From: Odoribacter sp.
GTDB taxonomy: Bacteria; Bacteroidota; Bacteroidia; Bacteroidales; Prolixibacteraceae
DNA length: 64,000 nucleotides
Assembly (NCBI GenBank): GCA_013824715.1
Contig: PNOH01000014.1
Location: 1-64,000, forward strand
Direction: 5' to 3'
Under the pieces are notes generated by a model. It was not told the origin of the DNA. It did not search any database and worked only from the letters and a program-made list of their open reading frames with translations. Numbering within the stretch: position 1 is the stretch's first letter; every line of letters begins with the position of its first letter. Below, piece after piece: positions 1 to 64,000 of this stretch. The position numbers and the translations under genes were made by a program.

Positions 1-2541
1 AAGCAGTGCGGCATTTGGCAATTCTTCACTTTTTTGCATGGCCATGGTTCTGGCACGAACTCTTTCAAGGGCAAGTTGTATTTGTGATTCTCTGGCCTGT
101 GCTTCGGCTTTTTGCAGATCGAGGAAACGGGTATAGGTCTGTTCAAAAACTTTAGCGAAGCGTTTGAATACATCATGCATTTCGGGAACGTGTTCGTAGG
201 TAATGAACAGGAGGAAACCTTGCGTGAAGTAGGCGACATGAAATATTTGAAATGTTGGAAGGGGAAAGCCCGCATCGGTAACATGTTGCAATGCCTCGCG
301 TGGGCCAGGGATTGTTTTCATAAAATCGTAATGTGCCTTGATGGCTTCACCTCCTATTTCTTCGACATACAAAGTTTCGCCTCGTTGTAAGGCTTCATAA
401 AACCGGAGCGTGGCATCTTCGCGACCAGGATAAATAAACTTGGCCAACTCAACTTCAGTACCCATCCAAGCCGTGAGGAACTTTTTGTCTTCATCCCAAA
501 TTTGAAAACCACAGGTCCACGATGAAGTCCCCAATGCCTTCACTTGCTGAAAAAGCAAGGAGGCAGCATCTTGCAATTCATCTGTTCGCTGCATGGCCAT
601 CGTCCTTGCCCGAACCCGCTCCAAAGCGGCTTCAATCTGTGCTTCCCTCGCCTGTGCTTCGGCTTTTTGTAGATCAAGAAAGCGGGCATAGGTTTGTTCA
701 AAAACTTTTCCAAGGCGCTTGAAAATATCCCAGGCATCCGGGCATGGTTCAAGTGTAATAAACATCAAGCCTATCTTCTCACCATATACATAATGGTTAA
801 TCACGCGAGTAGGAAATGGAATGCCAGAAGCCCTGATTCCTTCAAATTGTCTTGGTGCAAAGCTCACTAACAATTCATAGGTTTCTGCGAGCGATTCTCC
901 CGATACATCAAACGCATGAAATTCTTCTCCTCTTTTTTTCGCATCGCTGATCTCACGAAAAGCAGGATGAGAGGTGAGGTCTACGGTATAAGGCTCCATG
1001 AATCCTCCCGTTGGATTTGTTACCCAGTCGATATAGGATTCATTCCCTTCTTGCCAAATGTTAAATCCAGTTGACCAGGGCAATATTCCAAGTTCCTTCA
1101 CCTGATTAAACAAAATTTCTGCCACATCACTCAATTCCTCACTTCGCTGCATGGCCATCGTCCTGGCACGGACCCGTTCCAAGGCAAGCTGAATTTGTGA
1201 TTCGCGGGCCTGGGCTTCGGCTTTTTGGAGATCCATGAAACGGGTGTAGGTTTGGTCGAATACACCGGCAAACCTTTCCAATAGTTGAATGGTTTCGTCA
1301 GGCAACGGTGCGAGCGTGGAAATAGAGATCAACCCTTTAGAAAAAAAGCCGGCACTGATTACCCGGCTGGCATCAGAATAATCAGAATTATCCTTTGTAC
1401 CACTTAATATATTCCGGTAATTGACCCAACCTTTGAGTTCCTTTCCTGACAACTCAATCACCACCAATCTGTTATGTGCTTTCCATGCTTTAAACAATTT
1501 TTGCATTAAGGTAGGTTCCTCAATACTAGCATTGAAAGCACTGTTTATTTGAGTGCCGGTTCCGTCCGACCCTGTTATTCTGAATTCAATTGATTCTTCT
1601 GCTTCATCAATAATTCCAATAGTAATTTGAATAGGAATTTCGCCCAATTCCTTGAATTGCTGAAAAAGGATAAAAGCTGTTTCTGAAAGCTCCTCACTTT
1701 TTTGCATGGCCATAGTTCGAGCGCGAACCCGTTCCAAAGCCAACTGAATTTGTGATTCCCTTGCCTGGGCTTCGGCTTTTTGAATATCCAGAAATCGTCG
1801 GTAAGCCAATTCAAAAACATTCCGGAATCGTTTGAACAGGTTTATTTCTTCTTCAATCAAAGGCGAATAAGTTGAAATACCCAATGCAACCGGACCCAAT
1901 GAGAACATATAATAATTGAGTGTTTGTGCCTCTTCTAAAAAGGAATCAGCAAACTGATTGGTTGTTTTCTGATATTCGTACCAATCCTTAACTTCTTGAC
2001 CCATTAAAGAAGTTGAAAAAAATTCGCCTGCACCTTTAAGCATCCTCAAGGCAAACTCTTCCTGCAAATGATGCGTTTTATAACTCACCTCAGTGATTAA
2101 AAGCTTATCATGGCGGGCGTAATATTCATAATTGATGTAAGTTCCTTTGGATTCATTTATAATGGCGGTTTGTATGTTTCTGATATTATTTACTTTCAGA
2201 AATTCAAGCTGTTCAGAAATAATACGGCAAACTTCTGCCATTTCGGAAGGATTTTGCATGCTCAATGCAACTGCTCTAACCCGCTCTAATGATGCTTCAA
2301 TTTCCAGCTCACGGTTTTGTGCCTCAACGGCTTTCCGCTTTTGCTCCAGTTCTTCGATGGTTTCCTCCAGAAGAATGGCTGTGGTCCGTTTGACTTTCTC
2401 GGTGCGGTCGAGCTTGAAGGCTGTGATCTCCATTTCTTTTTCAGCATCGGCTACAGCTTTGGTAAGCGAAGTTTTTTCTTCGACTGATAACAACTCGTCT
2501 TGTTGGAGAAATTCTGATATTTTCTGGAGGTTCTGGTTCAT
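1..2541 (-). CDS. Large modular sensor protein, 5' part only (C-terminus beyond the window edge)
   Basis: An uninterrupted minus-strand frame runs from an ATG at 2541 to base 1, so at least 847 residues are present and the end is missing. It starts MNQNLQKISEFLQQDELLS, followed by a charged, probably coiled-coil stretch, then near-identical modules of about 185 residues. Each module starts with a helix of the form ERVRARTMAM and ends with RFLDLQKAEAQARE. The module marks on the plus strand lie at 37, 592, 1150, 1705 and 2257. In Bacteroidota such modules, possibly GAF-like ligand sensors, usually precede a histidine kinase or a cyclase output domain; that domain would lie outside the window, so the output is unknown. 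It starts 7 bp after the FIST gene and is probably co-transcribed with it. Confidence 0.8.
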   Translation of the reverse strand, partial: MNQNLQKISEFLQQDELLSVEEKTSLTKAVADAEKEMEITAFKLDRTEKVKRTTAILLEETIEELEQKRKAVEAQNRELEIEASLERVRAVALSMQNPSEMAEVCRIISEQLEFLKVNNIRNIQTAIINESKGTYINYEYYARHDKLLITEVSYKTHHLQEEFALRMLKGAGEFFSTSLMGQEVKDWYEYQKTTNQFADSFLEEAQTLNYYMFSLGPVALGISTYSPLIEEEINLFKRFRNVFELAYRRFLDIQKAEAQARESQIQLALERVRARTMAMQKSEELSETAFILFQQFKELGEIPIQITIGIIDEAEESIEFRITGSDGTGTQINSAFNASIEEPTLMQKLFKAWKAHNRLVVIELSGKELKGWVNYRNILSGTKDNSDYSDASRVISAGFFSKGLISISTLAPLPDETIQLLERFAGVFDQTYTRFMDLQKAEAQARESQIQLALERVRARTMAMQRSEELSDVAEILFNQVKELGILPWSTGFNIWQEGNESYIDWVTNPTGGFMEPYTVDLTSHPAFREISDAKKRGEEFHAFDVSGESLAETYELLVSFAPRQFEGIRASGIPFPTRVINHYVYGEKIGLMFITLEPCPDAWDIFKRLGKVFEQTYARFLDLQKAEAQAREAQIEAALERVRARTMAMQRTDELQDAASLLFQQVKALGTSSWTCGFQIWDEDKKFLTAWMGTEVELAKFIYPGREDATLRFYEALQRGETLYVEEIGGEAIKAHYDFMKTIPGPREALQHVTDAGFPLPTFQIFHVAYFTQGFLLFITYEHVPEMHDVFKRFAKVFEQTYTRFLDLQKAEAQARESQIQLALERVRARTMAMQKSEELPNAALL

Positions 2542-2548
2542 GATTATT

Positions 2549-3682
2549 CTATTTTTCTTTTAATGCAACACAACAAGCGGTTAAGCCATGCATCTCTAAA
2601 TTTCCATTCGTGGCCCGTGCCATTTCGGCATTGCTGAACATACCTGCCATGGGCACATTCCACACTTTTCTTATTCCTTCTATCTCTTCACTAATCAAAG
2701 GCCCCAACGAAAGAAGTCTGCCTGCACAACTAAACAACAAGATTGCATCTGCTTCAGGCATTTCATTGGCTTTCAAATCTTCGCAGCCTTTAATCACTTT
2801 TTCTATCACATCAAAATCAGGTGCTATTGAAAAACGCACTTTAGAACCTTGTGGCACCGACCCGCTACAGTAATACGAACGATCATTCCAATCTACGACC
2901 AGCCCAGCCCGCATCACAGGGTCTCCGCATTCGCGCTGCAATTGCAATGGCAAAGTGATCGAATGTTCCAATGCAAAATTTTCGGGTGTTACATTTTTAA
3001 GGCCGCCATACTTTATGACCAGGTCCAATACCGGAGTATCATCAATCGTATAAACATGATTGCCAACACTTTTTGTTACTGTTTTTTCGGTGCCCACTGC
3101 ATTCCAGCCACAGGTAGCCCTACCTTTTATACTGATTTTGTCTTCATCAAGAACAAGGACCACTATGCCGTTGTTGCTCGATTTGCTATTGGTAAAAACA
3201 AGTTGTTCTTTAAATGCAAAATCATCACCCGCCATACCGCCATAAACATTCACCTGTTTGCCAAGAATGTCTTCAAAACCATGCAGTAACTCTTCTGCAT
3301 CAGTGGCTAAATTGCTGCCGGCGATGAGGAAGCTGGGATGTGCAAATTTTTCCAATGCTTTGGTAGCTATGGACTGTGTGGTTTGCTTGTATTTATTTTC
3401 AGGAAATTCCTCAAACAAAATGCTGAAGTATGCCGGATTGATATCGAGCAGCAACATGGCAATTTCACCGGAACTTATTCCCTCCCCGGTAAATTCTCCA
3501 TTGGTTGTGGCGCCAAAAATGGCAATGCCGGCATCATCCAGTACTTTGCAAACCGCATCACGATCTTGTTTTACTGATATAAACACGATGGCAAGTGTTG
3601 GCTTGTAGCCATCCGCCATGCTTTGCTCCAGTTCGGTTTTAATTTCTGAAGGGGAATTTCCCTTGATTGATTTCGCTTTCAT
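2549..3682 (-). CDS. FIST domain sensory protein
   Basis: 377 residues matching the FIST N plus FIST C arrangement, a putative small-ligand sensing domain found next to signalling proteins. Visible hallmarks are an N-terminal segment on variable input (GIAIFGATTNGEF), the GGMAGDDF stretch in the middle and a C-terminal DAILLFSCAGR segment typical of FIST_C. No signal peptide or membrane segment is seen, so it should be cytoplasmic. The modular sensor starts 7 bp downstream, which suggests that the FIST protein supplies a signal to it. The ligand is not evident; amino acids have been proposed for the family. Confidence 0.88.
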   Translation of the reverse strand: MKAKSIKGNSPSEIKTELEQSMADGYKPTLAIVFISVKQDRDAVCKVLDDAGIAIFGATTNGEFTGEGISSGEIAMLLLDINPAYFSILFEEFPENKYKQTTQSIATKALEKFAHPSFLIAGSNLATDAEELLHGFEDILGKQVNVYGGMAGDDFAFKEQLVFTNSKSSNNGIVVLVLDEDKISIKGRATCGWNAVGTEKTVTKSVGNHVYTIDDTPVLDLVIKYGGLKNVTPENFALEHSITLPLQLQRECGDPVMRAGLVVDWNDRSYYCSGSVPQGSKVRFSIAPDFDVIEKVIKGCEDLKANEMPEADAILLFSCAGRLLSLGPLISEEIEGIRKVWNVPMAGMFSNAEMARATNGNLEMHGLTACCVALKEK

Positions 3683-3695
3683 ATTTTTAAAGTTT

Positions 3696-3766
3696 GAAGT
3701 CCGAAGTCCGAAGTCCGAAGACCGAAGTCGCCGTTTTCTTCTGACTTCCGACTTCGGTCTTCCGTC
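3696..3766. repeat. AAGTCCG tandem repeat with inverted half
   Basis: About 70 bp with four close copies of the heptamer GAAGTCC/GAAGACC, followed by the reverse complement (GACTTCCGACTTCGGTCTTCC). The two halves could fold into a long imperfect hairpin. It sits between the start of the FIST gene and the stop of the M20 peptidase, both on the minus strand, so it could act as a terminator or processing site of the peptidase transcript. It may be a dispersed intergenic repeat; no second copy was found in this window. Confidence 0.6.
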
Positions 3767-3771
3767 TTTTC

Positions 3772-5079
3772 TTATTTTTTATTCATTTCCTCATAATCAA
3801 ATACCAGGTTGCAGAAAGCAATTACCCCGGTTTTAAATGAACTGTCTTCAATTAAAAATTGAGGTGTATGGTGTGGGCCTGAAGTTTTTGGGTCTTTCCC
3901 TTTGGGTAATCCACCAATAAAAAAGAATAAACCCGGAACTTTTTGTGCATAGAAGGAAAAATCTTCGGACCCGGTTTTTGCTGGCATAAGCACCACGTTA
4001 TCAGTTCCTGCTGTTTTTTGTAACGAGGGCAGCATGGCAGCGGTAAGCGCTATATTATTAAAAGTTACTGGGTAGTGAGAGGAATAGGGCAATTCAACCA
4101 CTGCGGTAGCGCCGGCAGCTTCGGCTGTTTTCTCGGCAATCTGTCTGATGCGGTTAAAAACCATCGTTTCATCTTCGAGGGTGAAAGTTCTCACAGTTCC
4201 CAGCATGACTACCTGTTCGGAAATAATGTTCGAGCGGTTGCCACCTTCAATAGCCCCAACTGAAACTACAGCAGGATTTTCTGTCAAATCAACATTCCGG
4301 CTTACTACGGTTTGCAAGTTGTTAATGATTTCGGCTGCTACTACAATCGGGTCGATTGACAACCAGGGTTGCGAACCGTGCGAAGGCTTGCCTTTTACCG
4401 TGATCCTGAAATCGCCGACAGCCGCCATTGTACCTGCAGGGCGATAGTATATTTTACCCACTTCAAATTGTGCATTCATGTGCAAACCGAAAATTACATC
4501 CACTTTGGGGTTTTCCAAAACGCCTTCTTTTACCATCAGTTCTGCGCCACCTTCTTCTCCTACGGGAGCGCATTCTTCTGCAGGTTGAAAAATGAACTTG
4601 ACTGTTCCTTTCAGGTCTTTTTTCATTCCGGATAAAACTTCTGCAACACCCATCAGTATGGCTACATGGGCATCATGTCCGCATGCATGCATCACGCCGG
4701 TTTCCTTTCCGTTGTACATTGTTGTTACTTTCGATGCAAAGGGCAAATCATTTCTTTCGGTTACAGGCAAGGCATCCATATCGGCCCTTAAAGCAATCAC
4801 CGGACCGGGCTTGTCACCTTTTAAAATGCCTACCACACCGGTTACCGCAACGCCTGTTTTTACTTCAAGGCCTAATGATTGCAAATGTTTGGCAATGATC
4901 GCTGATGTTCGTGTTTCACGGTTTCCGAGCTCCGGGTTTTGATGAAAATCGTGCCGCCAGTCAATAACTTTCTGTTCTATTTTATCTGCTGATACTTTAA
5001 TAACCGCATCGATACCAGGTTTTTGTGCTGCTGCTATTCCGAAGCAGAATAACAAGGCGATAAAGATTGTTTTTTTCAT
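3772..5079 (-). CDS. M20 family amidohydrolase (aminoacylase/carboxypeptidase type), secreted
   Basis: 435 residues with an N-terminal signal peptide (MKKTIFIALLFCFGIAAAQ), so it is probably periplasmic. It belongs to the M20D group of metal-dependent amidohydrolases that hydrolyse N-acyl amino acids or similar amides (hippurate or IAA-amino-acid hydrolases). Visible metal-site motifs are MHACGHDAH, the acidic EECAPVGEEGG segment, a histidine in IFGLHMN and the C-terminal SEDFSFYAQKVPG. The lid or dimerisation domain carries the usual GKPSHGSQP. The length is normal. It has no operon partner in the immediate vicinity. Substrate cannot be read from sequence. Confidence 0.88.
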   Translation of the reverse strand: MKKTIFIALLFCFGIAAAQKPGIDAVIKVSADKIEQKVIDWRHDFHQNPELGNRETRTSAIIAKHLQSLGLEVKTGVAVTGVVGILKGDKPGPVIALRADMDALPVTERNDLPFASKVTTMYNGKETGVMHACGHDAHVAILMGVAEVLSGMKKDLKGTVKFIFQPAEECAPVGEEGGAELMVKEGVLENPKVDVIFGLHMNAQFEVGKIYYRPAGTMAAVGDFRITVKGKPSHGSQPWLSIDPIVVAAEIINNLQTVVSRNVDLTENPAVVSVGAIEGGNRSNIISEQVVMLGTVRTFTLEDETMVFNRIRQIAEKTAEAAGATAVVELPYSSHYPVTFNNIALTAAMLPSLQKTAGTDNVVLMPAKTGSEDFSFYAQKVPGLFFFIGGLPKGKDPKTSGPHHTPQFLIEDSSFKTGVIAFCNLVFDYEEMNKK

Positions 5080-5283
5080 TCTGATATTTTTTTGTTTGCC
5101 TACTATTGCCGGGTTTCAGCCTTCCCGTTTTAATTTTATGGTTCTTCAGGAGAATGCCTGAATAGAAACAGTATTAATATTTAGAACCTCTTTTATGTAG
5201 CCTTTTTAAAAGACTATTCTGTTTCGTCCGAAAAAAGGTTCAAGCTTCTTTGTCCTAAATCTCGCGGACGATCGCCTGCTTAC

Positions 5284-5324
5284 ATTTTCTATTTCTACAA
5301 ATATTTCACTCCTCTGGAGTTGAA
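5284..5324. repeat. REP-like short palindrome in the 5080-5401 gap
   Basis: The 322-bp gap upstream of the M20 gene holds no convincing gene. It contains the palindrome ACTCCTCTGGAGT (5308-5320) preceded by an AT-rich flank, TTTCTACAAATATTT. The same flank type plus a different palindrome recurs near 21.8 kb, which marks it as a member of a dispersed family. Confidence 0.55.
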
Positions 5325-5401
5325 GACTGCTCAACTATCGAATTTGGGTCGTCTAAATTTCTAATATTGAGAAACCGGCAAGCCTGTTTAAGAGCAAAGT
5401 G

Positions 5402-5923
5402 TTATTTCCCTGCAGGTGGGATCAGCCCGAGTTGGGTCATGAAGTCCAGGTTGTCCATAAAATCCCGTTCTTCTGCAATTTTCCGATTGGCCATACGGAC
5501 CAACGTGACGCCGTCGATATTGACGGTTTTACCTGTTGCCGGAATACCGAAAAATTCACCGGTATGGGTTCCTTTAAAATTCCAGTGTTTGACGATTTTG
5601 TCGCCTTGTCCGACAACATCTTTAATGGTGAACTCGATATTGGAGAACCCGGTCAGGTAATTCGCATAGTACTCACGGGCTTTGTCGATGCCAAAAATGT
5701 CAGGGTTAGCATGCATCACCACATCAGCAGTAAAGTTGGAATCATTGAAAAGCTCTAATTTCCCCTGGTTGATGATTGCATCCCAAACATGAGTGTACAT
5801 TTTAATGTTGGCTTCAACAGGATCTGCTTTTTCTTTTACCGGTGTTGAACAGGCCGAGAGTAATAAAGTAGTAACAGCTAATACGGCCATTAAAGAATTT
5901 CGGAACTTTGATTGTTGTTTCAT
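5402..5923 (-). CDS. SnoaL-like (NTF2 fold) lipoprotein
   Basis: 173 residues. The N-terminus MAVLAVTTLLLSACST contains a lipobox (LSAC), so the mature protein should be lipid-anchored. The remainder is a small SnoaL/ester-cyclase type domain, seen in the MYTHVWDAIINQGKLELFNDSNF and FSNIEFTIKDVVGQGDKIVKHW segments and in the THTGEFFGIPATGK turn. Family members bind small hydrophobic molecules and many have no assigned reaction; no catalytic claim is made. Monocistronic by spacing. Confidence 0.8.
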   Translation of the reverse strand: MKQQSKFRNSLMAVLAVTTLLLSACSTPVKEKADPVEANIKMYTHVWDAIINQGKLELFNDSNFTADVVMHANPDIFGIDKAREYYANYLTGFSNIEFTIKDVVGQGDKIVKHWNFKGTHTGEFFGIPATGKTVNIDGVTLVRMANRKIAEERDFMDNLDFMTQLGLIPPAGK

Positions 5924-6011
5924 TTGTTTTTGTTTCAGGTTTAATGCAAACGTTAATAGAACATATAAAGATTCGTATATCTGATAATATTTAAAAAAAA
6001 AGACTCAGTAT

Positions 6012-6281
6012 TCAATATCGGAAATAATCATCCCTCAATGGAGCCATTTTTTTCAAAACGGCTTCAATCTTAAGATTATCTGAAACGGTATTAAAGCTGG
6101 CCATAACCCCATCGCCCAATTCTTTAATCCAACGGCCACCAAATTGATCAATAACCGGTTTATGAAACTCACGGTTTTTCCGCAGAAGGTAAAAGGCTTT
6201 CTGTTCATCGTTTCCCATTAATGCGGTATAGCCAATAATATCGGTAAACATGATTGCTGCAAGTTGGCGCGATTGGGGCAT
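6012..6281 (-). pseudogene. Class III nucleotidyl cyclase remnant with internal deletion
   Basis: Only 89 residues remain. The first 67 are a clear class III adenylate/guanylate cyclase start: RQLAAIMFTDIIGYTALM carries the first metal aspartate, and FGGRWIKELGDGVMASF carries the second. After FNTVSD the frame jumps to NLKIEAVLKKMAPLRDD, which resembles the extreme C-terminus of long cyclase/TPR proteins. The most economical reading is an in-frame deletion of most of the gene. The catalytic domain normally needs about 180 residues, so this product should be inactive. Confidence 0.72.
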
Positions 6282-6359
6282 AAAATATCGTTTTAAATGG
6301 TTATATTAATGAAATTCAAGTTATTCCAAGCTTTTATAACATAATCCCGACCTTAAAGT

Positions 6360-6941
6360 TTATTCAATGCCAATAACCAGTTTGTTTAAATAAATCTGTT
6401 TGACGGGCTCACGGTTTTCCTTACAAAAACGGGTGAAGTAATGGTGCTTATGAAGAAAAGAAATTTGCATAAGGTTCCATTTTGCTTGTGTCAAAGAAGG
6501 ATTTAATGACTGGATTTCATAAAATAAACTTACTGACTTAATCTCAAACGATGGTGTTCCAAGGTACTCCAGATCAGCATCAGCAAGTATTTCCTCTAAT
6601 TTTGTTTTTGGCAATTGCGGTATTTTGGTGGCCATTATCATACCACAGATCAAGTCAATTTCAGTTGTGGAATAACCATACCCCGGAAGGTTTCGCCGGG
6701 CTATAATACAGCTTTCTTCTTCATGATTGCTATACATTTTGATGTAGCCTGTATCATGCCAGAGTGCTGCGGCGCTCAACAATTCCAGTTCTTTATCTGT
6801 ACATCCTTCGTGGGCGCCAATTTCCAGGGCTTTTTCCTGAACATAGATGGTGTGTTCAGGATTGTGATAATAATATTTTTGTGGAAGATTGTTTCTCAAT
6901 AGATTGAGAACAAAATTTTGCATGAGAAGATTATTTTGCAT
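6360..6941 (-). CDS. HD domain protein (putative metal-dependent phosphohydrolase)
   Basis: 193 residues. The HD-fold ligands are visible as YHNPEHT near residue 26, WHDTGY near residue 62 and a following NHEEES. The fold hydrolyses phosphomonoesters or phosphodiesters such as nucleotides; this small stand-alone group has no known substrate. Its start overlaps the end of the upstream YitT-family gene by 11 bp, so the two are translationally coupled. Confidence 0.82.
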   Translation of the reverse strand: MQNNLLMQNFVLNLLRNNLPQKYYYHNPEHTIYVQEKALEIGAHEGCTDKELELLSAAALWHDTGYIKMYSNHEEESCIIARRNLPGYGYSTTEIDLICGMIMATKIPQLPKTKLEEILADADLEYLGTPSFEIKSVSLFYEIQSLNPSLTQAKWNLMQISFLHKHHYFTRFCKENREPVKQIYLNKLVIGIE

Positions 6942-7827
6942 GTCCTTTTTCTTTTAAAATTCCCCCGGACGCTTCATTGATGCTTTGAATATACATAAAT
7001 GCTTTGGGGTCAATATCCATAATAGAATCCTGTATCTGGTTTATTTCAAGACGGGTAACTATGGTAACAATGATCTCGCAATCGCTCTTAATATCGAAAC
7101 TACCGGGCAGAAATCCTCTTTCTCCTTTATACACTGTAATGCCTTTTCCCAATTCATTAACAAGGAAATCTTTGACCCTTTCGTGTTGTGCAGAAATAAT
7201 ATTGATCGAGGTATATTGCTCAATTCCATCAACCACATAATCGGTTGCCCTGGTTGCAGCAAAATAGGTGATAAGCGAATACATAGCGGTCTCCAGACCA
7301 AAATGAAATGCAGCGCCTGCGAAGATGAAAGTATTAAAAAGCATGATGATTTCGCTGTTCGAGAAGCCTGTCCTTCTTTTAGTAAATACTGCAATAACTT
7401 CAGCGCCATCAATCACCCCACCGCTCCTGATCACCAGGGCAACGCCGGTACCAATCAGGATACCTCCAAAAATGGCAATTAACAAACGATCTGTGGTAAC
7501 TGGAGGAATATCGGTGAAGAGTAACCCCAATGCCAGTAAGATAACGGCAAGCGTGGTTTGAACGGCAAAGGTCTTCCCGATTCTTTTATAACCCAGATAA
7601 ATAAAAGGCAGATTGAAAACAACCACAAAAATACTGATGTTGATGTGCGAGATTTCGTGCAATAAAATGGAAATCCCGGTAACCCCCCCATCCATAAACC
7701 GGTTGGGTATCATAAATCCTTTCATGGCAAATACTGCCATGCCCGATCCGACCAGGATTTGAAGCAGGTTCTTCAGATTCCAAACTTGTCCCCAGTTAAT
7801 GATATCGCTTTGATGCTTTTTTGTCAT
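6931..7827 (-). CDS. YitT family membrane protein (DUF161 plus DUF2179)
   Basis: 298 residues: five or six hydrophobic segments in the first 200 residues (for example QILVGSGMAVFAMKGF, VFNLPFIYLGY, AVILLALGLLF, LIAIFGGILIGTGVALVIRS), then a soluble C-terminal domain (EQYTSINIISAQ to the end) of the DUF2179 type. The motif GGVIDGAEVIA in the membrane part is typical. Function in the family is not settled; transport has been suggested. It overlaps the HD gene downstream. Confidence 0.88.
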   Translation of the reverse strand: MTKKHQSDIINWGQVWNLKNLLQILVGSGMAVFAMKGFMIPNRFMDGGVTGISILLHEISHINISIFVVVFNLPFIYLGYKRIGKTFAVQTTLAVILLALGLLFTDIPPVTTDRLLIAIFGGILIGTGVALVIRSGGVIDGAEVIAVFTKRRTGFSNSEIIMLFNTFIFAGAAFHFGLETAMYSLITYFAATRATDYVVDGIEQYTSINIISAQHERVKDFLVNELGKGITVYKGERGFLPGSFDIKSDCEIIVTIVTRLEINQIQDSIMDIDPKAFMYIQSINEASGGILKEKGHAK

Positions 7828-7865
7828 AGTGAATCAATTGAGTTGAGTGAAAATTAAGCTAATAC

Positions 7866-7912
7866 AAAAAAAAGACTTAAAGGTTTAAAATACCTTTAAG
7901 TCTTTTTTTTTT
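7866..7912. terminator. Bidirectional rho-independent terminator
   Basis: Perfect 14-bp inverted repeat AAAGACTTAAAGGT / ACCTTTAAGTCTTT with a 7-base loop, an A tract on one side and a T tract on the other. On the minus strand it ends the trpB2 transcript and separates it from the yitT-HD pair. Confidence 0.85.
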
Positions 7913-7962
7913 ACTCACTGGGTGACCTTACATCACCCCGTGAATAGGATCGATCGATTTCT

Positions 7963-9339
7963 CTATTTCGGCATCGGGTAACCCTGCAGTTTGGCCAGGT
8001 TGGCTTCAATTTCGTGTTCCGGATATTCGTAGTCTGTTAACTGACCGGTCATGTATTTGTCGTAACCAACCAAATCCATTAAACCGTGTCCGCTGAAGTT
8101 GAAAAGGATTACTTTTTCCTTGCCTTCTTCTTTGGCTTTCAGCGCTTCGCGGATAGTTGCTGCAATCGCATGGGTCGTTTCAGGAGCAGGAATAATTCCT
8201 TCAGTTCTCAGGAACAGTAATCCGGCTTCGAAACATTCGTTTTGGTGGATTGCCTGTGCTTCCATTAGCCCATCGCGCAGGGCAGCGCTTACGAGTGGCG
8301 ACATTCCGTGGTATCGCAAACCTCCGGCGTGGATTGGGGCAGGTACAAAGTTGTGTCCCAGACTGTTCATCGCAAGAAGTGGGGTCATTTTAGCCACATC
8401 ACCATGGTCGTAAATGAAGGGAGCTTTGGTCAGAGTGGGGCAGGAGAATGGTTCTGCCCCTATGATCTGAATATCGGCTCCGTTAATTTTATCGTACATG
8501 AACGGGAATGAGATTCCGGCGAAATTACTACCACCACCACAGCAGCCAATCACCACATCCGGCTTTTTGATACCCACTTTGGCAAGCTGCTTTTTTGCTT
8601 CGAGCCCGATAATGGTTTGGTGCAGCATCACGTGATTCAAAACCGAACCCAGTGCATAACGGGTTTTTCCGCTTGGGTCGCTTACCGCTTCTTCAATGGC
8701 TTCCGAGATGGCAATTCCCAAACTTCCGGGAGTATCAGGGAATTCGGCCAAAATGTTACGGCCTGCCTGTGTTTCCATACTCGGACTCGCAACACATTTG
8801 CCGCCCCAGGTTTGCATCAGAATTTTGCGGAAGGGTTTCTGGTCGAAACTTACACGCACCATGAAGACTTTACATTCGATTCCTCCAATCTGGGCGCAGG
8901 CGTATGAAAGGGCGGAACCCCACTGTCCGGCGCCAGTTTCGGTAACCAGTTTTTTGATGCCGAACTGCTTGTTATACCATGCCTGAGGTACAGCCGTATT
9001 GGGTTTGTGGCTTCCGGCAGGCGAAACGCCTTCGTTTTTGTAATAGATTTTGGCCGGAGTACCGAGGGCGGCTTCCAGTTCATAAGCACGGATCAGTGGA
9101 CTTGGCCTCCACTGAAATAAGATTTGACGTATCTCTTCAGGAATGTCTATCCAGCGTTCCTGCGAAACTTCCTGCTCAATAAGGTTCATCGGGAAAACAG
9201 GAGCGAGCATTTCGGGGCGAACCGGATTTCCGTCAGGACCAAGTGGTGGATTCAAAGGAGAGGGAAGATCAGGTGCAAGGTTGTACCATTGTTTCGGCAT
9301 TTCTGATTCGTCGAGATAGATTTTTTTTTGTCTGGCCAT
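7963..9339 (-). CDS. trpB: Tryptophan synthase beta chain, TrpB2 type
   Basis: 458 residues, longer than classical TrpB (about 400), with the N-terminal extension typical of TrpB2. PLP enzyme that condenses indole with serine to give tryptophan. The PLP lysine is Lys112 in [12 protein letters not shown]; the glycine loop is [10 protein letters not shown]; the C-terminal [10 protein letters not shown] segment is typical. No trpA or other trp gene is adjacent, as is common for TrpB2, which is thought to work alone, for instance salvaging indole. Upstream lies a short open frame with two Trp codons and a terminator (see separate entries), implying regulation by tryptophan supply. Confidence 0.93.
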
Positions 9340-9402
9340 GATGTTAATTTTTTAATTAGTATTTCGGTTTATTTTAATTCTTTTTCAGATACTTACATAC
9401 AG

Positions 9403-9440
9403 AAAAAGGGATTTCCTGCTTTCACAGAGAATCCCTTTTT
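9403..9440 (-). terminator. Candidate transcription attenuator hairpin upstream of trpB2
   Basis: On the minus strand an 11-bp perfect stem, AAAAAGGGATT / AATCCCTTTTT, with a 16-base loop and a run of T at its 3' side. It starts 7 bases after the stop codon of the leader frame and lies 63 bases before the trpB2 ATG. In that position it would end transcription before trpB2. A smaller stem, CAGTC-ATAAA-GACTG (9442-9456), overlaps the leader stop codon and may compete with it. Confidence 0.75.
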
Positions 9441-9447
9441 CCAGTCT

Positions 9448-9537
9448 TTATGACTGCAAATTCCTATGTGAATCTCGCGTTTCATTTTTAATGTTACGCC
9501 AGTTCCATTCTTTTCCGTATGAAGGTGAATTGTACAT
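9448..9537 (-). CDS. Putative Trp-rich leader peptide of trpB2
   Basis: A 29-codon frame beginning ATG TAC AAT and ending TAA: MYNSPSYGKEWNWRNIKNE and ten more residues. The two TGG codons (9505-9507 and 9499-9501) are separated by one codon, which is far above chance for such a short frame. With the terminator hairpin immediately downstream and a tryptophan gene after it, this has the layout of a ribosome-stalling attenuator. Attenuation elements ahead of trp genes have been predicted in Bacteroidota (from memory). No experimental support is visible. Confidence 0.7.
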   Translation of the reverse strand: MYNSPSYGKEWNWRNIKNETRDSHRNLQS

Positions 9538-9558
9538 ATCTTTTTTAGATTCAGTGAG

Positions 9559-9588
9559 TAAAACTAATGATATTTTTCAGGTTTTCAA
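9559..9588 (-). promoter_or_regulatory. Probable promoter for the trpB2 leader
   Basis: On the minus strand TTG (9588-9586), 19 bases, then TAGTTTTA (9566-9559). This fits the Bacteroidota sigma consensus TTTG-N19-TAnnTTTG except at the last base. It would place the start of transcription about 20 bases before the leader ATG. Confidence 0.5.
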
Positions 9589-9624
9589 GAAGTATAACCA
9601 ACGATTTGATAGTTTTTACTGATT

Positions 9625-9716
9625 TTTAATCGCGGTCAATAAAAATTGTGGTTAAAAATAACATCACCCATTTAATCGCTGAATCATAAAAAATGCGGTT
9701 AAAAACCGCATCACCC
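9625..9716 (+). repeat. Two tandem copies of a 46-bp unit upstream of metG
   Basis: Unit 1 is 9625-9670 and unit 2 is 9671-9716. Both begin TTTAATCGC and end CATCACCC, with GGTTAAAAA inside, and about three quarters of positions agree by eye. Unit 2 ends 42 bases before the metG ATG. The sequence TATCTTTG (9727-9734), a good -7 element, follows directly, so the repeat covers the region where a -33 element or activator site would lie. Confidence 0.7.
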
Positions 9717-9758
9717 GAAATTCAACTATCTTTGTCAGCCTCAAACAATATTCGAAAA

Positions 9759-11792
9759 ATGACTGACTTTAAACGTACCCTCATTACTTCGGCTTTGCCG
9801 TATGCCAACGGACCGGTTCACATCGGACATCTCGCCGGCGTGTATGTTCCTGCTGATATTTATGCCCGTTTTCTTCGCATGAACGGACAGGAAGTGGCTT
9901 TTATCGGCGGTTCCGACGAGCATGGCGTGCCTATTACACTGAAAGCCAAAAATGAAGGAGTTACACCGCAGTATATCGTGGACAAATACCACGGAATGAT
10001 CAAAGATTCATTTGAGCGTTTCGGAATTTCGTTCGATATTTATGCCCGGACCAGCGATCCGATTCACCATCAAACAGCTTCAGAGATATTCCTGAAAATC
10101 TATCAGGACGGCAAATTCATAGAAAAAACTTCGGAACAGTATTACGATGCCGAAAACAGGCAATTTCTGGCCGACCGGTATATTACCGGGACCTGCCCGA
10201 AATGCGGTTTCGAACGCGCTTACGGCGACCAGTGCGAAAGCTGTGGAACATCGCTTAGCCCGAACGAACTGATCAATCCAAAATCAATGATCAGCGGAAA
10301 CACTCCGGAACTGAAAGAGACCAAACACTGGTATTTGCCACTCGGTCAATACGAAGAATGGCTGAAAGAATGGATTCTGGAAGGTCACAAGGAATGGAAA
10401 ACAAACGTTTACGGGCAGTGCAAATCGTGGATTGATAGTGGATTGCAATCCCGGGCCGTCACCCGCGATCTCGATTGGGGCATTCCGGTTCCGGTTGCCG
10501 GAGCTGAGGGAAAAGTGCTGTATGTGTGGTTCGATGCGCCGATTGGCTACATTTCGGCCACCAAAGAATGGACTCCGGAATGGGAAAAATGGTGGAAAGA
10601 CCCGGAAACCAAACTGGTGCACTTCATCGGGAAAGACAACATCGTTTTCCATTGCATCATTTTCCCCGTCGTGCTGAAGGCTGAAGGTTCGTACATTTTG
10701 CCTGAAAACGTTCCTGCCAACGAATTTCTAAACCTTGAAGGCGATAAAATTTCAACCTCGCGCAATTGGGCCGTATGGTTGCACGAATATCTGGAAGAGT
10801 TTCCCGGAAAGGAAGATGTGCTGAAATATGTACTTACTGCCAATGCTCCTGAAACTAAAGACAACGATTTTACCTGGAAAGATTTCCAGACCCGCAATAA
10901 CAATGAATTGGTGGCCGTGTTAGGCAACTTCGTGAACCGTGCGCTGGTCCTGACCCAAAAATATTACAATGGAAAAGTTCCGGCTGCCGGAACATTGACC
11001 GAAAATGATAAAGCTGCCCTGGCTGAAATTTCAGCAATAAAAGCCGAAGTAGAGAAAAGCATTTCGCAATACCGTTTCCGCGAAGCCCTGAAATATGCGA
11101 TGGACCTGGCCAGATTGGGCAACAAGTACCTCGCCGATGCTGAGCCCTGGATTGTGGTGAAAACCGATCCGGAACGTGTTGAAACGATTATGAACGTATG
11201 TTTACAGATTACCGCCAACCTGACCATCATTCTGGCGCCATTTCTGCCATTTACCATGGACAAACTGCGTATTTTCCTGAATATGGACGAACTGAACTGG
11301 AGCAATCTGGGCCGAACCGATCTTTTACTGGTCGGTCACCAAACCAATACTCCGGAATTGCTGTTCGAAAAGATTGAAGATGAGGTGATCGAAAAACAGG
11401 TAAACAAACTTCTGGCGACTAAAAAAGCCAACGAAGTTGCCAATGCCCAGGTTTCACCAGCCAAAGAAAACTGCACCTTCGACGATTTCAATAAAATGGA
11501 TATCCGTACCGGAACCATCCTGGAAGCCGAGCGAGTTCCCAAAACCAAAAAGCTGCTGAAACTCACCATTGACACTGGTATCGACAAACGTACCGTGGTT
11601 TCGGGCATTGCCGAATATTACAATCCGGAAGAAATCATTGGCCAACAGGTGAGCATTCTGGTGAACCTCGAACCCAAAGAACTGAAAGGAATCCAGTCGC
11701 AGGGAATGATCCTGATGGCGCAGGATGCCGATGGTTCGCTGAAATTTGTGGCGCCGATTTCACCGGTTAAAAACGGGTCGGAAATAAAATAA
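9759..11792 (+). CDS. metG: Methionyl-tRNA synthetase with C-terminal tRNA-binding domain
   Basis: 677 residues. Class I aminoacyl-tRNA synthetase that charges initiator and elongator tRNA-Met. HIGH motif near residue 20 ([10 protein letters not shown]); zinc knuckle [18 protein letters not shown] near residue 145; KMSKS equivalent DKISTSRNW near residue 330; C-terminal EMAP/Trbp111 domain from [14 protein letters not shown] onward, which makes the dimer. The frame is open 22 codons further upstream to 9693, but that start lies before the TATCTTTG promoter element and the family begins at [18 protein letters not shown], so 9759 is chosen. A terminator follows at 12008. Confidence 0.96.
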
Positions 11793-11797
11793 GGAAG

Positions 11798-11906
11798 CCC
11801 CCTCTAACTCCCCCGGAGGGGGAGGATTGGACGGCTGCCAGAAATATGTAACGAATTTAATCAAAGACATACCCAAATCCCTCCCCTTCGGGGAGGTTAG
11901 GAGGGG
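11798..11906. repeat. Pair of GC-rich palindromes (REP-like) after metG
   Basis: Two G/C-rich imperfect palindromes: CCCCCTCTAACTCCCCCGGA plus its complement (11798-11826), and CCCTCCCCTTCGGGGAGGTT plus GAGGGG (11879-11906). The second carries the motif of the first in the opposite orientation, so the pair can itself pair. A further motif, CCCGAGTCATCGGGA, follows near 11962. From memory such sequences are widespread between Bacteroidota genes. The rest of the 11793-12085 gap holds no gene. Confidence 0.65.
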
Positions 11907-12007
11907 CTGCTCTAACCCTGCCAACTACTGTTGGTGCGGTTTTCGTAAGCCTCAGTGCCATCCCGAGTCATCGGGACGGATCGGTTGCTTACTCTCTATA
12001 AATCGAA

Positions 12008-12037
12008 CCCGCTTTTCTACGGAAAGGCGGTTTTTTT
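12008..12037 (+). terminator. Rho-independent terminator of metG
   Basis: Stem CCGCTTTTC / GGAAAGGCGG (one mismatch) with a 3-base loop and seven T residues after it. Confidence 0.7.
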
Positions 12038-12085
12038 AATTTTAATTCTATGATTTTATACTAAATTTGTTGAAAATCATTGGTT

Positions 12086-12331
12086 ATGAATACGCTTGAA
12101 TTGAAAAACAAAATCATCAGGAAAATTGATAGTCTGAATGAAGCTGATTTTGAAAAAATATATAATCAGTTACTTGAAGTTCTTAAATTGGCGACTCCAT
12201 ATAAGTTATCCGAGGAGGAAAATGAAGCGATTGACTTAGCTTTGAAAGTGGTTGAAGAAGGTTAGACCTATTTGCATGATGATGTGGTATCTGAAGCACG
12301 GAATAAATTTCCAAATCTGAAATTCAAATGA
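12086..12331 (+). pseudogene. Antitoxin gene of a ParE/RelE-type pair, interrupted by a TAG
   Basis: The frame starts MNTLELKNKIIRKIDSLNEA and stops at TAG 12263-12265 after 59 residues. In the same frame it continues TYLHDDVVSEARNKFPNLKF to a TGA at 12329-12331 that overlaps the ATG of the toxin frame (ATGA). The tail HDDVVSEARNKFPNLKFK is what antitoxins of this Bacteroidota family normally end with, so the TAG is a premature stop. The 59-residue product may still fold but lacks the end expected to contact the toxin. Confidence 0.72.
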
Positions 12332-12501
12332 GAACCGTTCGCTGGAACAAACTTGCACGGCTTGATTACTACGAAAACATCAACTATTTGCTGAAAAATT
12401 GGTCAGAAAAAGAGGCACGGAATTTTATAGATGAGGTTTCATAAATTGAAAATTTATTGACAAAAGGAAATGCTGATTTTCAGGAAACCGATAAAAACTA
12501 A
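12328..12501 (+). pseudogene. ParE/RelE-type toxin, interrupted by a TAA
   Basis: The frame starts MRTVRWNKLARLDYYENINY and ends at TAA 12442-12444 after 38 residues; in the same frame it reads on as IENLLTKGNADFQETDKN to another TAA at 12499. The reconstructed order (YYENINYLLKNWSEKEARNFIDEV, then KGNADFQETD) matches small ParE-family toxins, which run about 95 residues and have further C-terminal strands that are absent here. Together with the interrupted antitoxin this is a dead module. Confidence 0.7.
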
Positions 12502-12511
12502 ATCATTAACA

Positions 12512-12880
12512 ATGAAAAACTCCCAAATCCCTATCCGCGGCAATCGCTATATTTCCTGGTCGCTGCGAGTTTTATTGCTTCTGGTCGCTCTGTTTTTTAT
12601 GATGTTTTCCTTCGATGTTTTTTCGATGGACGGAACTCTGCTTCAGAAACTGGGCGGATTTCTGATGCACAACATCTTCACTGTTTTTATGCTTCTCGTT
12701 TTATGGCTGGCCTGGAAACGCGAAAATTGGGCTGGAATTCTTCTTATTGGGATGAGCGTATTTATGGTGTTCTTTTTCGGAGGTACATCACGCCTGATGG
12801 GCGGAACCTGGATGATGATCAGTCTGCCTTTTGCAGTTGGCTTGCTTTTTCTGACTAATTTCTACCTGATCAGAAAGTAA
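12512..12880 (+). CDS. Small four-helix membrane protein, unknown function
   Basis: 122 residues with four hydrophobic segments (SLRVLLLLVALFFMMF, LMHNIFTVFMLLVLWLAW, GILLIGMSVFMVFFF, MMISLPFAVGLLFLTNF). The frame is open upstream to 12470, but that part overlaps the decayed toxin; MKNSQIPIRGNRYISW at 12512 is the natural start. Members of this type are annotated only as membrane or DUF proteins. It converges on the DUF5916 gene and overlaps its end by 11 bp. Confidence 0.7.
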   Translation: MKNSQIPIRGNRYISWSLRVLLLLVALFFMMFSFDVFSMDGTLLQKLGGFLMHNIFTVFMLLVLWLAWKRENWAGILLIGMSVFMVFFFGGTSRLMGGTWMMISLPFAVGLLFLTNFYLIRK

Positions 12881-15101
12881 ATGTATAAACGTATTTCAGC
12901 AAAATCATCCGGTTCAGGAATGGAACGCCGGGTGCACTCCCAAACAGGTAATTGGAAGTTGGCCGTGATTCGTTATAAACAAGGAAAAAGTCATTCCCTT
13001 CCTTTGGATTGTACCTCAGTCTGAAATTTCCTATCATCATGCGATTAACGCTATTGTATTGTACAAATGAGCTGACAGAAAGTTTGGTATTATACATGTA
13101 TAAAACTTTCAACCGGGCTATATGACTTGAAAAAAGCTGATCGCGTGAATCGAAGCTGATCCGGTTGTAGCCGTATGAACCGGTAACCTGAAGACTTGAA
13201 GATAGGTTTAATGTTGGCTCAGTTGTAACTGATGCCACGGTTCCATCGTAAAATTCGCCGCCGTTAAGGATAAATCTGAGGACCAGTGGCTTCGTCAACG
13301 GAGTTGAAATAATGGAGAAGATATTTTTGTAAACATATTCCCCTGTTGGAACAAAGACATTGTCCGAGAGCTTGAATTCATTTAAAATGCCTTCTTTAAT
13401 GTGAAACAAGAATGCCATGACACTCCAGCCATTTTTAGTTTTCAGATCGATGCCTCCGTTCAGCCACCTGTTTTCCAATCCATTATCAACCAGGCGGTGT
13501 ATATTCATGTAACCCGCGATCAGTTTAAAACTTAATAATTTAGACTTTTCTCCGGGTAGCCATCCATATTGTGCTCTCGTGTCTATTCCCGCAATTCCAA
13601 GTTTCGCCATAAATCCGGCGCTCGGGTTAAAATCCATTCCTGAGTAAGAGTAAGTAAGGTTGTACGCAAAACCTTCCTGATTCCGTCGCTCCCATTTCAG
13701 ATAGGCAAACGAATTTGCCTTGGCATCCACCTTAATTTTCCCATCCGGATTGGTTGTTTGCGCAAATCGTGTTTCAAGATAGTCGTCACCAAAAAGCCTG
13801 AAAACGCCATCAGCTCCATAGGCCATGCTGCTTGCGCCGTTCATTCCAATCCGGGTAGTGGCCATGCCCCCAATGTACGAATTGTGGTTAAAAACCTGCC
13901 GGCGTGCCCTGAGCACTCCAAAATTTTCGGAAGGAGTATCTTTATAATCTGCCGTTTGCATATCGAGCATTCCAATGTCCCATTTCCCTATTCTTCCGGT
14001 CAACCTTGCCCCGCCATAAATCCTGACCGGATTACCATCATTCAACCCAATCCGGCGGCTATAAAAAAGTTCCTGGAAGCGCCCCATGTTGAATCCAAAA
14101 ATACTCGAACGCTCCTGAAAGAACATTCGTTTTTCAGGAAGAAACATTGAAAAGCGTGTAATATTGACATATTCGTCATCAGCTTCCACCTGCGCGAAAT
14201 CGGTATTGGCAGTTAAATCAAGTGTGAGGTTGCTGTTCAGGCTATATTTTATGTCGAGGCCACCGGTTAATTGCGGTTTTCTTTCAAGACTATAATTGGT
14301 GCGAGCTTCATTTAATAGCTGATTATGCTCTATTCCTGTTAAAATATAAGGTGCAATGTAAACGGGTTTTGCCGGTTTTAAACCATCCATTTCAATGGTC
14401 TGCGCGAGTGAAGGTTTCAGAGGGGCGAAAGGTCCATGTTTGGGATCAATTTCAGGATAGGTGTCAATTTCATTACAGTAGCTGACACTCCGGTTCATGA
14501 TAAGGCCCATTCTGACTTTCCCGTCCTTTTCCTGAAAACGAAGGCTGGAAAAGGGAATACGCATCTCGACCGACCATCCATCAGCCAGAGGGGCAGTTTT
14601 TACATCCCAGAATGTATTCCAGCTAAAATTGAGCGAAGTATTTCCCTGTGGCGAAGGCTGAAAATTCCCATCGTTCGAAATCGCAAAATCAATCCGCTGG
14701 CCCGCTGGAGTGGTAAAAAAAGCCAATCCACTTTCGTTATCATCATAGGTATCCAGAATTATCCCAAATGAATCCGAATTTCTGGATTCTTCGTCCCGCT
14801 TTTTGCTCTTTGATACAATTTGGGTTGGGTCGGTATAATGTAACCGGGCAAAGACCCACAAATATTTATCGTCGTAGCCAATCCGGACTTCAGTTTGTTC
14901 GCCGGGCGATTTACCAAAATTTGGCACATGCATTTGCAGGTTTACCGGGCTCGCCATATCCCAAATATTGGGAGCTGTATTTCCACTGAATTCAACCGCT
15001 TCGGTAATTCTTGCAATTGGCAAAATGTCGGAACCAGTAGCCTGTAACGAATGAAAGGTTAAACTAAAAATCAACCCACAAAAAAAACTTCTTAAAATCA
15101 T
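12870..15101 (-). CDS. DUF5916 protein with N-terminal CBM9-like domain, outer membrane
   Basis: 743 residues with a signal peptide (MILRSFFCGLIFSLTFHSLQA). Residues 30-220 resemble the CBM9-like carbohydrate-binding sandwich (TEVRIGYDDKYLWVFARLHY, WSVEMRIPFSSLRF). The remainder is the DUF5916 region, rich in alternating aromatic strands such as LRFILNGGEFYDG and FLNRMILLKYVYTFTF at the C-terminus, which suggests an outer-membrane barrel. Function is unknown; it is common next to glycoside hydrolases. It lies 44 bp after the GH3 gene on the same strand and is probably co-transcribed with it. Confidence 0.82.
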   Translation of the reverse strand: MILRSFFCGLIFSLTFHSLQATGSDILPIARITEAVEFSGNTAPNIWDMASPVNLQMHVPNFGKSPGEQTEVRIGYDDKYLWVFARLHYTDPTQIVSKSKKRDEESRNSDSFGIILDTYDDNESGLAFFTTPAGQRIDFAISNDGNFQPSPQGNTSLNFSWNTFWDVKTAPLADGWSVEMRIPFSSLRFQEKDGKVRMGLIMNRSVSYCNEIDTYPEIDPKHGPFAPLKPSLAQTIEMDGLKPAKPVYIAPYILTGIEHNQLLNEARTNYSLERKPQLTGGLDIKYSLNSNLTLDLTANTDFAQVEADDEYVNITRFSMFLPEKRMFFQERSSIFGFNMGRFQELFYSRRIGLNDGNPVRIYGGARLTGRIGKWDIGMLDMQTADYKDTPSENFGVLRARRQVFNHNSYIGGMATTRIGMNGASSMAYGADGVFRLFGDDYLETRFAQTTNPDGKIKVDAKANSFAYLKWERRNQEGFAYNLTYSYSGMDFNPSAGFMAKLGIAGIDTRAQYGWLPGEKSKLLSFKLIAGYMNIHRLVDNGLENRWLNGGIDLKTKNGWSVMAFLFHIKEGILNEFKLSDNVFVPTGEYVYKNIFSIISTPLTKPLVLRFILNGGEFYDGTVASVTTEPTLNLSSSLQVTGSYGYNRISFDSRDQLFSSHIARLKVLYMYNTKLSVSSFVQYNSVNRMMIGNFRLRYNPKEGNDFFLVYNESRPTSNYLFGSAPGVPFLNRMILLKYVYTFTF

Positions 15102-15145
15102 AGTTAAATCCAGTAAAGCCTTATTATCAAATCAACAGCTTGAAA

Positions 15146-17479
15146 CTACTTTTTGTATTTCGTAACCCTGGCATCGTTGATCACCCCGCCCCAGTTCATT
15201 CCAAAAGCAAAATCATAGGTGTTCCCATCCGAATCCACAAAGCATTTCATGTCGCGCGGAACATCTTCCGATTGCTCTTCAACGGTTTTCATATCAGCAG
15301 GCATTTGGAATGGCAACAAAGCTGAAGGCTCGGAAACACCTGTAAGAATGTCCAGGATCGTCTGACTCTGAACACCCATTTGCACCAGGATGGCATCAGC
15401 GCTCTTCTCAATTTCAGCAAAGATCATTGGGTTCGAAACTCTTATTGCAACAATTACCGGCTTTTCCCCCATTTTAGCTTTGGTTTCAATAACCGTTTTC
15501 ATATCCTGAAGATTTGATGCGACGGTGGTTTTTCCTTTGTAAGTCCGGTTGGTGAAAGTTTCGAACGGACTTCCTCCGGCAATACTGGTTTCGCGGGCAA
15601 ATTCGGCTTTGTACGGACTGTATTGCAAACTAATCGGAACATAACCATTCCCATTCTTTTTCAGGTCTTCTTCCGAATAGCCCACTCCACTTTTAGGGCT
15701 ATCAATACAAACTAAAGCAAAATCAGCTTCTTCAGGTTTTTCAACAAGCTGAAAATATTTCTTTGCAACTTCAGGATTGACGGCATCTTTCCAGCTTTCT
15801 TTGGTTTCAACTCCAAACCAGTTCCGTCCTCCGGGGATATATTTTTTGGGAATGTAAACTTTCATCTGTTTTTTCACTGGAAGTACTTTTCCATGATTTT
15901 TCAGCATGACAACCGAACGCAATTGTGCGTCGTATCCGGCTTTCATAAATTCAGGATTACCAACAGTTGTTTCTGTTTCAGCCACATCGAGATATGGATT
16001 TTCGAACAGTCCAACCCTGAAAATATTGCGTAACAAACGCACAGCCGACTGCTCAAAACGCTTACGCATAAATTCTTCACCATGAGTGGTAACACCCATT
16101 TTGTACGCTTCAATCACCGGCCCCATTTCGTTGTTACCGCCAAACTGGTCAACTCCTGCTTCAATGGCTTTGTAATGGCGTTCGGCTTCGGTTAAATTCT
16201 CAACGCCCCAGCACTTTCCCTGGAAAACAAACAAATTTTTGGTGTCTTTGGTAATCATCCAGTCGGTGCAGACCACCCCCTCGTAACCATATTTTCCACG
16301 GAGCAAATCGGTAATCAGGTATTTATTATAGGCGTTGCCCACGTTTTCTCCATTCACTGTATCCTGATTGAACGAAATCGTGTAATATGGCATTACCGCC
16401 GAAGCCATTCCGGTTTTGCCTTCGAGCCTGAAAGCCCCTTCAGTAAAAGGTTTCAGGTGATCTTTAAGATTCTTGCCCGGATAAACAGCATAGGCACCAT
16501 AGCCAAAATGAGCATCGCGGCCACCTTCTTCAGGGCCACCGCCCGGCCAGTGTTTGACCATGGCATTCACACTTTTATATCCCCAACCTCCTGAAATTTC
16601 ATCAGTTCCGGTTGAAGTCTGGAAACCATCAACATACGCCCGTGCCATTTCTGCGGCCAGATTAGGATCTTCTCCCATTGTTCCGTCAAAACGGTTCCAG
16701 CGGGGCTCGGTACCTAAATCAATCTGAGGAGAAAGCGCAGTTGCAATACCCAGTGCACGGTATTCTTTCGAAGCGATTTCGCCAAACTGTTTCATCAACT
16801 GAGGATCGAACGATGCTGCAATTCCCACTGTTCCGGGCCACATGGAGATTTTACCGCCTGCGCCGGCATTAAATTCGGCATACGAATCGCTGCCATGGCG
16901 CGGATCGGAACTGTTATTTGACGGAATTCCTAAACCAATACCTTCGACCAGCGCCTGCGCATTGTTGTTCCACTGGGCTGCAACAACCGGACTTTCGACC
17001 GAAGTAATCAACACATGGCGAAGGTTGTCGTCGGTTAAAAATTTCTTTTGCTGATCGGTCAAATCACTGGATTGAGCTCCACTTTCCTTAAAAGGTTTTG
17101 AGTTGTATGTTGTCCCGCCAAAAGGTCCGCCACCCATAGAAGGAATAGCCTGATGGCCGCTGTACAGCATTAGACCTGCAATCTGCTCAACCGACATTTT
17201 CGATGCCAGGTCTTTTGCACGTTCGTCAACCGGTAACCGCCAGTCTTCGTATGCATCGAGCTTGCCGTCTTTGTTCAGGTCTTTAAAAGCCAAACGGTCA
17301 ATGGTCAGAATTTTTACGCCTGAAGTTGTTGAGTAGCCTAAGGTTTGGCCACCTTCGTTGGTGATCTGTTTGAACGATCCTTTGTCAGTTTCAGTCCATT
17401 TCGGGCTGCACCCGTAGCTTAAAAACATGCTGGTCCAAAGCACATAAGTAAAAATATTTGCGATCTTTTTCATATTCAT
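15146..17479 (-). CDS. Glycoside hydrolase family 3 protein (beta-glucosidase-like lipoprotein)
   Basis: 777 residues. The N-terminus MKKIANIFTYVLWTSMFLSYGCSPKW has a lipobox, so it should be a periplasmic or surface lipoprotein. GH3 features: EQIAGLMLYSGHQA, SPQIDLGTEPRWNR, KHWPGGGPEEGGRDAHFG with the Lys-His substrate pair, and the nucleophile aspartate in GVVCTDWMITKD. The (alpha/beta)6 C-terminal domain follows (VVMLKNHGKVLPV). Specificity cannot be assigned from sequence; glucosidase or xylosidase are likely. A Nudix-type sugar regulator is divergent upstream. Confidence 0.9.
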   Translation of the reverse strand: MNMKKIANIFTYVLWTSMFLSYGCSPKWTETDKGSFKQITNEGGQTLGYSTTSGVKILTIDRLAFKDLNKDGKLDAYEDWRLPVDERAKDLASKMSVEQIAGLMLYSGHQAIPSMGGGPFGGTTYNSKPFKESGAQSSDLTDQQKKFLTDDNLRHVLITSVESPVVAAQWNNNAQALVEGIGLGIPSNNSSDPRHGSDSYAEFNAGAGGKISMWPGTVGIAASFDPQLMKQFGEIASKEYRALGIATALSPQIDLGTEPRWNRFDGTMGEDPNLAAEMARAYVDGFQTSTGTDEISGGWGYKSVNAMVKHWPGGGPEEGGRDAHFGYGAYAVYPGKNLKDHLKPFTEGAFRLEGKTGMASAVMPYYTISFNQDTVNGENVGNAYNKYLITDLLRGKYGYEGVVCTDWMITKDTKNLFVFQGKCWGVENLTEAERHYKAIEAGVDQFGGNNEMGPVIEAYKMGVTTHGEEFMRKRFEQSAVRLLRNIFRVGLFENPYLDVAETETTVGNPEFMKAGYDAQLRSVVMLKNHGKVLPVKKQMKVYIPKKYIPGGRNWFGVETKESWKDAVNPEVAKKYFQLVEKPEEADFALVCIDSPKSGVGYSEEDLKKNGNGYVPISLQYSPYKAEFARETSIAGGSPFETFTNRTYKGKTTVASNLQDMKTVIETKAKMGEKPVIVAIRVSNPMIFAEIEKSADAILVQMGVQSQTILDILTGVSEPSALLPFQMPADMKTVEEQSEDVPRDMKCFVDSDGNTYDFAFGMNWGGVINDARVTKYKK

Positions 17480-17578
17480 TACATTATATCAGTTAGTTAT
17501 ATTGGCCCTATGACATCTGGTGTGGTTTAAATTTTAAACCGATTACAAGAAATATCAAATGATAAAGATATGTAATCT

Positions 17579-17664
17579 AAAAAATCTTATTTCTATTTAA
17601 GCAACCTTAGTAGAAAACATATTACGCCTTGTTTTAAACCTTATTAATCTATCTGTAAATCAAT
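17579..17664 (+). repeat. 86-bp element, copy A, upstream of the Nudix regulator
   Basis: Shares about four fifths of its bases with 19029-19114. Both copies contain CAACCTTAGTAGAAA, then AACCTTATT and TCTAT-TGTAAATCAAT in the same order and spacing (one-base shifts). In the 448-bp gap between the divergent GH3 and regulator genes there are also several GGTTTAAA/TTTAAACC sites, including the near-perfect palindrome GGTTTAAATTTTAAACC at 17524-17540. These are plausible operator elements. Confidence 0.7.
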
Positions 17665-17927
17665 AATAATGAAACAACTGCAAACATTGATAGAACAACA
17701 GTATGAAGCATTGTTGAACGAAGCCATTTTGTTTTCATATTTCGATTAATTTAAATGTTTAATTTCTTTGTGTCAATACGACACAATGATAGTTTTTTAT
17801 TTGTATATTTCAAAATCCAAAAAAGAAAACATTTGGTTTACATACAGTTGGTTTAAACTGAAATTAGTAATGTGGTGCATCGCGTTTATCTTGTTGAAAA
17901 AAAATAGCTTTGGAGGAGGAAAATGAA

Positions 17928-18701
17928 ATGAAAACTGAAACGGTAAATGATGAAAAAAAGACCATAAAAATGAAAAATTATCTGCAACATATTTCTCTAG
18001 ACTGTGTGGTTTTTGGCTTTCATTCCAATCAGTTAAAAGTGCTTTTGCTACGTATGAAAAATACCGGAACATGGGCTTTACCAGGTGGTTTTGTTTGTGA
18101 AGACGAATCAATAGAAGTTGCTGCCAACAGGGTACTGAAAGAAAGGACTGGTCTGGATGAAATTTTTTTACATCAGTTTAATGTTTTCAGCGATCCGCAA
18201 AGGTCGAAACATAATCCGGCTGTTTCCGATTTGATACTATCAGGACAGACTTACCCGGAAAAGTCCTGGTTTGACAAGCGGTTTATCTCGGTGGGTTTTT
18301 ATGCCTTGGTCGAGTTTTCGCAGGTTGAACCTCAGCCTGATGCTTTTTCGGATATTTGCGAATGGATTAATTTGGAAAATATTGGCAACTTAATGCTGGA
18401 TCACAATCATATCCTGCAGAAAGCGCTGGAAACACTTCGCATGCAACTTACCTTTCAACCGATTGGCTACAATCTGCTTCCCGAAAAATTCACCCTGTCG
18501 GAACTTCGAAAGTTATATGAAACCATTTTGGGGAAGGAACTTGACCGCCGTAATTTTCAGCGAAAAATACTGGCATACGACATTTTAACCCGCCTGGAGG
18601 AAGTGAGACTGGGGGTTGCACACAAAGCCCCCGTTTTGTATAAATTCAACCTGGAAAACTATAAAAGGGCACTGGATGAAGGACTGCAGGGCAGATGGTA
18701 A
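17928..18701 (+). CDS. Nudix-fold transcriptional regulator (NrtR/AraR-type) with winged helix
   Basis: 257 residues. Residues 20-150 form a Nudix domain (WALPGGFV to CEWINL) and the C-terminal 90 residues a winged helix (LLPEKFTLSELRKLYETILG, DRRNFQRKIL). The Nudix box reads G-x5-E-x7-R-V-L-K-E-R-T-G-L; the catalytic RE and EE pairs are broken (RV, ER), so it should bind rather than hydrolyse its ligand, as known for sugar-responsive members of this family in Bacteroides. ATG 17928 is chosen because GGAGGAGG sits 8 bases upstream. It lies between GH3 and GH95 genes and is the probable local regulator. Confidence 0.85.
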   Translation: MKTETVNDEKKTIKMKNYLQHISLDCVVFGFHSNQLKVLLLRMKNTGTWALPGGFVCEDESIEVAANRVLKERTGLDEIFLHQFNVFSDPQRSKHNPAVSDLILSGQTYPEKSWFDKRFISVGFYALVEFSQVEPQPDAFSDICEWINLENIGNLMLDHNHILQKALETLRMQLTFQPIGYNLLPEKFTLSELRKLYETILGKELDRRNFQRKILAYDILTRLEEVRLGVAHKAPVLYKFNLENYKRALDEGLQGRW

Positions 18702-18762
18702 TATATATAAACCTAAAATCTACAGTTTTTTAAACGGTTTAAAATTAGATTTATATCTATTT

Positions 18763-18906
18763 TGCCCGTAGGGCATAAATGTCAATAGAAAAAACCAACC
18801 CATAAATCTGTTGTCCGTTAGGACATTAATTCAAAGGGGATTAATTCCCTAAGGGAAATTTGTTTTCGTGACACGCCTTGTCTATTGATATTCATCTCCT
18901 ACGGAG
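18763..18906. repeat. Cluster of four short palindromes (REP-like)
   Basis: Four palindromes with a CCnTANGG-type core lie within 145 bp: GCCCGTAGGGC (18763), TGTCCGTTAGGACA (18812), TTCCCTAAGGGAA (18845) and CTCCTACGGAG (18896). Spacers are AT-rich. The palindromes share layout but not sequence, as in compensating stems. The gap 18702-19396 holds no gene apart from this cluster and copy B of the 86-bp element. Confidence 0.65.
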
Positions 18907-19028
18907 AAAATTGGTTCTTCACAGAAATGCGTACCTACATATTTGAAAAGGTAGATTTTAAGCAAATTACAGCAAAAGATTTATCAATCGTTTTCAATGT
19001 GATTTCAAGCTAAAATAGCTTTATTTAT

Positions 19029-19114
19029 AAAAACCTTATTTTTATTTATTCAACCTTAGTAGAAATCATAATCCAGGTTGTTTTTTAACCTTATTGGTCT
19101 ATTTGTAAATCAAT
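19029..19114 (+). repeat. 86-bp element, copy B, downstream of the Nudix regulator
   Basis: Second copy of the element at 17579-17664, here about 280 bp before the GH95 start. It is followed by inverted partners: AATAAGGTTGAA (19120 region) mirrors CAACCTTATT, and TTCTACTAAG (19149 region) mirrors CTTAGTAGAA. Copy B therefore sits in a 130-bp region that can pair with itself. It could be a promoter/operator unit shared by the regulator and GH95. Confidence 0.65.
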
Positions 19115-19396
19115 TAGATAATAAGGTTGAAGCTTCCTGCTCCAATAATTCTACTAAGAGGTTTCTTTGTCAATTAAGGTTTTAAAACAATTCTTTTTGC
19201 GAAATCAGGTTTCTATGAATTGACAATGTCAAAAATAATTATCTATAGTTTCCATTATAGACAAACAGGTACGCATTATTGTGATGACCCAGAAAATTAA
19301 AACAGTTTTAATAACTTTTTTTCATACTTAAAAATATACCGGGACAACAAAGTCTTTAAAATGTTTATTTTCGTTGCCTGATCATACCCGGAACCA

Positions 19397-21715
19397 ATGA
19401 AAATCAAACCACTTCTGCTTTTTCTAATTCTTACTTTTATCTGTACCAACTTTTCTTCCGCAAAAGAAACCACCGATAAGCTTAAACTCTGGTACACCAA
19501 ACCTGCCCAAAAATGGACGGAAGCCCTGCCAATAGGAAACGGTCGGCTGGGGGCCATGATTTTTGGCGGTGTTGAGAACGACCGGATACAATTCAATGAA
19601 GAAACCTTATGGAATGGCGCACCCAACGATTACGCGCACAAAGGGGCAGTTCAATATCTGCATAAAATCAGGCAATTGCTATTTGATGGCAGACAGAGGG
19701 AAGCCGAAGAACTGGCTATGGCCGAATTTATGAGTGCACCGTTAAAACAAAAAACTTACCAGGCATTTGGAGATTTAAATCTTCACTTTCAAAATCAGGA
19801 TTCTGTTGTCAATTATCATCGTGAGCTTAATCTGAAGAACGCTGTACAAAAGGTTTCCTATCATTCGAAAGGAATCAAGTATACCCGTGAATATTTTGCT
19901 TCAAATCCGGATCAGGTCATTGCCATTCGATTAACAGCAGACCAAAAAAAGGCTTTAAATTTTACACTGGATTTTGATGCCCTCCATGAATCTAAAACGA
20001 TAAAAGCCAGTGGCAATTGCTTAACGTTGAAAGTTCAGGTAAAAGATGGTATTTTGCGGGGAGTGGCTTCACTAAAAGTTGTTTCCGACGGGACGGTTTC
20101 TTCAACTGCTAATCAGCTTTCGGTTTCAGGAGCAAAAACCGCCACCATTTACCTGGCTGCTACCACCAATTACATCAATTACAAGGATGTGAGCGGAAAT
20201 CCGGAGCAAATTGTAAACCAAACTTTAGCCAAACTTGAGAACAGAAAATATGAACAAATCCACGATCTTCATATTGCCGACTATCAGAAACTATTCAACC
20301 GTTTTGATGTCCAGTTTTCAGAAAATGAACGATCAAAATTACCGACCAATGAACGGATAGTAGCTTTTTCGAAAGAAGCAAATGATCCGCAACTGCTGGC
20401 TTTGTATATTCAATACGGACGGTATCTGTTGATTTCGAGCAGCCGTCCCGGAACTCAGCCTGCCAATTTGCAGGGAATCTGGAACGACCAGCTTGCTCCG
20501 GCCTGGGACAGTAAATGGACAGTAAATATCAACACTGAAATGAACTACTGGCCGGTTGAGGTGGCTAATCTGGCAGAATGTCAGGAACCACTTTACAGCA
20601 TGATTGCCGATTGTGCCGAAACTGGGAAAATAGTCGCCCGGGAACATTACAATGCTCCGGGTTGGGTACTGCATCATAACACCGACATCTGGCGGGGGGC
20701 TGCTCCAATCAATAATTCGAACCACGGGATTTGGGTGACTGGTGGGGCCTGGCTTAGCCGTCATTTGTGGGAACATTACCTGTTTTCACAGGATAAACAA
20801 TTCCTTGCTGAAAGAGCTTACCCACTTATGAAAGGTGCTGCAGAATTCTTTACCCAATTCCTTATTAAGGATCCGAAAACAGGTTATCTGATCAGTACGC
20901 CATCAAATTCTCCGGAAAATGAAGGTTTGGTCGCCGGACCAAGCATGGATCACCAGATTATCCGGGCCTTGTTTCGCTCGTGCATCGATGCTTCCGAAAT
21001 TTTGGGAACCGATGTGGCCTTTGCCAGTAAACTGAAAGAAATGCTTCCAAAGATTGCTCCCAACCAAATAGGGAAACATGGCCAACTTCAGGAATGGATG
21101 GAAGATCGGGACGATCCGGCCAATAAACACAGGCATGTTTCGCATTTATGGGGCGTTCATCCGGGAACCGAAATTAACTGGAAAGAAACTCCTGAATTGA
21201 TGAAGGCAGCCCGTCAGTCGCTCATTTATCGGGGCGATGATGGAACCGGCTGGAGCCTGGCTTGGAAAATTAACTTCTGGGCACGCTTTCTCGACGGTAA
21301 CCATGCCTACGAAATGGTAAAACTGCTTTTTCGTCCGGTTCAGATTGATGATGTGGTTTACACTGGCGGCGGGGGTTCTTATACGAACCTGTTTGATGCA
21401 CATCCGCCATTCCAGATTGATGGAAACTTTGGCGCGCCCGCGGGAATGATCGAAATGCTGGTGCAGAGTCACCTGAATGAAATAACCATACTTCCGGCTT
21501 TGCCCGATGATTTGCCTTCAGGAAAAATTTCAGGAGTTTGCGCGCGTGGCGGGTTCGAACTGACTTTCATCTGGAACAAAGGCAAACTTCAGAAACTGGA
21601 AGTTTTGTCGAAGGCAGGTCAGAAATGTTCGCTCAAATACGGCGAAAAGGTTATTGAAATGGCTACTGAAAAAGGAAAGGTATATTCGTTTGACGGAGAG
21701 TTGAAGCGGTTGTAA
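19397..21715 (+). CDS. Glycoside hydrolase family 95 (alpha-L-fucosidase-type)
   Basis: 772 residues with a signal peptide (MKIKPLLLFLILTFICTNFSSA). The family start is unmistakable: LWYTKPAQKWTEALPIGNGRLGAMIFGG and ETLWNGAPNDY. Then the (alpha/alpha)6 catalytic domain with NLQGIWNDQLAPAWDSKWTVNINTEMNYWP split over residues 360-390, HHNTDIWRGAAP, and DGTGWSLAWKINFWARFLDG. The C-terminal sandwich (ITILPALPDDLPSGKISGVCARGGFEL) is complete. GH95 inverting enzymes release alpha-1,2-fucose; some members act on alpha-galactose. Periplasmic or exported. It is transcribed in the same direction as the regulator. Confidence 0.93.
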   Translation: MKIKPLLLFLILTFICTNFSSAKETTDKLKLWYTKPAQKWTEALPIGNGRLGAMIFGGVENDRIQFNEETLWNGAPNDYAHKGAVQYLHKIRQLLFDGRQREAEELAMAEFMSAPLKQKTYQAFGDLNLHFQNQDSVVNYHRELNLKNAVQKVSYHSKGIKYTREYFASNPDQVIAIRLTADQKKALNFTLDFDALHESKTIKASGNCLTLKVQVKDGILRGVASLKVVSDGTVSSTANQLSVSGAKTATIYLAATTNYINYKDVSGNPEQIVNQTLAKLENRKYEQIHDLHIADYQKLFNRFDVQFSENERSKLPTNERIVAFSKEANDPQLLALYIQYGRYLLISSSRPGTQPANLQGIWNDQLAPAWDSKWTVNINTEMNYWPVEVANLAECQEPLYSMIADCAETGKIVAREHYNAPGWVLHHNTDIWRGAAPINNSNHGIWVTGGAWLSRHLWEHYLFSQDKQFLAERAYPLMKGAAEFFTQFLIKDPKTGYLISTPSNSPENEGLVAGPSMDHQIIRALFRSCIDASEILGTDVAFASKLKEMLPKIAPNQIGKHGQLQEWMEDRDDPANKHRHVSHLWGVHPGTEINWKETPELMKAARQSLIYRGDDGTGWSLAWKINFWARFLDGNHAYEMVKLLFRPVQIDDVVYTGGGGSYTNLFDAHPPFQIDGNFGAPAGMIEMLVQSHLNEITILPALPDDLPSGKISGVCARGGFELTFIWNKGKLQKLEVLSKAGQKCSLKYGEKVIEMATEKGKVYSFDGELKRL

Positions 21716-21738
21716 GATATTCCTTTTCACCCCTATAT

Positions 21739-21934
21739 CCCCTAAAGGGCAATGTCGATAATTAAGCTGAAAACATAATCAAAATATTTCGGTGCGATGC
21801 ACCTTAACAAACAGACATCCATTTTTTCTATAAATATACTGGTGCTCTGCACCATTTTGATCAATGTAAAGCAGCAGAGCTGCAAAATAGTTGTAGAAAT
21901 TGGATCAGCAAGATTTCACAAGGTGCAGCGCACC
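21739..21934. repeat. Cluster of GGTGC-type palindromes (REP-like)
   Basis: Palindromes CCCCTAAAGGG (21739), GGTGCGATGCACC (21791), GGTGCTCTGCACC (21841), GCAGCAGAGCTGC (21871) and GGTGCAGCGCACC (21922) occur within 200 bp. The flank TTTCTATAAATATACT before the 21841 copy resembles the flank at 5288. No gene is seen in 21716-22069. Confidence 0.65.
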
Positions 21935-22069
21935 GAAATATAGCCGTAGATATGCAATTAAAAGTCTCTTACTAACCTTAACTATATGACATTGGGATTT
22001 TGGGGTTTTACCACCATTGATTCTGAACTACTTTTTCCGCACATTTGCATTCCATTAAAACAACAGGTT

Positions 22070-22378
22070 ATGTTTCAGGTGATTTGGGAACTTAAAGTGA
22101 AATTCAGGGAACGCGAAAAGTTTGAGCAATTTTATGATCCGAAAGGCGAATGGGTGGAATTCTTAAGCAAATCGCCCGATTACCAGGGAACTGATATTCT
22201 GGAAAGCGGCGAAGGGGATGGTATCTTTCTGGTCATTGATGAATGGCAATCGGAAGAAGCTTTTAACGAGTTTGTCAAAAACCGGAAGCCGGACTACGAT
22301 TTACTCGAAGAAAAGGCAAAAACAGCAAGCCGCACAAAAAAGCGCATTTTCATTAACGTGAATCCGCAGAAAGAATAA
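22070..22378 (+). CDS. Small ABM-like (dimeric alpha/beta barrel) protein
   Basis: 102 residues from ATG 22070 (MFQVIWELKVKFREREKFEQ). The frame is open to 21986, but that extension is unlike the family. The pattern of a first strand VIWELKVK, a GTDILESGEGDGIFLVIDEWQS core and a C-terminal helix FVKNRKPDYDLLEEKA fits the antibiotic-biosynthesis-monooxygenase ferredoxin-like fold. Function unassigned. Confidence 0.65.
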   Translation: MFQVIWELKVKFREREKFEQFYDPKGEWVEFLSKSPDYQGTDILESGEGDGIFLVIDEWQSEEAFNEFVKNRKPDYDLLEEKAKTASRTKKRIFINVNPQKE

Positions 22379-22416
22379 TTCCAAAAACCCGTAACCCGAA
22401 TCCCGCAACTATTACT

Positions 22417-23070
22417 ATGCCCAATTTTACCCATATCCTCTTCGACCTCGACGGAACGCTGACCAACCCGCGCCTGGGAATTGGCAATTCGCTGAAATAT
22501 GCACTGAAACAAATGCAGATTGACGGTTACAGCGACGAAATCCTTGAACGCTTTGTCGGCCCGCCACTTCAGGAAGGGTTCAAAAACCTGTTCGGACTGG
22601 ATGAGAAAAACTCTCAGCTTGCCGTTGAACATTTCAGGGTATATTTTGGCGAAAAAGGATTGTACGAAAACGAGCCCTATCCGGGAATCGGCGAATTACT
22701 ACACGAATTGTACACTTCCGGCAAATGTATTTATGTTGTGACTTCGAAACTTGAAAAGTACTCGAAAATGATTATCCGGCATTTTGAGTTCGACCAATAC
22801 ATTGCCGATTTGCAAGGCGCTGAAGATACTGGGAAACACTCCGGGAAAGGCCAGTTGATTTCCCGGTTGATGGAACGAAACTGTATTCTTCCGTCATCGT
22901 CGGTGGTGATGGTTGGCGACACCCATTATGATTTGATAGGAGCCAGGGAAAATGAAATCCCAGCGATTGCTGTAAGTTATGGTTTTGGAACCATAGAAAT
23001 TTTAAGAAGTTGCAATCCCGATTTCATAGTTGGTTCGGTACATGAACTGAAGGAGCTATTGATGGCCTGA
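22417..23070 (+). CDS. HAD-family phosphatase (Gph/PGP-like)
   Basis: 217 residues. Motif I is ILFDLDGTLTNP (nucleophile Asp), the cap helix region follows, motif II is VVTSKL, and motif IV is MVGDTHYDLIGA. Close to phosphoglycolate phosphatase and 5'-nucleotidase-type HADs with a C1 cap. It starts 38 bp after the ABM-like gene. Substrate unknown. Confidence 0.85.
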   Translation: MPNFTHILFDLDGTLTNPRLGIGNSLKYALKQMQIDGYSDEILERFVGPPLQEGFKNLFGLDEKNSQLAVEHFRVYFGEKGLYENEPYPGIGELLHELYTSGKCIYVVTSKLEKYSKMIIRHFEFDQYIADLQGAEDTGKHSGKGQLISRLMERNCILPSSSVVMVGDTHYDLIGARENEIPAIAVSYGFGTIEILRSCNPDFIVGSVHELKELLMA

Positions 23071-23243
23071 ACAAGAAAAATGAATTGAACTGTAATACTA
23101 CATGAAGTGTTAAGCGATAACTTGACAACCAGATAAGTCCGACAACAGACTGATGACTGCGACTGACCACTGACCACTTTTCCCTATTTTTTTTCTGAAT
23201 GCTTTTTTCTTTATCTTGATGGCTTGATTTTTCATTTTTCATT

Positions 23244-24203
23244 ATGGGTAATTTCCGGAAAAAAAAGTGGTTTGTTATTTTGAATCCACATGCAGGATCA
23301 GGTCGCGGGAAAAAAGACCAGGCAGTAATAATCAACTTGCTTAATAAATCAAACTTTTTATACGAACTGGCAATTTCGGAATTTCCGAAACATACCATTC
23401 AATTAACTATTCAAGCCGTTGAAAATGGTTATCGGAATTTTATTGTCGCCGGTGGCGATGGCACTTTGAACGAAGTTGTAAATGGTATATTTACACAAAC
23501 AATCTGCCCAACTGAAGAAATAACCATCGGTATGATCCCGGTTGGAACCGGTAATGACTGGATTAAAACCTTTGGTATTCCTAATGATTATCAGGCTGCA
23601 ATAAATATCATACTTCAGGGAGATACCATGCGGCAGAATGTGGGACTTATCACCTTTCCTGAGAGTGATTTAATGCGAACCTACTATTTTGCCAACATGG
23701 CTGGTTTTGGTTTCGATGCCAGGGTTGCCGAAAAATCAAACCAACTAAAAGACAAAGGAAGGAAAGGAATTTCAGTTTATCTTCAGGCTTTGGGTTCAAG
23801 TTTCTGGAATTACCAGACAACCAAGACCTGCATAGTTATTGACGGCCAGGAGATTAATGAACTTATTTTTTCGGTCAGCATCGGTATTGGAAAATACAAT
23901 GGCGGAGGCATGATGCAGGCTCCCGGAGCTATTCCCAACAATGGACAGTTTCAGGTTACAGTCATTCGTAAAATAGGGATCTTCGGGATACTTCGGAATC
24001 TGGCCGGACTATATTCCGGAGAGTTCATCAAAGATTTCCGCGTTTCGACCCACAAAGCCAGTCATATTTTAATCAGTTCGGCACAAAACATTGCCGGCGA
24101 AGCCGATGGCGAAATATTGGGCCACCATAAATTTGAAATAGAATTAATTTTTCAGAAATTAGAAGTCATATACAACCCTGAAAAGTATTTGAAATTTGGA
24201 TGA
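23244..24203 (+). CDS. Diacylglycerol/lipid kinase family protein (YegS/BmrU type)
   Basis: 319 residues. ATP-binding motif WFVILNPHAGSGRG at the N-terminus, the GGDGTLNEVVNGI loop and GTGNDWIKTFGIP are the classic DAGK catalytic signatures. The C-terminal domain (INELIFSVSIGIGKYNGGGMMQAPGA) is typical. Catalyses ATP-dependent phosphorylation of a lipid such as diacylglycerol. Peripheral to the inner membrane. Confidence 0.9.
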   Translation: MGNFRKKKWFVILNPHAGSGRGKKDQAVIINLLNKSNFLYELAISEFPKHTIQLTIQAVENGYRNFIVAGGDGTLNEVVNGIFTQTICPTEEITIGMIPVGTGNDWIKTFGIPNDYQAAINIILQGDTMRQNVGLITFPESDLMRTYYFANMAGFGFDARVAEKSNQLKDKGRKGISVYLQALGSSFWNYQTTKTCIVIDGQEINELIFSVSIGIGKYNGGGMMQAPGAIPNNGQFQVTVIRKIGIFGILRNLAGLYSGEFIKDFRVSTHKASHILISSAQNIAGEADGEILGHHKFEIELIFQKLEVIYNPEKYLKFG

Positions 24204-24278
24204 CACTTTTCCTGATGATTTTCGGAACATGATTGAAATAAAAATAGTTCTACCAGTTAAACAAAAAAAATTGAAATT

Positions 24279-24704
24279 ATGAAAATGATCAATGAGTTTA
24301 AGGCCTTTGCCATGCGCGGCAATGTGGTTGATATGGCTGTGGGTATCATTATCGGTGGCGCTTTCGGGAAAATAGTCAGTTCGGTTGTTTCCGATATAAT
24401 TATGCCTCCAATCGGGCTCCTGTTGGGTGGCGTGAAGTTTACCGATTTGAAAATTACCCTGAAAGATCCGGTAATGGATGCTGCCGGCCAGATAACTTCT
24501 CAGGCAGTTGCAATTAATTACGGTAATTTTGTTCAGACAACAGTTGATTTTGTCATTATTGCCTTTGCCATTTTCATGATGATCAAAGCTATGAATAGCC
24601 TGAAAAAGAAAGAAGAAGCTCCGGCTGAAGCGCCTGCGCTACCTGTAGCCTCCAATGAAGCAATATTGTTGGCCGAAATCAGGGATTTGCTGAAAAACAA
24701 ATAA
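24279..24704 (+). CDS. mscL: Large-conductance mechanosensitive channel
   Basis: 141 residues. N-terminal helix [28 protein letters not shown] is the pore-lining TM1 signature; second TM is [20 protein letters not shown]; the C-terminal bundle follows a short Pro/Ala linker. Emergency valve releasing solutes in osmotic downshock. A strong hairpin terminator follows. Confidence 0.96.
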
Positions 24705-24710
24705 TCTGCG

Positions 24711-24752
24711 ACAAGGGATTCCATCCTTCAAAAAAAAGGATGGAATCCTTGT
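24711..24752. terminator. Terminator after mscL
   Basis: Long inverted repeat ACAAGGGATTCCATCCTT / AAGGATGGAATCCTTGT (one mismatch) around a 7-base A-rich loop. The T run is weak, but the stem is very strong. Confidence 0.7.
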
Positions 24753-24765
24753 ACGATTGACTTTT

Positions 24766-25047
24766 CTAACGAATGGATTTCTTAAATTGAAACTGTTTGG
24801 ATCATATGCCAAAGGAAGTAATCACATGGATAGTGATATAGATATTGCTCTGGTAGTGGGTAAAATGGATGATTTTTTTTTTTCAGATGCAATTAATGCT
24901 GCTGAGAAGAACGATTGATTTAAGAATCGAACCACATCCGATTTGGGAGGGGGATTTTAATATTCAGAATCCTTTTGCCTACGAAATCCAGGCTACGGGT
25001 ATAGAAATGTTGTCATTCATTGTAAAAAGAGGCACAGCCACAGAATG
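24766..25047 (+). pseudogene. MNT-type nucleotidyltransferase relic (frameshifted, no start)
   Basis: The frame reads LKLFGSYAKGSNHMDSDIDI, the GSYAKG...DSDID signature of minimal nucleotidyltransferases (antitoxins of HEPN/MNT pairs). After a run of ten T (24872-24881) the frame must shift to read RRTIDLRIEPHPIWEGDFNI, the normal family end. There is no start codon; the left edge abuts the mscL terminator. No HEPN partner is seen. The residual 25048-25242 holds no recognisable gene. Confidence 0.72.
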
Positions 25048-25242
25048 ACAATGATATTTTGCTGTATTAAGACCATAAATAAGAATGAAAAACCAACTCA
25101 CATTCATAAACATTTGGCTACCTAAACGAACAGACGACTGCTTCGCAGCCAAAAAAGCCTTCATTTTTCAAACATACCAAAGCCCAACCAATATCTGACA
25201 AGTTGAAGGTTGACAAAATGTTAATAATTAGTTGAAACAGAT

Positions 25243-25273
25243 TTTGCTCAATAAACTATTATTTTTAATTTTG
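25243..25273 (+). promoter_or_regulatory. Promoter of the restriction-modification operon
   Basis: TTTG (25243-25246), 19 bases, TAATTTTG (25266-25273): an exact match to the Bacteroidota consensus TTTG-N19-TAnnTTTG. Transcription would begin near 25280, only a few bases from ATG 25282 or 25294/25297, so the controller mRNA would be nearly leaderless. Confidence 0.7.
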
Positions 25274-25281
25274 GACAATAA

Positions 25282-25617
25282 ATGTCAAAACAAATGATGT
25301 CCAAGCAACCAAATATTTCATTCGGAGAATACATTCGCCAATTAAGAGAGGACCGAAATCTACCATTAAGGAAGATAGCCGCTGAACTTGACATTGACAC
25401 TTCAACTCTGAGTAAAATTGAAAAAAATGAAAGGAATGCTAATGAGCAAATCATTGAGAGACTATCCAAAATATTTTCAATTGACAAAGCGGATTTAAAA
25501 GTTCGCTATCTAAGCGACAAAATTACTTACCAACTTCTTGACGAAGAAGATGGAATTGAAATTCTTAAAGTAGCAGAACAAAAAATTATATATCACAAGC
25601 AACAACAATTACAATGA
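25282..25617 (+). CDS. XRE-type HTH regulator, probable controller protein of the R-M system
   Basis: 111 residues, with alternative starts at 25294 and 25297. Residues 14-70 form an XRE helix-turn-helix (FGEYIRQLREDRNLPLRKIA, then TSTLSKIEKNERN). The rest is a short tail. Its stop overlaps the ATG of the next gene (ATGA, 25614-25617). Small HTH proteins at the head of R-M operons usually act as timing controllers. The AT-rich base composition shared with the next two genes contrasts with the flanks. Confidence 0.82.
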   Translation: MSKQMMSKQPNISFGEYIRQLREDRNLPLRKIAAELDIDTSTLSKIEKNERNANEQIIERLSKIFSIDKADLKVRYLSDKITYQLLDEEDGIEILKVAEQKIIYHKQQQLQ

Positions 25618-26528
25618 ACATAGACAAATTATTAAAGGAAAATAAAGTAGAGCTCCTTGGCTATTTTAGGGATAGAGCAAGTGAGTTCCTGACCGATATA
25701 AAACAGAAGTATGCCGAGACCCAATTCGATAAAAGAGCAAGGGCAATCAATGAATGTTTAAATGAAACAAAAAACAAACTAATTACAACCATTCTTCAGC
25801 AAGCAGAAAAGGAAAATTGGACACACCAAGAAAAACTTGAATGCTTACTAATGATTACCTACTGCAATATTGTTGTAATGATTGAGAGCAGGAATTCTGT
25901 TAGGCCATACGAGTATATGGACTTTTCAAGACGAGTGGGTGAACTTTGGGATCCATTTTGTAAACTTTGCTTTTACTATCCAGTAAATGATGTTTCACTT
26001 TTTGTTCCACCTCTATTTACAGAAGTTAAGAAAAAACTTACTGACGAAATCGTTGATTACATTAACAAGCTAAATATCTCTCCGGAAGAAAAAGAAGATC
26101 TCAAAAAATACTACGATAAAGTTTGGAGTTTAGTGACATCAGGCGAAATTCAATTAGAACTTGATTTGCATTTTGTTTCACAAGGACAGAAATATGTGGT
26201 TGATTTTAAAAGCGGATTTGGTTCAAATGAAAAAGGAAATACAAACCGCTTATTGCTTGTAGCCAGCATCTATAAAAATCTTTCTGAAAGCTATAAATGT
26301 CTATTGTTTGTTCGAGCCGAAGAAAACAATAGTTATTTCAACACGTTGAAAAATTCAGGTATTTGGGAGGCATTTTGTGGCAGTGAAGCATACGAGAAAA
26401 TCAGAGAATATTCCGGGTACAACTTAAAAGATTGGATAGACACAAATATGGATTGGTCAAATGATTTCAAGCCCGAAACAATTGCACATTTCCAAGAACA
26501 AAATCTTTTACAATATTTATTGTGGTGA
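25614..26528 (+). CDS. Putative restriction endonuclease (PD-(D/E)XK-like)
   Basis: 304 residues, not recognised as a named enzyme. Near residue 181 there is LELDLHFVSQGQKYVVDFKS, a hydrophobic strand with acidic residue followed by VDFK, which fits the D-Xn-(D/E)XK nuclease core; an earlier conserved Glu would come from the helical part. It lies between an HTH gene (4-bp overlap) and a DNA methyltransferase (1-bp overlap), exactly where a type II endonuclease is expected. The assignment rests on context and this motif. Confidence 0.7.
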   Translation: MNIDKLLKENKVELLGYFRDRASEFLTDIKQKYAETQFDKRARAINECLNETKNKLITTILQQAEKENWTHQEKLECLLMITYCNIVVMIESRNSVRPYEYMDFSRRVGELWDPFCKLCFYYPVNDVSLFVPPLFTEVKKKLTDEIVDYINKLNISPEEKEDLKKYYDKVWSLVTSGEIQLELDLHFVSQGQKYVVDFKSGFGSNEKGNTNRLLLVASIYKNLSESYKCLLFVRAEENNSYFNTLKNSGIWEAFCGSEAYEKIREYSGYNLKDWIDTNMDWSNDFKPETIAHFQEQNLLQYLLW

Positions 26529-28036
26529 TGATACTAGAAGCAAGAAAATATCAAGCATTTTACACAAAATCAACTCCTATAGTTGATTACATGGTTAATA
26601 AGCTAAACCTTAAACCTACAGACAAGATTTTTGAACCTTGCGGTGGTGATGGTGTTTTCATTGAAGCCATTATTGCTGACAATGAATATGCCAACATTGA
26701 TATTTGTGAATTAAATGATAATGCCTACAAGACATTATTAAATAAGTTTTCATCTTATCCAACAATAAATATTCGCCAATGTGATACGTTGCTGGATAAC
26801 GACCTGATATTCAATTCAGGGTTTGGCGGTGTTTATGACAAAATCATAGCAAATCCACCTTATGGAGCTTGGCAAGATTTAGAAAAAAGGGCTATATTAA
26901 AAAAAATATATTCTACCCTTTATGCAAAAGAAACCTATGCTTTGTTTTTATTTCGGTGCATTGAACTTTTAAAGGATGGGGGAATCTTAAGTTTCATTAT
27001 TCCAGATACTTTCCTAAATCTTCATATGCACAAGGCTATCAGAAAACACATATTGACAAAGACAAAAATTGTTGATTTAGCCTTATTCCCTTCATCATTT
27101 TTCCCTGGTGTAAATTTTGGTTATGCAAACCTTTCAATAATTACACTTCAAAAAGCAAACAATATTGGTGAATGTTTAAGCAATGATTTTAAGGTTCTTA
27201 ATTCATTTAAAACTGTTGAACAGTTGAGGAATATAAATGAGTCAGAACTCCAAGTTTTCTCTTTTACGCAAAATGAAATTCTATCAAATCCAGACCATGC
27301 CTTTTTAATTTCAAATAACTCGGCAATTGCAGCAGCAATAAATAACTCAAAACTAAAAGTTTGCGATATAGCAAGTTGTGTAACAGGTTTTTATTCGGGA
27401 GACGATAAAACATTTTTACAGGTTAACAGTCCTGATTTAAAGAATGGGAAAAATTATGACTTGGTTGATGCTGATTCAGTAAATAGAGATTACGAAAACA
27501 TTCACAATATTTTAGACGGTATCGAAGGAGAAAAACATTTTGTGCCAATAGTTAAGGGCGGAAATATAAAATTTTTAAAACCAGAAGGTTGGTTTATGAA
27601 TTGGAGTAAAGAAGCTGTAAGCCATTACAAAAAAGACAAAAAAGCAAGATTTCAAAATCCTCAATATTATTTTAGATATGGAGTTGGAGTTCCAATGATA
27701 AGTTCATCGAGTATTACAGCATCTTTGATAGAGAACAAACTTTTTGACCAATCAATAGTCGGCATTTTCCCTAAAGACAAATCATTGACATTTTACCTAT
27801 TGGCTTTTTTCAATTCACCAACTTGTAACAAATTTATTAGGACTATTAACCCTTCTGCAAACAATCCAGCGAACTACATTAAAAAAATTCCTTTTATTAT
27901 GCCATCTGTTGAACAACTAAATATTATTGACAGCACAGTTAAGGAAATATTAGAAAGTATCAAACAGACAGGTAGTTACAATGAGGGATTAGAAAACAAA
28001 TTAAACGAAACAGTAAAAACAATTTACGGATTTTAG
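26528..28036 (+). CDS. Type II N6-adenine DNA methyltransferase (Eco57I-like)
   Basis: 502 residues; ATG 26528 overlaps the preceding TGA by one base. SAM motif I region KIFEPCGGDGVFIEAII near residue 35; catalytic motif IV IIANPPYGAW near residue 110 (NPPY, gamma-type adenine methylation); GGILSFIIPDTFLN follows. The C-terminal half should hold the target-recognition region (VVKGGNIKFLKPEGWF motif typical of TaqI/Eco57I relatives). It protects the host from the neighbouring endonuclease. Confidence 0.9.
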   Translation: MILEARKYQAFYTKSTPIVDYMVNKLNLKPTDKIFEPCGGDGVFIEAIIADNEYANIDICELNDNAYKTLLNKFSSYPTINIRQCDTLLDNDLIFNSGFGGVYDKIIANPPYGAWQDLEKRAILKKIYSTLYAKETYALFLFRCIELLKDGGILSFIIPDTFLNLHMHKAIRKHILTKTKIVDLALFPSSFFPGVNFGYANLSIITLQKANNIGECLSNDFKVLNSFKTVEQLRNINESELQVFSFTQNEILSNPDHAFLISNNSAIAAAINNSKLKVCDIASCVTGFYSGDDKTFLQVNSPDLKNGKNYDLVDADSVNRDYENIHNILDGIEGEKHFVPIVKGGNIKFLKPEGWFMNWSKEAVSHYKKDKKARFQNPQYYFRYGVGVPMISSSSITASLIENKLFDQSIVGIFPKDKSLTFYLLAFFNSPTCNKFIRTINPSANNPANYIKKIPFIMPSVEQLNIIDSTVKEILESIKQTGSYNEGLENKLNETVKTIYGF

Positions 28037-28112
28037 CCAACATGCCGACACACAGCCTGAAAATAATGCAGCATAAATAAAAGAAACAAAACGAGAAAAA
28101 CAAACAACGAAA

Positions 28113-28244
28113 CGCTAACAAAAACTATTTGACAATTGGGGTTTCCGTGGTACGCGAGCAGCAGCGTTCCGCAACAATTTTAGTGGTACACGGACAGGAA
28201 ATCGCCCGCAAATCCAAAACTGCATATAGTTCCGGACGTTAACC
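28113..28244. repeat. Structured tail after the R-M genes (attC-like layout)
   Basis: The gap 28037-28311 has no gene. Between CGCTAAC (28113) and CGTTAACC (28237) lies an imperfect inverted repeat: TTTCCGTGGTAC (28142-28153) against GTACACGGACAGGAAA (near 28186-28201), enclosing CAGCAGCGTTCCGC and AATTTTAGTGG. The layout of short end boxes around a folded, sequence-variable centre recalls integron cassette sites, but no integrase is present and the boxes do not fit the standard core exactly. Confidence 0.45.
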
Positions 28245-28311
28245 ACAAACTTAAATCCCTGTAATTATTATTGTATCAATAATTTGTGGGTGATCAAATT
28301 TTATAATAACC

Positions 28312-28677
28312 ATGAGCAAAGCATTCGAACTGGGCCGGAAAGGGGAGGAGTTGGCCGTTGAGCACCTTCGGTCAGTTGGTTATGAAATACTGGCCGTGAA
28401 CTGGTTTTCGCACCACCTCGAACTGGATATTGTTGCAAAAGATGGCAATGAACTGGTGATTGTTGAAGTTAAAGCCCGTGGGACCGATTCATACGAGCAT
28501 CCTTCGGAGGCTGTTTCGAACAAAAAAATCAGGTTTTTAGTGAATGCAGCCGAAGCATACATTTTCGAAAACGATATCAACTGTGATACCCGGTTTGATG
28601 TGATTTCGATCATTTTCACCGGAAAAGGATTTGAACTGGAACATTTCAAAAATGCTTTTTATCCGCCGGTAGGTTAA
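28312..28677 (+). CDS. YraN/UPF0102 family protein
   Basis: 121 residues with the endonuclease-like core of this family: GRKGEELAVEHLRSVGYEIL at the N-terminus, then LELDIVAKDGNELVIVEVKAR (D-Xn-ExK). Found in most bacteria and thought to be a nuclease of uncertain role in DNA processing. Base composition returns to the chromosomal norm here, which marks the right edge of the R-M insertion. Confidence 0.9.
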   Translation: MSKAFELGRKGEELAVEHLRSVGYEILAVNWFSHHLELDIVAKDGNELVIVEVKARGTDSYEHPSEAVSNKKIRFLVNAAEAYIFENDINCDTRFDVISIIFTGKGFELEHFKNAFYPPVG

Positions 28678-28692
28678 CCAATAACGAGTCTC

Positions 28693-29451
28693 TTATCCAA
28701 ACCTGCCTGTAATGTAGTCCTCGGTTTGTTTTTTTTCAGGATTGGTGAAAATCTTTTTGGTTTTATCGAATTCGATGAGCTCGCCCAGGTAGAAAAAGGC
28801 AGTCAGGTCACTGATCCGGGCAGCCTGTTGCATGTTGTGCGTTACGATTACAATGGTATATTTTTCTTTTAGCTCGACAATCAGTTCCTCAATTTTAGAT
28901 GTAGATAACGGATCGAGTGCGCTGGCCGGTTCGTCCATCAGCACAATTTCGGGATTTACAGCCAATGTACGGGCAATGCACAGCCGTTGTTGCTGTCCGC
29001 CTGAAAGTGCCAGCGCCGAATCGCCCAAACGGTCTTTCACTTCATCCCAGATAGCCGCATTTATAAGCGCTGTTTCAACAATTTCATCGAGATGTTTTTT
29101 GTCGTTTATACCGTTAATTCTTGGCCCGTAAGCGACGTTTTCGAAAATTGATTTGGCAAATGGATTGGACTTTTGAAAAACCATACCAACTTTTTTTCGG
29201 AGGGTGACCACATCAATGTTTTTGTCATAGATATTGATGTGGTCAATGAAAATCTTTCCTTCAATTTTTACACCGTCAATCAGGTCGTTCATGCGGTTCA
29301 GGCTACGCAGGAAGGTTGATTTTCCACAACCTGAGGGCCCAATGAAAGCAGTTATTTTTTTCTCCGGAATGCTGATTGAAATATTATTGAGGGCCATTTT
29401 GCTACTGTAGTGCAGAAACAAGTTTTCGGTATGTATTTTTTCTATTGCCAT
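28693..29451 (-). CDS. pstB: Phosphate ABC transporter ATPase
   Basis: 252 residues. Walker [10 protein letters not shown] near residue 37, Q-loop [10 protein letters not shown], signature LSGGQQQR, Walker [14 protein letters not shown] and H-loop [12 protein letters not shown]. All PstB-specific features are present. Last gene of the porin-pstSCAB operon; pstA ends 2 bp upstream. Powers high-affinity phosphate uptake and, with PhoU and PhoR, signals phosphate supply. Confidence 0.97.
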
Positions 29452-29453
29452 AT

Positions 29454-30362
29454 TTAGTTTGATTTCTTTTTTCTGATCCGGTATCTTAAAACAATGGCTG
29501 AAATATTCAGGATAAATGTGAGCATTAACAGTACGAGCGTGGTTCCGAACTGAATCGGCATCGTTTGATCAACGTTGGCCGATTGAGTAGTCATTACATA
29601 AATGTGGTAACCCAGCACCATAAACTGATCGCTGAGCGATGCCGGAAGTGTTGCCACATAATAAGCCACGCCCGTAAACAGGATGGGCGCTACTTCACCG
29701 GCGCCACGGCTAACAGCCAGAATTGTTCCGGTCATTATTCCTGAAATAGAACCGGGAAGTACCACTTTCCAGATGGTTTGCCATTTGGTGGCCCCCAATG
29801 CAAGGCTGGCGGCACGAAGGTCGTTTGGAACAGTTTTTAAAGCTTCTTCGACCGAAACGATTACGACGGGCAAAGTCAAAAGAGCCATCGTCAGGCTTGC
29901 CCATAAAATATTGGGTTGCCCCCATTTTAACTCTCCCCCCATAAAGGTATTATCCATTTGGGTACCGACAAACTTGATGAAAAAGCCCAGCCCGAACAAT
30001 CCGTAAATAATTGAAGGAATTACAGCCAGCGTGCGCACAGCAAACCGGATCGTTTTGGCGATCACCGAATTTTCTTTGGCATATTCGGTGAGGTAAATCG
30101 CAGTAATGGTTCCAAATGGCACTGCTGCAACCGACATCAGGATAACCAACAGGGCTGTTCCATAAATAGCCGGAAAAATTCCGCCTTTGGTCATCCCGTC
30201 TTCAGGGAAACTCGTTAGAAATTCCCACGATATCTGGTCTTTTCCGCCAATTACAATCACTGTAACCATTACAACCACAATAGCGATGATCAGCAGGGCA
30301 GACGAAAGCGTCAAACCTTCTATCAGTATGCCTTTGATATTATTTTTGAAGCTCCTGATCAT
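29454..30362 (-). CDS. pstA: Phosphate ABC transporter permease PstA
   Basis: 302 residues with six membrane segments. The EAA loop region reads [34 protein letters not shown] in parts typical of PstA. It overlaps pstC by 4 bp and is followed by pstB after 2 bp. Forms the inner-membrane channel with PstC. Confidence 0.95.
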
Positions 30363-31507
30363 TTTCCCTGGATTCTTTTCATTAGCTTTCCTTTCACATA
30401 GAACTCAGCAATGGCGTTGATCACGAACGTGAAAATGAACAACAGCGAGCCGATAAGAAAAAGCACATTGTAATGGGTATCACCAAAAACTACTTCGGCC
30501 ATTTCAGCGCCGATAGTGGCAGCCAGTGTCCGAACCGATTCGAAAGGATTTAATCCCATTTGCGCAGCATTTCCGGTAGCCATCAAAGCGATCATGGTTT
30601 CGCCGAAAACACGGCCAATACCAAGCAGTACAGCGGCAAAAATTCCGGGAGTGGCTGCCGGAAGGATTACGAAAAAGGCAGTTTGCCATTTGGAAGCGCC
30701 CAATGCCAGGCTGGCTTCATAAAATGATTTCGGGACTGCAGTCAGCGCATCTTCGGTAATGGTAAAAATGATCGGAATCGCAGCTATGCCCATGGCAATA
30801 CCTCCCACGAAAGAGTTCAAGCGGGTATCGTAATGAAAAACATCCTGAAGGAATGTAGCCAACACCATCAATGCGAAAAAACCGATAACTACGGAAGGAA
30901 ATCCGGCCAGCAGTTCGATGGTAGGTTTGATAATTTCTTTCACCCGGCGGCTTGCAAACGAAGCGGTATATAAGGCAGCCAGAATGGCCAGGGGCGCTGC
31001 GAACAATATGGAAATGAAGGTAATCTTAAAAGTTCCGACAAGGAGAGCCAAAATTCCGTAGCGGGGTTTTTCTGAAACGGGCACCCAATCTTTGGTCAGT
31101 AACGTTTTCAAAGCAGTCTGGTTGTCGTCGTGCCCGCTTCCGGCGCTAACCGTATAGCTTTCATCAGTTGTTTCGGCGTGTTCCGAACTATCCGTCACCT
31201 CGCCGTATGTTTCCTGAACTTCAGGAGCAGCAGGCTGATCGGTTACTTCTCCGTAAGTTTCCTGCTGCTGATTTGCATCACTGTGAATTTCTGTTTGAGC
31301 GGGCGCCTTTGCAGTACTAAAAATTGGCACTGACTCCCGAAATACAAAAACAAAAATCAGGACAATAATGGTGATTGACAAAAAAGCGGTTCCTTTAATC
31401 ACTTTCTCTGCCAGATAATCACTCCACCGGAATTTCTTTCTGGTGATGTCGATCAGTCCCGATTCAGACTGGGTTGATATCTTCCCCTTTTTGGTTTTTT
31501 TTGTCAT
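30359..31507 (-). CDS. pstC: Phosphate ABC transporter permease PstC with acidic periplasmic insert
   Basis: 382 residues, about 80 more than usual. TM1 is at 38-57. Residues 65-130 form an extra Glu/Gln/Asp-rich segment in which ETYGEVTD occurs twice (83-90 and 99-106, period 16). The permease core then follows, with EAA region FYEASLALGASKWQTAF and final TM VLFLIGSLLFIFTFVINAI. The insert would lie in the periplasm, facing the PstS docking side. It overlaps pstA by 4 bp. Confidence 0.94.
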   Translation of the reverse strand: MTKKTKKGKISTQSESGLIDITRKKFRWSDYLAEKVIKGTAFLSITIIVLIFVFVFRESVPIFSTAKAPAQTEIHSDANQQQETYGEVTDQPAAPEVQETYGEVTDSSEHAETTDESYTVSAGSGHDDNQTALKTLLTKDWVPVSEKPRYGILALLVGTFKITFISILFAAPLAILAALYTASFASRRVKEIIKPTIELLAGFPSVVIGFFALMVLATFLQDVFHYDTRLNSFVGGIAMGIAAIPIIFTITEDALTAVPKSFYEASLALGASKWQTAFFVILPAATPGIFAAVLLGIGRVFGETMIALMATGNAAQMGLNPFESVRTLAATIGAEMAEVVFGDTHYNVLFLIGSLLFIFTFVINAIAEFYVKGKLMKRIQGK

Positions 31508-31556
31508 ACAAACAATTGATAAGCTCTGTTAAAATGGGTAAAGTACCTAAACTACA

Positions 31557-31601
31557 CAGTACCAAAGTGCCTGAGGAAAAAACTCTGGCACTCTGGTACT
31601 G
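31557..31601 (-). terminator. Hairpin between pstS and pstC
   Basis: Stem CAGTACCAaAGTGCC / GGCACTcTGGTACTG with a 15-base loop, plus a partial third copy of CTCTGGCACT just beyond at 31608. No long T run follows. Such a stem between pstS and the permease genes would explain more PstS than PstCAB, by partial termination or by protecting the 3' end of pstS mRNA. Confidence 0.6.
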
Positions 31602-31628
31602 TGTTACTCTGGCACTTATAACCAGTAA

Positions 31629-32468
31629 TTACTTTACAGGGAAATAACCTGCTTCAACTACCAATTCTTGTCCTTCAGGACTTAATATCCAGTCAATATA
31701 GCTTTTTAGTGCACCTGTTGGTTTGTTCTTCAGATACATATAAAGATAGCGGGTAATTGGGTATTGGTTATTTTTGATTGTTTCTGTCGAGGCAATATAA
31801 GCAGGGCTATTCTCATCCTTTTTCACTTTACAGATTTCAATACCCTCGGCATACGCGGCGCCACCATAACCTATTGCATTGGGATCTTTTTTCACCGCAT
31901 TTACAACCGCAGCGGTACCGGGTAAAGTTTGGCAACTTGGGGCATAATCACCTTTCACTACGTTTTCCTGAAAAAAGACATACGTTCCGGAGCTGTTTTC
32001 GCGGCCATAAAGTTTGATGTTGGCATCGGCTCCGCCAACTTCCTTCCAGTTTTTAATGTTCCCTTTGAAAATCTCGCCCAATTGTTTAACCGACAATTCA
32101 GTTACTTTATTTGACGGATGCAGATAAACAGTGATTCCATCTTTGGCACAGGCCACTTCAACTCCGAGAGTATTGTATCTGGCTTTCAGTTTGTCTCTTT
32201 CTGATGGTTTCATTTTGCGGCTTGCATTGGCAATGTCGGTTGAGCCATTAATCAAAGATGCAATCCCAACACCTGAACCGCCACCAGTAACCTGAATGGC
32301 TGTATTAGGGTTGCTCTTCATGTAAACTTCGGCCCATTTCTGAGCAAGGATTACTAAAGTATCCGAACCTTTCACTGTAATCCGATCGGTTACGGGAGCA
32401 AAAGCAAAACCTACCATGCCAAGTAAAATGGTAATTATTGCGAACTTTTTAATATTCAATGATTTCAT
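31629..32468 (-). CDS. pstS: Phosphate-binding protein PstS
   Basis: 279 residues with signal peptide (MKSLNIKKFAIITILLGMVGFAFA). ITVKGSDTLVILAQKWAE is the PstS start; GGGSGVGIASLINGSTDIANASR forms the phosphate pocket; YGRENSSGTYVFFQENV and DPNAIGYGGAAYAE follow. Length is at the short end for the family. Binds periplasmic phosphate for PstCAB. It follows the porin by 32 bp. Confidence 0.95.
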   Translation of the reverse strand: MKSLNIKKFAIITILLGMVGFAFAPVTDRITVKGSDTLVILAQKWAEVYMKSNPNTAIQVTGGGSGVGIASLINGSTDIANASRKMKPSERDKLKARYNTLGVEVACAKDGITVYLHPSNKVTELSVKQLGEIFKGNIKNWKEVGGADANIKLYGRENSSGTYVFFQENVVKGDYAPSCQTLPGTAAVVNAVKKDPNAIGYGGAAYAEGIEICKVKKDENSPAYIASTETIKNNQYPITRYLYMYLKNKPTGALKSYIDWILSPEGQELVVEAGYFPVK

Positions 32469-32500
32469 TTTTTTTATTTTTTAGTATTAATACTTTTCAA

Positions 32501-33871
32501 TTAGAATTTAGCCTGAATTCTCAAAGTGAGGAGGTTTTGATTGATCACATTACTGTAATCCAATCCCTTCACCACTTTAGTTCCATCAGCTTTGGTATAA
32601 TCTTCGGTTAATAAACCTGCTGCACCTACTTTTTCGTTCTGAACGATGTCGTAGTTGAGAGAAATTCTTAGATTGTCGTCAAAATAGTGGTGCACAGCGA
32701 ATCCAAATGTTGAAGTTGCCAGGTCACTTTTACCACTCGATCTACTTTTCAAGGTTGTTGCATCGGCAGAAGTATATTTTGTAATAGTTACCTCTTTTCC
32801 GGTGATATCGGTATTTGGATCGTAGTAATCGTAGCGGAAGGCAAACTGGTTCTTTTTGCCTAAATTCTTAATGAAATAGAGGTAGTAACCAGCGAAATTA
32901 TTCTGAAAATTGGCTACACCCGGTATTGGAGCGGTTGTTCCGACAGCAGCAACCGGAGAATAGCCAATGGAGGCATTTTTTCCTGCAATGTATTCACCTT
33001 TTACCGACAATCCGCCAAGTAAGTCAGCAAACAACTGGAATTCGCCGCCAACCCAGTTACGTTTTACAGCGTCGCCAAACTGAACGTCTTCAATAGTGGT
33101 ATAATTGCTGCTTAAAGTTTTCAGTGCGTTTGACTTGAATGATCCGAAGTAACCATGTGCCCCAAAATCAAGTCCACCGAAGTTGCCTAACTGGAAGTTA
33201 TAAGTTGCACGGACCATGATGTCTTTATAGTTGTCGAAATCTTTGTTTTCTGTTGTGTTCAGGTTTGTTCCTGATGCATTATTAATTGTGATTCCATCGG
33301 CGCCATTAAGCAATGCCAATTGAAAGTGGAAAGGAACATTTACCGGATTGTATTCCAGTTTTGCGCCGATGGCGCGTTCGCCGGGATAAAGCGTCCGGAT
33401 AACTGTTGAACGTTCTGCCAGTTCGCGGCTGCTTGAAGAGTATTCAACTTCGTAGTTCGGACGGTTGAATTTACCAGCCCAGATACTAAAAGCTTTTGAC
33501 CATCGGTCGTTTAAAACCACATAAGCATCTTTAACCGACAGGTTTCCGGGAACAAATTCCGGGGTAAGAACAAATTTTACTCCATCAGTCATTTCGTAAG
33601 TAAATTTTACGCGGGCCCGACGCAGCGAAAAATAGTTATTGGGTTGAATTGAAGGATTTTCAAAATACTGATACTGAGCCTGCATATATCCTGAAACTTT
33701 GATTTTGGTAAGTTTGGAGAGATCGCTCTCGGCAGTTGCCAGGCGTTCTGTTAACCCGTTTACTTTGTCGTTTACTTCGGTAAGTTTTTCGTCTAGGGTA
33801 ATTTCCTGTGCATTCACTTTAAAGAACAAAGCAGAAACTAAGACCAGGGCAATCAAACAAATTCTATTCAT
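32501..33871 (-). CDS. Phosphate-selective porin (OprO/OprP family)
   Basis: 456 residues. Signal peptide MNRICLIALVLVSALFFKVNA, then a coiled-coil stretch (LTEVNDKVNGLTERLATAESDLSKL) usual for this family, then the 16-strand barrel starting VSGYMQAQYQYFENP. C-terminal strand ends in aromatic/basic KF. As first gene of the pst operon it should supply the outer-membrane route for phosphate. A candidate PhoB site lies 53 bp upstream (33925-33942). Confidence 0.9.
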   Translation of the reverse strand: MNRICLIALVLVSALFFKVNAQEITLDEKLTEVNDKVNGLTERLATAESDLSKLTKIKVSGYMQAQYQYFENPSIQPNNYFSLRRARVKFTYEMTDGVKFVLTPEFVPGNLSVKDAYVVLNDRWSKAFSIWAGKFNRPNYEVEYSSSSRELAERSTVIRTLYPGERAIGAKLEYNPVNVPFHFQLALLNGADGITINNASGTNLNTTENKDFDNYKDIMVRATYNFQLGNFGGLDFGAHGYFGSFKSNALKTLSSNYTTIEDVQFGDAVKRNWVGGEFQLFADLLGGLSVKGEYIAGKNASIGYSPVAAVGTTAPIPGVANFQNNFAGYYLYFIKNLGKKNQFAFRYDYYDPNTDITGKEVTITKYTSADATTLKSRSSGKSDLATSTFGFAVHHYFDDNLRISLNYDIVQNEKVGAAGLLTEDYTKADGTKVVKGLDYSNVINQNLLTLRIQAKF

Positions 33872-33924
33872 TGTGCAATTTGAGATTTATAATATTAAAG
33901 TTTGATACAAAGTTTCCCTAATAA

Positions 33925-33942
33925 TGTTACAGAACGATTACA
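33925..33942 (-). promoter_or_regulatory. Candidate PhoB site of the porin-pst operon
   Basis: On the minus strand TGTAATC, 4 bases, TGTAACA: two 7-mers with an 11-bp period, the spacing of PhoB direct repeats. The same first 11 bases (TGTAATCGTTC) occur on the plus strand at 34183 ahead of the divergent TonB receptor. The 443-bp gap 33872-34314 is otherwise AT-rich without genes. Confidence 0.6.
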
Positions 33943-34182
33943 CAATTATTAATTATAGATTACACCTGTAGGAAATAATAGTAATTCAATGTATTTTAAG
34001 CTCTTATGCTGATTACAAAAGTATAACATACGGTTTCTGTCAATACCCATTTCCCGAACTACAGTTCGCCATATTTATTAACAGATAATTAATGGCATTG
34101 GCTCTGATTGCTATAAATATATCAGGTTATAAGATTGATATATAGAAATATAGGTGGAATTATTACAATGTTGTTATTTAAA

Positions 34183-34200
34183 TGTAATCGTTCCGCAAAT
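34183..34200 (+). promoter_or_regulatory. Candidate (half-conserved) PhoB site of the TonB receptor gene
   Basis: TGTAATCGTTC is identical to the first part of the porin site on the other strand, followed by CGCAAAT where TGTAACA is expected. A TGTAACT follows at 34216. It lies 114 bp before the receptor ATG. Weak as a site by itself; the shared 11-mer supports it. Confidence 0.4.
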
Positions 34201-34314
34201 AAAAATTCATCATTCTGTAACTATTAACCCATTTCTTAGCGCCAAAATTAGTAGCCTGCCTATCAGAAATTATTTACTTAAAGAGAAAGGCATCTTATTA
34301 TAAAGCGTTATTGA

Positions 34315-37188
34315 ATGAAACTGAAACAAATTTTGCTTATAGCGGCCTGGATCATTATTTCAACTGCCGTCAAAGCTCAAACCGGAGTTATTAAAGGAAC
34401 CATTAAAGATGCGAACACCAAAGAAACCCTGATCGGGGCTACTGTAGCGCTTCAGGGTACATCAAATGGGGCCGTCACCGATTTTGATGGGAATTTCCTG
34501 ATTGAGAAAATTTCACCCGGGAGCTATAATCTGGTTATTTCATACATATCCTATGATAGTCAGATTGTGCGGGTGGAAGTTGGCAACGGAAAGGAATCAA
34601 ATGTAACAGTTGAACTCAAAGTGGCTTCGGTTGACATCAAGGAAGTTCAGGTTGTTGCTAAACGCCGCGACAACACTGAGGTTTCCATGATTTCCAATTT
34701 AAAGACGGGTAGCCTGATAGTAAGTGGAATCACCGCACAACAAATCAGTAAATCGCAGGATAAAGATGCAGCCGAGGTAATCCGCCGCGTTCCGGGAATT
34801 ACTATTACTGATGGTCGTTTTGTAATTGTCCGTGGGTTGATTGAACGGTATAATTCGGTAATGTTGAACGGTGCCACTGCGCCAAGCTTCGAAGCCGACA
34901 AACGTGCTTTTTCGTTCGATGCCATCCCGAGCGGAATGATCAACAACATCTTGATTTATAAAAGTCCGGCTCCTGAATTGCCCGCCGATTTTGCAGGGGC
35001 AGCCATCAATGTGGAAACAAAAAGTGTAGCCGACGAAAATAGCCTGGTTATTTCGTACGGAACCAAATACGTTGAACACACGACATTTAATAGCAACTTT
35101 CAAACTTACAAAGGCGGTAAAACCGACTGGCTGGGCTTTTCGGATAATTCGCGCAATATCCCTTCCGGAGTGCCATCGAAAGAAGGGTTCAATGAATTGT
35201 ACGTTTGGAAGGACGCGGCTGATTATCTCCAAAAATCGGACAAACTGAATACCATCTCCAAATCGTTCAGCAACAAGTGGACAACCAACAGCAAAAGCCC
35301 TTTTCCTGACCAGAATTTAACCATTACCCTTCAACGACGGTTCGTACTTGGGAAAATTTCTGTCGGCAACATTACCGCTTTAAACTTCAGTTCGACCAGC
35401 GATTTGCTAAACATCAACCGCCTCGAATATCAGGATTATTCACCCGGGCAGGATCTGGTAATTAAAGATTTTGATTTCAAAGACCAGCGATATAAAGAAT
35501 CGGCCAAACTGGGTTTCATTCACAACTGGAATTTTCTATACGGAAAGAATCAGAAGCTTGAATTCAGGAATTTCATAAGCCAGATGGGGAATAAAACAAC
35601 AAGTATCCGAAACGGTATTAACTACTACAATGTTGAAACCTTACGTTCGTTCGACCTGAAATACGAAACGCGTTTTGTTTACTCCGGACAACTGGCTGGC
35701 GAGCAGAAATTCAACAACGACCGTACCAAAATAAACTGGATGGCTGGTTACGGTTATACAAGCAACGACCAACCCGACAACCGCCGCCTGACTTTTGTGC
35801 TTGACGAAAATGACCAGAGCGAGCGGTACAATCAGTATTACCTTCGTTTGCAAAACGTACCGAATGCTTACATGGCAGGCCGTTTGTGGCTGAATATGGT
35901 TGAAAATGTGTACGACTTCAAAGCCGATCTGGAACACCTGTTCAACCTGTTTGACAGCAAAAGTTCCTGGACTTTTAAAGCCGGATTTTTACACGAAAGG
36001 AAAAATCGTTCATTTGATTCGCGCCTGATTGGCGCTGTGGCCGTAAGCAACCCGCCCGATATTTTCTACCAACCTATCGACAAGATATTTGCCCAGGAAA
36101 ACTTCTTTTTTGATCAGACTGCTCCTTATAACCAGCACGGGCTTTCGTACCGCGACAATACCCGCGCCAAAGACAGCTACAATGCCCAAGACATTCTGAC
36201 TGCCGGATATGTTGGCCTGAAAATTCCTTTCAGCAACAAAATCAACCTTTACGGCGGGTTGCGCATCGAAAAATTCGAACGTCAGATCACCGATTTCTAC
36301 GAAAAAACAGGCAATACCGATTTACTTGACATCTTGCGTGACACAGTAAACATCTACCCGTCGGCCAACCTGACTTACAACCTGAATGAAAAAAACCTCT
36401 TCCGTGCATCTTACGGAAAAACGGTGAACCGTCCTGAATTCAGGGAAATGTCGAATTTCGACTATCAGGACTTTGAAATGTTTGTGCTGATCCACGGAAA
36501 CGAAGATTTGCAAAATGCCTACATCAACAATTACGATTTCCGTTACGAATGGTATCCATCAAACGGCGAGATTGTTTCGGTAGCGGCTTTTTATAAAAAC
36601 TTCACCAACCCGATCGAAGCGTTCCTGATTCCTGCGGGAACCGGATATGATTATAAACCCTACAACACTGAAAAAGGCTACAGCATGGGTCTTGAACTTG
36701 ATGTGAGAAAACAGCTTCTGGAATTCGAAAAGTCAACTGGATTTCTGCATAATCTGAAAGATTTGACCCTGATTTTTAATACTTCACTGATCAAAAGTGA
36801 AATCAATACCGAAAAGCAAGGATTTGCCCGCGACAAAAAACGCATCATGCAAGGCCAGTCGCCTTACATCATTAACCTGGGAATGAATTACCAGAAAAAG
36901 GAGGCAAACCTTTCTATAGGATTGAACTACAACCGCATTGGTAAACGTATTGCCTATGTGGGTACGCCAACCAATCCGCACACCTGGGAACTTCCACGCA
37001 ATTCGCTCGACCTGACCATCGAAAAAGGCCTTGGAAAACGGATCAGCCTGAAAGCCGGGGTGAAAGACATCCTAAACGAAGCCGTTCGCTTTGTACAGTA
37101 TTACGGACCAAGCGATAAACTGGAAATGGACACCTATTCATATGTACCCAACCGGAATTATTCCATCGCGTTAGTGGTAAAACTTTAA
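34315..37188 (+). CDS. TonB-dependent outer-membrane receptor with carboxypeptidase-regulatory domain
   Basis: 957 residues. Signal peptide (MKLKQILLIAAWIIISTAVKA); residues 24-110 form the CarboxypepD_reg-like domain (GVIKGTIKDANTKETLIGAT); the plug begins near VKEVQVVAKRRDN and includes AEVIRRVPGITITDGRFVIV and GLIERYNSVMLNG; the barrel occupies the rest. It lacks a SusD partner. Divergent from the porin-pst operon and followed after 39 bp by a secreted beta-helix protein. Cargo unknown; context suggests a phosphorus compound. Confidence 0.88.
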   Translation: MKLKQILLIAAWIIISTAVKAQTGVIKGTIKDANTKETLIGATVALQGTSNGAVTDFDGNFLIEKISPGSYNLVISYISYDSQIVRVEVGNGKESNVTVELKVASVDIKEVQVVAKRRDNTEVSMISNLKTGSLIVSGITAQQISKSQDKDAAEVIRRVPGITITDGRFVIVRGLIERYNSVMLNGATAPSFEADKRAFSFDAIPSGMINNILIYKSPAPELPADFAGAAINVETKSVADENSLVISYGTKYVEHTTFNSNFQTYKGGKTDWLGFSDNSRNIPSGVPSKEGFNELYVWKDAADYLQKSDKLNTISKSFSNKWTTNSKSPFPDQNLTITLQRRFVLGKISVGNITALNFSSTSDLLNINRLEYQDYSPGQDLVIKDFDFKDQRYKESAKLGFIHNWNFLYGKNQKLEFRNFISQMGNKTTSIRNGINYYNVETLRSFDLKYETRFVYSGQLAGEQKFNNDRTKINWMAGYGYTSNDQPDNRRLTFVLDENDQSERYNQYYLRLQNVPNAYMAGRLWLNMVENVYDFKADLEHLFNLFDSKSSWTFKAGFLHERKNRSFDSRLIGAVAVSNPPDIFYQPIDKIFAQENFFFDQTAPYNQHGLSYRDNTRAKDSYNAQDILTAGYVGLKIPFSNKINLYGGLRIEKFERQITDFYEKTGNTDLLDILRDTVNIYPSANLTYNLNEKNLFRASYGKTVNRPEFREMSNFDYQDFEMFVLIHGNEDLQNAYINNYDFRYEWYPSNGEIVSVAAFYKNFTNPIEAFLIPAGTGYDYKPYNTEKGYSMGLELDVRKQLLEFEKSTGFLHNLKDLTLIFNTSLIKSEINTEKQGFARDKKRIMQGQSPYIINLGMNYQKKEANLSIGLNYNRIGKRIAYVGTPTNPHTWELPRNSLDLTIEKGLGKRISLKAGVKDILNEAVRFVQYYGPSDKLEMDTYSYVPNRNYSIALVVKL

Positions 37189-37227
37189 ACACAAGTTCTA
37201 AAAACAGAATATTAAAATTTATCAACT

Positions 37228-38859
37228 ATGAAGAAAACTTTACTTTCAATCGTTCTTTCGTTTGGACTTACTTCAGCAATTTTTGCTCAAAGTATAACCA
37301 ACGAATTCTTTGACAAGGTCAATTACATTGGCGCTTTCGACGGAGTTATTGACTGGGCTAAAAACTGGACCAATTTTGATCCAACAACTACCGATTATCC
37401 TGCAACTACTGCTACCAAAGGTAATGGACAATTTTCACGCTCAGCAGGTTTGCACATTTCGGCCAACGAAACCTGGTCAGGAGTGATTAAACTTGATGGC
37501 TGGGTATATGTAGATGCCGGTGCAACACTTACAATCGATGCCGGAACCATCATTCGCGGAACAGAAAAAAGCGCCCTAATGATCGAACGCGGCGGAAAAA
37601 TTATGGCTGTGGGTACTGAGTTTAAACCAATCGTGTTTACCTCGAACCAGGGAGCCGGTTTCCGTGCACAGAGCAATTGGGCAGGGTTGGTTCTCTGCGG
37701 AAAAGGGATCAACAACAATGCCGGTGGCGAAGGTATTGCCGAAGGTGGTATCGACTCTCCTTACGGTGGAACTGACAATACCGACAATTCAGGCGAATTA
37801 AAATATGTGCGCATTGAATTCCCGGGATATGAAGTTGCTACCGGAAAGGAAATCAATGGCTTGACCTTGTATTCTGTTGGAAGTCAAACAAAAATCAACT
37901 ACGTACAGGTTTCGTACTCGGGCGACGACGGTTTCGAATGGTTCGGTGGGGCTGTAAATGCTAAATACCTGATTTCGTACAAAACTGAAGACGATGACTT
38001 TGATACCGATAACGGTTACTCTGGAATGGTTCAGTTTGGATTGATTTCGCGCGATCCGGCGATTGTGGATACCGATGCCGCCAATGCGTTTGAGTCGGAT
38101 AACGACGCAGCCGGAAGTACTGCCGAGCCGTTTACCAAATCTATTTTCAGCAACATCAGCGCATTCGGTCCTGCAAAGAGCGCTACCGAACCGGCAACCT
38201 TGCTGGCAAACCATGCCGGAGGATCGGCCATGCGTTTGCGCCGCAACACCAAACTTCAAATCTATAACTCAGCATTTTTAGGCTGGGGACTTGGTCTTCG
38301 AATTGAATCAGATGGCAGCCAGGCCGCAGCAAACGCCGACGTTCTGACCGTTCAAAACTGTATTTTGGCCGGAATCCGTGCCGATAAGTTTAAAGAAGAC
38401 GGAACCATTTTCGATGCAGCAAGCTTACAGGCATGGTATCAGGCTCCTAGCCGTCGTAATCAATTTATTACTGCGAACGATGATGTAAAAATTGCAGCCC
38501 CTTTCAATTATGCAACTTTGAATTTCCAACCGGCAACAGGATCACCGGTATTCAATGCTTCATACTGGATTCCAACTGCTGTTAATCCGCTTGCTTTTTC
38601 AGGCGAAACAAGGCTGGTAAATTATCCAAATCCATTCAGTGGAAGTACTACCATCGAACTTCAACTTGAAAATGAAGGTTTAGTCCGTGTTTTCGTAATT
38701 GACCTGGCTGGCCGTACAGTGGCCAGTCTTCAGGAAGGCAAGCTTACCGAAGGCAAACACCGTTTTGAATTTGACGGGACTGCACTTCCAAAAGGAATGT
38801 ATTTCGCAAAAGTGGTTGCCGGAAACGACCAGAAAGTTGTTAAAATGATTTCCAAATAA
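37228..38859 (+). CDS. Secreted repeat protein with T9SS sorting tail
   Basis: 543 residues. Signal peptide MKKTLLSIVLSFGLTSAIFA; a right-handed beta-helix-like middle (VYVDAGATLTIDAGTIIRG, VSYSGDDGFEWFGGAVNAKY, many Asp/Gly turns); C-terminal type A sorting domain starting GETRLVNYPNPFSGSTTIEL and ending KGMYFAKVVAGNDQKVVKMI, which directs export through the type IX system to the cell surface. The acidic loops (DDDFDTDNGYSG, ESDNDAAG) could bind calcium. Paired with the TonB receptor; a surface capture protein is a reasonable guess. Confidence 0.85.
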   Translation: MKKTLLSIVLSFGLTSAIFAQSITNEFFDKVNYIGAFDGVIDWAKNWTNFDPTTTDYPATTATKGNGQFSRSAGLHISANETWSGVIKLDGWVYVDAGATLTIDAGTIIRGTEKSALMIERGGKIMAVGTEFKPIVFTSNQGAGFRAQSNWAGLVLCGKGINNNAGGEGIAEGGIDSPYGGTDNTDNSGELKYVRIEFPGYEVATGKEINGLTLYSVGSQTKINYVQVSYSGDDGFEWFGGAVNAKYLISYKTEDDDFDTDNGYSGMVQFGLISRDPAIVDTDAANAFESDNDAAGSTAEPFTKSIFSNISAFGPAKSATEPATLLANHAGGSAMRLRRNTKLQIYNSAFLGWGLGLRIESDGSQAAANADVLTVQNCILAGIRADKFKEDGTIFDAASLQAWYQAPSRRNQFITANDDVKIAAPFNYATLNFQPATGSPVFNASYWIPTAVNPLAFSGETRLVNYPNPFSGSTTIELQLENEGLVRVFVIDLAGRTVASLQEGKLTEGKHRFEFDGTALPKGMYFAKVVAGNDQKVVKMISK

Positions 38860-38885
38860 GGAAATTGCAAAATGAAATAAATCAG

Positions 38886-38920
38886 GAGCTTCATCGGCAA
38901 ATGGCTGGTGAAGCTCTTTT
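38886..38920 (+). terminator. Terminator after the beta-helix gene
   Basis: Stem GAGCTTCA / TGAAGCTC with a loop of about 15 bases and TTTT after it. Confidence 0.65.
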
Positions 38921-38969
38921 AAACATTAATCAACTGAACAGAGTATAAGTCAGAAAAAGGAAGAACGCC

Positions 38970-39449
38970 ATGAAGAAAATAGGTTTATTAATCGTACTGA
39001 TCGGCTTGTTGTCTTTAGCAGGTAACGCCCAGGAACTGAAAGAAATTAACGGTATTTACTATGCTGACAGTGTGGCCTATACCGGAAAATATGCAACCCA
39101 TTTTCCGAATGGCAAAATCAAAATTGAACTGAACCTTGAAAACGGGATGAAGAATGGCACGGCCAATGTTTATTTTGAAAACGGACAGTTAAATGAAGTG
39201 CGATCCTATAAAAACAACCTGATGCACGGTTCGTGGATTACCTACAACGAGCAGAGAGTATTGACCGGTTTGGCCAATTATAAAGACGGGCTGAAACATG
39301 GTACCTGGATGATTTGGGATGCAAACGGAAACCTGCTGTATGAACTGCATTACAATATGGGTGTGAAAGTAGGTAAATGGCGTAACTTTGGCAAAAATGG
39401 TGAAATTGTCAGCGAACGCGAATATCCGGAGCGCCCAAAAGAGAAATAG
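38970..39449 (+). CDS. Secreted YwqK/MORN-repeat protein
   Basis: 159 residues with a signal peptide (MKKIGLLIVLIGLLSLAGNA). Tandem repeats of the form YFENGQLNEVRSYKNNLMHGSW and YKDGLKHGTWMIWDANGNLL are the MORN/YwqK type. Such proteins are often labelled antitoxins by homology to YwqK, but a secreted copy without a toxin neighbour is unlikely to be one. Role unknown. Confidence 0.75.
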   Translation: MKKIGLLIVLIGLLSLAGNAQELKEINGIYYADSVAYTGKYATHFPNGKIKIELNLENGMKNGTANVYFENGQLNEVRSYKNNLMHGSWITYNEQRVLTGLANYKDGLKHGTWMIWDANGNLLYELHYNMGVKVGKWRNFGKNGEIVSEREYPERPKEK

Positions 39450-39490
39450 CTTTGGGCGGTTATTGATTGTGAATTGGAGCCATCGTATAT

Positions 39491-40480
39491 TCAGAACGAA
39501 CTATACCTTTTCAATATGCTTTCCAGTATTTCGCGGGTCAAATCAGGGAATCTGATCTGCAATGCAGTCGTATTCTGAATCCATTCTGTTAGTTCAGGTG
39601 CAGAATTTGTGAAATGATCGAGCACTTTTATTCCCATAGATTTCAGGTAAGCGGCATTGCAATATTGTTCATACTGATTTTTCATGGGTATGACACAAAG
39701 CTTCTTGCCCATGAAAATAGCTTCAGCAGGGCCTTCAAAACCAGCAGTACAGATTAATCCGGTACAATTAAGGAAACTTTTTGTAAAACTGTCGAGCGAA
39801 ACGGGTTGAAATTGAATGTTGCCAACTGTATAGTTATGCTTTGAATGTTTAGAGAAAACCTGCCATTCGATATCCGGAATCTGGGATAAAACATCCTGAA
39901 TTTGCTTATCGCTGTAAGCGGGTAAATAAACTGTGTAGTGGGGTTTAATTGTTGATTCAGTAGTTCGGATGGCCAGACGAATGACAGGAGGAAAAATATC
40001 AGGAGAGGACGGTTTAAAATTGAACCCATATTTAAAAGTTGCCGGAGCATATTTTTTCAGGATGAGTTTTCCAAAGAAATCGTTGAATTCGGGTTGGGGA
40101 GCTGAGGGATGTAAAACTGCATTTTGATGGCTGAGTCCGATGCACATCTTTCTTCGAAGCCAGCATGCCCAGGCTGATACTGGTTCAAAATCACTGATAA
40201 CCAAATCGTATTGATTGACAGGAAGGTTTTTTACGTCACGAAAAAACTTTATGACAGGCGTCTTTTGGATGGTCTTTAAAATATCGACTCCTCCATTCTG
40301 TCCCACCATAAAACTCATTCCGGACAGACGGTAATCGATCTTGAAAGATACCTTTAAATCGGATTGTGTGCCACTCACCAAAATATCGGTATCGGCCATC
40401 GATTTCAGGATCGGAACAATTTCGGTTGCCCTTGCCAGATGACCGTTTCCGGTGCCTTGTATGGCATAAAGAATTCTCAT
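39491..40480 (-). CDS. Glycosyltransferase (GT28-like, MJ1255/VC2487 type), likely glycolipid synthase
   Basis: 329 residues. Begins MRILYAIQGTGNGHLARATE, the GNGH loop of this GT-B group, and has the nucleotide-sugar side motif ICTAGFEGPAEAIFMGKKLC. No signal peptide or membrane segment. It follows the PlcP-like phosphoesterase by 33 bp on the same strand. In phosphate-starved bacteria a PlcP-Agt pair turns phospholipid into diacylglycerol and then glycolipid; this gene fits the second step. The sugar donor cannot be told. Confidence 0.78.
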   Translation of the reverse strand: MRILYAIQGTGNGHLARATEIVPILKSMADTDILVSGTQSDLKVSFKIDYRLSGMSFMVGQNGGVDILKTIQKTPVIKFFRDVKNLPVNQYDLVISDFEPVSAWACWLRRKMCIGLSHQNAVLHPSAPQPEFNDFFGKLILKKYAPATFKYGFNFKPSSPDIFPPVIRLAIRTTESTIKPHYTVYLPAYSDKQIQDVLSQIPDIEWQVFSKHSKHNYTVGNIQFQPVSLDSFTKSFLNCTGLICTAGFEGPAEAIFMGKKLCVIPMKNQYEQYCNAAYLKSMGIKVLDHFTNSAPELTEWIQNTTALQIRFPDLTREILESILKRYSSF

Positions 40481-40513
40481 GGATTACAATTGATGATTGG
40501 GCGCTGGGTTGGA

Positions 40514-41365
40514 TTAAAAGTAATATGGAACTTTCATTTCTTTCAGAATTGACCGGTACATCTGATTTTTATCGGGGATATAAAGTTCATCACCAGGTAA
40601 TTCCGGCTCCTCATCCGAATCAGATTTGAAATAGTTTAATGTCCAGTTTCCGTCGATGCACTCGGCCGCAGAAAAATGTTCAACCCAGTCTCCACAGTTA
40701 ATGTACCTAACCGTTCCCTTCTCGGTAGTGGTGGTTTTATCAACTGGAATATGCGTATGACCGCAAATAACCAAATCAATATTTTTACTTAGCGCAGCAT
40801 TGGCAATAGCCAGTTCGAAATTGGTCAAAACCTTTTTTTCTTTCAAAATGCGATCCTTCATGGATTTGTAAAGAAGCATATCTTTACCTCCAAAGATTCT
40901 CAATATAACATTCAGCGCTTTATTGATGCCTGTTAGTAAACCGTATGCTGCAGCACCAAATTTTGCAAGCCAGGGCGAATGATGGATGATATGATCAAAA
41001 ACATCGCCATGAAAAATCCATACTTTTTGATTTCCGACGGTCAGTTCAAGCTGATTGACAATGCTAAAATTGCCCAGTCTGGTGTTGTTGAACTTACGGA
41101 ACACATCGTCGTGATTGCCTGTAATATAAACTACCTGGATACCTTTTTCAATCATTTTTACCAACTGACGGATAACTTTCAAATGAGCTTTTGGAAAAAA
41201 ATTCCGGCTAAACCGCCATGAATCAATAATGTCGCCATTCAAAACCAGTGTTTTGGGCTGTATCGATTTTAAGTATTTAAGAAGGTGTTTGGCTTTGCTG
41301 GCCAGTGTTGCCAGATGTACGTCTGAAATGACTGAAATATCTAATTTCCGGATAGCTTCCTGCAT
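40514..41365 (-). CDS. PlcP-like metallophosphoesterase (phospholipase C for lipid remodelling)
   Basis: 283 residues of the LpxH-like calcineurin fold. Metal ligands: ISDVHL, LNGDIIDSW, YITGNHDD, FHGDVFDHI, ICGHTHIPV; the signature YINCGDWVEHFSA near the C-terminus is shared with PlcP, the Mn-dependent phospholipase C induced by phosphate limitation in alphaproteobacteria and SAR11. Lipid A LpxH enzymes are about 240 residues and lack this tail. The glycosyltransferase follows, and a candidate PhoB site lies 43 bp upstream. If right, it releases diacylglycerol from membrane phospholipids, sparing phosphate. Confidence 0.75.
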   Translation of the reverse strand: MQEAIRKLDISVISDVHLATLASKAKHLLKYLKSIQPKTLVLNGDIIDSWRFSRNFFPKAHLKVIRQLVKMIEKGIQVVYITGNHDDVFRKFNNTRLGNFSIVNQLELTVGNQKVWIFHGDVFDHIIHHSPWLAKFGAAAYGLLTGINKALNVILRIFGGKDMLLYKSMKDRILKEKKVLTNFELAIANAALSKNIDLVICGHTHIPVDKTTTTEKGTVRYINCGDWVEHFSAAECIDGNWTLNYFKSDSDEEPELPGDELYIPDKNQMYRSILKEMKVPYYF

Positions 41366-41408
41366 ATCGTATATTGCTTATATATTCCTGTGCAAGTAGC
41401 TTCTATTC

Positions 41409-41426
41409 CGTTACATGATGATTAAT
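41409..41426 (-). promoter_or_regulatory. Candidate PhoB site of the plcP-glycosyltransferase operon
   Basis: On the plus strand CGTTACA, 4 bases, GATTAAT, aligned with the porin site TGTTACA-N4-GATTACA; the 11-bp period is kept. A second 11-bp repeat, GTTTAA at 41427 and 41438, follows at once, as in tandem PhoB boxes. Confidence 0.5.
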
Positions 41427-41556
41427 GTTTAATGAATGTTTAATTAAAGTTCTGTGTTTATGGAACATCTCTTTAAGTATAATTTGAATTGCTGATGAAG
41501 GATTGGAAAAACTCTGTTTCGCTGTTCTGTCGTTGTTTGGAATTATTATCGATATC

Positions 41557-41574
41557 TGTAATAAAAATTTAATC
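41557..41574 (+). promoter_or_regulatory. Weak candidate PhoB site before the 115-residue gene
   Basis: TGTAATA, 4 bases, TTTAATC with an 11-bp period, 76 bp before ATG 41651. The second half is only partly like the consensus, so this is a low-confidence call. Confidence 0.35.
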
Positions 41575-41650
41575 GAAGCTTAATTCTGCTGTAATAAGCT
41601 CAAAGTATTTTTGGCATTGTATTACAGGCACAAATTCAAAAACAAAAAAT

Positions 41651-41998
41651 ATGAAACGGTTAATATTTGCAGTACTGGTAGCATTGGTTTCTACATCAGC
41701 AATTGCCGAAAAGTCTGATTCAAAAGCAGAAACAAAAACAGAAGCAGCAGTGTTTTCATTGAGTGGAAACGTAATTGACGAAGTTTCAGGCGAAGCGTTG
41801 GTTGGCGTTGAGGTAAAAGTTGAAGGATCGGATGTGAAAACTTACACCGATTTTGACGGACATTTTGTATTCGACAACCTGAAGGCTGGTCAGTGTAAAT
41901 TAGTTTCAAGTTACACTTCGTACAACAAAAACGAAAAAACTTTTCAGGTGAATTCAAAAGCCAGTCAGGTTAAAATCGAACTTCAGGCCTCTAAGTAA
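41651..41998 (+). CDS. Small secreted carboxypeptidase-regulatory-like domain protein
   Basis: 115 residues: signal peptide MKRLIFAVLVALVSTSAIA, then a Ser/Lys/Glu-rich linker, then one CarboxypepD_reg sandwich (FSLSGNVIDEVSGEALVGVE, TYTDFDGHFVFDNLKAGQC). It is the same domain that heads SusC and TonB receptors but stands alone here. Periplasmic or surface; function unknown. Confidence 0.8.
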   Translation: MKRLIFAVLVALVSTSAIAEKSDSKAETKTEAAVFSLSGNVIDEVSGEALVGVEVKVEGSDVKTYTDFDGHFVFDNLKAGQCKLVSSYTSYNKNEKTFQVNSKASQVKIELQASK

Positions 41999-42017
41999 GA
42001 AGCTAAGAAAATTTCAT

Positions 42018-42052
42018 AAAAAGCCTCTTCCGAATTTCGAAGGAGGCTTTTT
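42018..42052. terminator. Bidirectional terminator between convergent genes
   Basis: Stem AAAAAGCCTC / GAGGCTTTTT with an internal TTCCGAATTTCGAAG loop that can extend pairing. It ends both the 115-residue gene (plus) and phnW (minus). Confidence 0.85.
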
Positions 42053-42110
42053 ATGCTTTATATTCTCAGGAAAAAACTATTTCGATTTAATTTCAGGGGA
42101 TCAGAATATT

Positions 42111-43214
42111 TCAGGATATGACATCCATTTCGGTTAAAACATCTTGGATAGCAATAAGCAACCGGTCAATATCTTCGAGATATAGCTGGCCAATATTCCC
42201 TATCCGGAAACAGTTGGTGTCGCTTAATTTTCCCTGATAAATAACCTGTCCGTGCTGGTGAAGCTTTTCATAGAACCGTGTAAAATCGAAATTTGGATGT
42301 TCCGGAAACAGGAAAGATGTAATGATGTATCCCTGATCTTTTTTGTTAAGGTAAGTTCGAAGACCCAAAACTTCAGTTCCTTCAATCAATCGGTGGTAGT
42401 TTTGGCGGTAGCGTTCGGATCGTTTTTCAATTCCACCTTCAGCCTTTAATTCTTCGATAGCTTTGCGGAATGCCAAAATCGTTTGAATTGGCGGGGTAAA
42501 GCGGAATTGATTGTTCTTTCTCATGTCGGCCCATTGGCTGTATAAATCGAGCGATATGGTTCGGGCTTGTCCGATGCAAGTCTGGAGGGTATTGTTTTTG
42601 GCAATTACAAACGAAAAACCCGGAACACCTTCGATACATTTATTTGAAGACGACACCAAAAAGTCAATGTCAAGCGCTTTCAGGTCAATCGGGACAGCCC
42701 CAAAACTGCTCATGGCATCAACAATATAAATTTTGTTGTACTTTCTGGCCACCAGGCCAACACCTTCAATATCATTGAATATTCCGGTTGTTGTTTCGCA
42801 ATGAACTATAGCCACGTGGGTTACAGTTTCATCCTTTATCAGCACTTCTTCTATATCTTCTGCCGGAGGAACAACGTTTTCTTTGTATTTTAAAGTGGTA
42901 GTCCTTATTCCGTAAACTTTGGCCATCTGTTTGATTCGGTCACCATACGTTCCATTGGTAATCAGAAGCAAATGTCCGTCGGGGGGAATCGCTGTTGAAA
43001 TGACTGATTCAACTCCAAAAGTCCCCGATCCCTGCATCAGGACGGTATCGTATCCTTCATCGCGGGTCACTCCGGCGAGGTGGAGCAATTCAAGCCGTAT
43101 TTCTTTTACCACTTCCAGAAATTCCATATCGCGCGAGCCCATGTCGTGAAGCATGGCTTCTTTTACTGAATATTTGGTGTTTATTGGTCCGGGGGTAAAT
43201 AATTTATTATCCAT
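42111..43214 (-). CDS. phnW: 2-aminoethylphosphonate-pyruvate transaminase
   Basis: 367 residues, PLP fold type I. Start NKLFTPGPINTKYSVKEAML and MGSRDMEFLEVVKEIR are specific to PhnW; the PLP lysine is in LVSSSNKCIEGVPGFSF. Converts 2-aminoethylphosphonate plus pyruvate into phosphonoacetaldehyde plus alanine. Last gene of a phnX-MFS-phnW transcript. Confidence 0.95.
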   Translation of the reverse strand: MDNKLFTPGPINTKYSVKEAMLHDMGSRDMEFLEVVKEIRLELLHLAGVTRDEGYDTVLMQGSGTFGVESVISTAIPPDGHLLLITNGTYGDRIKQMAKVYGIRTTTLKYKENVVPPAEDIEEVLIKDETVTHVAIVHCETTTGIFNDIEGVGLVARKYNKIYIVDAMSSFGAVPIDLKALDIDFLVSSSNKCIEGVPGFSFVIAKNNTLQTCIGQARTISLDLYSQWADMRKNNQFRFTPPIQTILAFRKAIEELKAEGGIEKRSERYRQNYHRLIEGTEVLGLRTYLNKKDQGYIITSFLFPEHPNFDFTRFYEKLHQHGQVIYQGKLSDTNCFRIGNIGQLYLEDIDRLLIAIQDVLTEMDVIS

Positions 43215-43298
43215 ATTTTTGAAAATAATTGTTTAATTAGCAACTAATTATAAATAATATCTAAAACTCAGGCTTTATTTATCTGTTCTATTTTATCC

Positions 43299-44624
43299 TC
43301 ATTGAATTTTTGCTGACATAGCCAAATCCTGAAAATTTCCCTGATTAACTTCAATTTCATCCTGATTTTCTTTACCGTAGTTCCATTTCAGGATAAGCAA
43401 CAAGGCAGCAATCAACGCAACAATTACGAATAACCGGAACAACGCATCCCAACCGTATTGGTCTGAAACAAAAGCCACTGCAAACGGCGAAAGCAACTGC
43501 CCGGCAGACCCAACGCCATTGATAAGCCCTGCCGCAAGCGCTGCCCCATGATTTTTCCCCATATCCATAGCTGCTGCGCCCGACATGAGCGAATCGGGTC
43601 CATACGTGAAGAATCCTATCAGTCCGATGGAAAAAATAGTGGGTACAATTCCCAGTGGGCTCAGATGTGGTTGAAGAAACAGAACGAAAGCCAAACCGAA
43701 CAACATGATAGAGCTTATGGGGAACCGACGGGTTTTATACAGGTAATCGGAGGCGAAACCCGCAGCGAGAATTCCAAGAAAGCCAAAAGCTTCATACGCA
43801 ATAGAAGTATAGCCAGCCCGCTCATCTGAATATTTAAGCGCTTCTGACAAATATAGCGGTAGCCAGAAAAGAAAAGCATATCGGGTAAATTTCACAAAAA
43901 AATACATGGCAGCGGCAATCCACACAGCTCCGTTTTTTAATACGGCAAGTTGTGCTTCCTTTTCTTTTCGCTTCCCTTTTTTTGTGTTGGTATCTCTTTC
44001 GAAAGGTTCCATTCCAACATCTACAGGGTTATTCCGGATAAAAGCGATATAAACCAGCGATATGACCAGGAGAAGAATTGCCGGAGCCAGAAAAACTCTT
44101 CTCCACGATAACTCGCTCAAAATATTCTGGTTGCTCAGCCAATAGGTTGCAAAAGCGGTTGCCGCCATTCCGCCAATCACGTAGGAGGTGGTCCAGAACG
44201 ACATCATCACACCACGCTCCTTTTTCCTGAACCATGGCGTCAGGTTTTTAATGAGTCCCGACCAGCCTGAGGATTGCCCGAAACCATTCAATCCCATCAG
44301 GAATACGAATGAACCGATAGTTCCCATCCAACCCATCAATAGATTAGAAATGACGGAGATCAGCAATCCAATTCCAACAATCAATCTGGGTCCTTTCCGG
44401 TCGCTCAGGTAGCCGTTCAGGAACTGGCCAAGCATGTAAGTGATGCTGTAAATTGTAATTACAAATGCGAACTCTTCTTTGGATGTATGCAGGTCGCGAC
44501 TCATTATTGGCATAACAACGCTAAAATTTTTCCGGCAAAAATACATACCGAAATAGGCCAGCCAGGTTAATGCAAATATCTGAACCCTCCATTTTTTCAA
44601 TTCATTTGAAATTGCTTTGGTCAT
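43299..44624 (-). CDS. MFS transporter of the organophosphate:phosphate antiporter group
   Basis: 441 residues and 12 hydrophobic segments. The FGMYFCRKNFSVVMPIM segment in TM1 and YLSDRKGPR in the loop are signatures of the GlpT/UhpT group. Placed between phnX and phnW, it should import aminoethylphosphonate or a relative across the inner membrane. phnX ends 9 bp upstream; phnW starts 84 bp downstream. Confidence 0.85.
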   Translation of the reverse strand: MTKAISNELKKWRVQIFALTWLAYFGMYFCRKNFSVVMPIMSRDLHTSKEEFAFVITIYSITYMLGQFLNGYLSDRKGPRLIVGIGLLISVISNLLMGWMGTIGSFVFLMGLNGFGQSSGWSGLIKNLTPWFRKKERGVMMSFWTTSYVIGGMAATAFATYWLSNQNILSELSWRRVFLAPAILLLVISLVYIAFIRNNPVDVGMEPFERDTNTKKGKRKEKEAQLAVLKNGAVWIAAAMYFFVKFTRYAFLFWLPLYLSEALKYSDERAGYTSIAYEAFGFLGILAAGFASDYLYKTRRFPISSIMLFGLAFVLFLQPHLSPLGIVPTIFSIGLIGFFTYGPDSLMSGAAAMDMGKNHGAALAAGLINGVGSAGQLLSPFAVAFVSDQYGWDALFRLFVIVALIAALLLILKWNYGKENQDEIEVNQGNFQDLAMSAKIQ

Positions 44625-44633
44625 AATGCGATT

Positions 44634-45446
44634 CTATTTCTTAAATCCGGCTTCAATTCTTTCGTCAATTTCTTCCAGAATTGGCCAGCAATCCCAAACA
44701 CCTTCGGCCACATAGTCAGCACCTGCATTCAACAGTTTCCGTCCGGCAAGGGCAATTTTTTCTTCCAACCAAACAAAATCAGCATTTTCGGCTTCTGCCT
44801 GAGACAATCCTATTTCGTTGCCCGATTTGGTCAAGCCAATAGTCCACGTTCCGGCATTTATTCCCTCCTGAATGTCGGCCACCGTGTCGCCGATCTTTAC
44901 GACTTGACTTAACGGGAAAACGTTCATTTTTTCGCAGTTCCGGTAAATCATCCAGGGCAAAGGGCGACCGGCAGGTACTTCCGAAGAATTGACCACTGAA
45001 TCAGGGCCCAATCCGGCAGCAGATGTGACCGGGAGGATATTTTTCATCATTCCGGCAACATATCCGGTGGTTGAGCCTACCTTAATGCCCTGCGCTTTCA
45101 GAGAATTAATCAACACAATGGATCCGGGAATTGGTTCACAGTAATCGGCTACAAGGGCAGCCAGTGCCGGCTCCAAATATTCATAGATCACATTAATATC
45201 GTCTTCTGAAGGAATTCTCCCATATTCGGAAATCCATTGTTTCTGAATGGTATCGAGCCTGAAAAGCTCACGGACATGATCTTTTTTCGCCAGTCCCATT
45301 GGGCCTCGGGCTTCATCCATGCTTAAGCAGATGTCGTTTGCTCTAAATACTTCGATAAATACCTGTGCAGGAGCCATGCAACCATAGTCAATAATAGTTC
45401 CGGCCCAGTCGAAAATGACAGCTTTAATGTGTTTTAATTGATGCAT
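44634..45446 (-). CDS. phnX: Phosphonoacetaldehyde hydrolase (phosphonatase)
   Basis: 270 residues, HAD superfamily. Nucleophile in VIFDWAGTIIDYG; Schiff-base lysine in MGLAKKDHVREL, unique to phosphonatase; IGDTVADIQEGINAGTWTIG is the acidic motif. Breaks the C-P bond of phosphonoacetaldehyde to acetaldehyde and phosphate. First gene of the phnX-MFS-phnW unit; a terminator at 45485 separates it from susCD upstream. Confidence 0.95.
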   Translation of the reverse strand: MHQLKHIKAVIFDWAGTIIDYGCMAPAQVFIEVFRANDICLSMDEARGPMGLAKKDHVRELFRLDTIQKQWISEYGRIPSEDDINVIYEYLEPALAALVADYCEPIPGSIVLINSLKAQGIKVGSTTGYVAGMMKNILPVTSAAGLGPDSVVNSSEVPAGRPLPWMIYRNCEKMNVFPLSQVVKIGDTVADIQEGINAGTWTIGLTKSGNEIGLSQAEAENADFVWLEEKIALAGRKLLNAGADYVAEGVWDCWPILEEIDERIEAGFKK

Positions 45447-45484
45447 ATCGGAGGGTAAAGTTTATGTGTAAATGTTGTTACAGT

Positions 45485-45517
45485 AAAACCCTGACAGCAT
45501 CTACTGTCAGGGTTTTT
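45485..45517. terminator. Terminator between susD and phnX
   Basis: Stem AAAACCCTGACAG / CTGTCAGGGTTTT with a short loop. On the minus strand it ends the susCD transcript, so phnX needs read-through or its own promoter in the 38 bp or so that remain. Confidence 0.85.
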
Positions 45518-45545
45518 GAAAATAGGGGGATATTTGTGATGCTGT

Positions 45546-47036
45546 TTATTTGATGATCCACATTTCTGAATTGATGTCATCGGTTTCGGCGCCAAACTGA
45601 TTTTTTAGCGCTGCTTTGTAATTATCGGCATTGGTAGTCCGTTCTGAACTCGGGTACTGCCAGCGTTTGGCAATACGTCCGCTATTGGCAGTACCAGCCC
45701 CGGTCAGGAATGTTGGTACACCGGTACGACGGTAGTTGTTGTAAGCTTCCCAACCCGAATTCTGGAAAAATGCCAGATATTTCTGGGTAAGAATCTGTTT
45801 TAGCGCTTCAGGGGTTGTACTGTTTAGTTTTACTGTTGGCTGGGCATAATATGCATCCCATTTGGCATCGACAGATGGAACACCATGGAATGTCCATGAA
45901 GCTTTTATCCCTTTGGTGTAATAATCTTCGGCATTACCGGCCACCCAACCGCGGTTAATGGCCTCGGCAATGTTGAAACACATTTCAGGATATCCAATCT
46001 GTATGGCAGGTTCGCCAAAATATGAACTGTAATATTTGTTTTTGCTGATGGGCGAGTATTCACCTTTCAACATTTTCGTTGACATATCGTCGAGACTTTC
46101 ACCCGAGCTTGCCCCAACATAAGCTTCAAAGTCGGCAATTGTAAGTCCGGCTTTAATTTTAGCAGGAGCTGGATCTGCTACAATAAACGTACGTGGGTCT
46201 TTCAGTGATGCCAGCGTGTTCAGATATGTGGCCGACATGTTGTTACGTGTGGCAGTAAATCCATAATTATCCGGATTGAGCGGGTATTTATCGGTAACGG
46301 AGTTGTAACTGAATTTCAGATTATCGTCTAACGATGTCATTAACGGATATTTGGTCGGATTAGTTAGTACATCAGAGAACAGCTTTTTGATGTTCAGGTC
46401 AGCATCAGCTTCTTTTTTACTTAAAGTAATCAATACACGCAACTTGTAAGTATTTACCACTTTTTGCCATTTTTTCAAATCGTTCCCAAGCATAAAATCG
46501 CCGGTCAATGATTTGTCGAGATTGTTGTTGAGTACCTGTAAATCGCTGTTTGCTTCTTCCAGCCAGATAAGTGCTTGTTTGAATACCGCTTTCTGAGAAT
46601 CGTACTTTGGCTTTGTGTTTTCCAAACTTTTTAGGGCATCGGTTAACGGAATATCGCCCAGTTTCATGCTCATTTCAACAAAATAATAAGCATTCAGGAA
46701 CTTCCCGATTGCTGCATACGGATTGTTATCGGCCATACCAACGCGTTTGGATTCGGCAATCATCTGGGCCACGTTTTTCATCTGGGTATAATTGAAACTG
46801 GTATTGGTCCAGTCGTATTCCTGATCGCTGTAATAGGCATAATTACTGCACCAGAACTGGTTCCATCGCTGGATATCGCTCCAGGGTGAATTATATATGC
46901 CATATAGAACATTGGTGAAAACTAACGATGGCGGTACTTCTCCCGGACGGTTCGGATCTTTTTCCAGTTCTTCAAAATTGTTACATGATGATAATGCCAC
47001 TGCGAGCATGATCACAAGCAGAAATATATTTTTCAT
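45546..47036 (-). CDS. SusD/RagB-like outer-membrane lipoprotein (SusD_2 type)
   Basis: 496 residues. Lipobox MLAVALSSCNN; the start of mature protein (FEELEKDPNRPGEVPPSLVFTNVLYG) and the SDIQRWNQFWCSNYAYYSDQ segment are typical of the SusD_2 group. C-terminal YLAFFQNSGWEAYNNYRRTGVP is the usual wall of the ligand site. Binds ligand at the surface and lids the SusC barrel. No glycoside hydrolase is adjacent, which is unusual; phosphonate genes are adjacent instead. Confidence 0.92.
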   Translation of the reverse strand: MKNIFLLVIMLAVALSSCNNFEELEKDPNRPGEVPPSLVFTNVLYGIYNSPWSDIQRWNQFWCSNYAYYSDQEYDWTNTSFNYTQMKNVAQMIAESKRVGMADNNPYAAIGKFLNAYYFVEMSMKLGDIPLTDALKSLENTKPKYDSQKAVFKQALIWLEEANSDLQVLNNNLDKSLTGDFMLGNDLKKWQKVVNTYKLRVLITLSKKEADADLNIKKLFSDVLTNPTKYPLMTSLDDNLKFSYNSVTDKYPLNPDNYGFTATRNNMSATYLNTLASLKDPRTFIVADPAPAKIKAGLTIADFEAYVGASSGESLDDMSTKMLKGEYSPISKNKYYSSYFGEPAIQIGYPEMCFNIAEAINRGWVAGNAEDYYTKGIKASWTFHGVPSVDAKWDAYYAQPTVKLNSTTPEALKQILTQKYLAFFQNSGWEAYNNYRRTGVPTFLTGAGTANSGRIAKRWQYPSSERTTNADNYKAALKNQFGAETDDINSEMWIIK

Positions 47037-47074
47037 TTTTTTTATATGATTGTGAGTTATTAAAATGACATGTG

Positions 47075-50000
47075 TTAGAAAGTGATATTCAGGTTAAAAC
47101 CAAAACGTCTTGTTGTCGGGGTTTGCAAGCCTGAAGATCCGTTGGTTCCTGCATATTGTTCGATGTCGATATCGCTTCTTTCGGCAAAATACAAGAGGTT
47201 ACGGCCCACGAATGAGATATTGGCTTGTTTGATGAAGGTATTGTTCAGGATTTTTTGCGGAAGGTTGTAAGTCAGTACCACTTCGCGCAATTTCACATAG
47301 GTACGGCTGATGGCATATGATGAATTGGTACCGTAATAACGGCTGATGTAATCCTGTACATAAGTTGCAGTTGTATTTGGTGCGTACTGGAGTTTATCGT
47401 AATTGGTAACTTGCCCGTCAGTATCATAAACAATTGCCACCCCATTGCTTACCACAACACCTTCACCTATGTACGATTTAATTCCTTTGGTGTCGTTTAT
47501 CCTGGCTACGCCCATATCGCCCAAAACGGTATTAATGTGGCGGCCTCCCTGGTATGTTTTCTGTTCAACATAGTCGAGAATAGTGCCACCAAAACGTCCG
47601 TCGAACTGGAATTTAAGGCTTATATTTTTATACGACAGGGTATTATTAATCGCCCCGGCCCAATCTGAGTTGGCATTTCCGAGATATTGAGGAACCGAGT
47701 TCCTGATCGGACGGCCACTTGCATCGTTGATGATTTGTCCATCGGCATTCCGCACAAAGTCAGAACCGTACATTTTATCCATTCGGTCGCCTACTTTTAA
47801 ATAAATGTTCAGTTTTTCAACTCCCGGATAAATTTCCTTCAGGTATTGCTGATTGGTTGAATAATTGGCCGAAACATCCCAGCTAAAGCCATCTTTATTA
47901 TGTATGGGTGAAGCTGAAGCTGAAATCTCGATTCCTTTTCGTTCTACTTTAATACCATTTACCAATGCTGAATTATAACCGGTAGCTCCTGAAATTGGCA
48001 ATGAGAAGATTTTTGGGCCATCGATGCTTGAGAAATAAGTCACATCAAATACAAGCTTATTGTTGAAAAGACCTACGTCAGTACCAATTTCCCATGCTGA
48101 GCTTGAACTTGGTTTCAGGTCAGGGTTCGAAATGGTGTTGGTGTATGATGCAGCCGAGTTGCCCTGTATCAGGCTAATATTGTATGAAGACGAATTCTGG
48201 TAGGTTGGTCCATCATACGGAGAATAGTAATTTCCGCCATAACCCAATACGTTGAATCCGAGGAATTGATAGGTAGGCCCAATCGTTGACTGAGAAAGTG
48301 CGCTGCCCACATTAGCGTATGAACCCCTCAGTTTCCATGATTTGACATACGGTATAGTTATCAGTTTTGACAGTTCGATACTGGTAGAAACTGAAGGATA
48401 GAAATACGCGTTGTTTCCTGAAGGTAAAGTTGAGTTTTTGTCGGTTCGTCCGGTTAACGAGAGGGTCAGGAAATCGTCGTAAGTGAGGTCGGCAGTTGCG
48501 TAAGCGCTGAGCACCAGCATTGGAGCATAGAAACTATATGATTTAACTGGATTCTTGGAGTTGCTCAGATTGTACCATTCCGGAACGTTCAGGTAATCGG
48601 TGGTGGCAAAACTGCTCCTGAAATCGTAAGTACGCAGGTTTCCCCCGGCGGTGGCATGTAAGCTAAGTTTGGGGATCACATAGCGGTCGTACGACAAAAG
48701 AATATCGGTGTTGTTCTCAAACAAATTACGTTTGTCTTCGCGGTAATCGCCAAGACCGGCTTCGCGTCCATAAGGGTGGGCCGAGAACGGAAGTTTTTCG
48801 GAGCGGAATAAATCGTATGAAGTGATGGCTGTACGCGCCTGTAAATTCAGGTAATTATTGAACTTATAGTTGATTGATGCATAACCGGTCAGGTCGTTTT
48901 TGTAGTGTCCGCGAAGCCATTCGTACGACATAAAATACGGGTTGTGGTAACGTTGGTATTCGGCATAAATCGACTGTACACCTTCTTTCCCGGGCTGCCA
49001 GTAGTTGCGCATATCATTAATATCCCAGTCGGCTCCACCCCATGCTATAATGTTATAAATAATACTGTTCGGACCGTAGTTCACATCAGGGACATTGGGC
49101 GTGTACTGACGGCTGTAAGCCATATTTGCCTTTAAGCTAAGCTTCTTCGAAATTTTGTAACCTCCCGACAAGCTAAAATTGGTAATATTCAGCGAAGTAT
49201 TTGGTACAATTCCTTTCTGGTAGCTGTGCGAAGCAGAAACCCGGAGATCGTATTTTTCGTTACCTGAAGCCACAGAGAAACTGTTGTTCGATAAAAGTCC
49301 AGTTTCAAGGAAACGTTTCAGGTTATCTTTTCCGCGGGCAACCCAGGGAGTACCGGTTCGTTTGCCAGTTGCGGGATCGATTGGGCTGTCATACTGAGGA
49401 ATAAGCTGGCCTTCGAAACGTGGCCCCCAGATATCATAGTCGCCATCATTCAAACCGCCTCCTTTACCATCAACAAACTCGTACTTTCCATGGTCGCCAG
49501 GTCCGTATTCGTCCTGAACTTCCGGAATAGCAATGAATCCACTCTCGGCCATAGTGCTTGAGTTGAATTCAACAGAGAAACCTCGTTTGTCTGTTGTTCC
49601 GCGTTTTGTAGTTATCTGTATAGCTCCGTATTGTCCTCTGGAACCATATAACGCTGCAGCGGATGGGCCTTTCAAAATGGTATAACTTTCAATGTCATCA
49701 GGATTGATGTTCCAGGTGTCGGTTTGGACCGGAACGCCATCAACTACATAAAGCGGAGTGTATCCACGAAGTAAAACAGAGGGAGCTCCAAGTAGTTCGG
49801 CAGAAGCGCCAACTGTCAACCCGGCCACTTTACCTGTAAGGGCATTGATCGGGTTGGGTTCCCTGGCTTTTACCAGTTCACTTCCCTTTACATCCTGAAC
49901 AGCAAAACCGATGGTACTTTTCACCTTTTCGATTCCGAGTGCAGTAACAATAACTTCTTTAATCTCCTGTTGCGAATCATCTAAAATAATACTGATTACT

Positions 50001-50299
50001 TTTTGGTTGCCAACGGCAACTTCAACAGTTTCGAACCCGACGTAAGATGCCACCAGAATATCTTTAGGCTCTGCCTGAATGGCAAAATGACCTTTATCGT
50101 CCGACAAGGTTCCGATAGTGGTTCCTTTCACCAGAATGGTGGCACTTGGAAGGCTCTCCCCATTGCTGGTTTTCACCGTTCCTTCAATATTTGCCTTTTG
50201 GGCAAACACCATCGTTACAATCAGGAGGAACGTAATAACTAAAAAGATGAATTTTTGCATTTTAAAGTGTTTAGAATTAATACTTGTTTTTTTAGACAT
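47075..50299 (-). CDS. SusC/RagA-type TonB-linked outer-membrane protein
   Basis: 1074 residues. Signal peptide, CarboxypepD_reg domain (ANIEGTVKTSNGESLPSATI), plug (GIEKVKSTIGFAVQDVKGSE, LLRGYTPLYVVDGVP, YTILKGPSAAALYGSRGQYG), a 22-strand barrel and C-terminal FGFNLNITF. Imports ligand across the outer membrane with TonB energy. susD follows 38 bp downstream. The start at 50299 (MSKKTSINSKHF) may be preceded by a better one at 50260 (MQKFIFLVITFLLIV), which begins directly with the signal peptide. Confidence 0.94.
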   Translation of the reverse strand: MSKKTSINSKHFKMQKFIFLVITFLLIVTMVFAQKANIEGTVKTSNGESLPSATILVKGTTIGTLSDDKGHFAIQAEPKDILVASYVGFETVEVAVGNQKVISIILDDSQQEIKEVIVTALGIEKVKSTIGFAVQDVKGSELVKAREPNPINALTGKVAGLTVGASAELLGAPSVLLRGYTPLYVVDGVPVQTDTWNINPDDIESYTILKGPSAAALYGSRGQYGAIQITTKRGTTDKRGFSVEFNSSTMAESGFIAIPEVQDEYGPGDHGKYEFVDGKGGGLNDGDYDIWGPRFEGQLIPQYDSPIDPATGKRTGTPWVARGKDNLKRFLETGLLSNNSFSVASGNEKYDLRVSASHSYQKGIVPNTSLNITNFSLSGGYKISKKLSLKANMAYSRQYTPNVPDVNYGPNSIIYNIIAWGGADWDINDMRNYWQPGKEGVQSIYAEYQRYHNPYFMSYEWLRGHYKNDLTGYASINYKFNNYLNLQARTAITSYDLFRSEKLPFSAHPYGREAGLGDYREDKRNLFENNTDILLSYDRYVIPKLSLHATAGGNLRTYDFRSSFATTDYLNVPEWYNLSNSKNPVKSYSFYAPMLVLSAYATADLTYDDFLTLSLTGRTDKNSTLPSGNNAYFYPSVSTSIELSKLITIPYVKSWKLRGSYANVGSALSQSTIGPTYQFLGFNVLGYGGNYYSPYDGPTYQNSSSYNISLIQGNSAASYTNTISNPDLKPSSSSAWEIGTDVGLFNNKLVFDVTYFSSIDGPKIFSLPISGATGYNSALVNGIKVERKGIEISASASPIHNKDGFSWDVSANYSTNQQYLKEIYPGVEKLNIYLKVGDRMDKMYGSDFVRNADGQIINDASGRPIRNSVPQYLGNANSDWAGAINNTLSYKNISLKFQFDGRFGGTILDYVEQKTYQGGRHINTVLGDMGVARINDTKGIKSYIGEGVVVSNGVAIVYDTDGQVTNYDKLQYAPNTTATYVQDYISRYYGTNSSYAISRTYVKLREVVLTYNLPQKILNNTFIKQANISFVGRNLLYFAERSDIDIEQYAGTNGSSGLQTPTTRRFGFNLNITF

Positions 50300-50377
50300 A
50301 GAAATGGCTGTTTACAACATTTTAGTGCCATAAATACCAGTAAGAATCAATAAGAAATGGATTTTGAATGGGAGAGC

Positions 50378-50917
50378 TTAGAATACCAGAATTACCCGTT
50401 TGGTAAACAAATTTGTTAGTGAATTTGCATCATTGCTTTCGCCGATGGCTTTTTCAAAACTTTCGGTTTCGGCGGTAAGTACATTGAATGCTATATCCAA
50501 AACTTTGTTAAAATCATTCGAAGCCGTTTCTTTGCTGATCTCTCCTTTTTTAACCGATTTTTTCAGGTGGCGTTCAATCTTTTTGACTGCATCGTATATC
50601 ACCGGTTTGCGGATCATCGTGCGGGTTTGCGGGTTTCCGGGTACGATCGGAACTTCGTAGGTATATTTTGATTCTAACAAATATAATTTTTCGGAAATTT
50701 TCTGCCCAAAAGCATGTTCTCCGATTATATCTTTCGAATCGGAATTCAAATCATAGTCGTTTAATGAAGCCCTGAATTCAAAAACAGGAAGACTGCTTGA
50801 ATTTGAAATAGTTTTTTTAGCGTCCCCCCGAAAGGCCATTACTAAAGCATCCTGTGCAATTAGTTTTCCTGAAATCAATAACAACATAATGGTAAGCATT
50901 TGTAATCCTCGTTTCAT
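50378..50917 (-). CDS. Secreted protein of unknown function upstream of susC
   Basis: 179 residues with a signal peptide (MKRGLQMLTIMLLLISGKLIA). The rest has no domain that I recognise; it is rich in Lys/Ser/Asp, with KKIERHLKKSVKKGEISKE suggesting helices. It precedes susC by 78 bp on the same strand, so it may belong to the same transcript. Confidence 0.6.
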   Translation of the reverse strand: MKRGLQMLTIMLLLISGKLIAQDALVMAFRGDAKKTISNSSSLPVFEFRASLNDYDLNSDSKDIIGEHAFGQKISEKLYLLESKYTYEVPIVPGNPQTRTMIRKPVIYDAVKKIERHLKKSVKKGEISKETASNDFNKVLDIAFNVLTAETESFEKAIGESNDANSLTNLFTKRVILVF

Positions 50918-51046
50918 GATAAGTTTCTTTTTTTGTGCGTTGCAAAATTGTTTTAACTTTATTTAACTTCGATTGAAGGTGAATTAAACTTTTATTAATT
51001 ATCGGTAACAGTTTTCACTAAAAATTAAACTCCTGAATTATCCGTG

Positions 51047-52408
51047 TCAATTGATTTGCCTTGCATGTATTTCAAATACTTCAGATAATACTGAAATAGC
51101 CGTGTGTAAATCTTCACGGCTGATGGTGAGTGCCGGCGAAAGTTGCAGCACATTTCCCTGCGAAACTTTAAAACTCAAGCCATGATGCATGCACCCGTAC
51201 ATGATTTGTTCGGCCTCGTTGGTTGCTTTTTCTTTTGTTGCCCGATCTTTCACCAGTTCAATGCCCCATAAAAGACCAAGTCCGCGAATATCACCGATTA
51301 ACGGAAACCTTTCTTTTAGCTTATTCAGTTCTGTTTGCATCCATATTCCATCATCAAAAACTTTTTGCAGAAGGTCCTCTTTTTCGATATAGTTGATGGT
51401 TGCCAAAGCTGCCACACTGCCCAACGGACTTTTTTCGTGGGTGTAATGTCCAAGAGAAACATCTCCGGCAACATTATAGCTGTCGCGGGCGATCATGGCA
51501 GCGAATGGTATTATTCCGCCACCCAGCCCTTTTCCCAGGCAAAGAATATCTGGTTCGATGCCGAAGTTTTCAAAGGCGAACATCTTTCCGGTGCGGCCAA
51601 GAGCAATTGGAATTTCATCGAGAATGAGGAGAACTCCGTGGTTGCGGCAAATTTCGCGAACCCTTTGCCAATAGGCTTTGGTTGGTATTTGCACATCGGT
51701 ATTCCGGATTGTTTCCACCAGAAATGCTCCAACATCACCTTCTTTTTTAATTACATATTCCAGAAAATCGGCATAGTTTAACTGATCGTCTTCAGTCTCT
51801 CCGAAAATTCCCCGGTAAGTGGTTGGCGGTGGGATACAGATCACTCCGGGCATCATTGGCCCCATGTACTTTTTAAATACGGATTCGCCTCCGGCCGAAA
51901 TTGCATCAAGCGATGCTCCATGAAAGGAATCCCAATGCGAGACAATTTTGTGTTTTCCGGTAACAACCCTCGCCAATTTCAAAGCTATGCCAATAACCGA
52001 AGTTCCGCCGGGGGCAAATAAACTCCGGTTGAGGTCACCGGGCATCAGTTCTGCTAATTTCCGGGCAAACGCAACGGCAGGCTGATTGGTGTACCGGCGC
52101 GGCGAAAAAGATAATTGCTGCATCTGTTCAAAAATCTGACTGATGATATAGTCGTTTCCGTGGCCCAACTGGTGAACATTATTCCCGTGGAAATCGAGCA
52201 GATACCTTCCTGAGAGGGTTTCCATTCCGCTACCTTTACTGGTTTTTAAAACATCCAGGCAAGGAGTGGACATCGACTGGTGCAGAAAATAACGGGCATC
52301 ATTTTCCAGAATCTGCAGGGTTTGTGGATCAGTAATTTTCTCATCCCATTTCCGGCGTTCGTCCGAAATATTGATATCACCTTCGGTTAGTAATAAACTT
52401 TTATTCAT
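51047..52408 (-). CDS. Class III aminotransferase-fold enzyme, probable PbfA-type hydroxy-aminoethylphosphonate lyase
   Basis: 453 residues, PLP fold type I class III. DFHGNNVHQLGHGN near residue 75, LFAPGGTSVIGIALKLAR, the aspartate in LLILDEIPIALGRTG, and the PLP lysine in ILCLGKGLGGG. The N-terminus (NDARYFLHQSMSTPCLDVLK) matches proteins that accompany phnW/phnX and are named (R)-1-hydroxy-2-aminoethylphosphonate ammonia-lyase (PbfA), which yields phosphonoacetaldehyde for PhnX. The phosphonate neighbours support this; an ordinary transaminase is the alternative. Confidence 0.75.
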   Translation of the reverse strand: MNKSLLLTEGDINISDERRKWDEKITDPQTLQILENDARYFLHQSMSTPCLDVLKTSKGSGMETLSGRYLLDFHGNNVHQLGHGNDYIISQIFEQMQQLSFSPRRYTNQPAVAFARKLAELMPGDLNRSLFAPGGTSVIGIALKLARVVTGKHKIVSHWDSFHGASLDAISAGGESVFKKYMGPMMPGVICIPPPTTYRGIFGETEDDQLNYADFLEYVIKKEGDVGAFLVETIRNTDVQIPTKAYWQRVREICRNHGVLLILDEIPIALGRTGKMFAFENFGIEPDILCLGKGLGGGIIPFAAMIARDSYNVAGDVSLGHYTHEKSPLGSVAALATINYIEKEDLLQKVFDDGIWMQTELNKLKERFPLIGDIRGLGLLWGIELVKDRATKEKATNEAEQIMYGCMHHGLSFKVSQGNVLQLSPALTISREDLHTAISVLSEVFEIHARQIN

Positions 52409-52563
52409 TTCATTAATAAATTGTTCTTTGGTAATTTTCGTGGCTATGTTTATGCCAAAAAATGCAGAAGCAATTCAATTCAAACATACTAAAGACCAAG
52501 AAGTGATAAGTTAGGAGATTGTTACCAAAATCGTGAGCGAAAGTTATTAAACAACCAAACAAT

Positions 52564-52580
52564 TGTTACAGGGCGTTACA
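52564..52580. promoter_or_regulatory. Candidate PhoB-like repeat between pbfA-like and Lys-rich genes
   Basis: TGTTACA at 52564 and CGTTACA at 52574. The repeat units match the porin and phoU sites, but the period is 10, not 11 bp, so the call is tentative. The 306-bp divergent gap has no gene. Confidence 0.35.
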
Positions 52581-52714
52581 GATTAGTTAAGGGTTGAAAT
52601 CGAACTGAAATGATTAATCAGATTGCAATTATTCAGAATTTAATTCACACACAACAAATTGGTATTTAATTTTTTAAATGCTATTTTTAACTCAAAATTG
52701 ATACACTACGAAAC

Positions 52715-53104
52715 ATGAAAAATTCAGACAAGATTGTAGAAGGAGAAAATGCCCCAAACAATCAAAATGATTCAAAAAAAGAAAAGACGAAGCCCACACT
52801 GGTTAAGGAGGATACTGTAATAAATAAAAAACTGGCAGGATCCAAAGAAACAGCAAAAGAGGCTGATTTTAAAGAAGAACAGGAAAAGCCTGGTTCAGGT
52901 AAAAATCAGAAGAAAAAGATAAAAATTATAAAAAAGAATGCTAAAAAGACTGAAGAAAAGGTTGATAAACTTAAAAAGAAAGTTAAAAAAGCTAAAAAGA
53001 AAGAAGTTAAAACCAGTAAACTTAAAGGCTTGCAAGAAAAATTAAAAAAAGCCTTTGAAAAGCTTAAGATCAGTGTCAAAAAGCTCAAAAAAGCAAAAAA
53101 GTAA
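52715..53104 (+). CDS. Lysine-rich low-complexity protein
   Basis: 129 residues, with about one residue in three lysine. The N-terminal third has acidic and Asn/Gln content; the C-terminal half is a repetitive Lys/Ala/Val/Leu tract (KKKVKKAKKKEVKTSKLKGL, then KLKISVKKLKKAKK) that should form a helix. It resembles histone-H1-like or nucleoid-binding tails. No signal peptide. Divergent from the pbfA-like gene; a terminator follows. DNA, RNA or polyphosphate binding are all possible. Confidence 0.65.
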   Translation: MKNSDKIVEGENAPNNQNDSKKEKTKPTLVKEDTVINKKLAGSKETAKEADFKEEQEKPGSGKNQKKKIKIIKKNAKKTEEKVDKLKKKVKKAKKKEVKTSKLKGLQEKLKKAFEKLKISVKKLKKAKK

Positions 53105-53223
53105 TTTTACCGAATCAAACAACGGTGAGGAAAAAGACGATTTCCCTATTTGTCAAAATTTAGCGAAGAATAAATACTCGTAAATCCCGTACTTTCTGAC
53201 CTCGGATTTCATTTCCAAAAAAA

Positions 53224-53260
53224 CTGCCATCATTAATCGTATGTTGATGAATGATGGCAG
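53224..53260. terminator. Terminator-like hairpin after the Lys-rich gene
   Basis: Perfect 11-bp stem CTGCCATCATT / AATGATGGCAG with a 15-base loop. There is no clear T run. It lies in the 274-bp gap before the end of glgC. Confidence 0.6.
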
Positions 53261-53378
53261 CTAAATGATGAATCAGATCTCACGCCTGATGCCATGTCAA
53301 TAAATACCTGTCGAAAGAAGAATGGTGAAGTAAGCTTTTGCTTAGCTAGTTATTCTTTAATTTTTTACTCCAACCAGC

Positions 53379-54647
53379 TCACCCTATGAAAAATCCGTTA
53401 GGAATAACAGCGCTTTTTTTGATCACCACAATTCCTTCAATCACCGAATAAAGTTCATTGTTTGTATCGGGTATATGTTTGCCGCCGTTTACGCGAACAT
53501 CGTTCCCGATATGGACATTCTTGTCAACAATGCAATTGTTTAAATGGCACCTTTCGCCAATTCCCATGACTGTTCCATTGTTGGAATCCCTATCAATTTC
53601 ATTCAGGTTCTGATAGTAGTCGTTGCCCATGATGTATGAATTCGCAATGGTTGTTCCTTTTCCTATCCTTGAACGGATGCCAATTACAGAATGTTCGATA
53701 CGGCTGGCGTGTATGATACAGCCATCGGAAACTACTGTTTTTTCGAGTTGCGTGCCCGAAATTTTGGATGGAGGGAGTAAGCGTGCACGGGTATATACAA
53801 ATTTTGAATTGTCGAAAAGGTTAAACTTCGGAATATCATCTGTCAAACCGAGATTGGCTTCGTAAAACGAATCTATATTTCCGATATCAGTCCAGTAGCC
53901 TTCGTACGGAAAGCTTAAAACTTTATGGTCTTTAATAGCATGGGGAATTATCTCTTTGCCGAAATCTTTGGTTTCTTTATCCTTCATCAGTTCAATCAGC
54001 AAATCGCGGTTAAACACATAAATTCCCATTGAGGCCAGATAAATTTTTCCCGCACGCTGCATCTCTTCACTCACTTCCGAGATCCATTCAGGTAATAAGG
54101 CCGGTGCAGGTTTTTCGATAAACTCAGTAATGATATTGTCCGAATCGGCTTTCAGTATTCCAAATTCGGGCGCTTCTTTGGCTATTACAGGCAAGCTGGC
54201 AATGGTGATTGCAGCTCCGGCTTTTTTGTGGGCCTCTATCATTTCGTTAAAATCCATCTGATAAAGCTGGTCGCCTGAAAGGATAAGCGCATATTCAAAA
54301 TCGTAGTTCAGGAAATGTTGCATACACTGCCTGACAGCATCGGCTGTTCCCTGAAACCAATGTTTATTATCAGGAGTTTGTTCGGCAGCCAGAATATCAA
54401 CAAACGAATTGCTGAAAAAACTGAACTGATAAGTGTTTTTGATGTGTTTGTTTAACGATGCCGAGTTAAATTGTGTCAGTACAAAAATCCGGTCAATATC
54501 AGAATTGATACAATTCGAAATGGGTATATCAACCAGGCGGTATTTTCCGGCGATGGGCACAGCCGGTTTCGATCTGTTTTCGGTCAATGGGGATAACCTT
54601 GATCCCTGACCACCTCCCAGAATTATGGCTAATGTTCTTTTTTTCAT
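53379..54647 (-). CDS. glgC: Glucose-1-phosphate adenylyltransferase
   Basis: 422 residues. Nucleotidyl-transfer loop LGGGQGSRLSPLTENRSKPAVP; NTP site ALILSGDQLYQMDF; left-handed beta-helix at the C-terminus (SRIGKGTTIANSYIMGN, VHIGNDVRVNGGKH). Makes ADP-glucose for glycogen synthesis. glgA ends 4 bp upstream on the same strand, so the two form an operon. Confidence 0.95.
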   Translation of the reverse strand: MKKRTLAIILGGGQGSRLSPLTENRSKPAVPIAGKYRLVDIPISNCINSDIDRIFVLTQFNSASLNKHIKNTYQFSFFSNSFVDILAAEQTPDNKHWFQGTADAVRQCMQHFLNYDFEYALILSGDQLYQMDFNEMIEAHKKAGAAITIASLPVIAKEAPEFGILKADSDNIITEFIEKPAPALLPEWISEVSEEMQRAGKIYLASMGIYVFNRDLLIELMKDKETKDFGKEIIPHAIKDHKVLSFPYEGYWTDIGNIDSFYEANLGLTDDIPKFNLFDNSKFVYTRARLLPPSKISGTQLEKTVVSDGCIIHASRIEHSVIGIRSRIGKGTTIANSYIMGNDYYQNLNEIDRDSNNGTVMGIGERCHLNNCIVDKNVHIGNDVRVNGGKHIPDTNNELYSVIEGIVVIKKSAVIPNGFFIG

Positions 54648-54651
54648 TGCT

Positions 54652-56070
54652 TTATAATTTAAGTGATTGATACAATTCTATATATTCCAAGGCGGCCCTG
54701 TTCCACGAATGGTCTATCTCCATAATTTGTTTTCTGATTTTTTTGAAAGTTCTTTTTTCCTGAAAGATATGTTTTGCCCGATGAATGGCATGGGTAACAT
54801 CAGTTATTGTACATTGATCGTGACAAACACCAAATCCATGGTCGCCAATATCGGTTACAGTATCCTTCAACCCACCTGTACGTCGCACAATTGGAATTGT
54901 TCCGTAACGAAGCGCATACATCTGGTTCAATCCGCATGGTTCAACCCGCGAAGGCATCAGCAAAAAATCTGCCCCTGCATAAATGAGGTGCGAAAGTTTT
55001 TCATTGTATCCAATATGGGAGCAATAATTTCCTTTGAATTGGTCTTCCAAATGAAGAAGGGCATGCTCGATATGCTTTTCGCCCGAGCCTAAAATGAGTA
55101 TATTTTGTTCGCCGGGCTTATAATGTAAAACATCATGAATAATACCGGGCAATATATCCGCTCCTTTTTCACCAACCAAACGGCCAATAAAAGTAAAAAG
55201 TGGTTTTGACTTATCTAAACCAAATTGGCTGCATAGTATTTCTTTATTGGCTTTTTTCCCTTCCTCAACTGTTTTTGTGTTGAAATTTCTCTCCAGCATC
55301 GGATCGGTCTCCGGATTCCAAACATCAGCATCAATTCCGTTTAAAATGCCAAGCGATTTGCCGCGTTCGGTACGAAGCAGCTCTTCCATCCCATTCATCG
55401 AGTAACTGATTTCGTCCAGATAGCTTGGAGAAACGGTCGTCACCTTCCAGGCACATTTAATGGCCGATGCCAGCGGATTGATCAGATTGTGCCATTCGAT
55501 CAGTCCGTTATAATACGAATGAAACGGAGGCAGGTAATACAGTTTTTCGAACCCGAACTGTCCCTGATATTGACCATTGTGGATGGTAAACACCGTGGGA
55601 ACATGTTCGAACCGTTGATATTCCCTGACTTTCGACATCAAAAAGGGAATAAATCCGGTATGCTGGTCGTGACAATGAACCACGTCTGGTGTTTCCTTAC
55701 GCTCCTTCAGCCAGTTTAATACGGCAATCTGGAAGGTTATGAATCGCTCGGTGTCGTCTTTGTAGGAATAGACATTTTCGCGGTCGAACAAACCCGGAAT
55801 GTCAATCAGATACAACTCGTACCCCAACGGTTTTTTCTGAAGTTTTAAAACATTAAAAGCTAAATTCGCATGTCCCAACCTGGCAACACCCGAGAAAATG
55901 GTCGAAAATTCATTTTTCCGACTAAATTTTCCGTGGTAAAAAGGCATAATTACGGTGGACGAATGCCCCATTAAGGTTTGATATTTAGGTAATGCACCTA
56001 CAACATCGGCCAATCCACCAACCTTGGCTGCCGGGTAACATTCTGCACTAATGTGTATTATCTCCATCAT
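54652..56070 (-). CDS. glgA: Glycogen synthase
   Basis: 472 residues, GT5. MEIIHISAECYPAAKVGGLADVVGALP contains the KVGGL motif; C-terminal FLLMPSRVEPCGLNQMYALRYG is the ADP-glucose site. Transfers glucose from ADP-glucose. It heads the glgA-glgC operon within the phosphorus island, where glycogen storage under phosphate limitation is a plausible link. Confidence 0.95.
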   Translation of the reverse strand: MMEIIHISAECYPAAKVGGLADVVGALPKYQTLMGHSSTVIMPFYHGKFSRKNEFSTIFSGVARLGHANLAFNVLKLQKKPLGYELYLIDIPGLFDRENVYSYKDDTERFITFQIAVLNWLKERKETPDVVHCHDQHTGFIPFLMSKVREYQRFEHVPTVFTIHNGQYQGQFGFEKLYYLPPFHSYYNGLIEWHNLINPLASAIKCAWKVTTVSPSYLDEISYSMNGMEELLRTERGKSLGILNGIDADVWNPETDPMLERNFNTKTVEEGKKANKEILCSQFGLDKSKPLFTFIGRLVGEKGADILPGIIHDVLHYKPGEQNILILGSGEKHIEHALLHLEDQFKGNYCSHIGYNEKLSHLIYAGADFLLMPSRVEPCGLNQMYALRYGTIPIVRRTGGLKDTVTDIGDHGFGVCHDQCTITDVTHAIHRAKHIFQEKRTFKKIRKQIMEIDHSWNRAALEYIELYQSLKL

Positions 56071-56201
56071 TTAAATCGTTTCAAATTCAAGACTTCTGTG
56101 CCTATGCTCTTGTTGTTAAATTTATAAAAAATATTCAGAATTGAATAATAAGGTACTTTCAAACATGTTAATAATTTTAGTCTGAAATCTGGAAGATGCA
56201 C

Positions 56202-56232
56202 ACAAAAAAAAATCCCGAATATTTCCGGGATT
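56202..56232 (-). terminator. Terminator of phoU-phoB-phoR
   Basis: On the minus strand the stem AATCCCG / CGGGATT is followed by nine T. It sits 76 bp after the phoR stop. Confidence 0.85.
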
Positions 56233-56308
56233 AGTTCAGTGCAAATTTTTGCTTTTTAAATAAACTTAATGAAATAAGGGTATCGCAATTCAGTTCTAAT
56301 CTGTCAGT

Positions 56309-58081
56309 TTATTTTTTAGAAAGTGAGAATAAAAACTCCAATCCTCCTTCGACTCTATTTCGAACCGAAATCTCGCCTTTGTGTAATAAAATGGCATTTT
56401 TAACTATTGAAAGGCCCAGGCCTGTACCTCCATTTTCGCGCGAACGGCCATAATCAACCCGGTAGAACCGTTCAAAAATGCGGGGCAGATGTTCTTCCGA
56501 AATGCCATTACCCGAATCGGCATACTGAAAATAGTAGAATTTATCGTCTTCCAGGTATTTTCGGATGGATATAACTGTGTTGTCGCCGGAATAGTTGATT
56601 GAATTTTCAACCAGATTCTGGAAAACCGAGAAGAGCAGTGATTCGTTTCCGTTTACAACGACTTCGTTGTCAACCTCAATACGGTATTCCATATTCTTGT
56701 TGGTAAGCCTGCTTTTCAGATTTTCAATGACATCGCGGATAACAGGTTTCAGCATCAACGGTTTGAATTCGAATAATCCACCAGCATCTTCAATGTTGTT
56801 CAGCAAGGAAATGTCATTGAGCAAGTCGGTCAGCCGTTCAGATTGGGCAAATGCTTTTTCAAGAAAATAGCGCTGTTTATCTATTGGGATACTCTGATTA
56901 TTAATTAGTGTTTCGAGGTAGCCTTTTATGGATGATAAAGGCGTTTTCAACTCATGGGCAATGTTTGAAGTAAGTTGTTGTTTCAGCAGTCGTTGTTTTT
57001 CGGGACGTGTCACATCACTAATCAGTACTTCAAAACTTTTATCCACAAAGATGATGCATCTGAGCTGAAAGAATTTTTCGCTTTTTTCTATGGTATATTC
57101 AATCTGTGGAAGCTCTTTATGCTGGGCTTGAATGTCCTGTCCCCGGTATTGATCAACAAATTCAACAATTTTACTGAATTCGGGGATACTAAAAATATGC
57201 TCGGCCGAAATAGTTGACTTATCTGAAATCATGTTGATGAATTGAATAAAATGACTGTTGGCCAGTATTTTATGCTTTTCAGGAGAAAAAATAGAAATGC
57301 CCTCTTTAAGAACCTGCAAGTGCCCGTACAATTTTTCCTTTTCGCCGGTTAACTCGTCTTTGGCTGTTTTCAGATTATCGTAAATTTGAATGATTTGTCG
57401 TCGGATTACGCCCAGCTCGTTGTCCTGAAAATTACTGTCCATTTTTGAAATATCTTCGTTTAATCCGGCCTTCAGCGCAAAATCTTTCAGTTTGATGATA
57501 AAATCACTCAACCTGCGGGTAGTATAATGCAGCAAAATCCACATTAGCAGAAAAAGGAAAACCACGAAAAACAGGAAAAAATGTTCGGTCTTCAGGAATT
57601 TGATGATATCCACATTGTAAACGGCTGCAGTGCGTACCACATAGTTTTTACAGTTTTTGGCGTAGTAATAGAATTTCTGATTGGTAGTTTGAGAAACCCT
57701 GATACTGGAACCTTTGCCTGAATGGACAGCTTTTTGGACTTCCGGCCTCAAGAGGTGGTTCTCAATGTGTTTGACATCAGCCACAAAACTATCGTACAGC
57801 ACTTTGCCATCCATATTCATGATGGTGAGCCGGGTGTTTTCGATGGGTAACAGGCTCTTTAAGGTATCAAGCGATTTAAAGTCACCCGTTTCAAATATCT
57901 TTTTATGCTCGATGTAACGATGGGCCACTTCCGAAATGTTATCCAGCTTATTTTCGAGTTGGCCAGTCCTGTAACTTTTTTCACGATCGTACTGGTAACC
58001 CAGCACAGCCAGGGTAAAGATGGAAAAGACTACAAAAAAGTTCGTAAAAATTCGTCGACGAAAAGTACGTTGTATGACCAC
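56309..58081 (-). CDS. phoR: Phosphate-type sensor histidine kinase
   Basis: 590 residues: TM1 near 10-29, an extracytoplasmic domain of about 130 residues, TM2 near 166-186, then a HAMP/PAS-like part, HisKA with His376 in SNIAHELKTPLSSIKG and HATPase (N-box FQNLVENSINYSG, G-boxes DSGNGIS and GGTGLGLSIV). The order phoU-phoB-phoR and the nearby pst genes identify it as PhoR. It starts 23 bp after phoB. Confidence 0.92.
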   Translation of the reverse strand: MVIQRTFRRRIFTNFFVVFSIFTLAVLGYQYDREKSYRTGQLENKLDNISEVAHRYIEHKKIFETGDFKSLDTLKSLLPIENTRLTIMNMDGKVLYDSFVADVKHIENHLLRPEVQKAVHSGKGSSIRVSQTTNQKFYYYAKNCKNYVVRTAAVYNVDIIKFLKTEHFFLFFVVFLFLLMWILLHYTTRRLSDFIIKLKDFALKAGLNEDISKMDSNFQDNELGVIRRQIIQIYDNLKTAKDELTGEKEKLYGHLQVLKEGISIFSPEKHKILANSHFIQFINMISDKSTISAEHIFSIPEFSKIVEFVDQYRGQDIQAQHKELPQIEYTIEKSEKFFQLRCIIFVDKSFEVLISDVTRPEKQRLLKQQLTSNIAHELKTPLSSIKGYLETLINNQSIPIDKQRYFLEKAFAQSERLTDLLNDISLLNNIEDAGGLFEFKPLMLKPVIRDVIENLKSRLTNKNMEYRIEVDNEVVVNGNESLLFSVFQNLVENSINYSGDNTVISIRKYLEDDKFYYFQYADSGNGISEEHLPRIFERFYRVDYGRSRENGGTGLGLSIVKNAILLHKGEISVRNRVEGGLEFLFSLSKK

Positions 58082-58104
58082 GGTAAGTTCTGTATTAGTT
58101 TGTC

Positions 58105-58785
58105 CTAGTTCTCAAAGCAATATCCATATCCTGACCGGCCTTTGATGAAATTGCCGTATTCGCCGATTTTTTTTCTTAACCGGGCAATATTTACGTCAAC
58201 ATTTCGCTCAGTAACGATCACGTCATCGCTCCAGATGCGGTCCAGAATTTCCTGGCGGCTGAGGTATTTGCCCTTGTATGAAATCAGCATAGTCAATATC
58301 TCAAATTCTTTGCGGGTAAGCAATATCGGTTCATTATCAATGCTTACTGATTTGCGGTTCAAATCAAGTTCCAGGTTGTCAATGGTAATCACTTTAGGTT
58401 TGATTTCAACGCTTTTACCACGGCGCAACACGGCTTTGATCCGGGCCACCAGTTCTTTAATCGAAAAAGGTTTTGACAGGTAATCGTCGGCGCCCACATT
58501 AAATCCGGTAAGCATATCGTTTTCAGTTTCGCGTGCTGTCAGAAAAATAATGGGGATTGAAAGTCCCAGTTCCTTTCTGATTTTATCGGCCAGTTTGAAA
58601 CCCGACATACCGCCCATCATCACGTCGAGCAACAACAGGTCAAAACGCTCAATCGATTTGGAGAGAGCTTCTTCACCAGAATAAGCCACTTCGATCCCGA
58701 AACCTTCGCTTGCCAGATTGAACTGAAGAATCTCGCACAGATCCTTTTCATCGTCAACTACCAATATTTTATAATCCTGATTCAT
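58105..58785 (-). CDS. phoB: Phosphate regulon response regulator
   Basis: 226 residues. Receiver domain with Asp54 in LLLDVMMGGM and Lys in DYLSKPFS; OmpR/PhoB-type winged helix with LTRKEFEILTMLISYKGKYLSRQE. Transcription activator that binds tandem 11-bp repeats. It starts 29 bp after phoU and is followed by phoR. Confidence 0.94.
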   Translation of the reverse strand: MNQDYKILVVDDEKDLCEILQFNLASEGFGIEVAYSGEEALSKSIERFDLLLLDVMMGGMSGFKLADKIRKELGLSIPIIFLTARETENDMLTGFNVGADDYLSKPFSIKELVARIKAVLRRGKSVEIKPKVITIDNLELDLNRKSVSIDNEPILLTRKEFEILTMLISYKGKYLSRQEILDRIWSDDVIVTERNVDVNIARLRKKIGEYGNFIKGRSGYGYCFEN

Positions 58786-58814
58786 AGTTTGCTGAGGAGT
58801 TATTTTTTCCTGTT

Positions 58815-59495
58815 TCAGGGTCGCTTGTGGCGAATATCTTTTCCTTCGCAGGAATAATAAGAAGCTTCTGCAATGTTGGCCGCATGATCCGAAATCCGTT
58901 CAATGGCAGCAACCATCTCTTTGATTTTGATAAAACTGAGCAGGATATTTTTGTCTTCGGCAACCAGGTTTGCCCTTTCGGCAACCTTTTTCAACATTTT
59001 GTGATTGAACTCATCAACGATAGACTCTGATTTGATCGTCCATATAGCCAATTCCATATCCTGATTAATAAACGACAACATCGAACGGCGGGCCATATCG
59101 ACACTTAAGTCCATCATCTTTGATATAAATCCTGAAAGGCTGGAGTAAACTTCCTGATTTTCGATGCCAACAAGCAATTTGGTAATGCTTATGGCCAGGT
59201 CTCCAATCCGTTCGAGACTGATTACAATCCGGTAACAGGCAATTAATTTTCGAATCTCTGAGGCTACCGGCTGATAGAGCGCGATGGAATTGATAATATT
59301 TTCGCTGACCCTGACTTCAAGCTTATTGATTTTGCTTTCATCCTTATTTAACGCATTAAGCTGATCGTCATCAAAAAGTAATTTTTCCGTTGAAATCAGT
59401 TTCTTAACTACATCAAGCTGATTGAGTACCATGTTGGCAAGTTTCTCATAATCAGACAAAATATTAAGAATTGCTTCGTCCTTCTTTTGTGGCAT
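58815..59495 (-). CDS. phoU: PhoU-family phosphate signalling protein
   Basis: 226 residues, all-helical with two PhoU repeats. Metal-binding pattern LERIGDLAISIT in the first and IERISDHAANIAE in the second. Links PstB state to PhoR. First gene of the phoU-phoB-phoR operon, 30 kb away from pst rather than adjacent. The start at MPQKKDEAILNIL is natural. Confidence 0.93.
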   Translation of the reverse strand: MPQKKDEAILNILSDYEKLANMVLNQLDVVKKLISTEKLLFDDDQLNALNKDESKINKLEVRVSENIINSIALYQPVASEIRKLIACYRIVISLERIGDLAISITKLLVGIENQEVYSSLSGFISKMMDLSVDMARRSMLSFINQDMELAIWTIKSESIVDEFNHKMLKKVAERANLVAEDKNILLSFIKIKEMVAAIERISDHAANIAEASYYSCEGKDIRHKRP

Positions 59496-59664
59496 GTTTG
59501 ATTTTTATTATAATTTTTCAACTATGCTATTCTTCACTCTTACTCCAGTTAAGCAACAGTTTTACTAAGATAGGAATTATTCAGGAATAAGGAGAATTTC
59601 AGTTGATTGTTTTGATTTATTGCTTTACAACGAGTACAAAATTGAGACTATTAAATTAAAAATC

Positions 59665-59682
59665 TGTTACAATAATGTTACA
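59665..59682 (-). promoter_or_regulatory. Candidate PhoB site of phoU-phoB-phoR
   Basis: Perfect direct repeat TGTTACA at 59665 and 59676 (TGTAACA-N4-TGTAACA on the minus strand), 11-bp period, 169 bp before phoU. The best match of the set. It implies autoregulation. Confidence 0.65.
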
Positions 59683-59921
59683 GCAGGATTAATTTAAAAT
59701 GACTCAAATCAAACGGCACGTCGCGTCATACAGGTTATAGCGCTGAATAACTGCGAAATACATTCAAATACTGAGACCTTAACCGATTACAATTATTGCA
59801 GAATGATAACTTTTAAAGGTGCGATGACAACAAATTTTAAACAAAAGAATTAGAAACTGAATTTATTTTTCGGTTTGCCCAACCACCACAATCTGGCGGG
59901 CAAGCTGAAATTCATTAAGTT

Positions 59922-60065
59922 TTAACCGTTCTCTGAAGATATGGAATAGTGAGGATTTTCAGGAAATGCAGAACTGATCAATTTAATAAAATCACCATTG
60001 CCTGTGCCAATATCCAGTACCTTGTGAATTGGTTTTCCGTCGAAAAATGTTTTAAGCTGTTCCAT
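59922..60065 (-). pseudogene. SAM-dependent methyltransferase stub
   Basis: A 47-residue frame starts at ATG 60065, 2 bp after the TauE stop: MEQLKTFFDGKPIHKVLDIG, then GNGDFIKLISSAFPENPHYS, which is the motif I (DIGTGNG) of Rossmann methyltransferases. It ends at TAA after YSISSENG, where about 150 further residues would be expected. The remainder is lost. The rest of the gap 59496-59921 has only the PhoB site. Confidence 0.65.
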
Positions 60066-60067
60066 TT

Positions 60068-60823
60068 TTAAAGTAGTAATAAGAATGCCGAAATAGCAGT
60101 AATAACAATAACGAATCCGCGATAAGTATGTTCAGGTATAATTTTAACCACTTTGAATCCGAGAAAAGCCCCAAGAGCAATCGCAGGCAAAGTTATCAGG
60201 TCGATCATCAGGGTTTCGGAGCTGATATTATTCCAGACAAACAATTGCAGCGGAAATTTGGTGAAGTTGATGATCATGAAAAACCATGCGCTGGTGCCAA
60301 TAAAGCTGTTTTTCGGAAGGTGCATGGCCAACAGGTAAATGGCAAAAACCGGTCCTGCCACATTGCCGATCATAGTTGCAAAACCTCCTAAAACGCCCAT
60401 AGCTGCGGCAAACCACCATTTGTCCGGAAAAAAGTTTGTTCCTTTTCGTTTATCCTGCCAAAGCATCAGCCCGATACTCAGGAATACCAGGATGGCAATC
60501 AGGTTTTTGAATTGCTCATCGTTGACCATTTCTCCAATCCACAAGGCCAGCAGTAATCCAACCACAGCCCATGGAATCACATTAACCAAATGTCTCCAGT
60601 TGGCATGACGACGGTAATAAGCAACACCAAAAATGTCGGCCATCATCAGGATTGGCAGTAATACCCCGGTTGATTGTTTAGCTCCAAAAATAAAAGCCAG
60701 CGCCGGTACAACAATCATCGAAACGCCCGGAACACCCACTTTCGACATTCCGATCAGCATTCCGCAAACCATGATGATGATCCATTCGAGTGCATTTATT
60801 TGGAGAGAAGACAGGATTTCCAT
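60068..60823 (-). CDS. TauE/SafE family transporter
   Basis: 251 residues and about seven membrane segments. The family start is LIGMSKVGVPGVSMIVVPALAFIFG and the repeat GVLGGFATMIGNVAGPVFAIYL is a good match. Thought to export sulfite/sulfonate-type anions. A 139-bp decayed copy of its 5' end lies at 61551-61689, with a toxin-antitoxin pair between. Confidence 0.88.
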   Translation of the reverse strand: MEILSSLQINALEWIIIMVCGMLIGMSKVGVPGVSMIVVPALAFIFGAKQSTGVLLPILMMADIFGVAYYRRHANWRHLVNVIPWAVVGLLLALWIGEMVNDEQFKNLIAILVFLSIGLMLWQDKRKGTNFFPDKWWFAAAMGVLGGFATMIGNVAGPVFAIYLLAMHLPKNSFIGTSAWFFMIINFTKFPLQLFVWNNISSETLMIDLITLPAIALGAFLGFKVVKIIPEHTYRGFVIVITAISAFLLLL

Positions 60824-60884
60824 ATCGATAAATTATACATTCCTGTCTTATTAGGGTGAAACCCGTGCCTGAAGGTTACTACTA

Positions 60885-61040
60885 TTATGCACTGGGCTTT
60901 ATTGAGTTTTCCAGTTTCTTCAGTTTGAAATACTCAACGATTTCCTCTTTTGTCATTTTGGAAAGCTTTTCGCTCAATATCTTTCGTTGGTCACGCATAA
61001 ATTTTACAGCGTCGAACGTTTTCTCAGTTGTTGTCTTCAT
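60885..61040 (-). CDS. Small probable antitoxin of the PIN-domain pair
   Basis: 51 residues: MKTTTEKTFDAVKFMRDQRK, then KLSKMTKEEIVEYFKLKKLE, a charged helical protein typical of small partners in VapC-like pairs. Its ATG lies inside the end of the PIN gene (17-bp overlap). Toxin first and antitoxin second is the less common order. Confidence 0.65.
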   Translation of the reverse strand: MKTTTEKTFDAVKFMRDQRKILSEKLSKMTKEEIVEYFKLKKLENSIKPSA

Positions 61041-61491
61041 AAGTCATAAAGTCTCTCGGTGAACGTATTTCTAATTCCTTATATCCATTCTTAATGTTTA
61101 TAGAATTGTATCCACGTATCCTTTCAACATTAACAATGTGTTTGAAGTTCCAGCTAATCAAAAAGTCAGCATGATTAATTGTTGCTAGTGCAATATGTAA
61201 ACAGTCGGCAAAGCTTGTTTGGCCGACAACTCTCTCCATAATATATTGTGTCGCTAGTTCAACTACCTCCTCATTGGTATCGATAAATTCTGTATTTTCT
61301 GTCTTTAAACTTTTAACCAATTCTTTAACATTCTCAGGTGCCGGACTAATTTCGTCTTGTGTAACGGATGAAAATAAGAGTTTAAATTCTTCATTTTGAA
61401 GTCTTTCGAATAGCGGTACTGTAAATTCTGAAAACTCTTCATCGAAATAACCACCAAAAACTGATGTGTCAATATAAACTCTTTGTTTCAT
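61024..61491 (-). CDS. PIN-domain protein (VapC-like toxin)
   Basis: 155 residues from ATG 61491. The first acidic residue lies in VYIDTSVFGGYFDEEF, and later ones in TSFADCLHIALATINHADFLISWN; this is the PIN ribonuclease layout. The frame is open to 61548, but MKQRVYIDTS is the natural start. Probably cleaves RNA and is held by the overlapping small gene. Confidence 0.82.
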   Translation of the reverse strand: MKQRVYIDTSVFGGYFDEEFSEFTVPLFERLQNEEFKLLFSSVTQDEISPAPENVKELVKSLKTENTEFIDTNEEVVELATQYIMERVVGQTSFADCLHIALATINHADFLISWNFKHIVNVERIRGYNSINIKNGYKELEIRSPRDFMTYEDNN

Positions 61492-61550
61492 GCTATAAAA
61501 ATAGCGAAAATCATTGGATTTCTTTAGATTTTTCATTGCCCGGTGCATTA

Positions 61551-61689
61551 CTCCAAAAATAAAAGCCAGCGCCGGTATGACAACTATTTACACTCCGGGA
61601 ACAACAAATTACGACATTCCGACCAGCATTCCGCAATCCATGATGATCCATTCGAGAGCATTAAGGTGAATTGAGGAGAGCAGTTCCAT
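61551..61689 (-). pseudogene. Decayed copy of the tauE 5' end
   Basis: 139 bp matching 60682-60823 at most positions, with one 3-bp deletion. Read from ATG 61689 it starts MELLSSIHLNALEWIIMDCG, but two stops interrupt (after GMLVGMS and after VVPGV). Its right end, CTCCAAAAATAAAAGCCAGC, marks the boundary of the insertion. Confidence 0.85.
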
Positions 61690-61725
61690 CGGGCAATTTT
61701 AGATTGAAGCCTAAAAGTAAGCGAT

Positions 61726-62175
61726 TTACTTTAGCAAATATTCCTTGTCGAGCAAATCCAATTCAGCGTTTTCAGTTTCGCCAAACCATTTCCGGACATG
61801 CTCTCTGGCCTGCTTCCTGATTTCAGGAGTGATATAAACAGCCATTTGCCGAATGATAAGCAGCAAAACCCCCAAGTCATCAGTAAATCCAAGTAAAGGG
61901 GCAATATCCGGAATAAAGTCTATTGGTAGAATAAAATAACCCAATGCAGCCGATAAAATCAATTTGGCTTTGAGCGGAACGTCATCCGATTTCATCATAT
62001 AATGCAGCAAGATAGCAAGATACACTACTTTCATGCCTGAAACTTTGGCCACACGTTTCAGCTTATCCCTAAACGAAGCATCCGAATAATGTTTCCTGTA
62101 TCTGGCCGATTTCATCTCATCGGCAAACAGGCTGTACAGATTGGCCCCGATTTGTATGGTGCGGAATTTTTTCAT
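61726..62175 (-). CDS. DUF1232 (YkvA) family membrane protein
   Basis: 149 residues from ATG 62175 (MKKFRTIQIGANLYSLFADE). The DUF1232 core is AALGYFILPIDFIPDIAPLLGFTDD, with the LPIDFIPD motif. Open to 62322, but that part runs through a palindrome cluster and is rejected. Function not known. Confidence 0.85.
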   Translation of the reverse strand: MKKFRTIQIGANLYSLFADEMKSARYRKHYSDASFRDKLKRVAKVSGMKVVYLAILLHYMMKSDDVPLKAKLILSAALGYFILPIDFIPDIAPLLGFTDDLGVLLLIIRQMAVYITPEIRKQAREHVRKWFGETENAELDLLDKEYLLK

Positions 62176-62299
62176 CTGATTTCGCTGTTCTCTTTTTAAA
62201 AGTTCAAAATATTTAAGGCCAATTCCATTCCGTCCGAAATAAGGAGAATGTTTTATTCTGCTACCTACCGTGGACGGATTGATAATATTAATCTCAATA

Positions 62300-62418
62300 C
62301 CGTTCGCTGAAGCGAACGGCAAAGAATATTGCTCTTAAGATGATTAGGGCGATATCCTTTGCCGTCACATTCATGTGACGGATAGCTGAAATCATCGTTA
62401 ATCAATGGGCTTTAGCCC
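62300..62418. repeat. Cluster of three palindromes (REP-like)
   Basis: CCGTTCGCTGAAGCGAACGG (62300), CCGTCACATTCATGTGACGG (62362) and GGGCTTTAGCCC (62407). They fill the gap between the DUF1232 start and the end of the dus gene. Confidence 0.7.
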
Positions 62419-62431
62419 CACAATGTCTTTG

Positions 62432-63445
62432 CTATTTCAAACTCACATTCGAGTAATCAACCCGAACAAAGCCAAAAAGTTCTTCAATCAAATTCAAGGC
62501 TTCCTGAACATCTTCGAGTGTTTCGGCCTGCAACAGCCGGATCCGGTGTTCCCGAAAGTTAGGCAAAGTCGGAAAATATTTGGCAAAGTGGCGGCGCATC
62601 ATCAGAATTCCGCTGCGTACATTGTCTTTCCATTCTATCGTCATATTCAGTTGGTCGCGTACATTCTGAATCACATCAGAAACAGTTGGCGGTGGCAACA
62701 ACTCCCCGGTTTTCAGGTAATGTTTTACTTCTCTGAATATCCACGGACGGCCAATCGAACCGCGGCCAATCATCAGAGCATTTACACCAGTTTGATCGAG
62801 AAATTCTTTGGCTTTAACAGGGCCATTGATATCGCCATTTCCAATAATCGGAATTTTCATGCGTGGGTTGTTTTTTACATCTGCAATCAGCGACCAGTCA
62901 GCCTCTCCGGTGTACAACTGACTTCGGGTACGTCCGTGTATGGCTAATGCTGCTACACCTGCATCCTGCATCCGTTCGGCAACATCAACAATTATTTTGC
63001 TGTTTTCGTCCCAGCCCAGTCGGGTTTTGGCAGTAACCGGAATCTTTACCGCTTTCACAATCGCTTCAGTCATTCGCTGCATTTTCTCCGGATCGAGCAA
63101 CATGCCTGCACCCGCTCCGTGACGAATTATTTTTTTCATCGGACATCCGTAATTAATGTCAATAAAATCGGGCTGTGATTCTTCGGCAACTTTGGCTGCT
63201 TCAACCATTGAATTGATGTCGTGCCCGTAAATCTGGATAGCTACCGGGCGGTCGAAATCAAACAAGGTCATTTTTTGCTTCGTCTTCTGAATGTCGCGGA
63301 TCAGAGCTTCCGACGAAACAAACTCAGTGTACATCACATCAGCGCCGAACTTTTTGCACATGTACCGAAACGATTTGTATGTCACATCCTCCATGGGCGC
63401 CAAAAACAGCGGCATCTCACCTAAATCAATTGATCCGATTTTCAC
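62432..63445 (-). CDS. dusB: tRNA-dihydrouridine synthase (DusB-like)
   Basis: 337 residues from GTG 63445 (KIGSIDLGEMPLFLAPMEDVTY); a TTG 18 bp further upstream is possible. FMN site and catalytic Cys in DINYGCPMKKIIRHGAGAGM; KTRLGWDE; IHGRTRSQLYTGEADW; IIGNGDINGP; ALMIGRGSIGRPWIF. Reduces uridines in tRNA to dihydrouridine. Confidence 0.93.
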   Translation of the reverse strand: MKIGSIDLGEMPLFLAPMEDVTYKSFRYMCKKFGADVMYTEFVSSEALIRDIQKTKQKMTLFDFDRPVAIQIYGHDINSMVEAAKVAEESQPDFIDINYGCPMKKIIRHGAGAGMLLDPEKMQRMTEAIVKAVKIPVTAKTRLGWDENSKIIVDVAERMQDAGVAALAIHGRTRSQLYTGEADWSLIADVKNNPRMKIPIIGNGDINGPVKAKEFLDQTGVNALMIGRGSIGRPWIFREVKHYLKTGELLPPPTVSDVIQNVRDQLNMTIEWKDNVRSGILMMRRHFAKYFPTLPNFREHRIRLLQAETLEDVQEALNLIEELFGFVRVDYSNVSLK

Positions 63446-63626
63446 ATTATTTAATTTTCGCAATTTAAAATTCTATGCAAAGTAAGTAACAAAGTCTCAA
63501 AGAGACAAAGAGCCTGAGATTATTATCCCCATTCAAAATATTGCTAAACACTTTGTCACTTAATCTTAAGTTTTACGCAACTAAAACCAGATTTCTTCCG
63601 TCTTAGTTGAAACAAAACACACTCAA

Positions 63627-64000
63627 ATGAAAAAGTTATCTGCAATAAAATATCTGCTTGTTTTCCTCCTTTTTTCCGGAATGAGTTGCGAAAAAACTGT
63701 TTTTGACCCGGTATTTACCATTGGTCAGGAATCGGCTTTTCGCATAAATCAGCTTTATTCCTCAGATGATGGACAATATACCTTGCTGATAAAAGAAATC
63801 GGTGATTCACGCTGTCCGGAAGGAGTAGTCTGTATATGGCAGGGTGAAGTGACCCTGAAAGGTGAATGGACAGCCCTAAACAATAAAACTAATATCGAAT
63901 TGCACTCCGTATTGAATGACCAGCAAAAAGTGCCGGAGGGATTTACGATGAAAATTGTTGATGCCAAACCATACCCGAAATACGGTACCGAATCGAAACC
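63627..64000 (+). CDS. Lipoprotein, 5' part (continues past the window)
   Basis: Frame starts MKKLSAIKYLLVFLLFSGMSCE with a lipobox (GMSC). Then GQYTLLIKEIGDSRCPEGVVCIWQGEVTL: the CPEGVVCIW pair of Cys is usual in a small family of Bacteroidota lipoproteins of unknown function. At least 124 residues; no stop before the window ends. Confidence 0.75.
   Translation, partial: MKKLSAIKYLLVFLLFSGMSCEKTVFDPVFTIGQESAFRINQLYSSDDGQYTLLIKEIGDSRCPEGVVCIWQGEVTLKGEWTALNNKTNIELHSVLNDQQKVPEGFTMKIVDAKPYPKYGTESK

Follow-up and report, generated by a model that had tools for sequence, protein, structure and literature searches.

A SusCD pair set among phosphonate catabolism genes in Bacteroidota as a probable outer-membrane importer of phosphonates

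The window (the whole analysed stretch of 64,000 nucleotides of contig PNOH01000014.1 from Odoribacter sp.) contains a phosphonate locus at 42111–52408. All its genes lie on the minus strand and are transcribed in the order pbfA, secreted unknown, susC, susD, phnX, MFS, phnW, exactly as placed in the initial annotation. The features of the locus and of its flanks are listed below.

56309..59495, minus strand: histidine kinase (HATPase_c/HisKA), response regulator (Response_reg/Trans_reg_C) and PhoU (PhoU), a PhoR/PhoB/PhoU-like block
52564..52581, minus strand: repeat CTGTAAC-GCC-CTGTAACA, a possible PhoB-type site about 155–170 bp upstream of pbfA
51047..52408, minus strand: pbfA, PbfA lyase (NCBIfam NF049939, 702 bits, cut-off 525)
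50378..50917, minus strand: secreted unknown of 179 aa directly upstream of susC; judged by eye, it seems to have a signal peptide
47075..50299, minus strand: susC, TonB-dependent outer-membrane barrel (TIGR04056, 505 bits, cut-off 368; Pfam CarbopepD_reg_2 and Plug)
45546..47036, minus strand: susD, surface lipoprotein lid and ligand binder (Pfam PF12771, SusD-like_2, 224 bits, cut-off 27)
about 45487..45514, minus strand: terminator-like hairpin between susD and phnX (read from the sequence; folding)
45476..45483, minus strand: single CTGTAACA, 30 bp upstream of phnX
44634..45446, minus strand: phnX, phosphonoacetaldehyde hydrolase (TIGR01422, 306 bits, cut-off 220)
43299..44624, minus strand: MFS carrier resembling organophosphate antiporters (PF07690; best NCBIfam match TIGR00881)
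42111..43214, minus strand: phnW, 2-aminoethylphosphonate–pyruvate transaminase (TIGR02326, 457 bits, cut-off 401)
39491..41365, minus strand: glycosyltransferase (Glyco_trans_1_3) and PlcP-like metallophosphoesterase (Metallophos_2), possibly phosphate-controlled neighbours
28693..32468, minus strand: PstB/PstA/PstC/PstS-like phosphate ABC transporter (ABC_tran, two BPD_transp_1, PBP_like_2); the Pst names were assigned by us

The gene identities proposed earlier hold: PbfA, PhnX, PhnW and SusC score above the curated NCBIfam cut-offs, the first three at the equivalog level, and SusD above the Pfam cut-off. PbfA carries the motif LGKGLGGG at residue 291, whose lysine is presumably the PLP lysine, and PhnX carries DWAGT at 13 and KKDHVR at 54, which we take to be the motifs with catalytic roles. 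PhnX exceeded its curated cut-off in only four genomes of a 395-genome sample of the class, not chosen by gene, so the arrangement seen here is more than chance. The carrier scored 246 bits against TIGR00881 (phosphoglycerate transporter PgtP subfamily), under the cut-off of 408. The 179-aa protein has no match in Pfam or NCBIfam, and its AlphaFold2 model (pLDDT 73) found no PDB match at E≤0.001; a homologue is present in 8 of 10 close loci.

SusC qualifies as a SusC/RagA TonB-linked barrel with a plug and an N-terminal CarboxypepD_reg domain; its signature TIGR04057 scored 46.7 bits against a cut-off of 46.2. The adjoining susD encodes a SusD-fold surface lipoprotein, as judged by the profile, a lipobox-like motif (LSSC, with cysteine 18 invariant across 45 aligned sequences) and the AlphaFold2 model (pLDDT 90). 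The best PDB match of the model is 3mx3 (TM 0.83 by query length), and the best four chains of SusD homologues gave TM 0.80–0.83 on the same basis. Thus the fold is ordinary, with structural-genomics SusD homologues as the closest solved relatives.

Folding of the 99-nt gap between susD and phnX yielded −23.7 kcal/mol (z −5.8; none of 200 shuffles was as good). Hence the terminator read there in the initial annotation is real as a hairpin, even if a simple terminator scan of the window did not list it. Strong and placed inside a cluster on one strand, it separates susCD from phnX and counts against assigning susCD to phosphonates. The site CTGTAACA occurs four times in the window, every copy outside ORFs of at least 130 aa, and stands before pst, phnX, pbfA and phoU. 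The longer repeat CTGTAAC-GCC-CTGTAACA is the sole match in the window at up to two mismatches (0.12 would be expected; such a match also turned up in 10 of 100 shuffles). The sites are not conserved in relatives. In the absence of expression data, they lend only suggestive support to a shared regulon of susCD and the phosphonate genes under phosphate control.

The locus resembles a polysaccharide utilisation locus in that SusC/SusD, exported hydrolases, an inner-membrane carrier and cytoplasmic catabolism are combined in one locus, but here the catabolic enzymes cleave the C–P bond. Neither Pfam nor NCBIfam profiles revealed a glycoside hydrolase or polysaccharide lyase in 42111–52408. The earlier statement that no glycosidase lies within 20 kb on the phnW side also stands for the ORFs scanned: the closest hydrolase found, GH95 at 19397–21715, is 20.4 kb from phnW (ORFs at 21986–24704 and 26522–28036 had no Pfam scan). 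On the other side of the locus there are glgC (NTP_transferase and LbH_GLGC) and a glycogen-synthase-like gene, the latter named from sequence without a domain scan.

The clustering of a carrier gene with phnW, phnX and pbfA is shared with the hydrolytic PhnWX pathway of 2-aminoethylphosphonate with PbfA, as far as the available parts of PMC8154272 and PMC12366243 describe it; the difference is the TonB-dependent outer-membrane pair added here. According to the sections available for PMC8316502, genes for AepP, the 2-aminoethylphosphonate permease of Pseudomonas putida, adjoin those for PhnWAY or PhnWX, and a Bacteroidetes strain is among the examples. For the carrier of our locus only a general MFS and organophosphate-antiporter resemblance was seen; its scores for the organophosphate subfamilies of NCBIfam are under the cut-off.

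The initial annotation had proposed a search for susCD next to phnWX in related genomes. It was run with controls and was positive. We compared 80 loci with SusD relatives (47–84% identity) over the fetched flanks. At least one of PhnW, PhnX, PbfA, Phn-HD, TIGR03364, PhnX-like and HpnZ was found on the fetched flank in 53 of them. Around a constant SusCD clade the pathway is exchanged: the nearest relatives have PhnW/PhnX/PbfA, most others have the Phn-HD oxygenase, TIGR03364 and PhnX-like, and one locus (L102) has both around a single susCD. Family membership was confirmed by profile at E≤1e-35 for 39/39 Phn-HD, 30/30 TIGR03364 and 31/31 PhnX-like proteins; the PhnX-like check left out three further cluster members, and PhnX-like scores may fall under the curated cut-off. 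On the independently annotated Hymenobacter plasmid NZ_CP043649 (susD 44% identity) there follow in a row MFS, Phn-HD, susC, susD, sulfatase-like, alkaline-phosphatase-family, HAD (on the other strand), XRE and TIGR03364. A second SusCD lineage was seen in four further phosphonate loci.

In the 395-genome sample the SusD clade is present in 20 genomes and Phn-HD or PhnX in 43, with an overlap of 18 (Fisher p 2e-17 without correction for kinship). One of these two phosphonate genes lies at most 10 kb from the clade member in 17 of the 20 genomes, representing 11 genera. No other SusD gene was located within 10 kb of phosphonate genes in 19 clade-bearing genomes among the matches listed (152 stretches for PF12771, the clade included, and 397 for PF14322). 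This conserved linkage supports the reading of susCD as a phosphonate system.

The linkage is not universal, as no phosphonate genes were seen at 27 of the 80 loci (one has DUF5690 only). Twelve of the 27 are Dyadobacter loci with long flanks beside a polA-like gene. A gene with the 3-keto-disaccharide-hydrolase domain lies near susCD in 10 of these 12, and its block also holds a sigma factor, FecR (9/10) and a cupredoxin-domain gene, so another substrate is possible in that genus. Phn-HD is absent from all 12 Dyadobacter genomes, and each has a PhnX-like gene elsewhere; PhnX-like, TIGR03364, PbfA and DUF5690 occurred together in all five PhnX-like neighbourhoods fetched. Conserved synteny with glycan genes had been named as refuting evidence. 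It is present only to a minor extent, in the Dyadobacter block and in a GH1 gene near 3/80 loci, and otherwise was not seen; recurrent neighbour families were annotated in part (10 of those remaining were scanned). The same observations, together with a prolyl-oligopeptidase gene near 11 loci, all Dyadobacter, and the ordinary SusD fold, are what can be said for an ordinary glycan or peptide importer standing by chance next to phosphonate genes. We regard this as very improbable, given the specific linkage in 17 of 20 sampled genomes and none for other SusD genes among the matches listed.

Phosphonate loci without this SusCD do exist (21 examined), which also counts against the assignment. None of these 21 has a phosphoesterase nearby, compared with 40 of the 53 phosphonate loci that do have this SusCD. 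This favours esterified phosphonates (lipid or glycan) as the ligand and strengthens the variant with phosphonate-bearing lipids or glycans suggested initially. The ligand could instead be a small free aminophosphonate (2-aminoethylphosphonate, hydroxy or N-methyl forms), i.e. a non-ester form within the same phosphonate reading. Free aminoethylphosphonate is small enough to use porins, the 21 loci manage without this SusCD, and phosphoesterases track it, all of which makes this version doubtful. In its favour, and against the ester form, the window cluster has no phosphoesterase of its own (the closest relative in the same genome, 41% identical, is at a contig end about 43 kb away). It also gains from SusD residues, among them Y66, Y69, Y74 and R264, that vary little or not at all within the clade but are not shared by any of the three outgroups. 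Such a pair could take a small ligand, since the SusCD-like NanOU, which differs in substrate, is described for non-polymeric sialic acid in the available text of PMC3969230. Should the ligand contain a phosphonate, we consider the ester form fairly probable.

PlcP-like and glycosyltransferase genes are thought to remodel lipids at phosphate limitation. The window has both, 36% and 43% identical to their counterparts in locus L107, and relatives lie together near susCD in 11/80 loci, and Lidbury classed such genes as lipid remodelling (PMC8115612). With the recurrent phosphoesterases, PhoX and a Na/Pi symporter adjoining the Hymenobacter phosphonate cluster, and the PhoU/two-component and Pst-like genes on the flanks of the window cluster, they could point to a general organophosphate importer (phosphate ester, phospholipid or nucleotide) of phosphate starvation, with common membership in the Pho regulon as the sole reason for its position next to phosphonate genes. 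The model would be PusCD, the phosphate utilisation system of Flavobacterium (PMC8115612), where SusCD pairs likewise accompany organophosphorus enzymes in place of CAZymes; the initial annotation did not cite this precedent. Our locus fits PusCD in having SusCD beside organophosphorus-degrading genes. However, the two PusD listed by locus tag belong to PF07980/PF14322 and our SusD to PF12771; PusCD is defined by low-phosphate induction, which for our locus is no more than a possibility. No Flavobacterium appears in the titles of the 80 SusD relatives kept, many of which are unnamed MAGs. That paper gives phosphonate enzymes one clause, and the string "phn" is absent from its main text. What recurs beside the clade is not merely phosphatases but phosphonate enzymes, of which there are two alternative sets, the Dyadobacter genomes with the pair apart still keep PhnX-like, and a cupin-XRE regulator near 11/80 loci suggests control by substrate. 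Hence we find the general organophosphate importer unlikely.

We infer that susCD, a type of pair mostly employed for sugar import, is probably a phosphonate importer across the outer membrane, because it is set among C–P-bond-breaking genes here and in many related bacteria; a phosphonate-containing ligand appears likely, in the absence of binding or transport data. As the outer-membrane step of the locus, SusD would capture a molecule that carries an aminophosphonate on the outside of the cell, and TonB-powered SusC would pass it to the periplasm. Most relatives encode an exported phosphoesterase close to susCD, and this enzyme would free the aminophosphonate head group from the lipid or glycan ester. 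The MFS carrier, or a DUF5690 protein in many relatives, would take it to the cytoplasm. There PhnW is predicted to convert 2-aminoethylphosphonate, and PbfA (R)-1-hydroxy-2-aminoethylphosphonate, to phosphonoacetaldehyde, which PhnX would split into acetaldehyde and phosphate (enzymology of PbfD, TIGR03364, and PbfA is covered in the available parts of PMC10590968 and PMC12366243). The gene identities, the linkage, the pathway exchange around a constant clade and the phosphoesterase linkage are observed; transport, substrate, order of steps and regulation are inferred.

Phosphonates are an important share of organic phosphorus, and their outer-membrane passage in Gram-negative bacteria, above all when bound to lipids or glycans, has hardly been addressed. 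The available text of a 2023 review (PMC10574752) describes mainly inner-membrane systems, with transporters mostly of ABC and symport/antiport types; its main text contains no "TonB", and "outer membrane" once, for Pseudomonas Pho-response proteins. The outer-membrane step of phosphonate import seems to be previously unstudied. A broader proposal can be offered only tentatively: Bacteroidota may have at least two phosphonate-dedicated SusCD lineages in "phosphonate utilisation loci". Whole phosphonolipids or phosphonoglycans would be captured at the surface, exported phosphoesterases (alkaline-phosphatase-superfamily, calcineurin-like) would cleave them, and a permease, MFS or DUF5690, would bring the head group in for either of two C–P cleavage pathways that can replace one another. 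This would be selfish uptake of esterified phosphonates, and the pairs would be the first phosphonate importers of the outer membrane. A clade of SusCD that goes with phosphonate catabolism across several orders would, at the gene level, widen the role of SusCD from the supply of carbon to that of phosphorus. It would supply marker genes for the use of bound phosphonates and suggest functions that can be tested for the DUF5690 proteins, the 179-aa protein and the enzymes of PF04185/PF01663.

The cluster under study lies on the minus strand, and all seven genes that the initial annotation had named in it were found in place. The cluster and the phosphate-related genes around it are as follows.

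42111–52408, minus strand: in the order of transcription, pbfA, a gene for a 179-aa protein, susC and susD, then phnX, an MFS carrier gene and phnW
28.7–32.5 kb: Pst-like ABC genes
39491–41365: genes for a PlcP-like phosphoesterase and an MJ1255-type glycosyltransferase
56.3–59.5 kb: PhoU, response regulator and histidine kinase genes

PbfA, PhnX, PhnW and SusC score above the NCBIfam curated cut-offs, and SusD above the Pfam cut-off for SusD-like_2. PhnX, PhnW and PbfA retain the motifs expected of active enzymes. Between susD and phnX, where a terminator had been proposed, the 99-bp gap does fold into a hairpin (−23.7 kcal/mol, z −5.8), and hence two transcription units are likely. This hairpin was not listed by the terminator scan, probably because stem extension consumes the T-run, and folding was used instead. 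The 179-aa protein (50378–50917) has an apparent signal peptide. It occurs in the close clade only, and its gene directly precedes susC in 8 of 10 close loci. Its structure model is of low confidence, with no PDB relative and no match to a known fold.

The structures nearest to the SusD of the window (3mx3, 3ejn, 4ler) come from structural genomics, and no ligand is named in their titles; thus PDB ligands were of no help as a guide to the substrate. The closest named relatives of this SusD come from Prolixibacteraceae MAGs and one MAG labelled Chitinophaga. The genome of the window itself comprises 4.6 Mb in 85 contigs. A very lysine-rich 129-aa ORF without a family match (52715–53104) is divergent from pbfA, and a 167-aa ORF near susCD in the Prolixibacteraceae locus L065 looks similar to it.

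Relatives of the pair were collected by a SusD alignment scan over one genome per species (84,980 species). The 209 stretches matching one of two peptide patterns yielded 155 confirmed loci, of which the best 80 (47–84% identity) were retained with flanks of up to 10 kb per side; the 80 loci were thus chosen by motif. Further they are referred to as the clade; loci fetched with flanks have L numbers. Eight charged or aromatic SusD residues (W58, Y66, Y69, Y74, K112, R264, Y336, E342) are kept in at least 95% of the 80 members and differ in all three outgroups.

At least one phosphonate-catabolism gene was found on the fetched flank of 53 of these best 80 loci. Nine contain only genes of the set present in the window (PhnW, PhnX, PbfA; the first set), 43 only genes of a second set, and one (L102) both. 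The second set consists of the TIGR03276 Phn-HD oxygenase, the TIGR03364 FAD oxidoreductase and the TIGR03351 PhnX-like hydrolase. When 100 members were given to a profile search (E ≤ 1e−35), 39 matched Phn-HD, 30 TIGR03364 and 31 the PhnX-like family, the last possibly scoring below the curated cut-off. Two or more genes of this set are present in 33 of 44 second-set loci; class A loci with a single gene are L069 (pbfA) and L095 (phnW). According to the accessible text of two papers (PMC10590968, PMC10574752), a characterised PbfD carries the TIGR03364 annotation, and PbfD enzymes convert N-methyl-AEP or, in part, AEP to phosphonoacetaldehyde.

Among the ten close relatives (69–84% identity) eight have a first-set gene, and seven have phnW and phnX together. 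The other two are L071, a 3.6-kb contig, and L065, whose phosphonate genes lie elsewhere in the genome. On a quick SusD tree the window falls inside a supported set of 11 rows, 9 of which, the window counted, have the first set. The catabolic pathway is thus swapped around a constant SusCD clade, which provides the strongest argument that SusCD recognises a feature common to both pathways.

PhnX is rare in the phylum, exceeding its cut-off in 4 of 395 sampled genomes; at E ≤ 1e−40, matches came from 9 of 295 genomes for the order and from 6 of 395 for the class. SusCD lay inside the cluster in 3 of 12 PhnX neighbourhoods read. In L061 and L062, from two genomes of one genus, susC and susD (52% and 50% identical to those of the window) follow phnX-phnW. 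L102 is a locus of the same kind, in which both C–P pathways flank one susCD. Its PhnX and PhnW are 69–73% identical to those of the window, well above the 50–52% of its SusCD, which suggests that its phnXW may have been moved by horizontal transfer. In L048 a divergent susCD (32% and 27%) precedes a 402-aa gene, two calcineurin-like phosphoesterase genes, phnX, an MFS gene, pbfA, a sulfatase/metalloenzyme-superfamily gene and phnW. A second SusCD lineage occurs in four phosphonate loci:

L048: 15721–19901
L204: 15967–19901
L231: 11060–16039
L235: 11586–16533

The SusC proteins of these four loci are 32–34% identical to that of the window, and those of L048 and L204 are 47% identical to each other. 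The second type lies inside 2 of 5 Dyadobacter phosphonate clusters, its SusC being 75% identical between the two and 40–42% identical to those of L048 and L204. A further, divergent SusCD stands directly beside the clade pair in L076 and L079.

The association was further assessed in 395 genomes of the class (G numbers), with thresholds of E ≤ 1e−70 for the SusD clade and E ≤ 1e−30 for Phn-HD. The clade was found in 20 genomes and Phn-HD in 39. Phn-HD or PhnX was present in 18 of 20 clade genomes against 25 of 375 others (Fisher p 2e−17, uncorrected for kinship), and within 10 kb of the clade SusD in 17 of 20, from 11 genera. Two exceptions (G007, G379) have neither Phn-HD nor PhnX nor a PhnX-like gene; in G253 the phosphonate gene (Phn-HD or PhnX) is on a different contig. 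The clade threshold admits weak cases, G379 and one of two G970 hits being only 37–38% identical. Other SusD genes of 19 clade genomes (G379 excluded) served as a control, comprising 152 PF12771 stretches, the clade's included, and 397 PF14322 stretches. Among the matches listed for these 19 genomes, no non-clade SusD was found by eye within 10 kb of Phn-HD or PhnX; the nearest such PF14322 genes were about 11 kb off (G214, G1006). Near-copies and related genera occur among the 80 loci, and Fisher values overstate independence.

The remaining 27 loci include one with DUF5690 only and 26 with none of these genes. Eleven of the 27 are on contigs shorter than 10 kb or ending within 2 kb downstream of susD, and twelve are from Dyadobacter, adjoining a polA-like gene. 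The idea that such loci refute the link was dropped after a genome-wide search for 15 of the 27, the other 12 being mostly short contigs. Phn-HD was found in one of these 15 genomes (0 of 12 Dyadobacter) and a PhnX-like gene in all 15. All eight PhnX-like neighbourhoods fetched from them contain other phosphonate-type genes, named by BLAST against representatives (PbfA of L230 also by profile). Five Dyadobacter neighbourhoods have PhnX-like, TIGR03364, PbfA (65–68% identical to that of the window) and DUF5690 genes; the L065 genome has the MFS carrier (75%), PhnW, PbfA and PhnX-like genes together, and those of L126 and L133 have further phosphonate-type genes beside the PhnX-like gene. In 10 of 12 Dyadobacter loci (L098, L101, L105, L106, L111, L116, L120, L122, L123, L125) SusCD adjoins, in place of phosphonate genes, a block in which a gene with a 3-keto-disaccharide-hydrolase domain is joined by sigma-factor and cupredoxin-domain genes, and 3 of the 80 loci have a GH1 gene close to susCD. 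These two observations slightly lower confidence in the phosphonate reading.

Phosphonate loci without this SusCD also exist, 21 of which were examined; hence SusCD supplements the pathway without being required for it. Three of them hold another SusC-like gene (L206, and L051 and L053, where it is 7–8 kb from the PhnX locus), three are short (L054, L198, L209), and L056 was left out. Of the 53 phosphonate loci that have this SusCD, 40 also encode phosphoesterases; of the 21 that lack it, none does. These enzymes are of PF04185 with a beta-propeller, PF01663/PF00884-type (about 362 aa) and calcineurin-like (about 309 aa). The profiles were built from families in SusCD loci, which biases the count towards such loci. 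Export was judged by eye from the N-termini of 18 members, most with an apparent signal sequence, without prediction. Outside the 21, stretches with a phosphonate cluster and no SusCD contain PF04185 genes (L233), an enzyme of about 555 aa assigned to PF01663 (L230) or an ORF of similar size whose family was not scanned (L236, L237); all four genomes hold the clade SusCD elsewhere. The two Dyadobacter enzymes of about 555 aa that were scanned are PF01663. The linkage fits a ligand with an esterified phosphonate, as in phosphonolipids or phosphonoglycans. No phosphoesterase was found in the window cluster; a relative (41%) of the PF04185 enzyme is encoded on the same contig about 43 kb past pbfA, and another part of the genome encodes a more distant one. 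An esterified ligand is thus less well supported for the window than for the clade.

DUF5690 (PF18943), a membrane family, is encoded in 36 of 80 SusD loci (e.g. L085: 10003–11286; L049: 8497–9852), among them 35 of the 53 phosphonate loci that have SusCD; of the 21 that lack it, 12 encode DUF5690. In many Bacteroidota its gene is next to phnX/phnW or Phn-HD/TIGR03364, whether SusCD is present or not. DUF5690 is a candidate carrier of phosphonates across the inner membrane and may replace the MFS of the window, to which it had no significant BLAST likeness in the one pair compared. No paper naming it was found in the open literature, subscription papers and preprints being outside the scope.

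The window has four copies of the motif CTGTAACA (33925, 45476, 52564, 59676) versus 1.4 expected in all. The sites are all outside ORFs of at least 130 aa, in the gaps before pst, phnX, pbfA and phoU, and a direct repeat precedes pbfA. A pattern with an 11-bp period had 9 matches in the genome of the window versus 4 for the reversed control. Nine loci of relatives contained six matches of CTGTAACA, one before the 179-aa gene, which was the sole exception to its absence upstream of the cluster in these nine. Pho control of the cluster, inferred from such matches, is suggestive only. A cupin-XRE regulator near 11 of 80 loci points to substrate control in those loci. The PlcP-like phosphoesterase and MJ1255-type glycosyltransferase pair is found near the clade SusCD in 11 of 80 loci (L107, L112, L124, L140 and others) besides the window; such a combination is the pattern of lipid remodelling under phosphate limitation. 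In the window a TonB-dependent receptor and a T9SS-sorted protein (34315–38859) start in an intergenic region common to the Pst-like block, and are possibly another phosphate-starvation uptake pair.

The arrangement is already visible in an annotated record, a 125-kb Hymenobacter plasmid (L238, NZ_CP043649.1, 21177–46688) with MFS, Phn-HD, susCD, two phosphatase-superfamily, HAD and TIGR03364 genes, adjoining PhoX and a Na/Pi symporter. In Flavobacterium, SusCD pairs named PusCD are induced on phosphate depletion (PMC8115612); in the accessible part of that paper one sentence places them with, among others, phosphonate-degrading enzymes, and the main text names no phn gene. Beyond this sentence no phosphonate SusCD locus was found in the accessible open literature (subscription papers and preprints excluded), although a mention in PMC7029141, PMC10100682, PMC7939548 or PMC10913055, available in part, is not excluded. 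Aminoethylphosphonate and SusD co-occurred there only via the title of a cited work, and in PMC10752948 phosphonates appear only as predicted biosynthetic clusters.

That the pair feeds phosphonates, as the initial annotation had suggested, is supported by comparative evidence beyond the reach of that annotation; transport and substrate are inferred and still to be shown. With PusCD as a precedent, the best explanation is that SusCD of this clade would act as an outer-membrane importer whose ligand is a phosphonate-containing molecule, the ester form being favoured.
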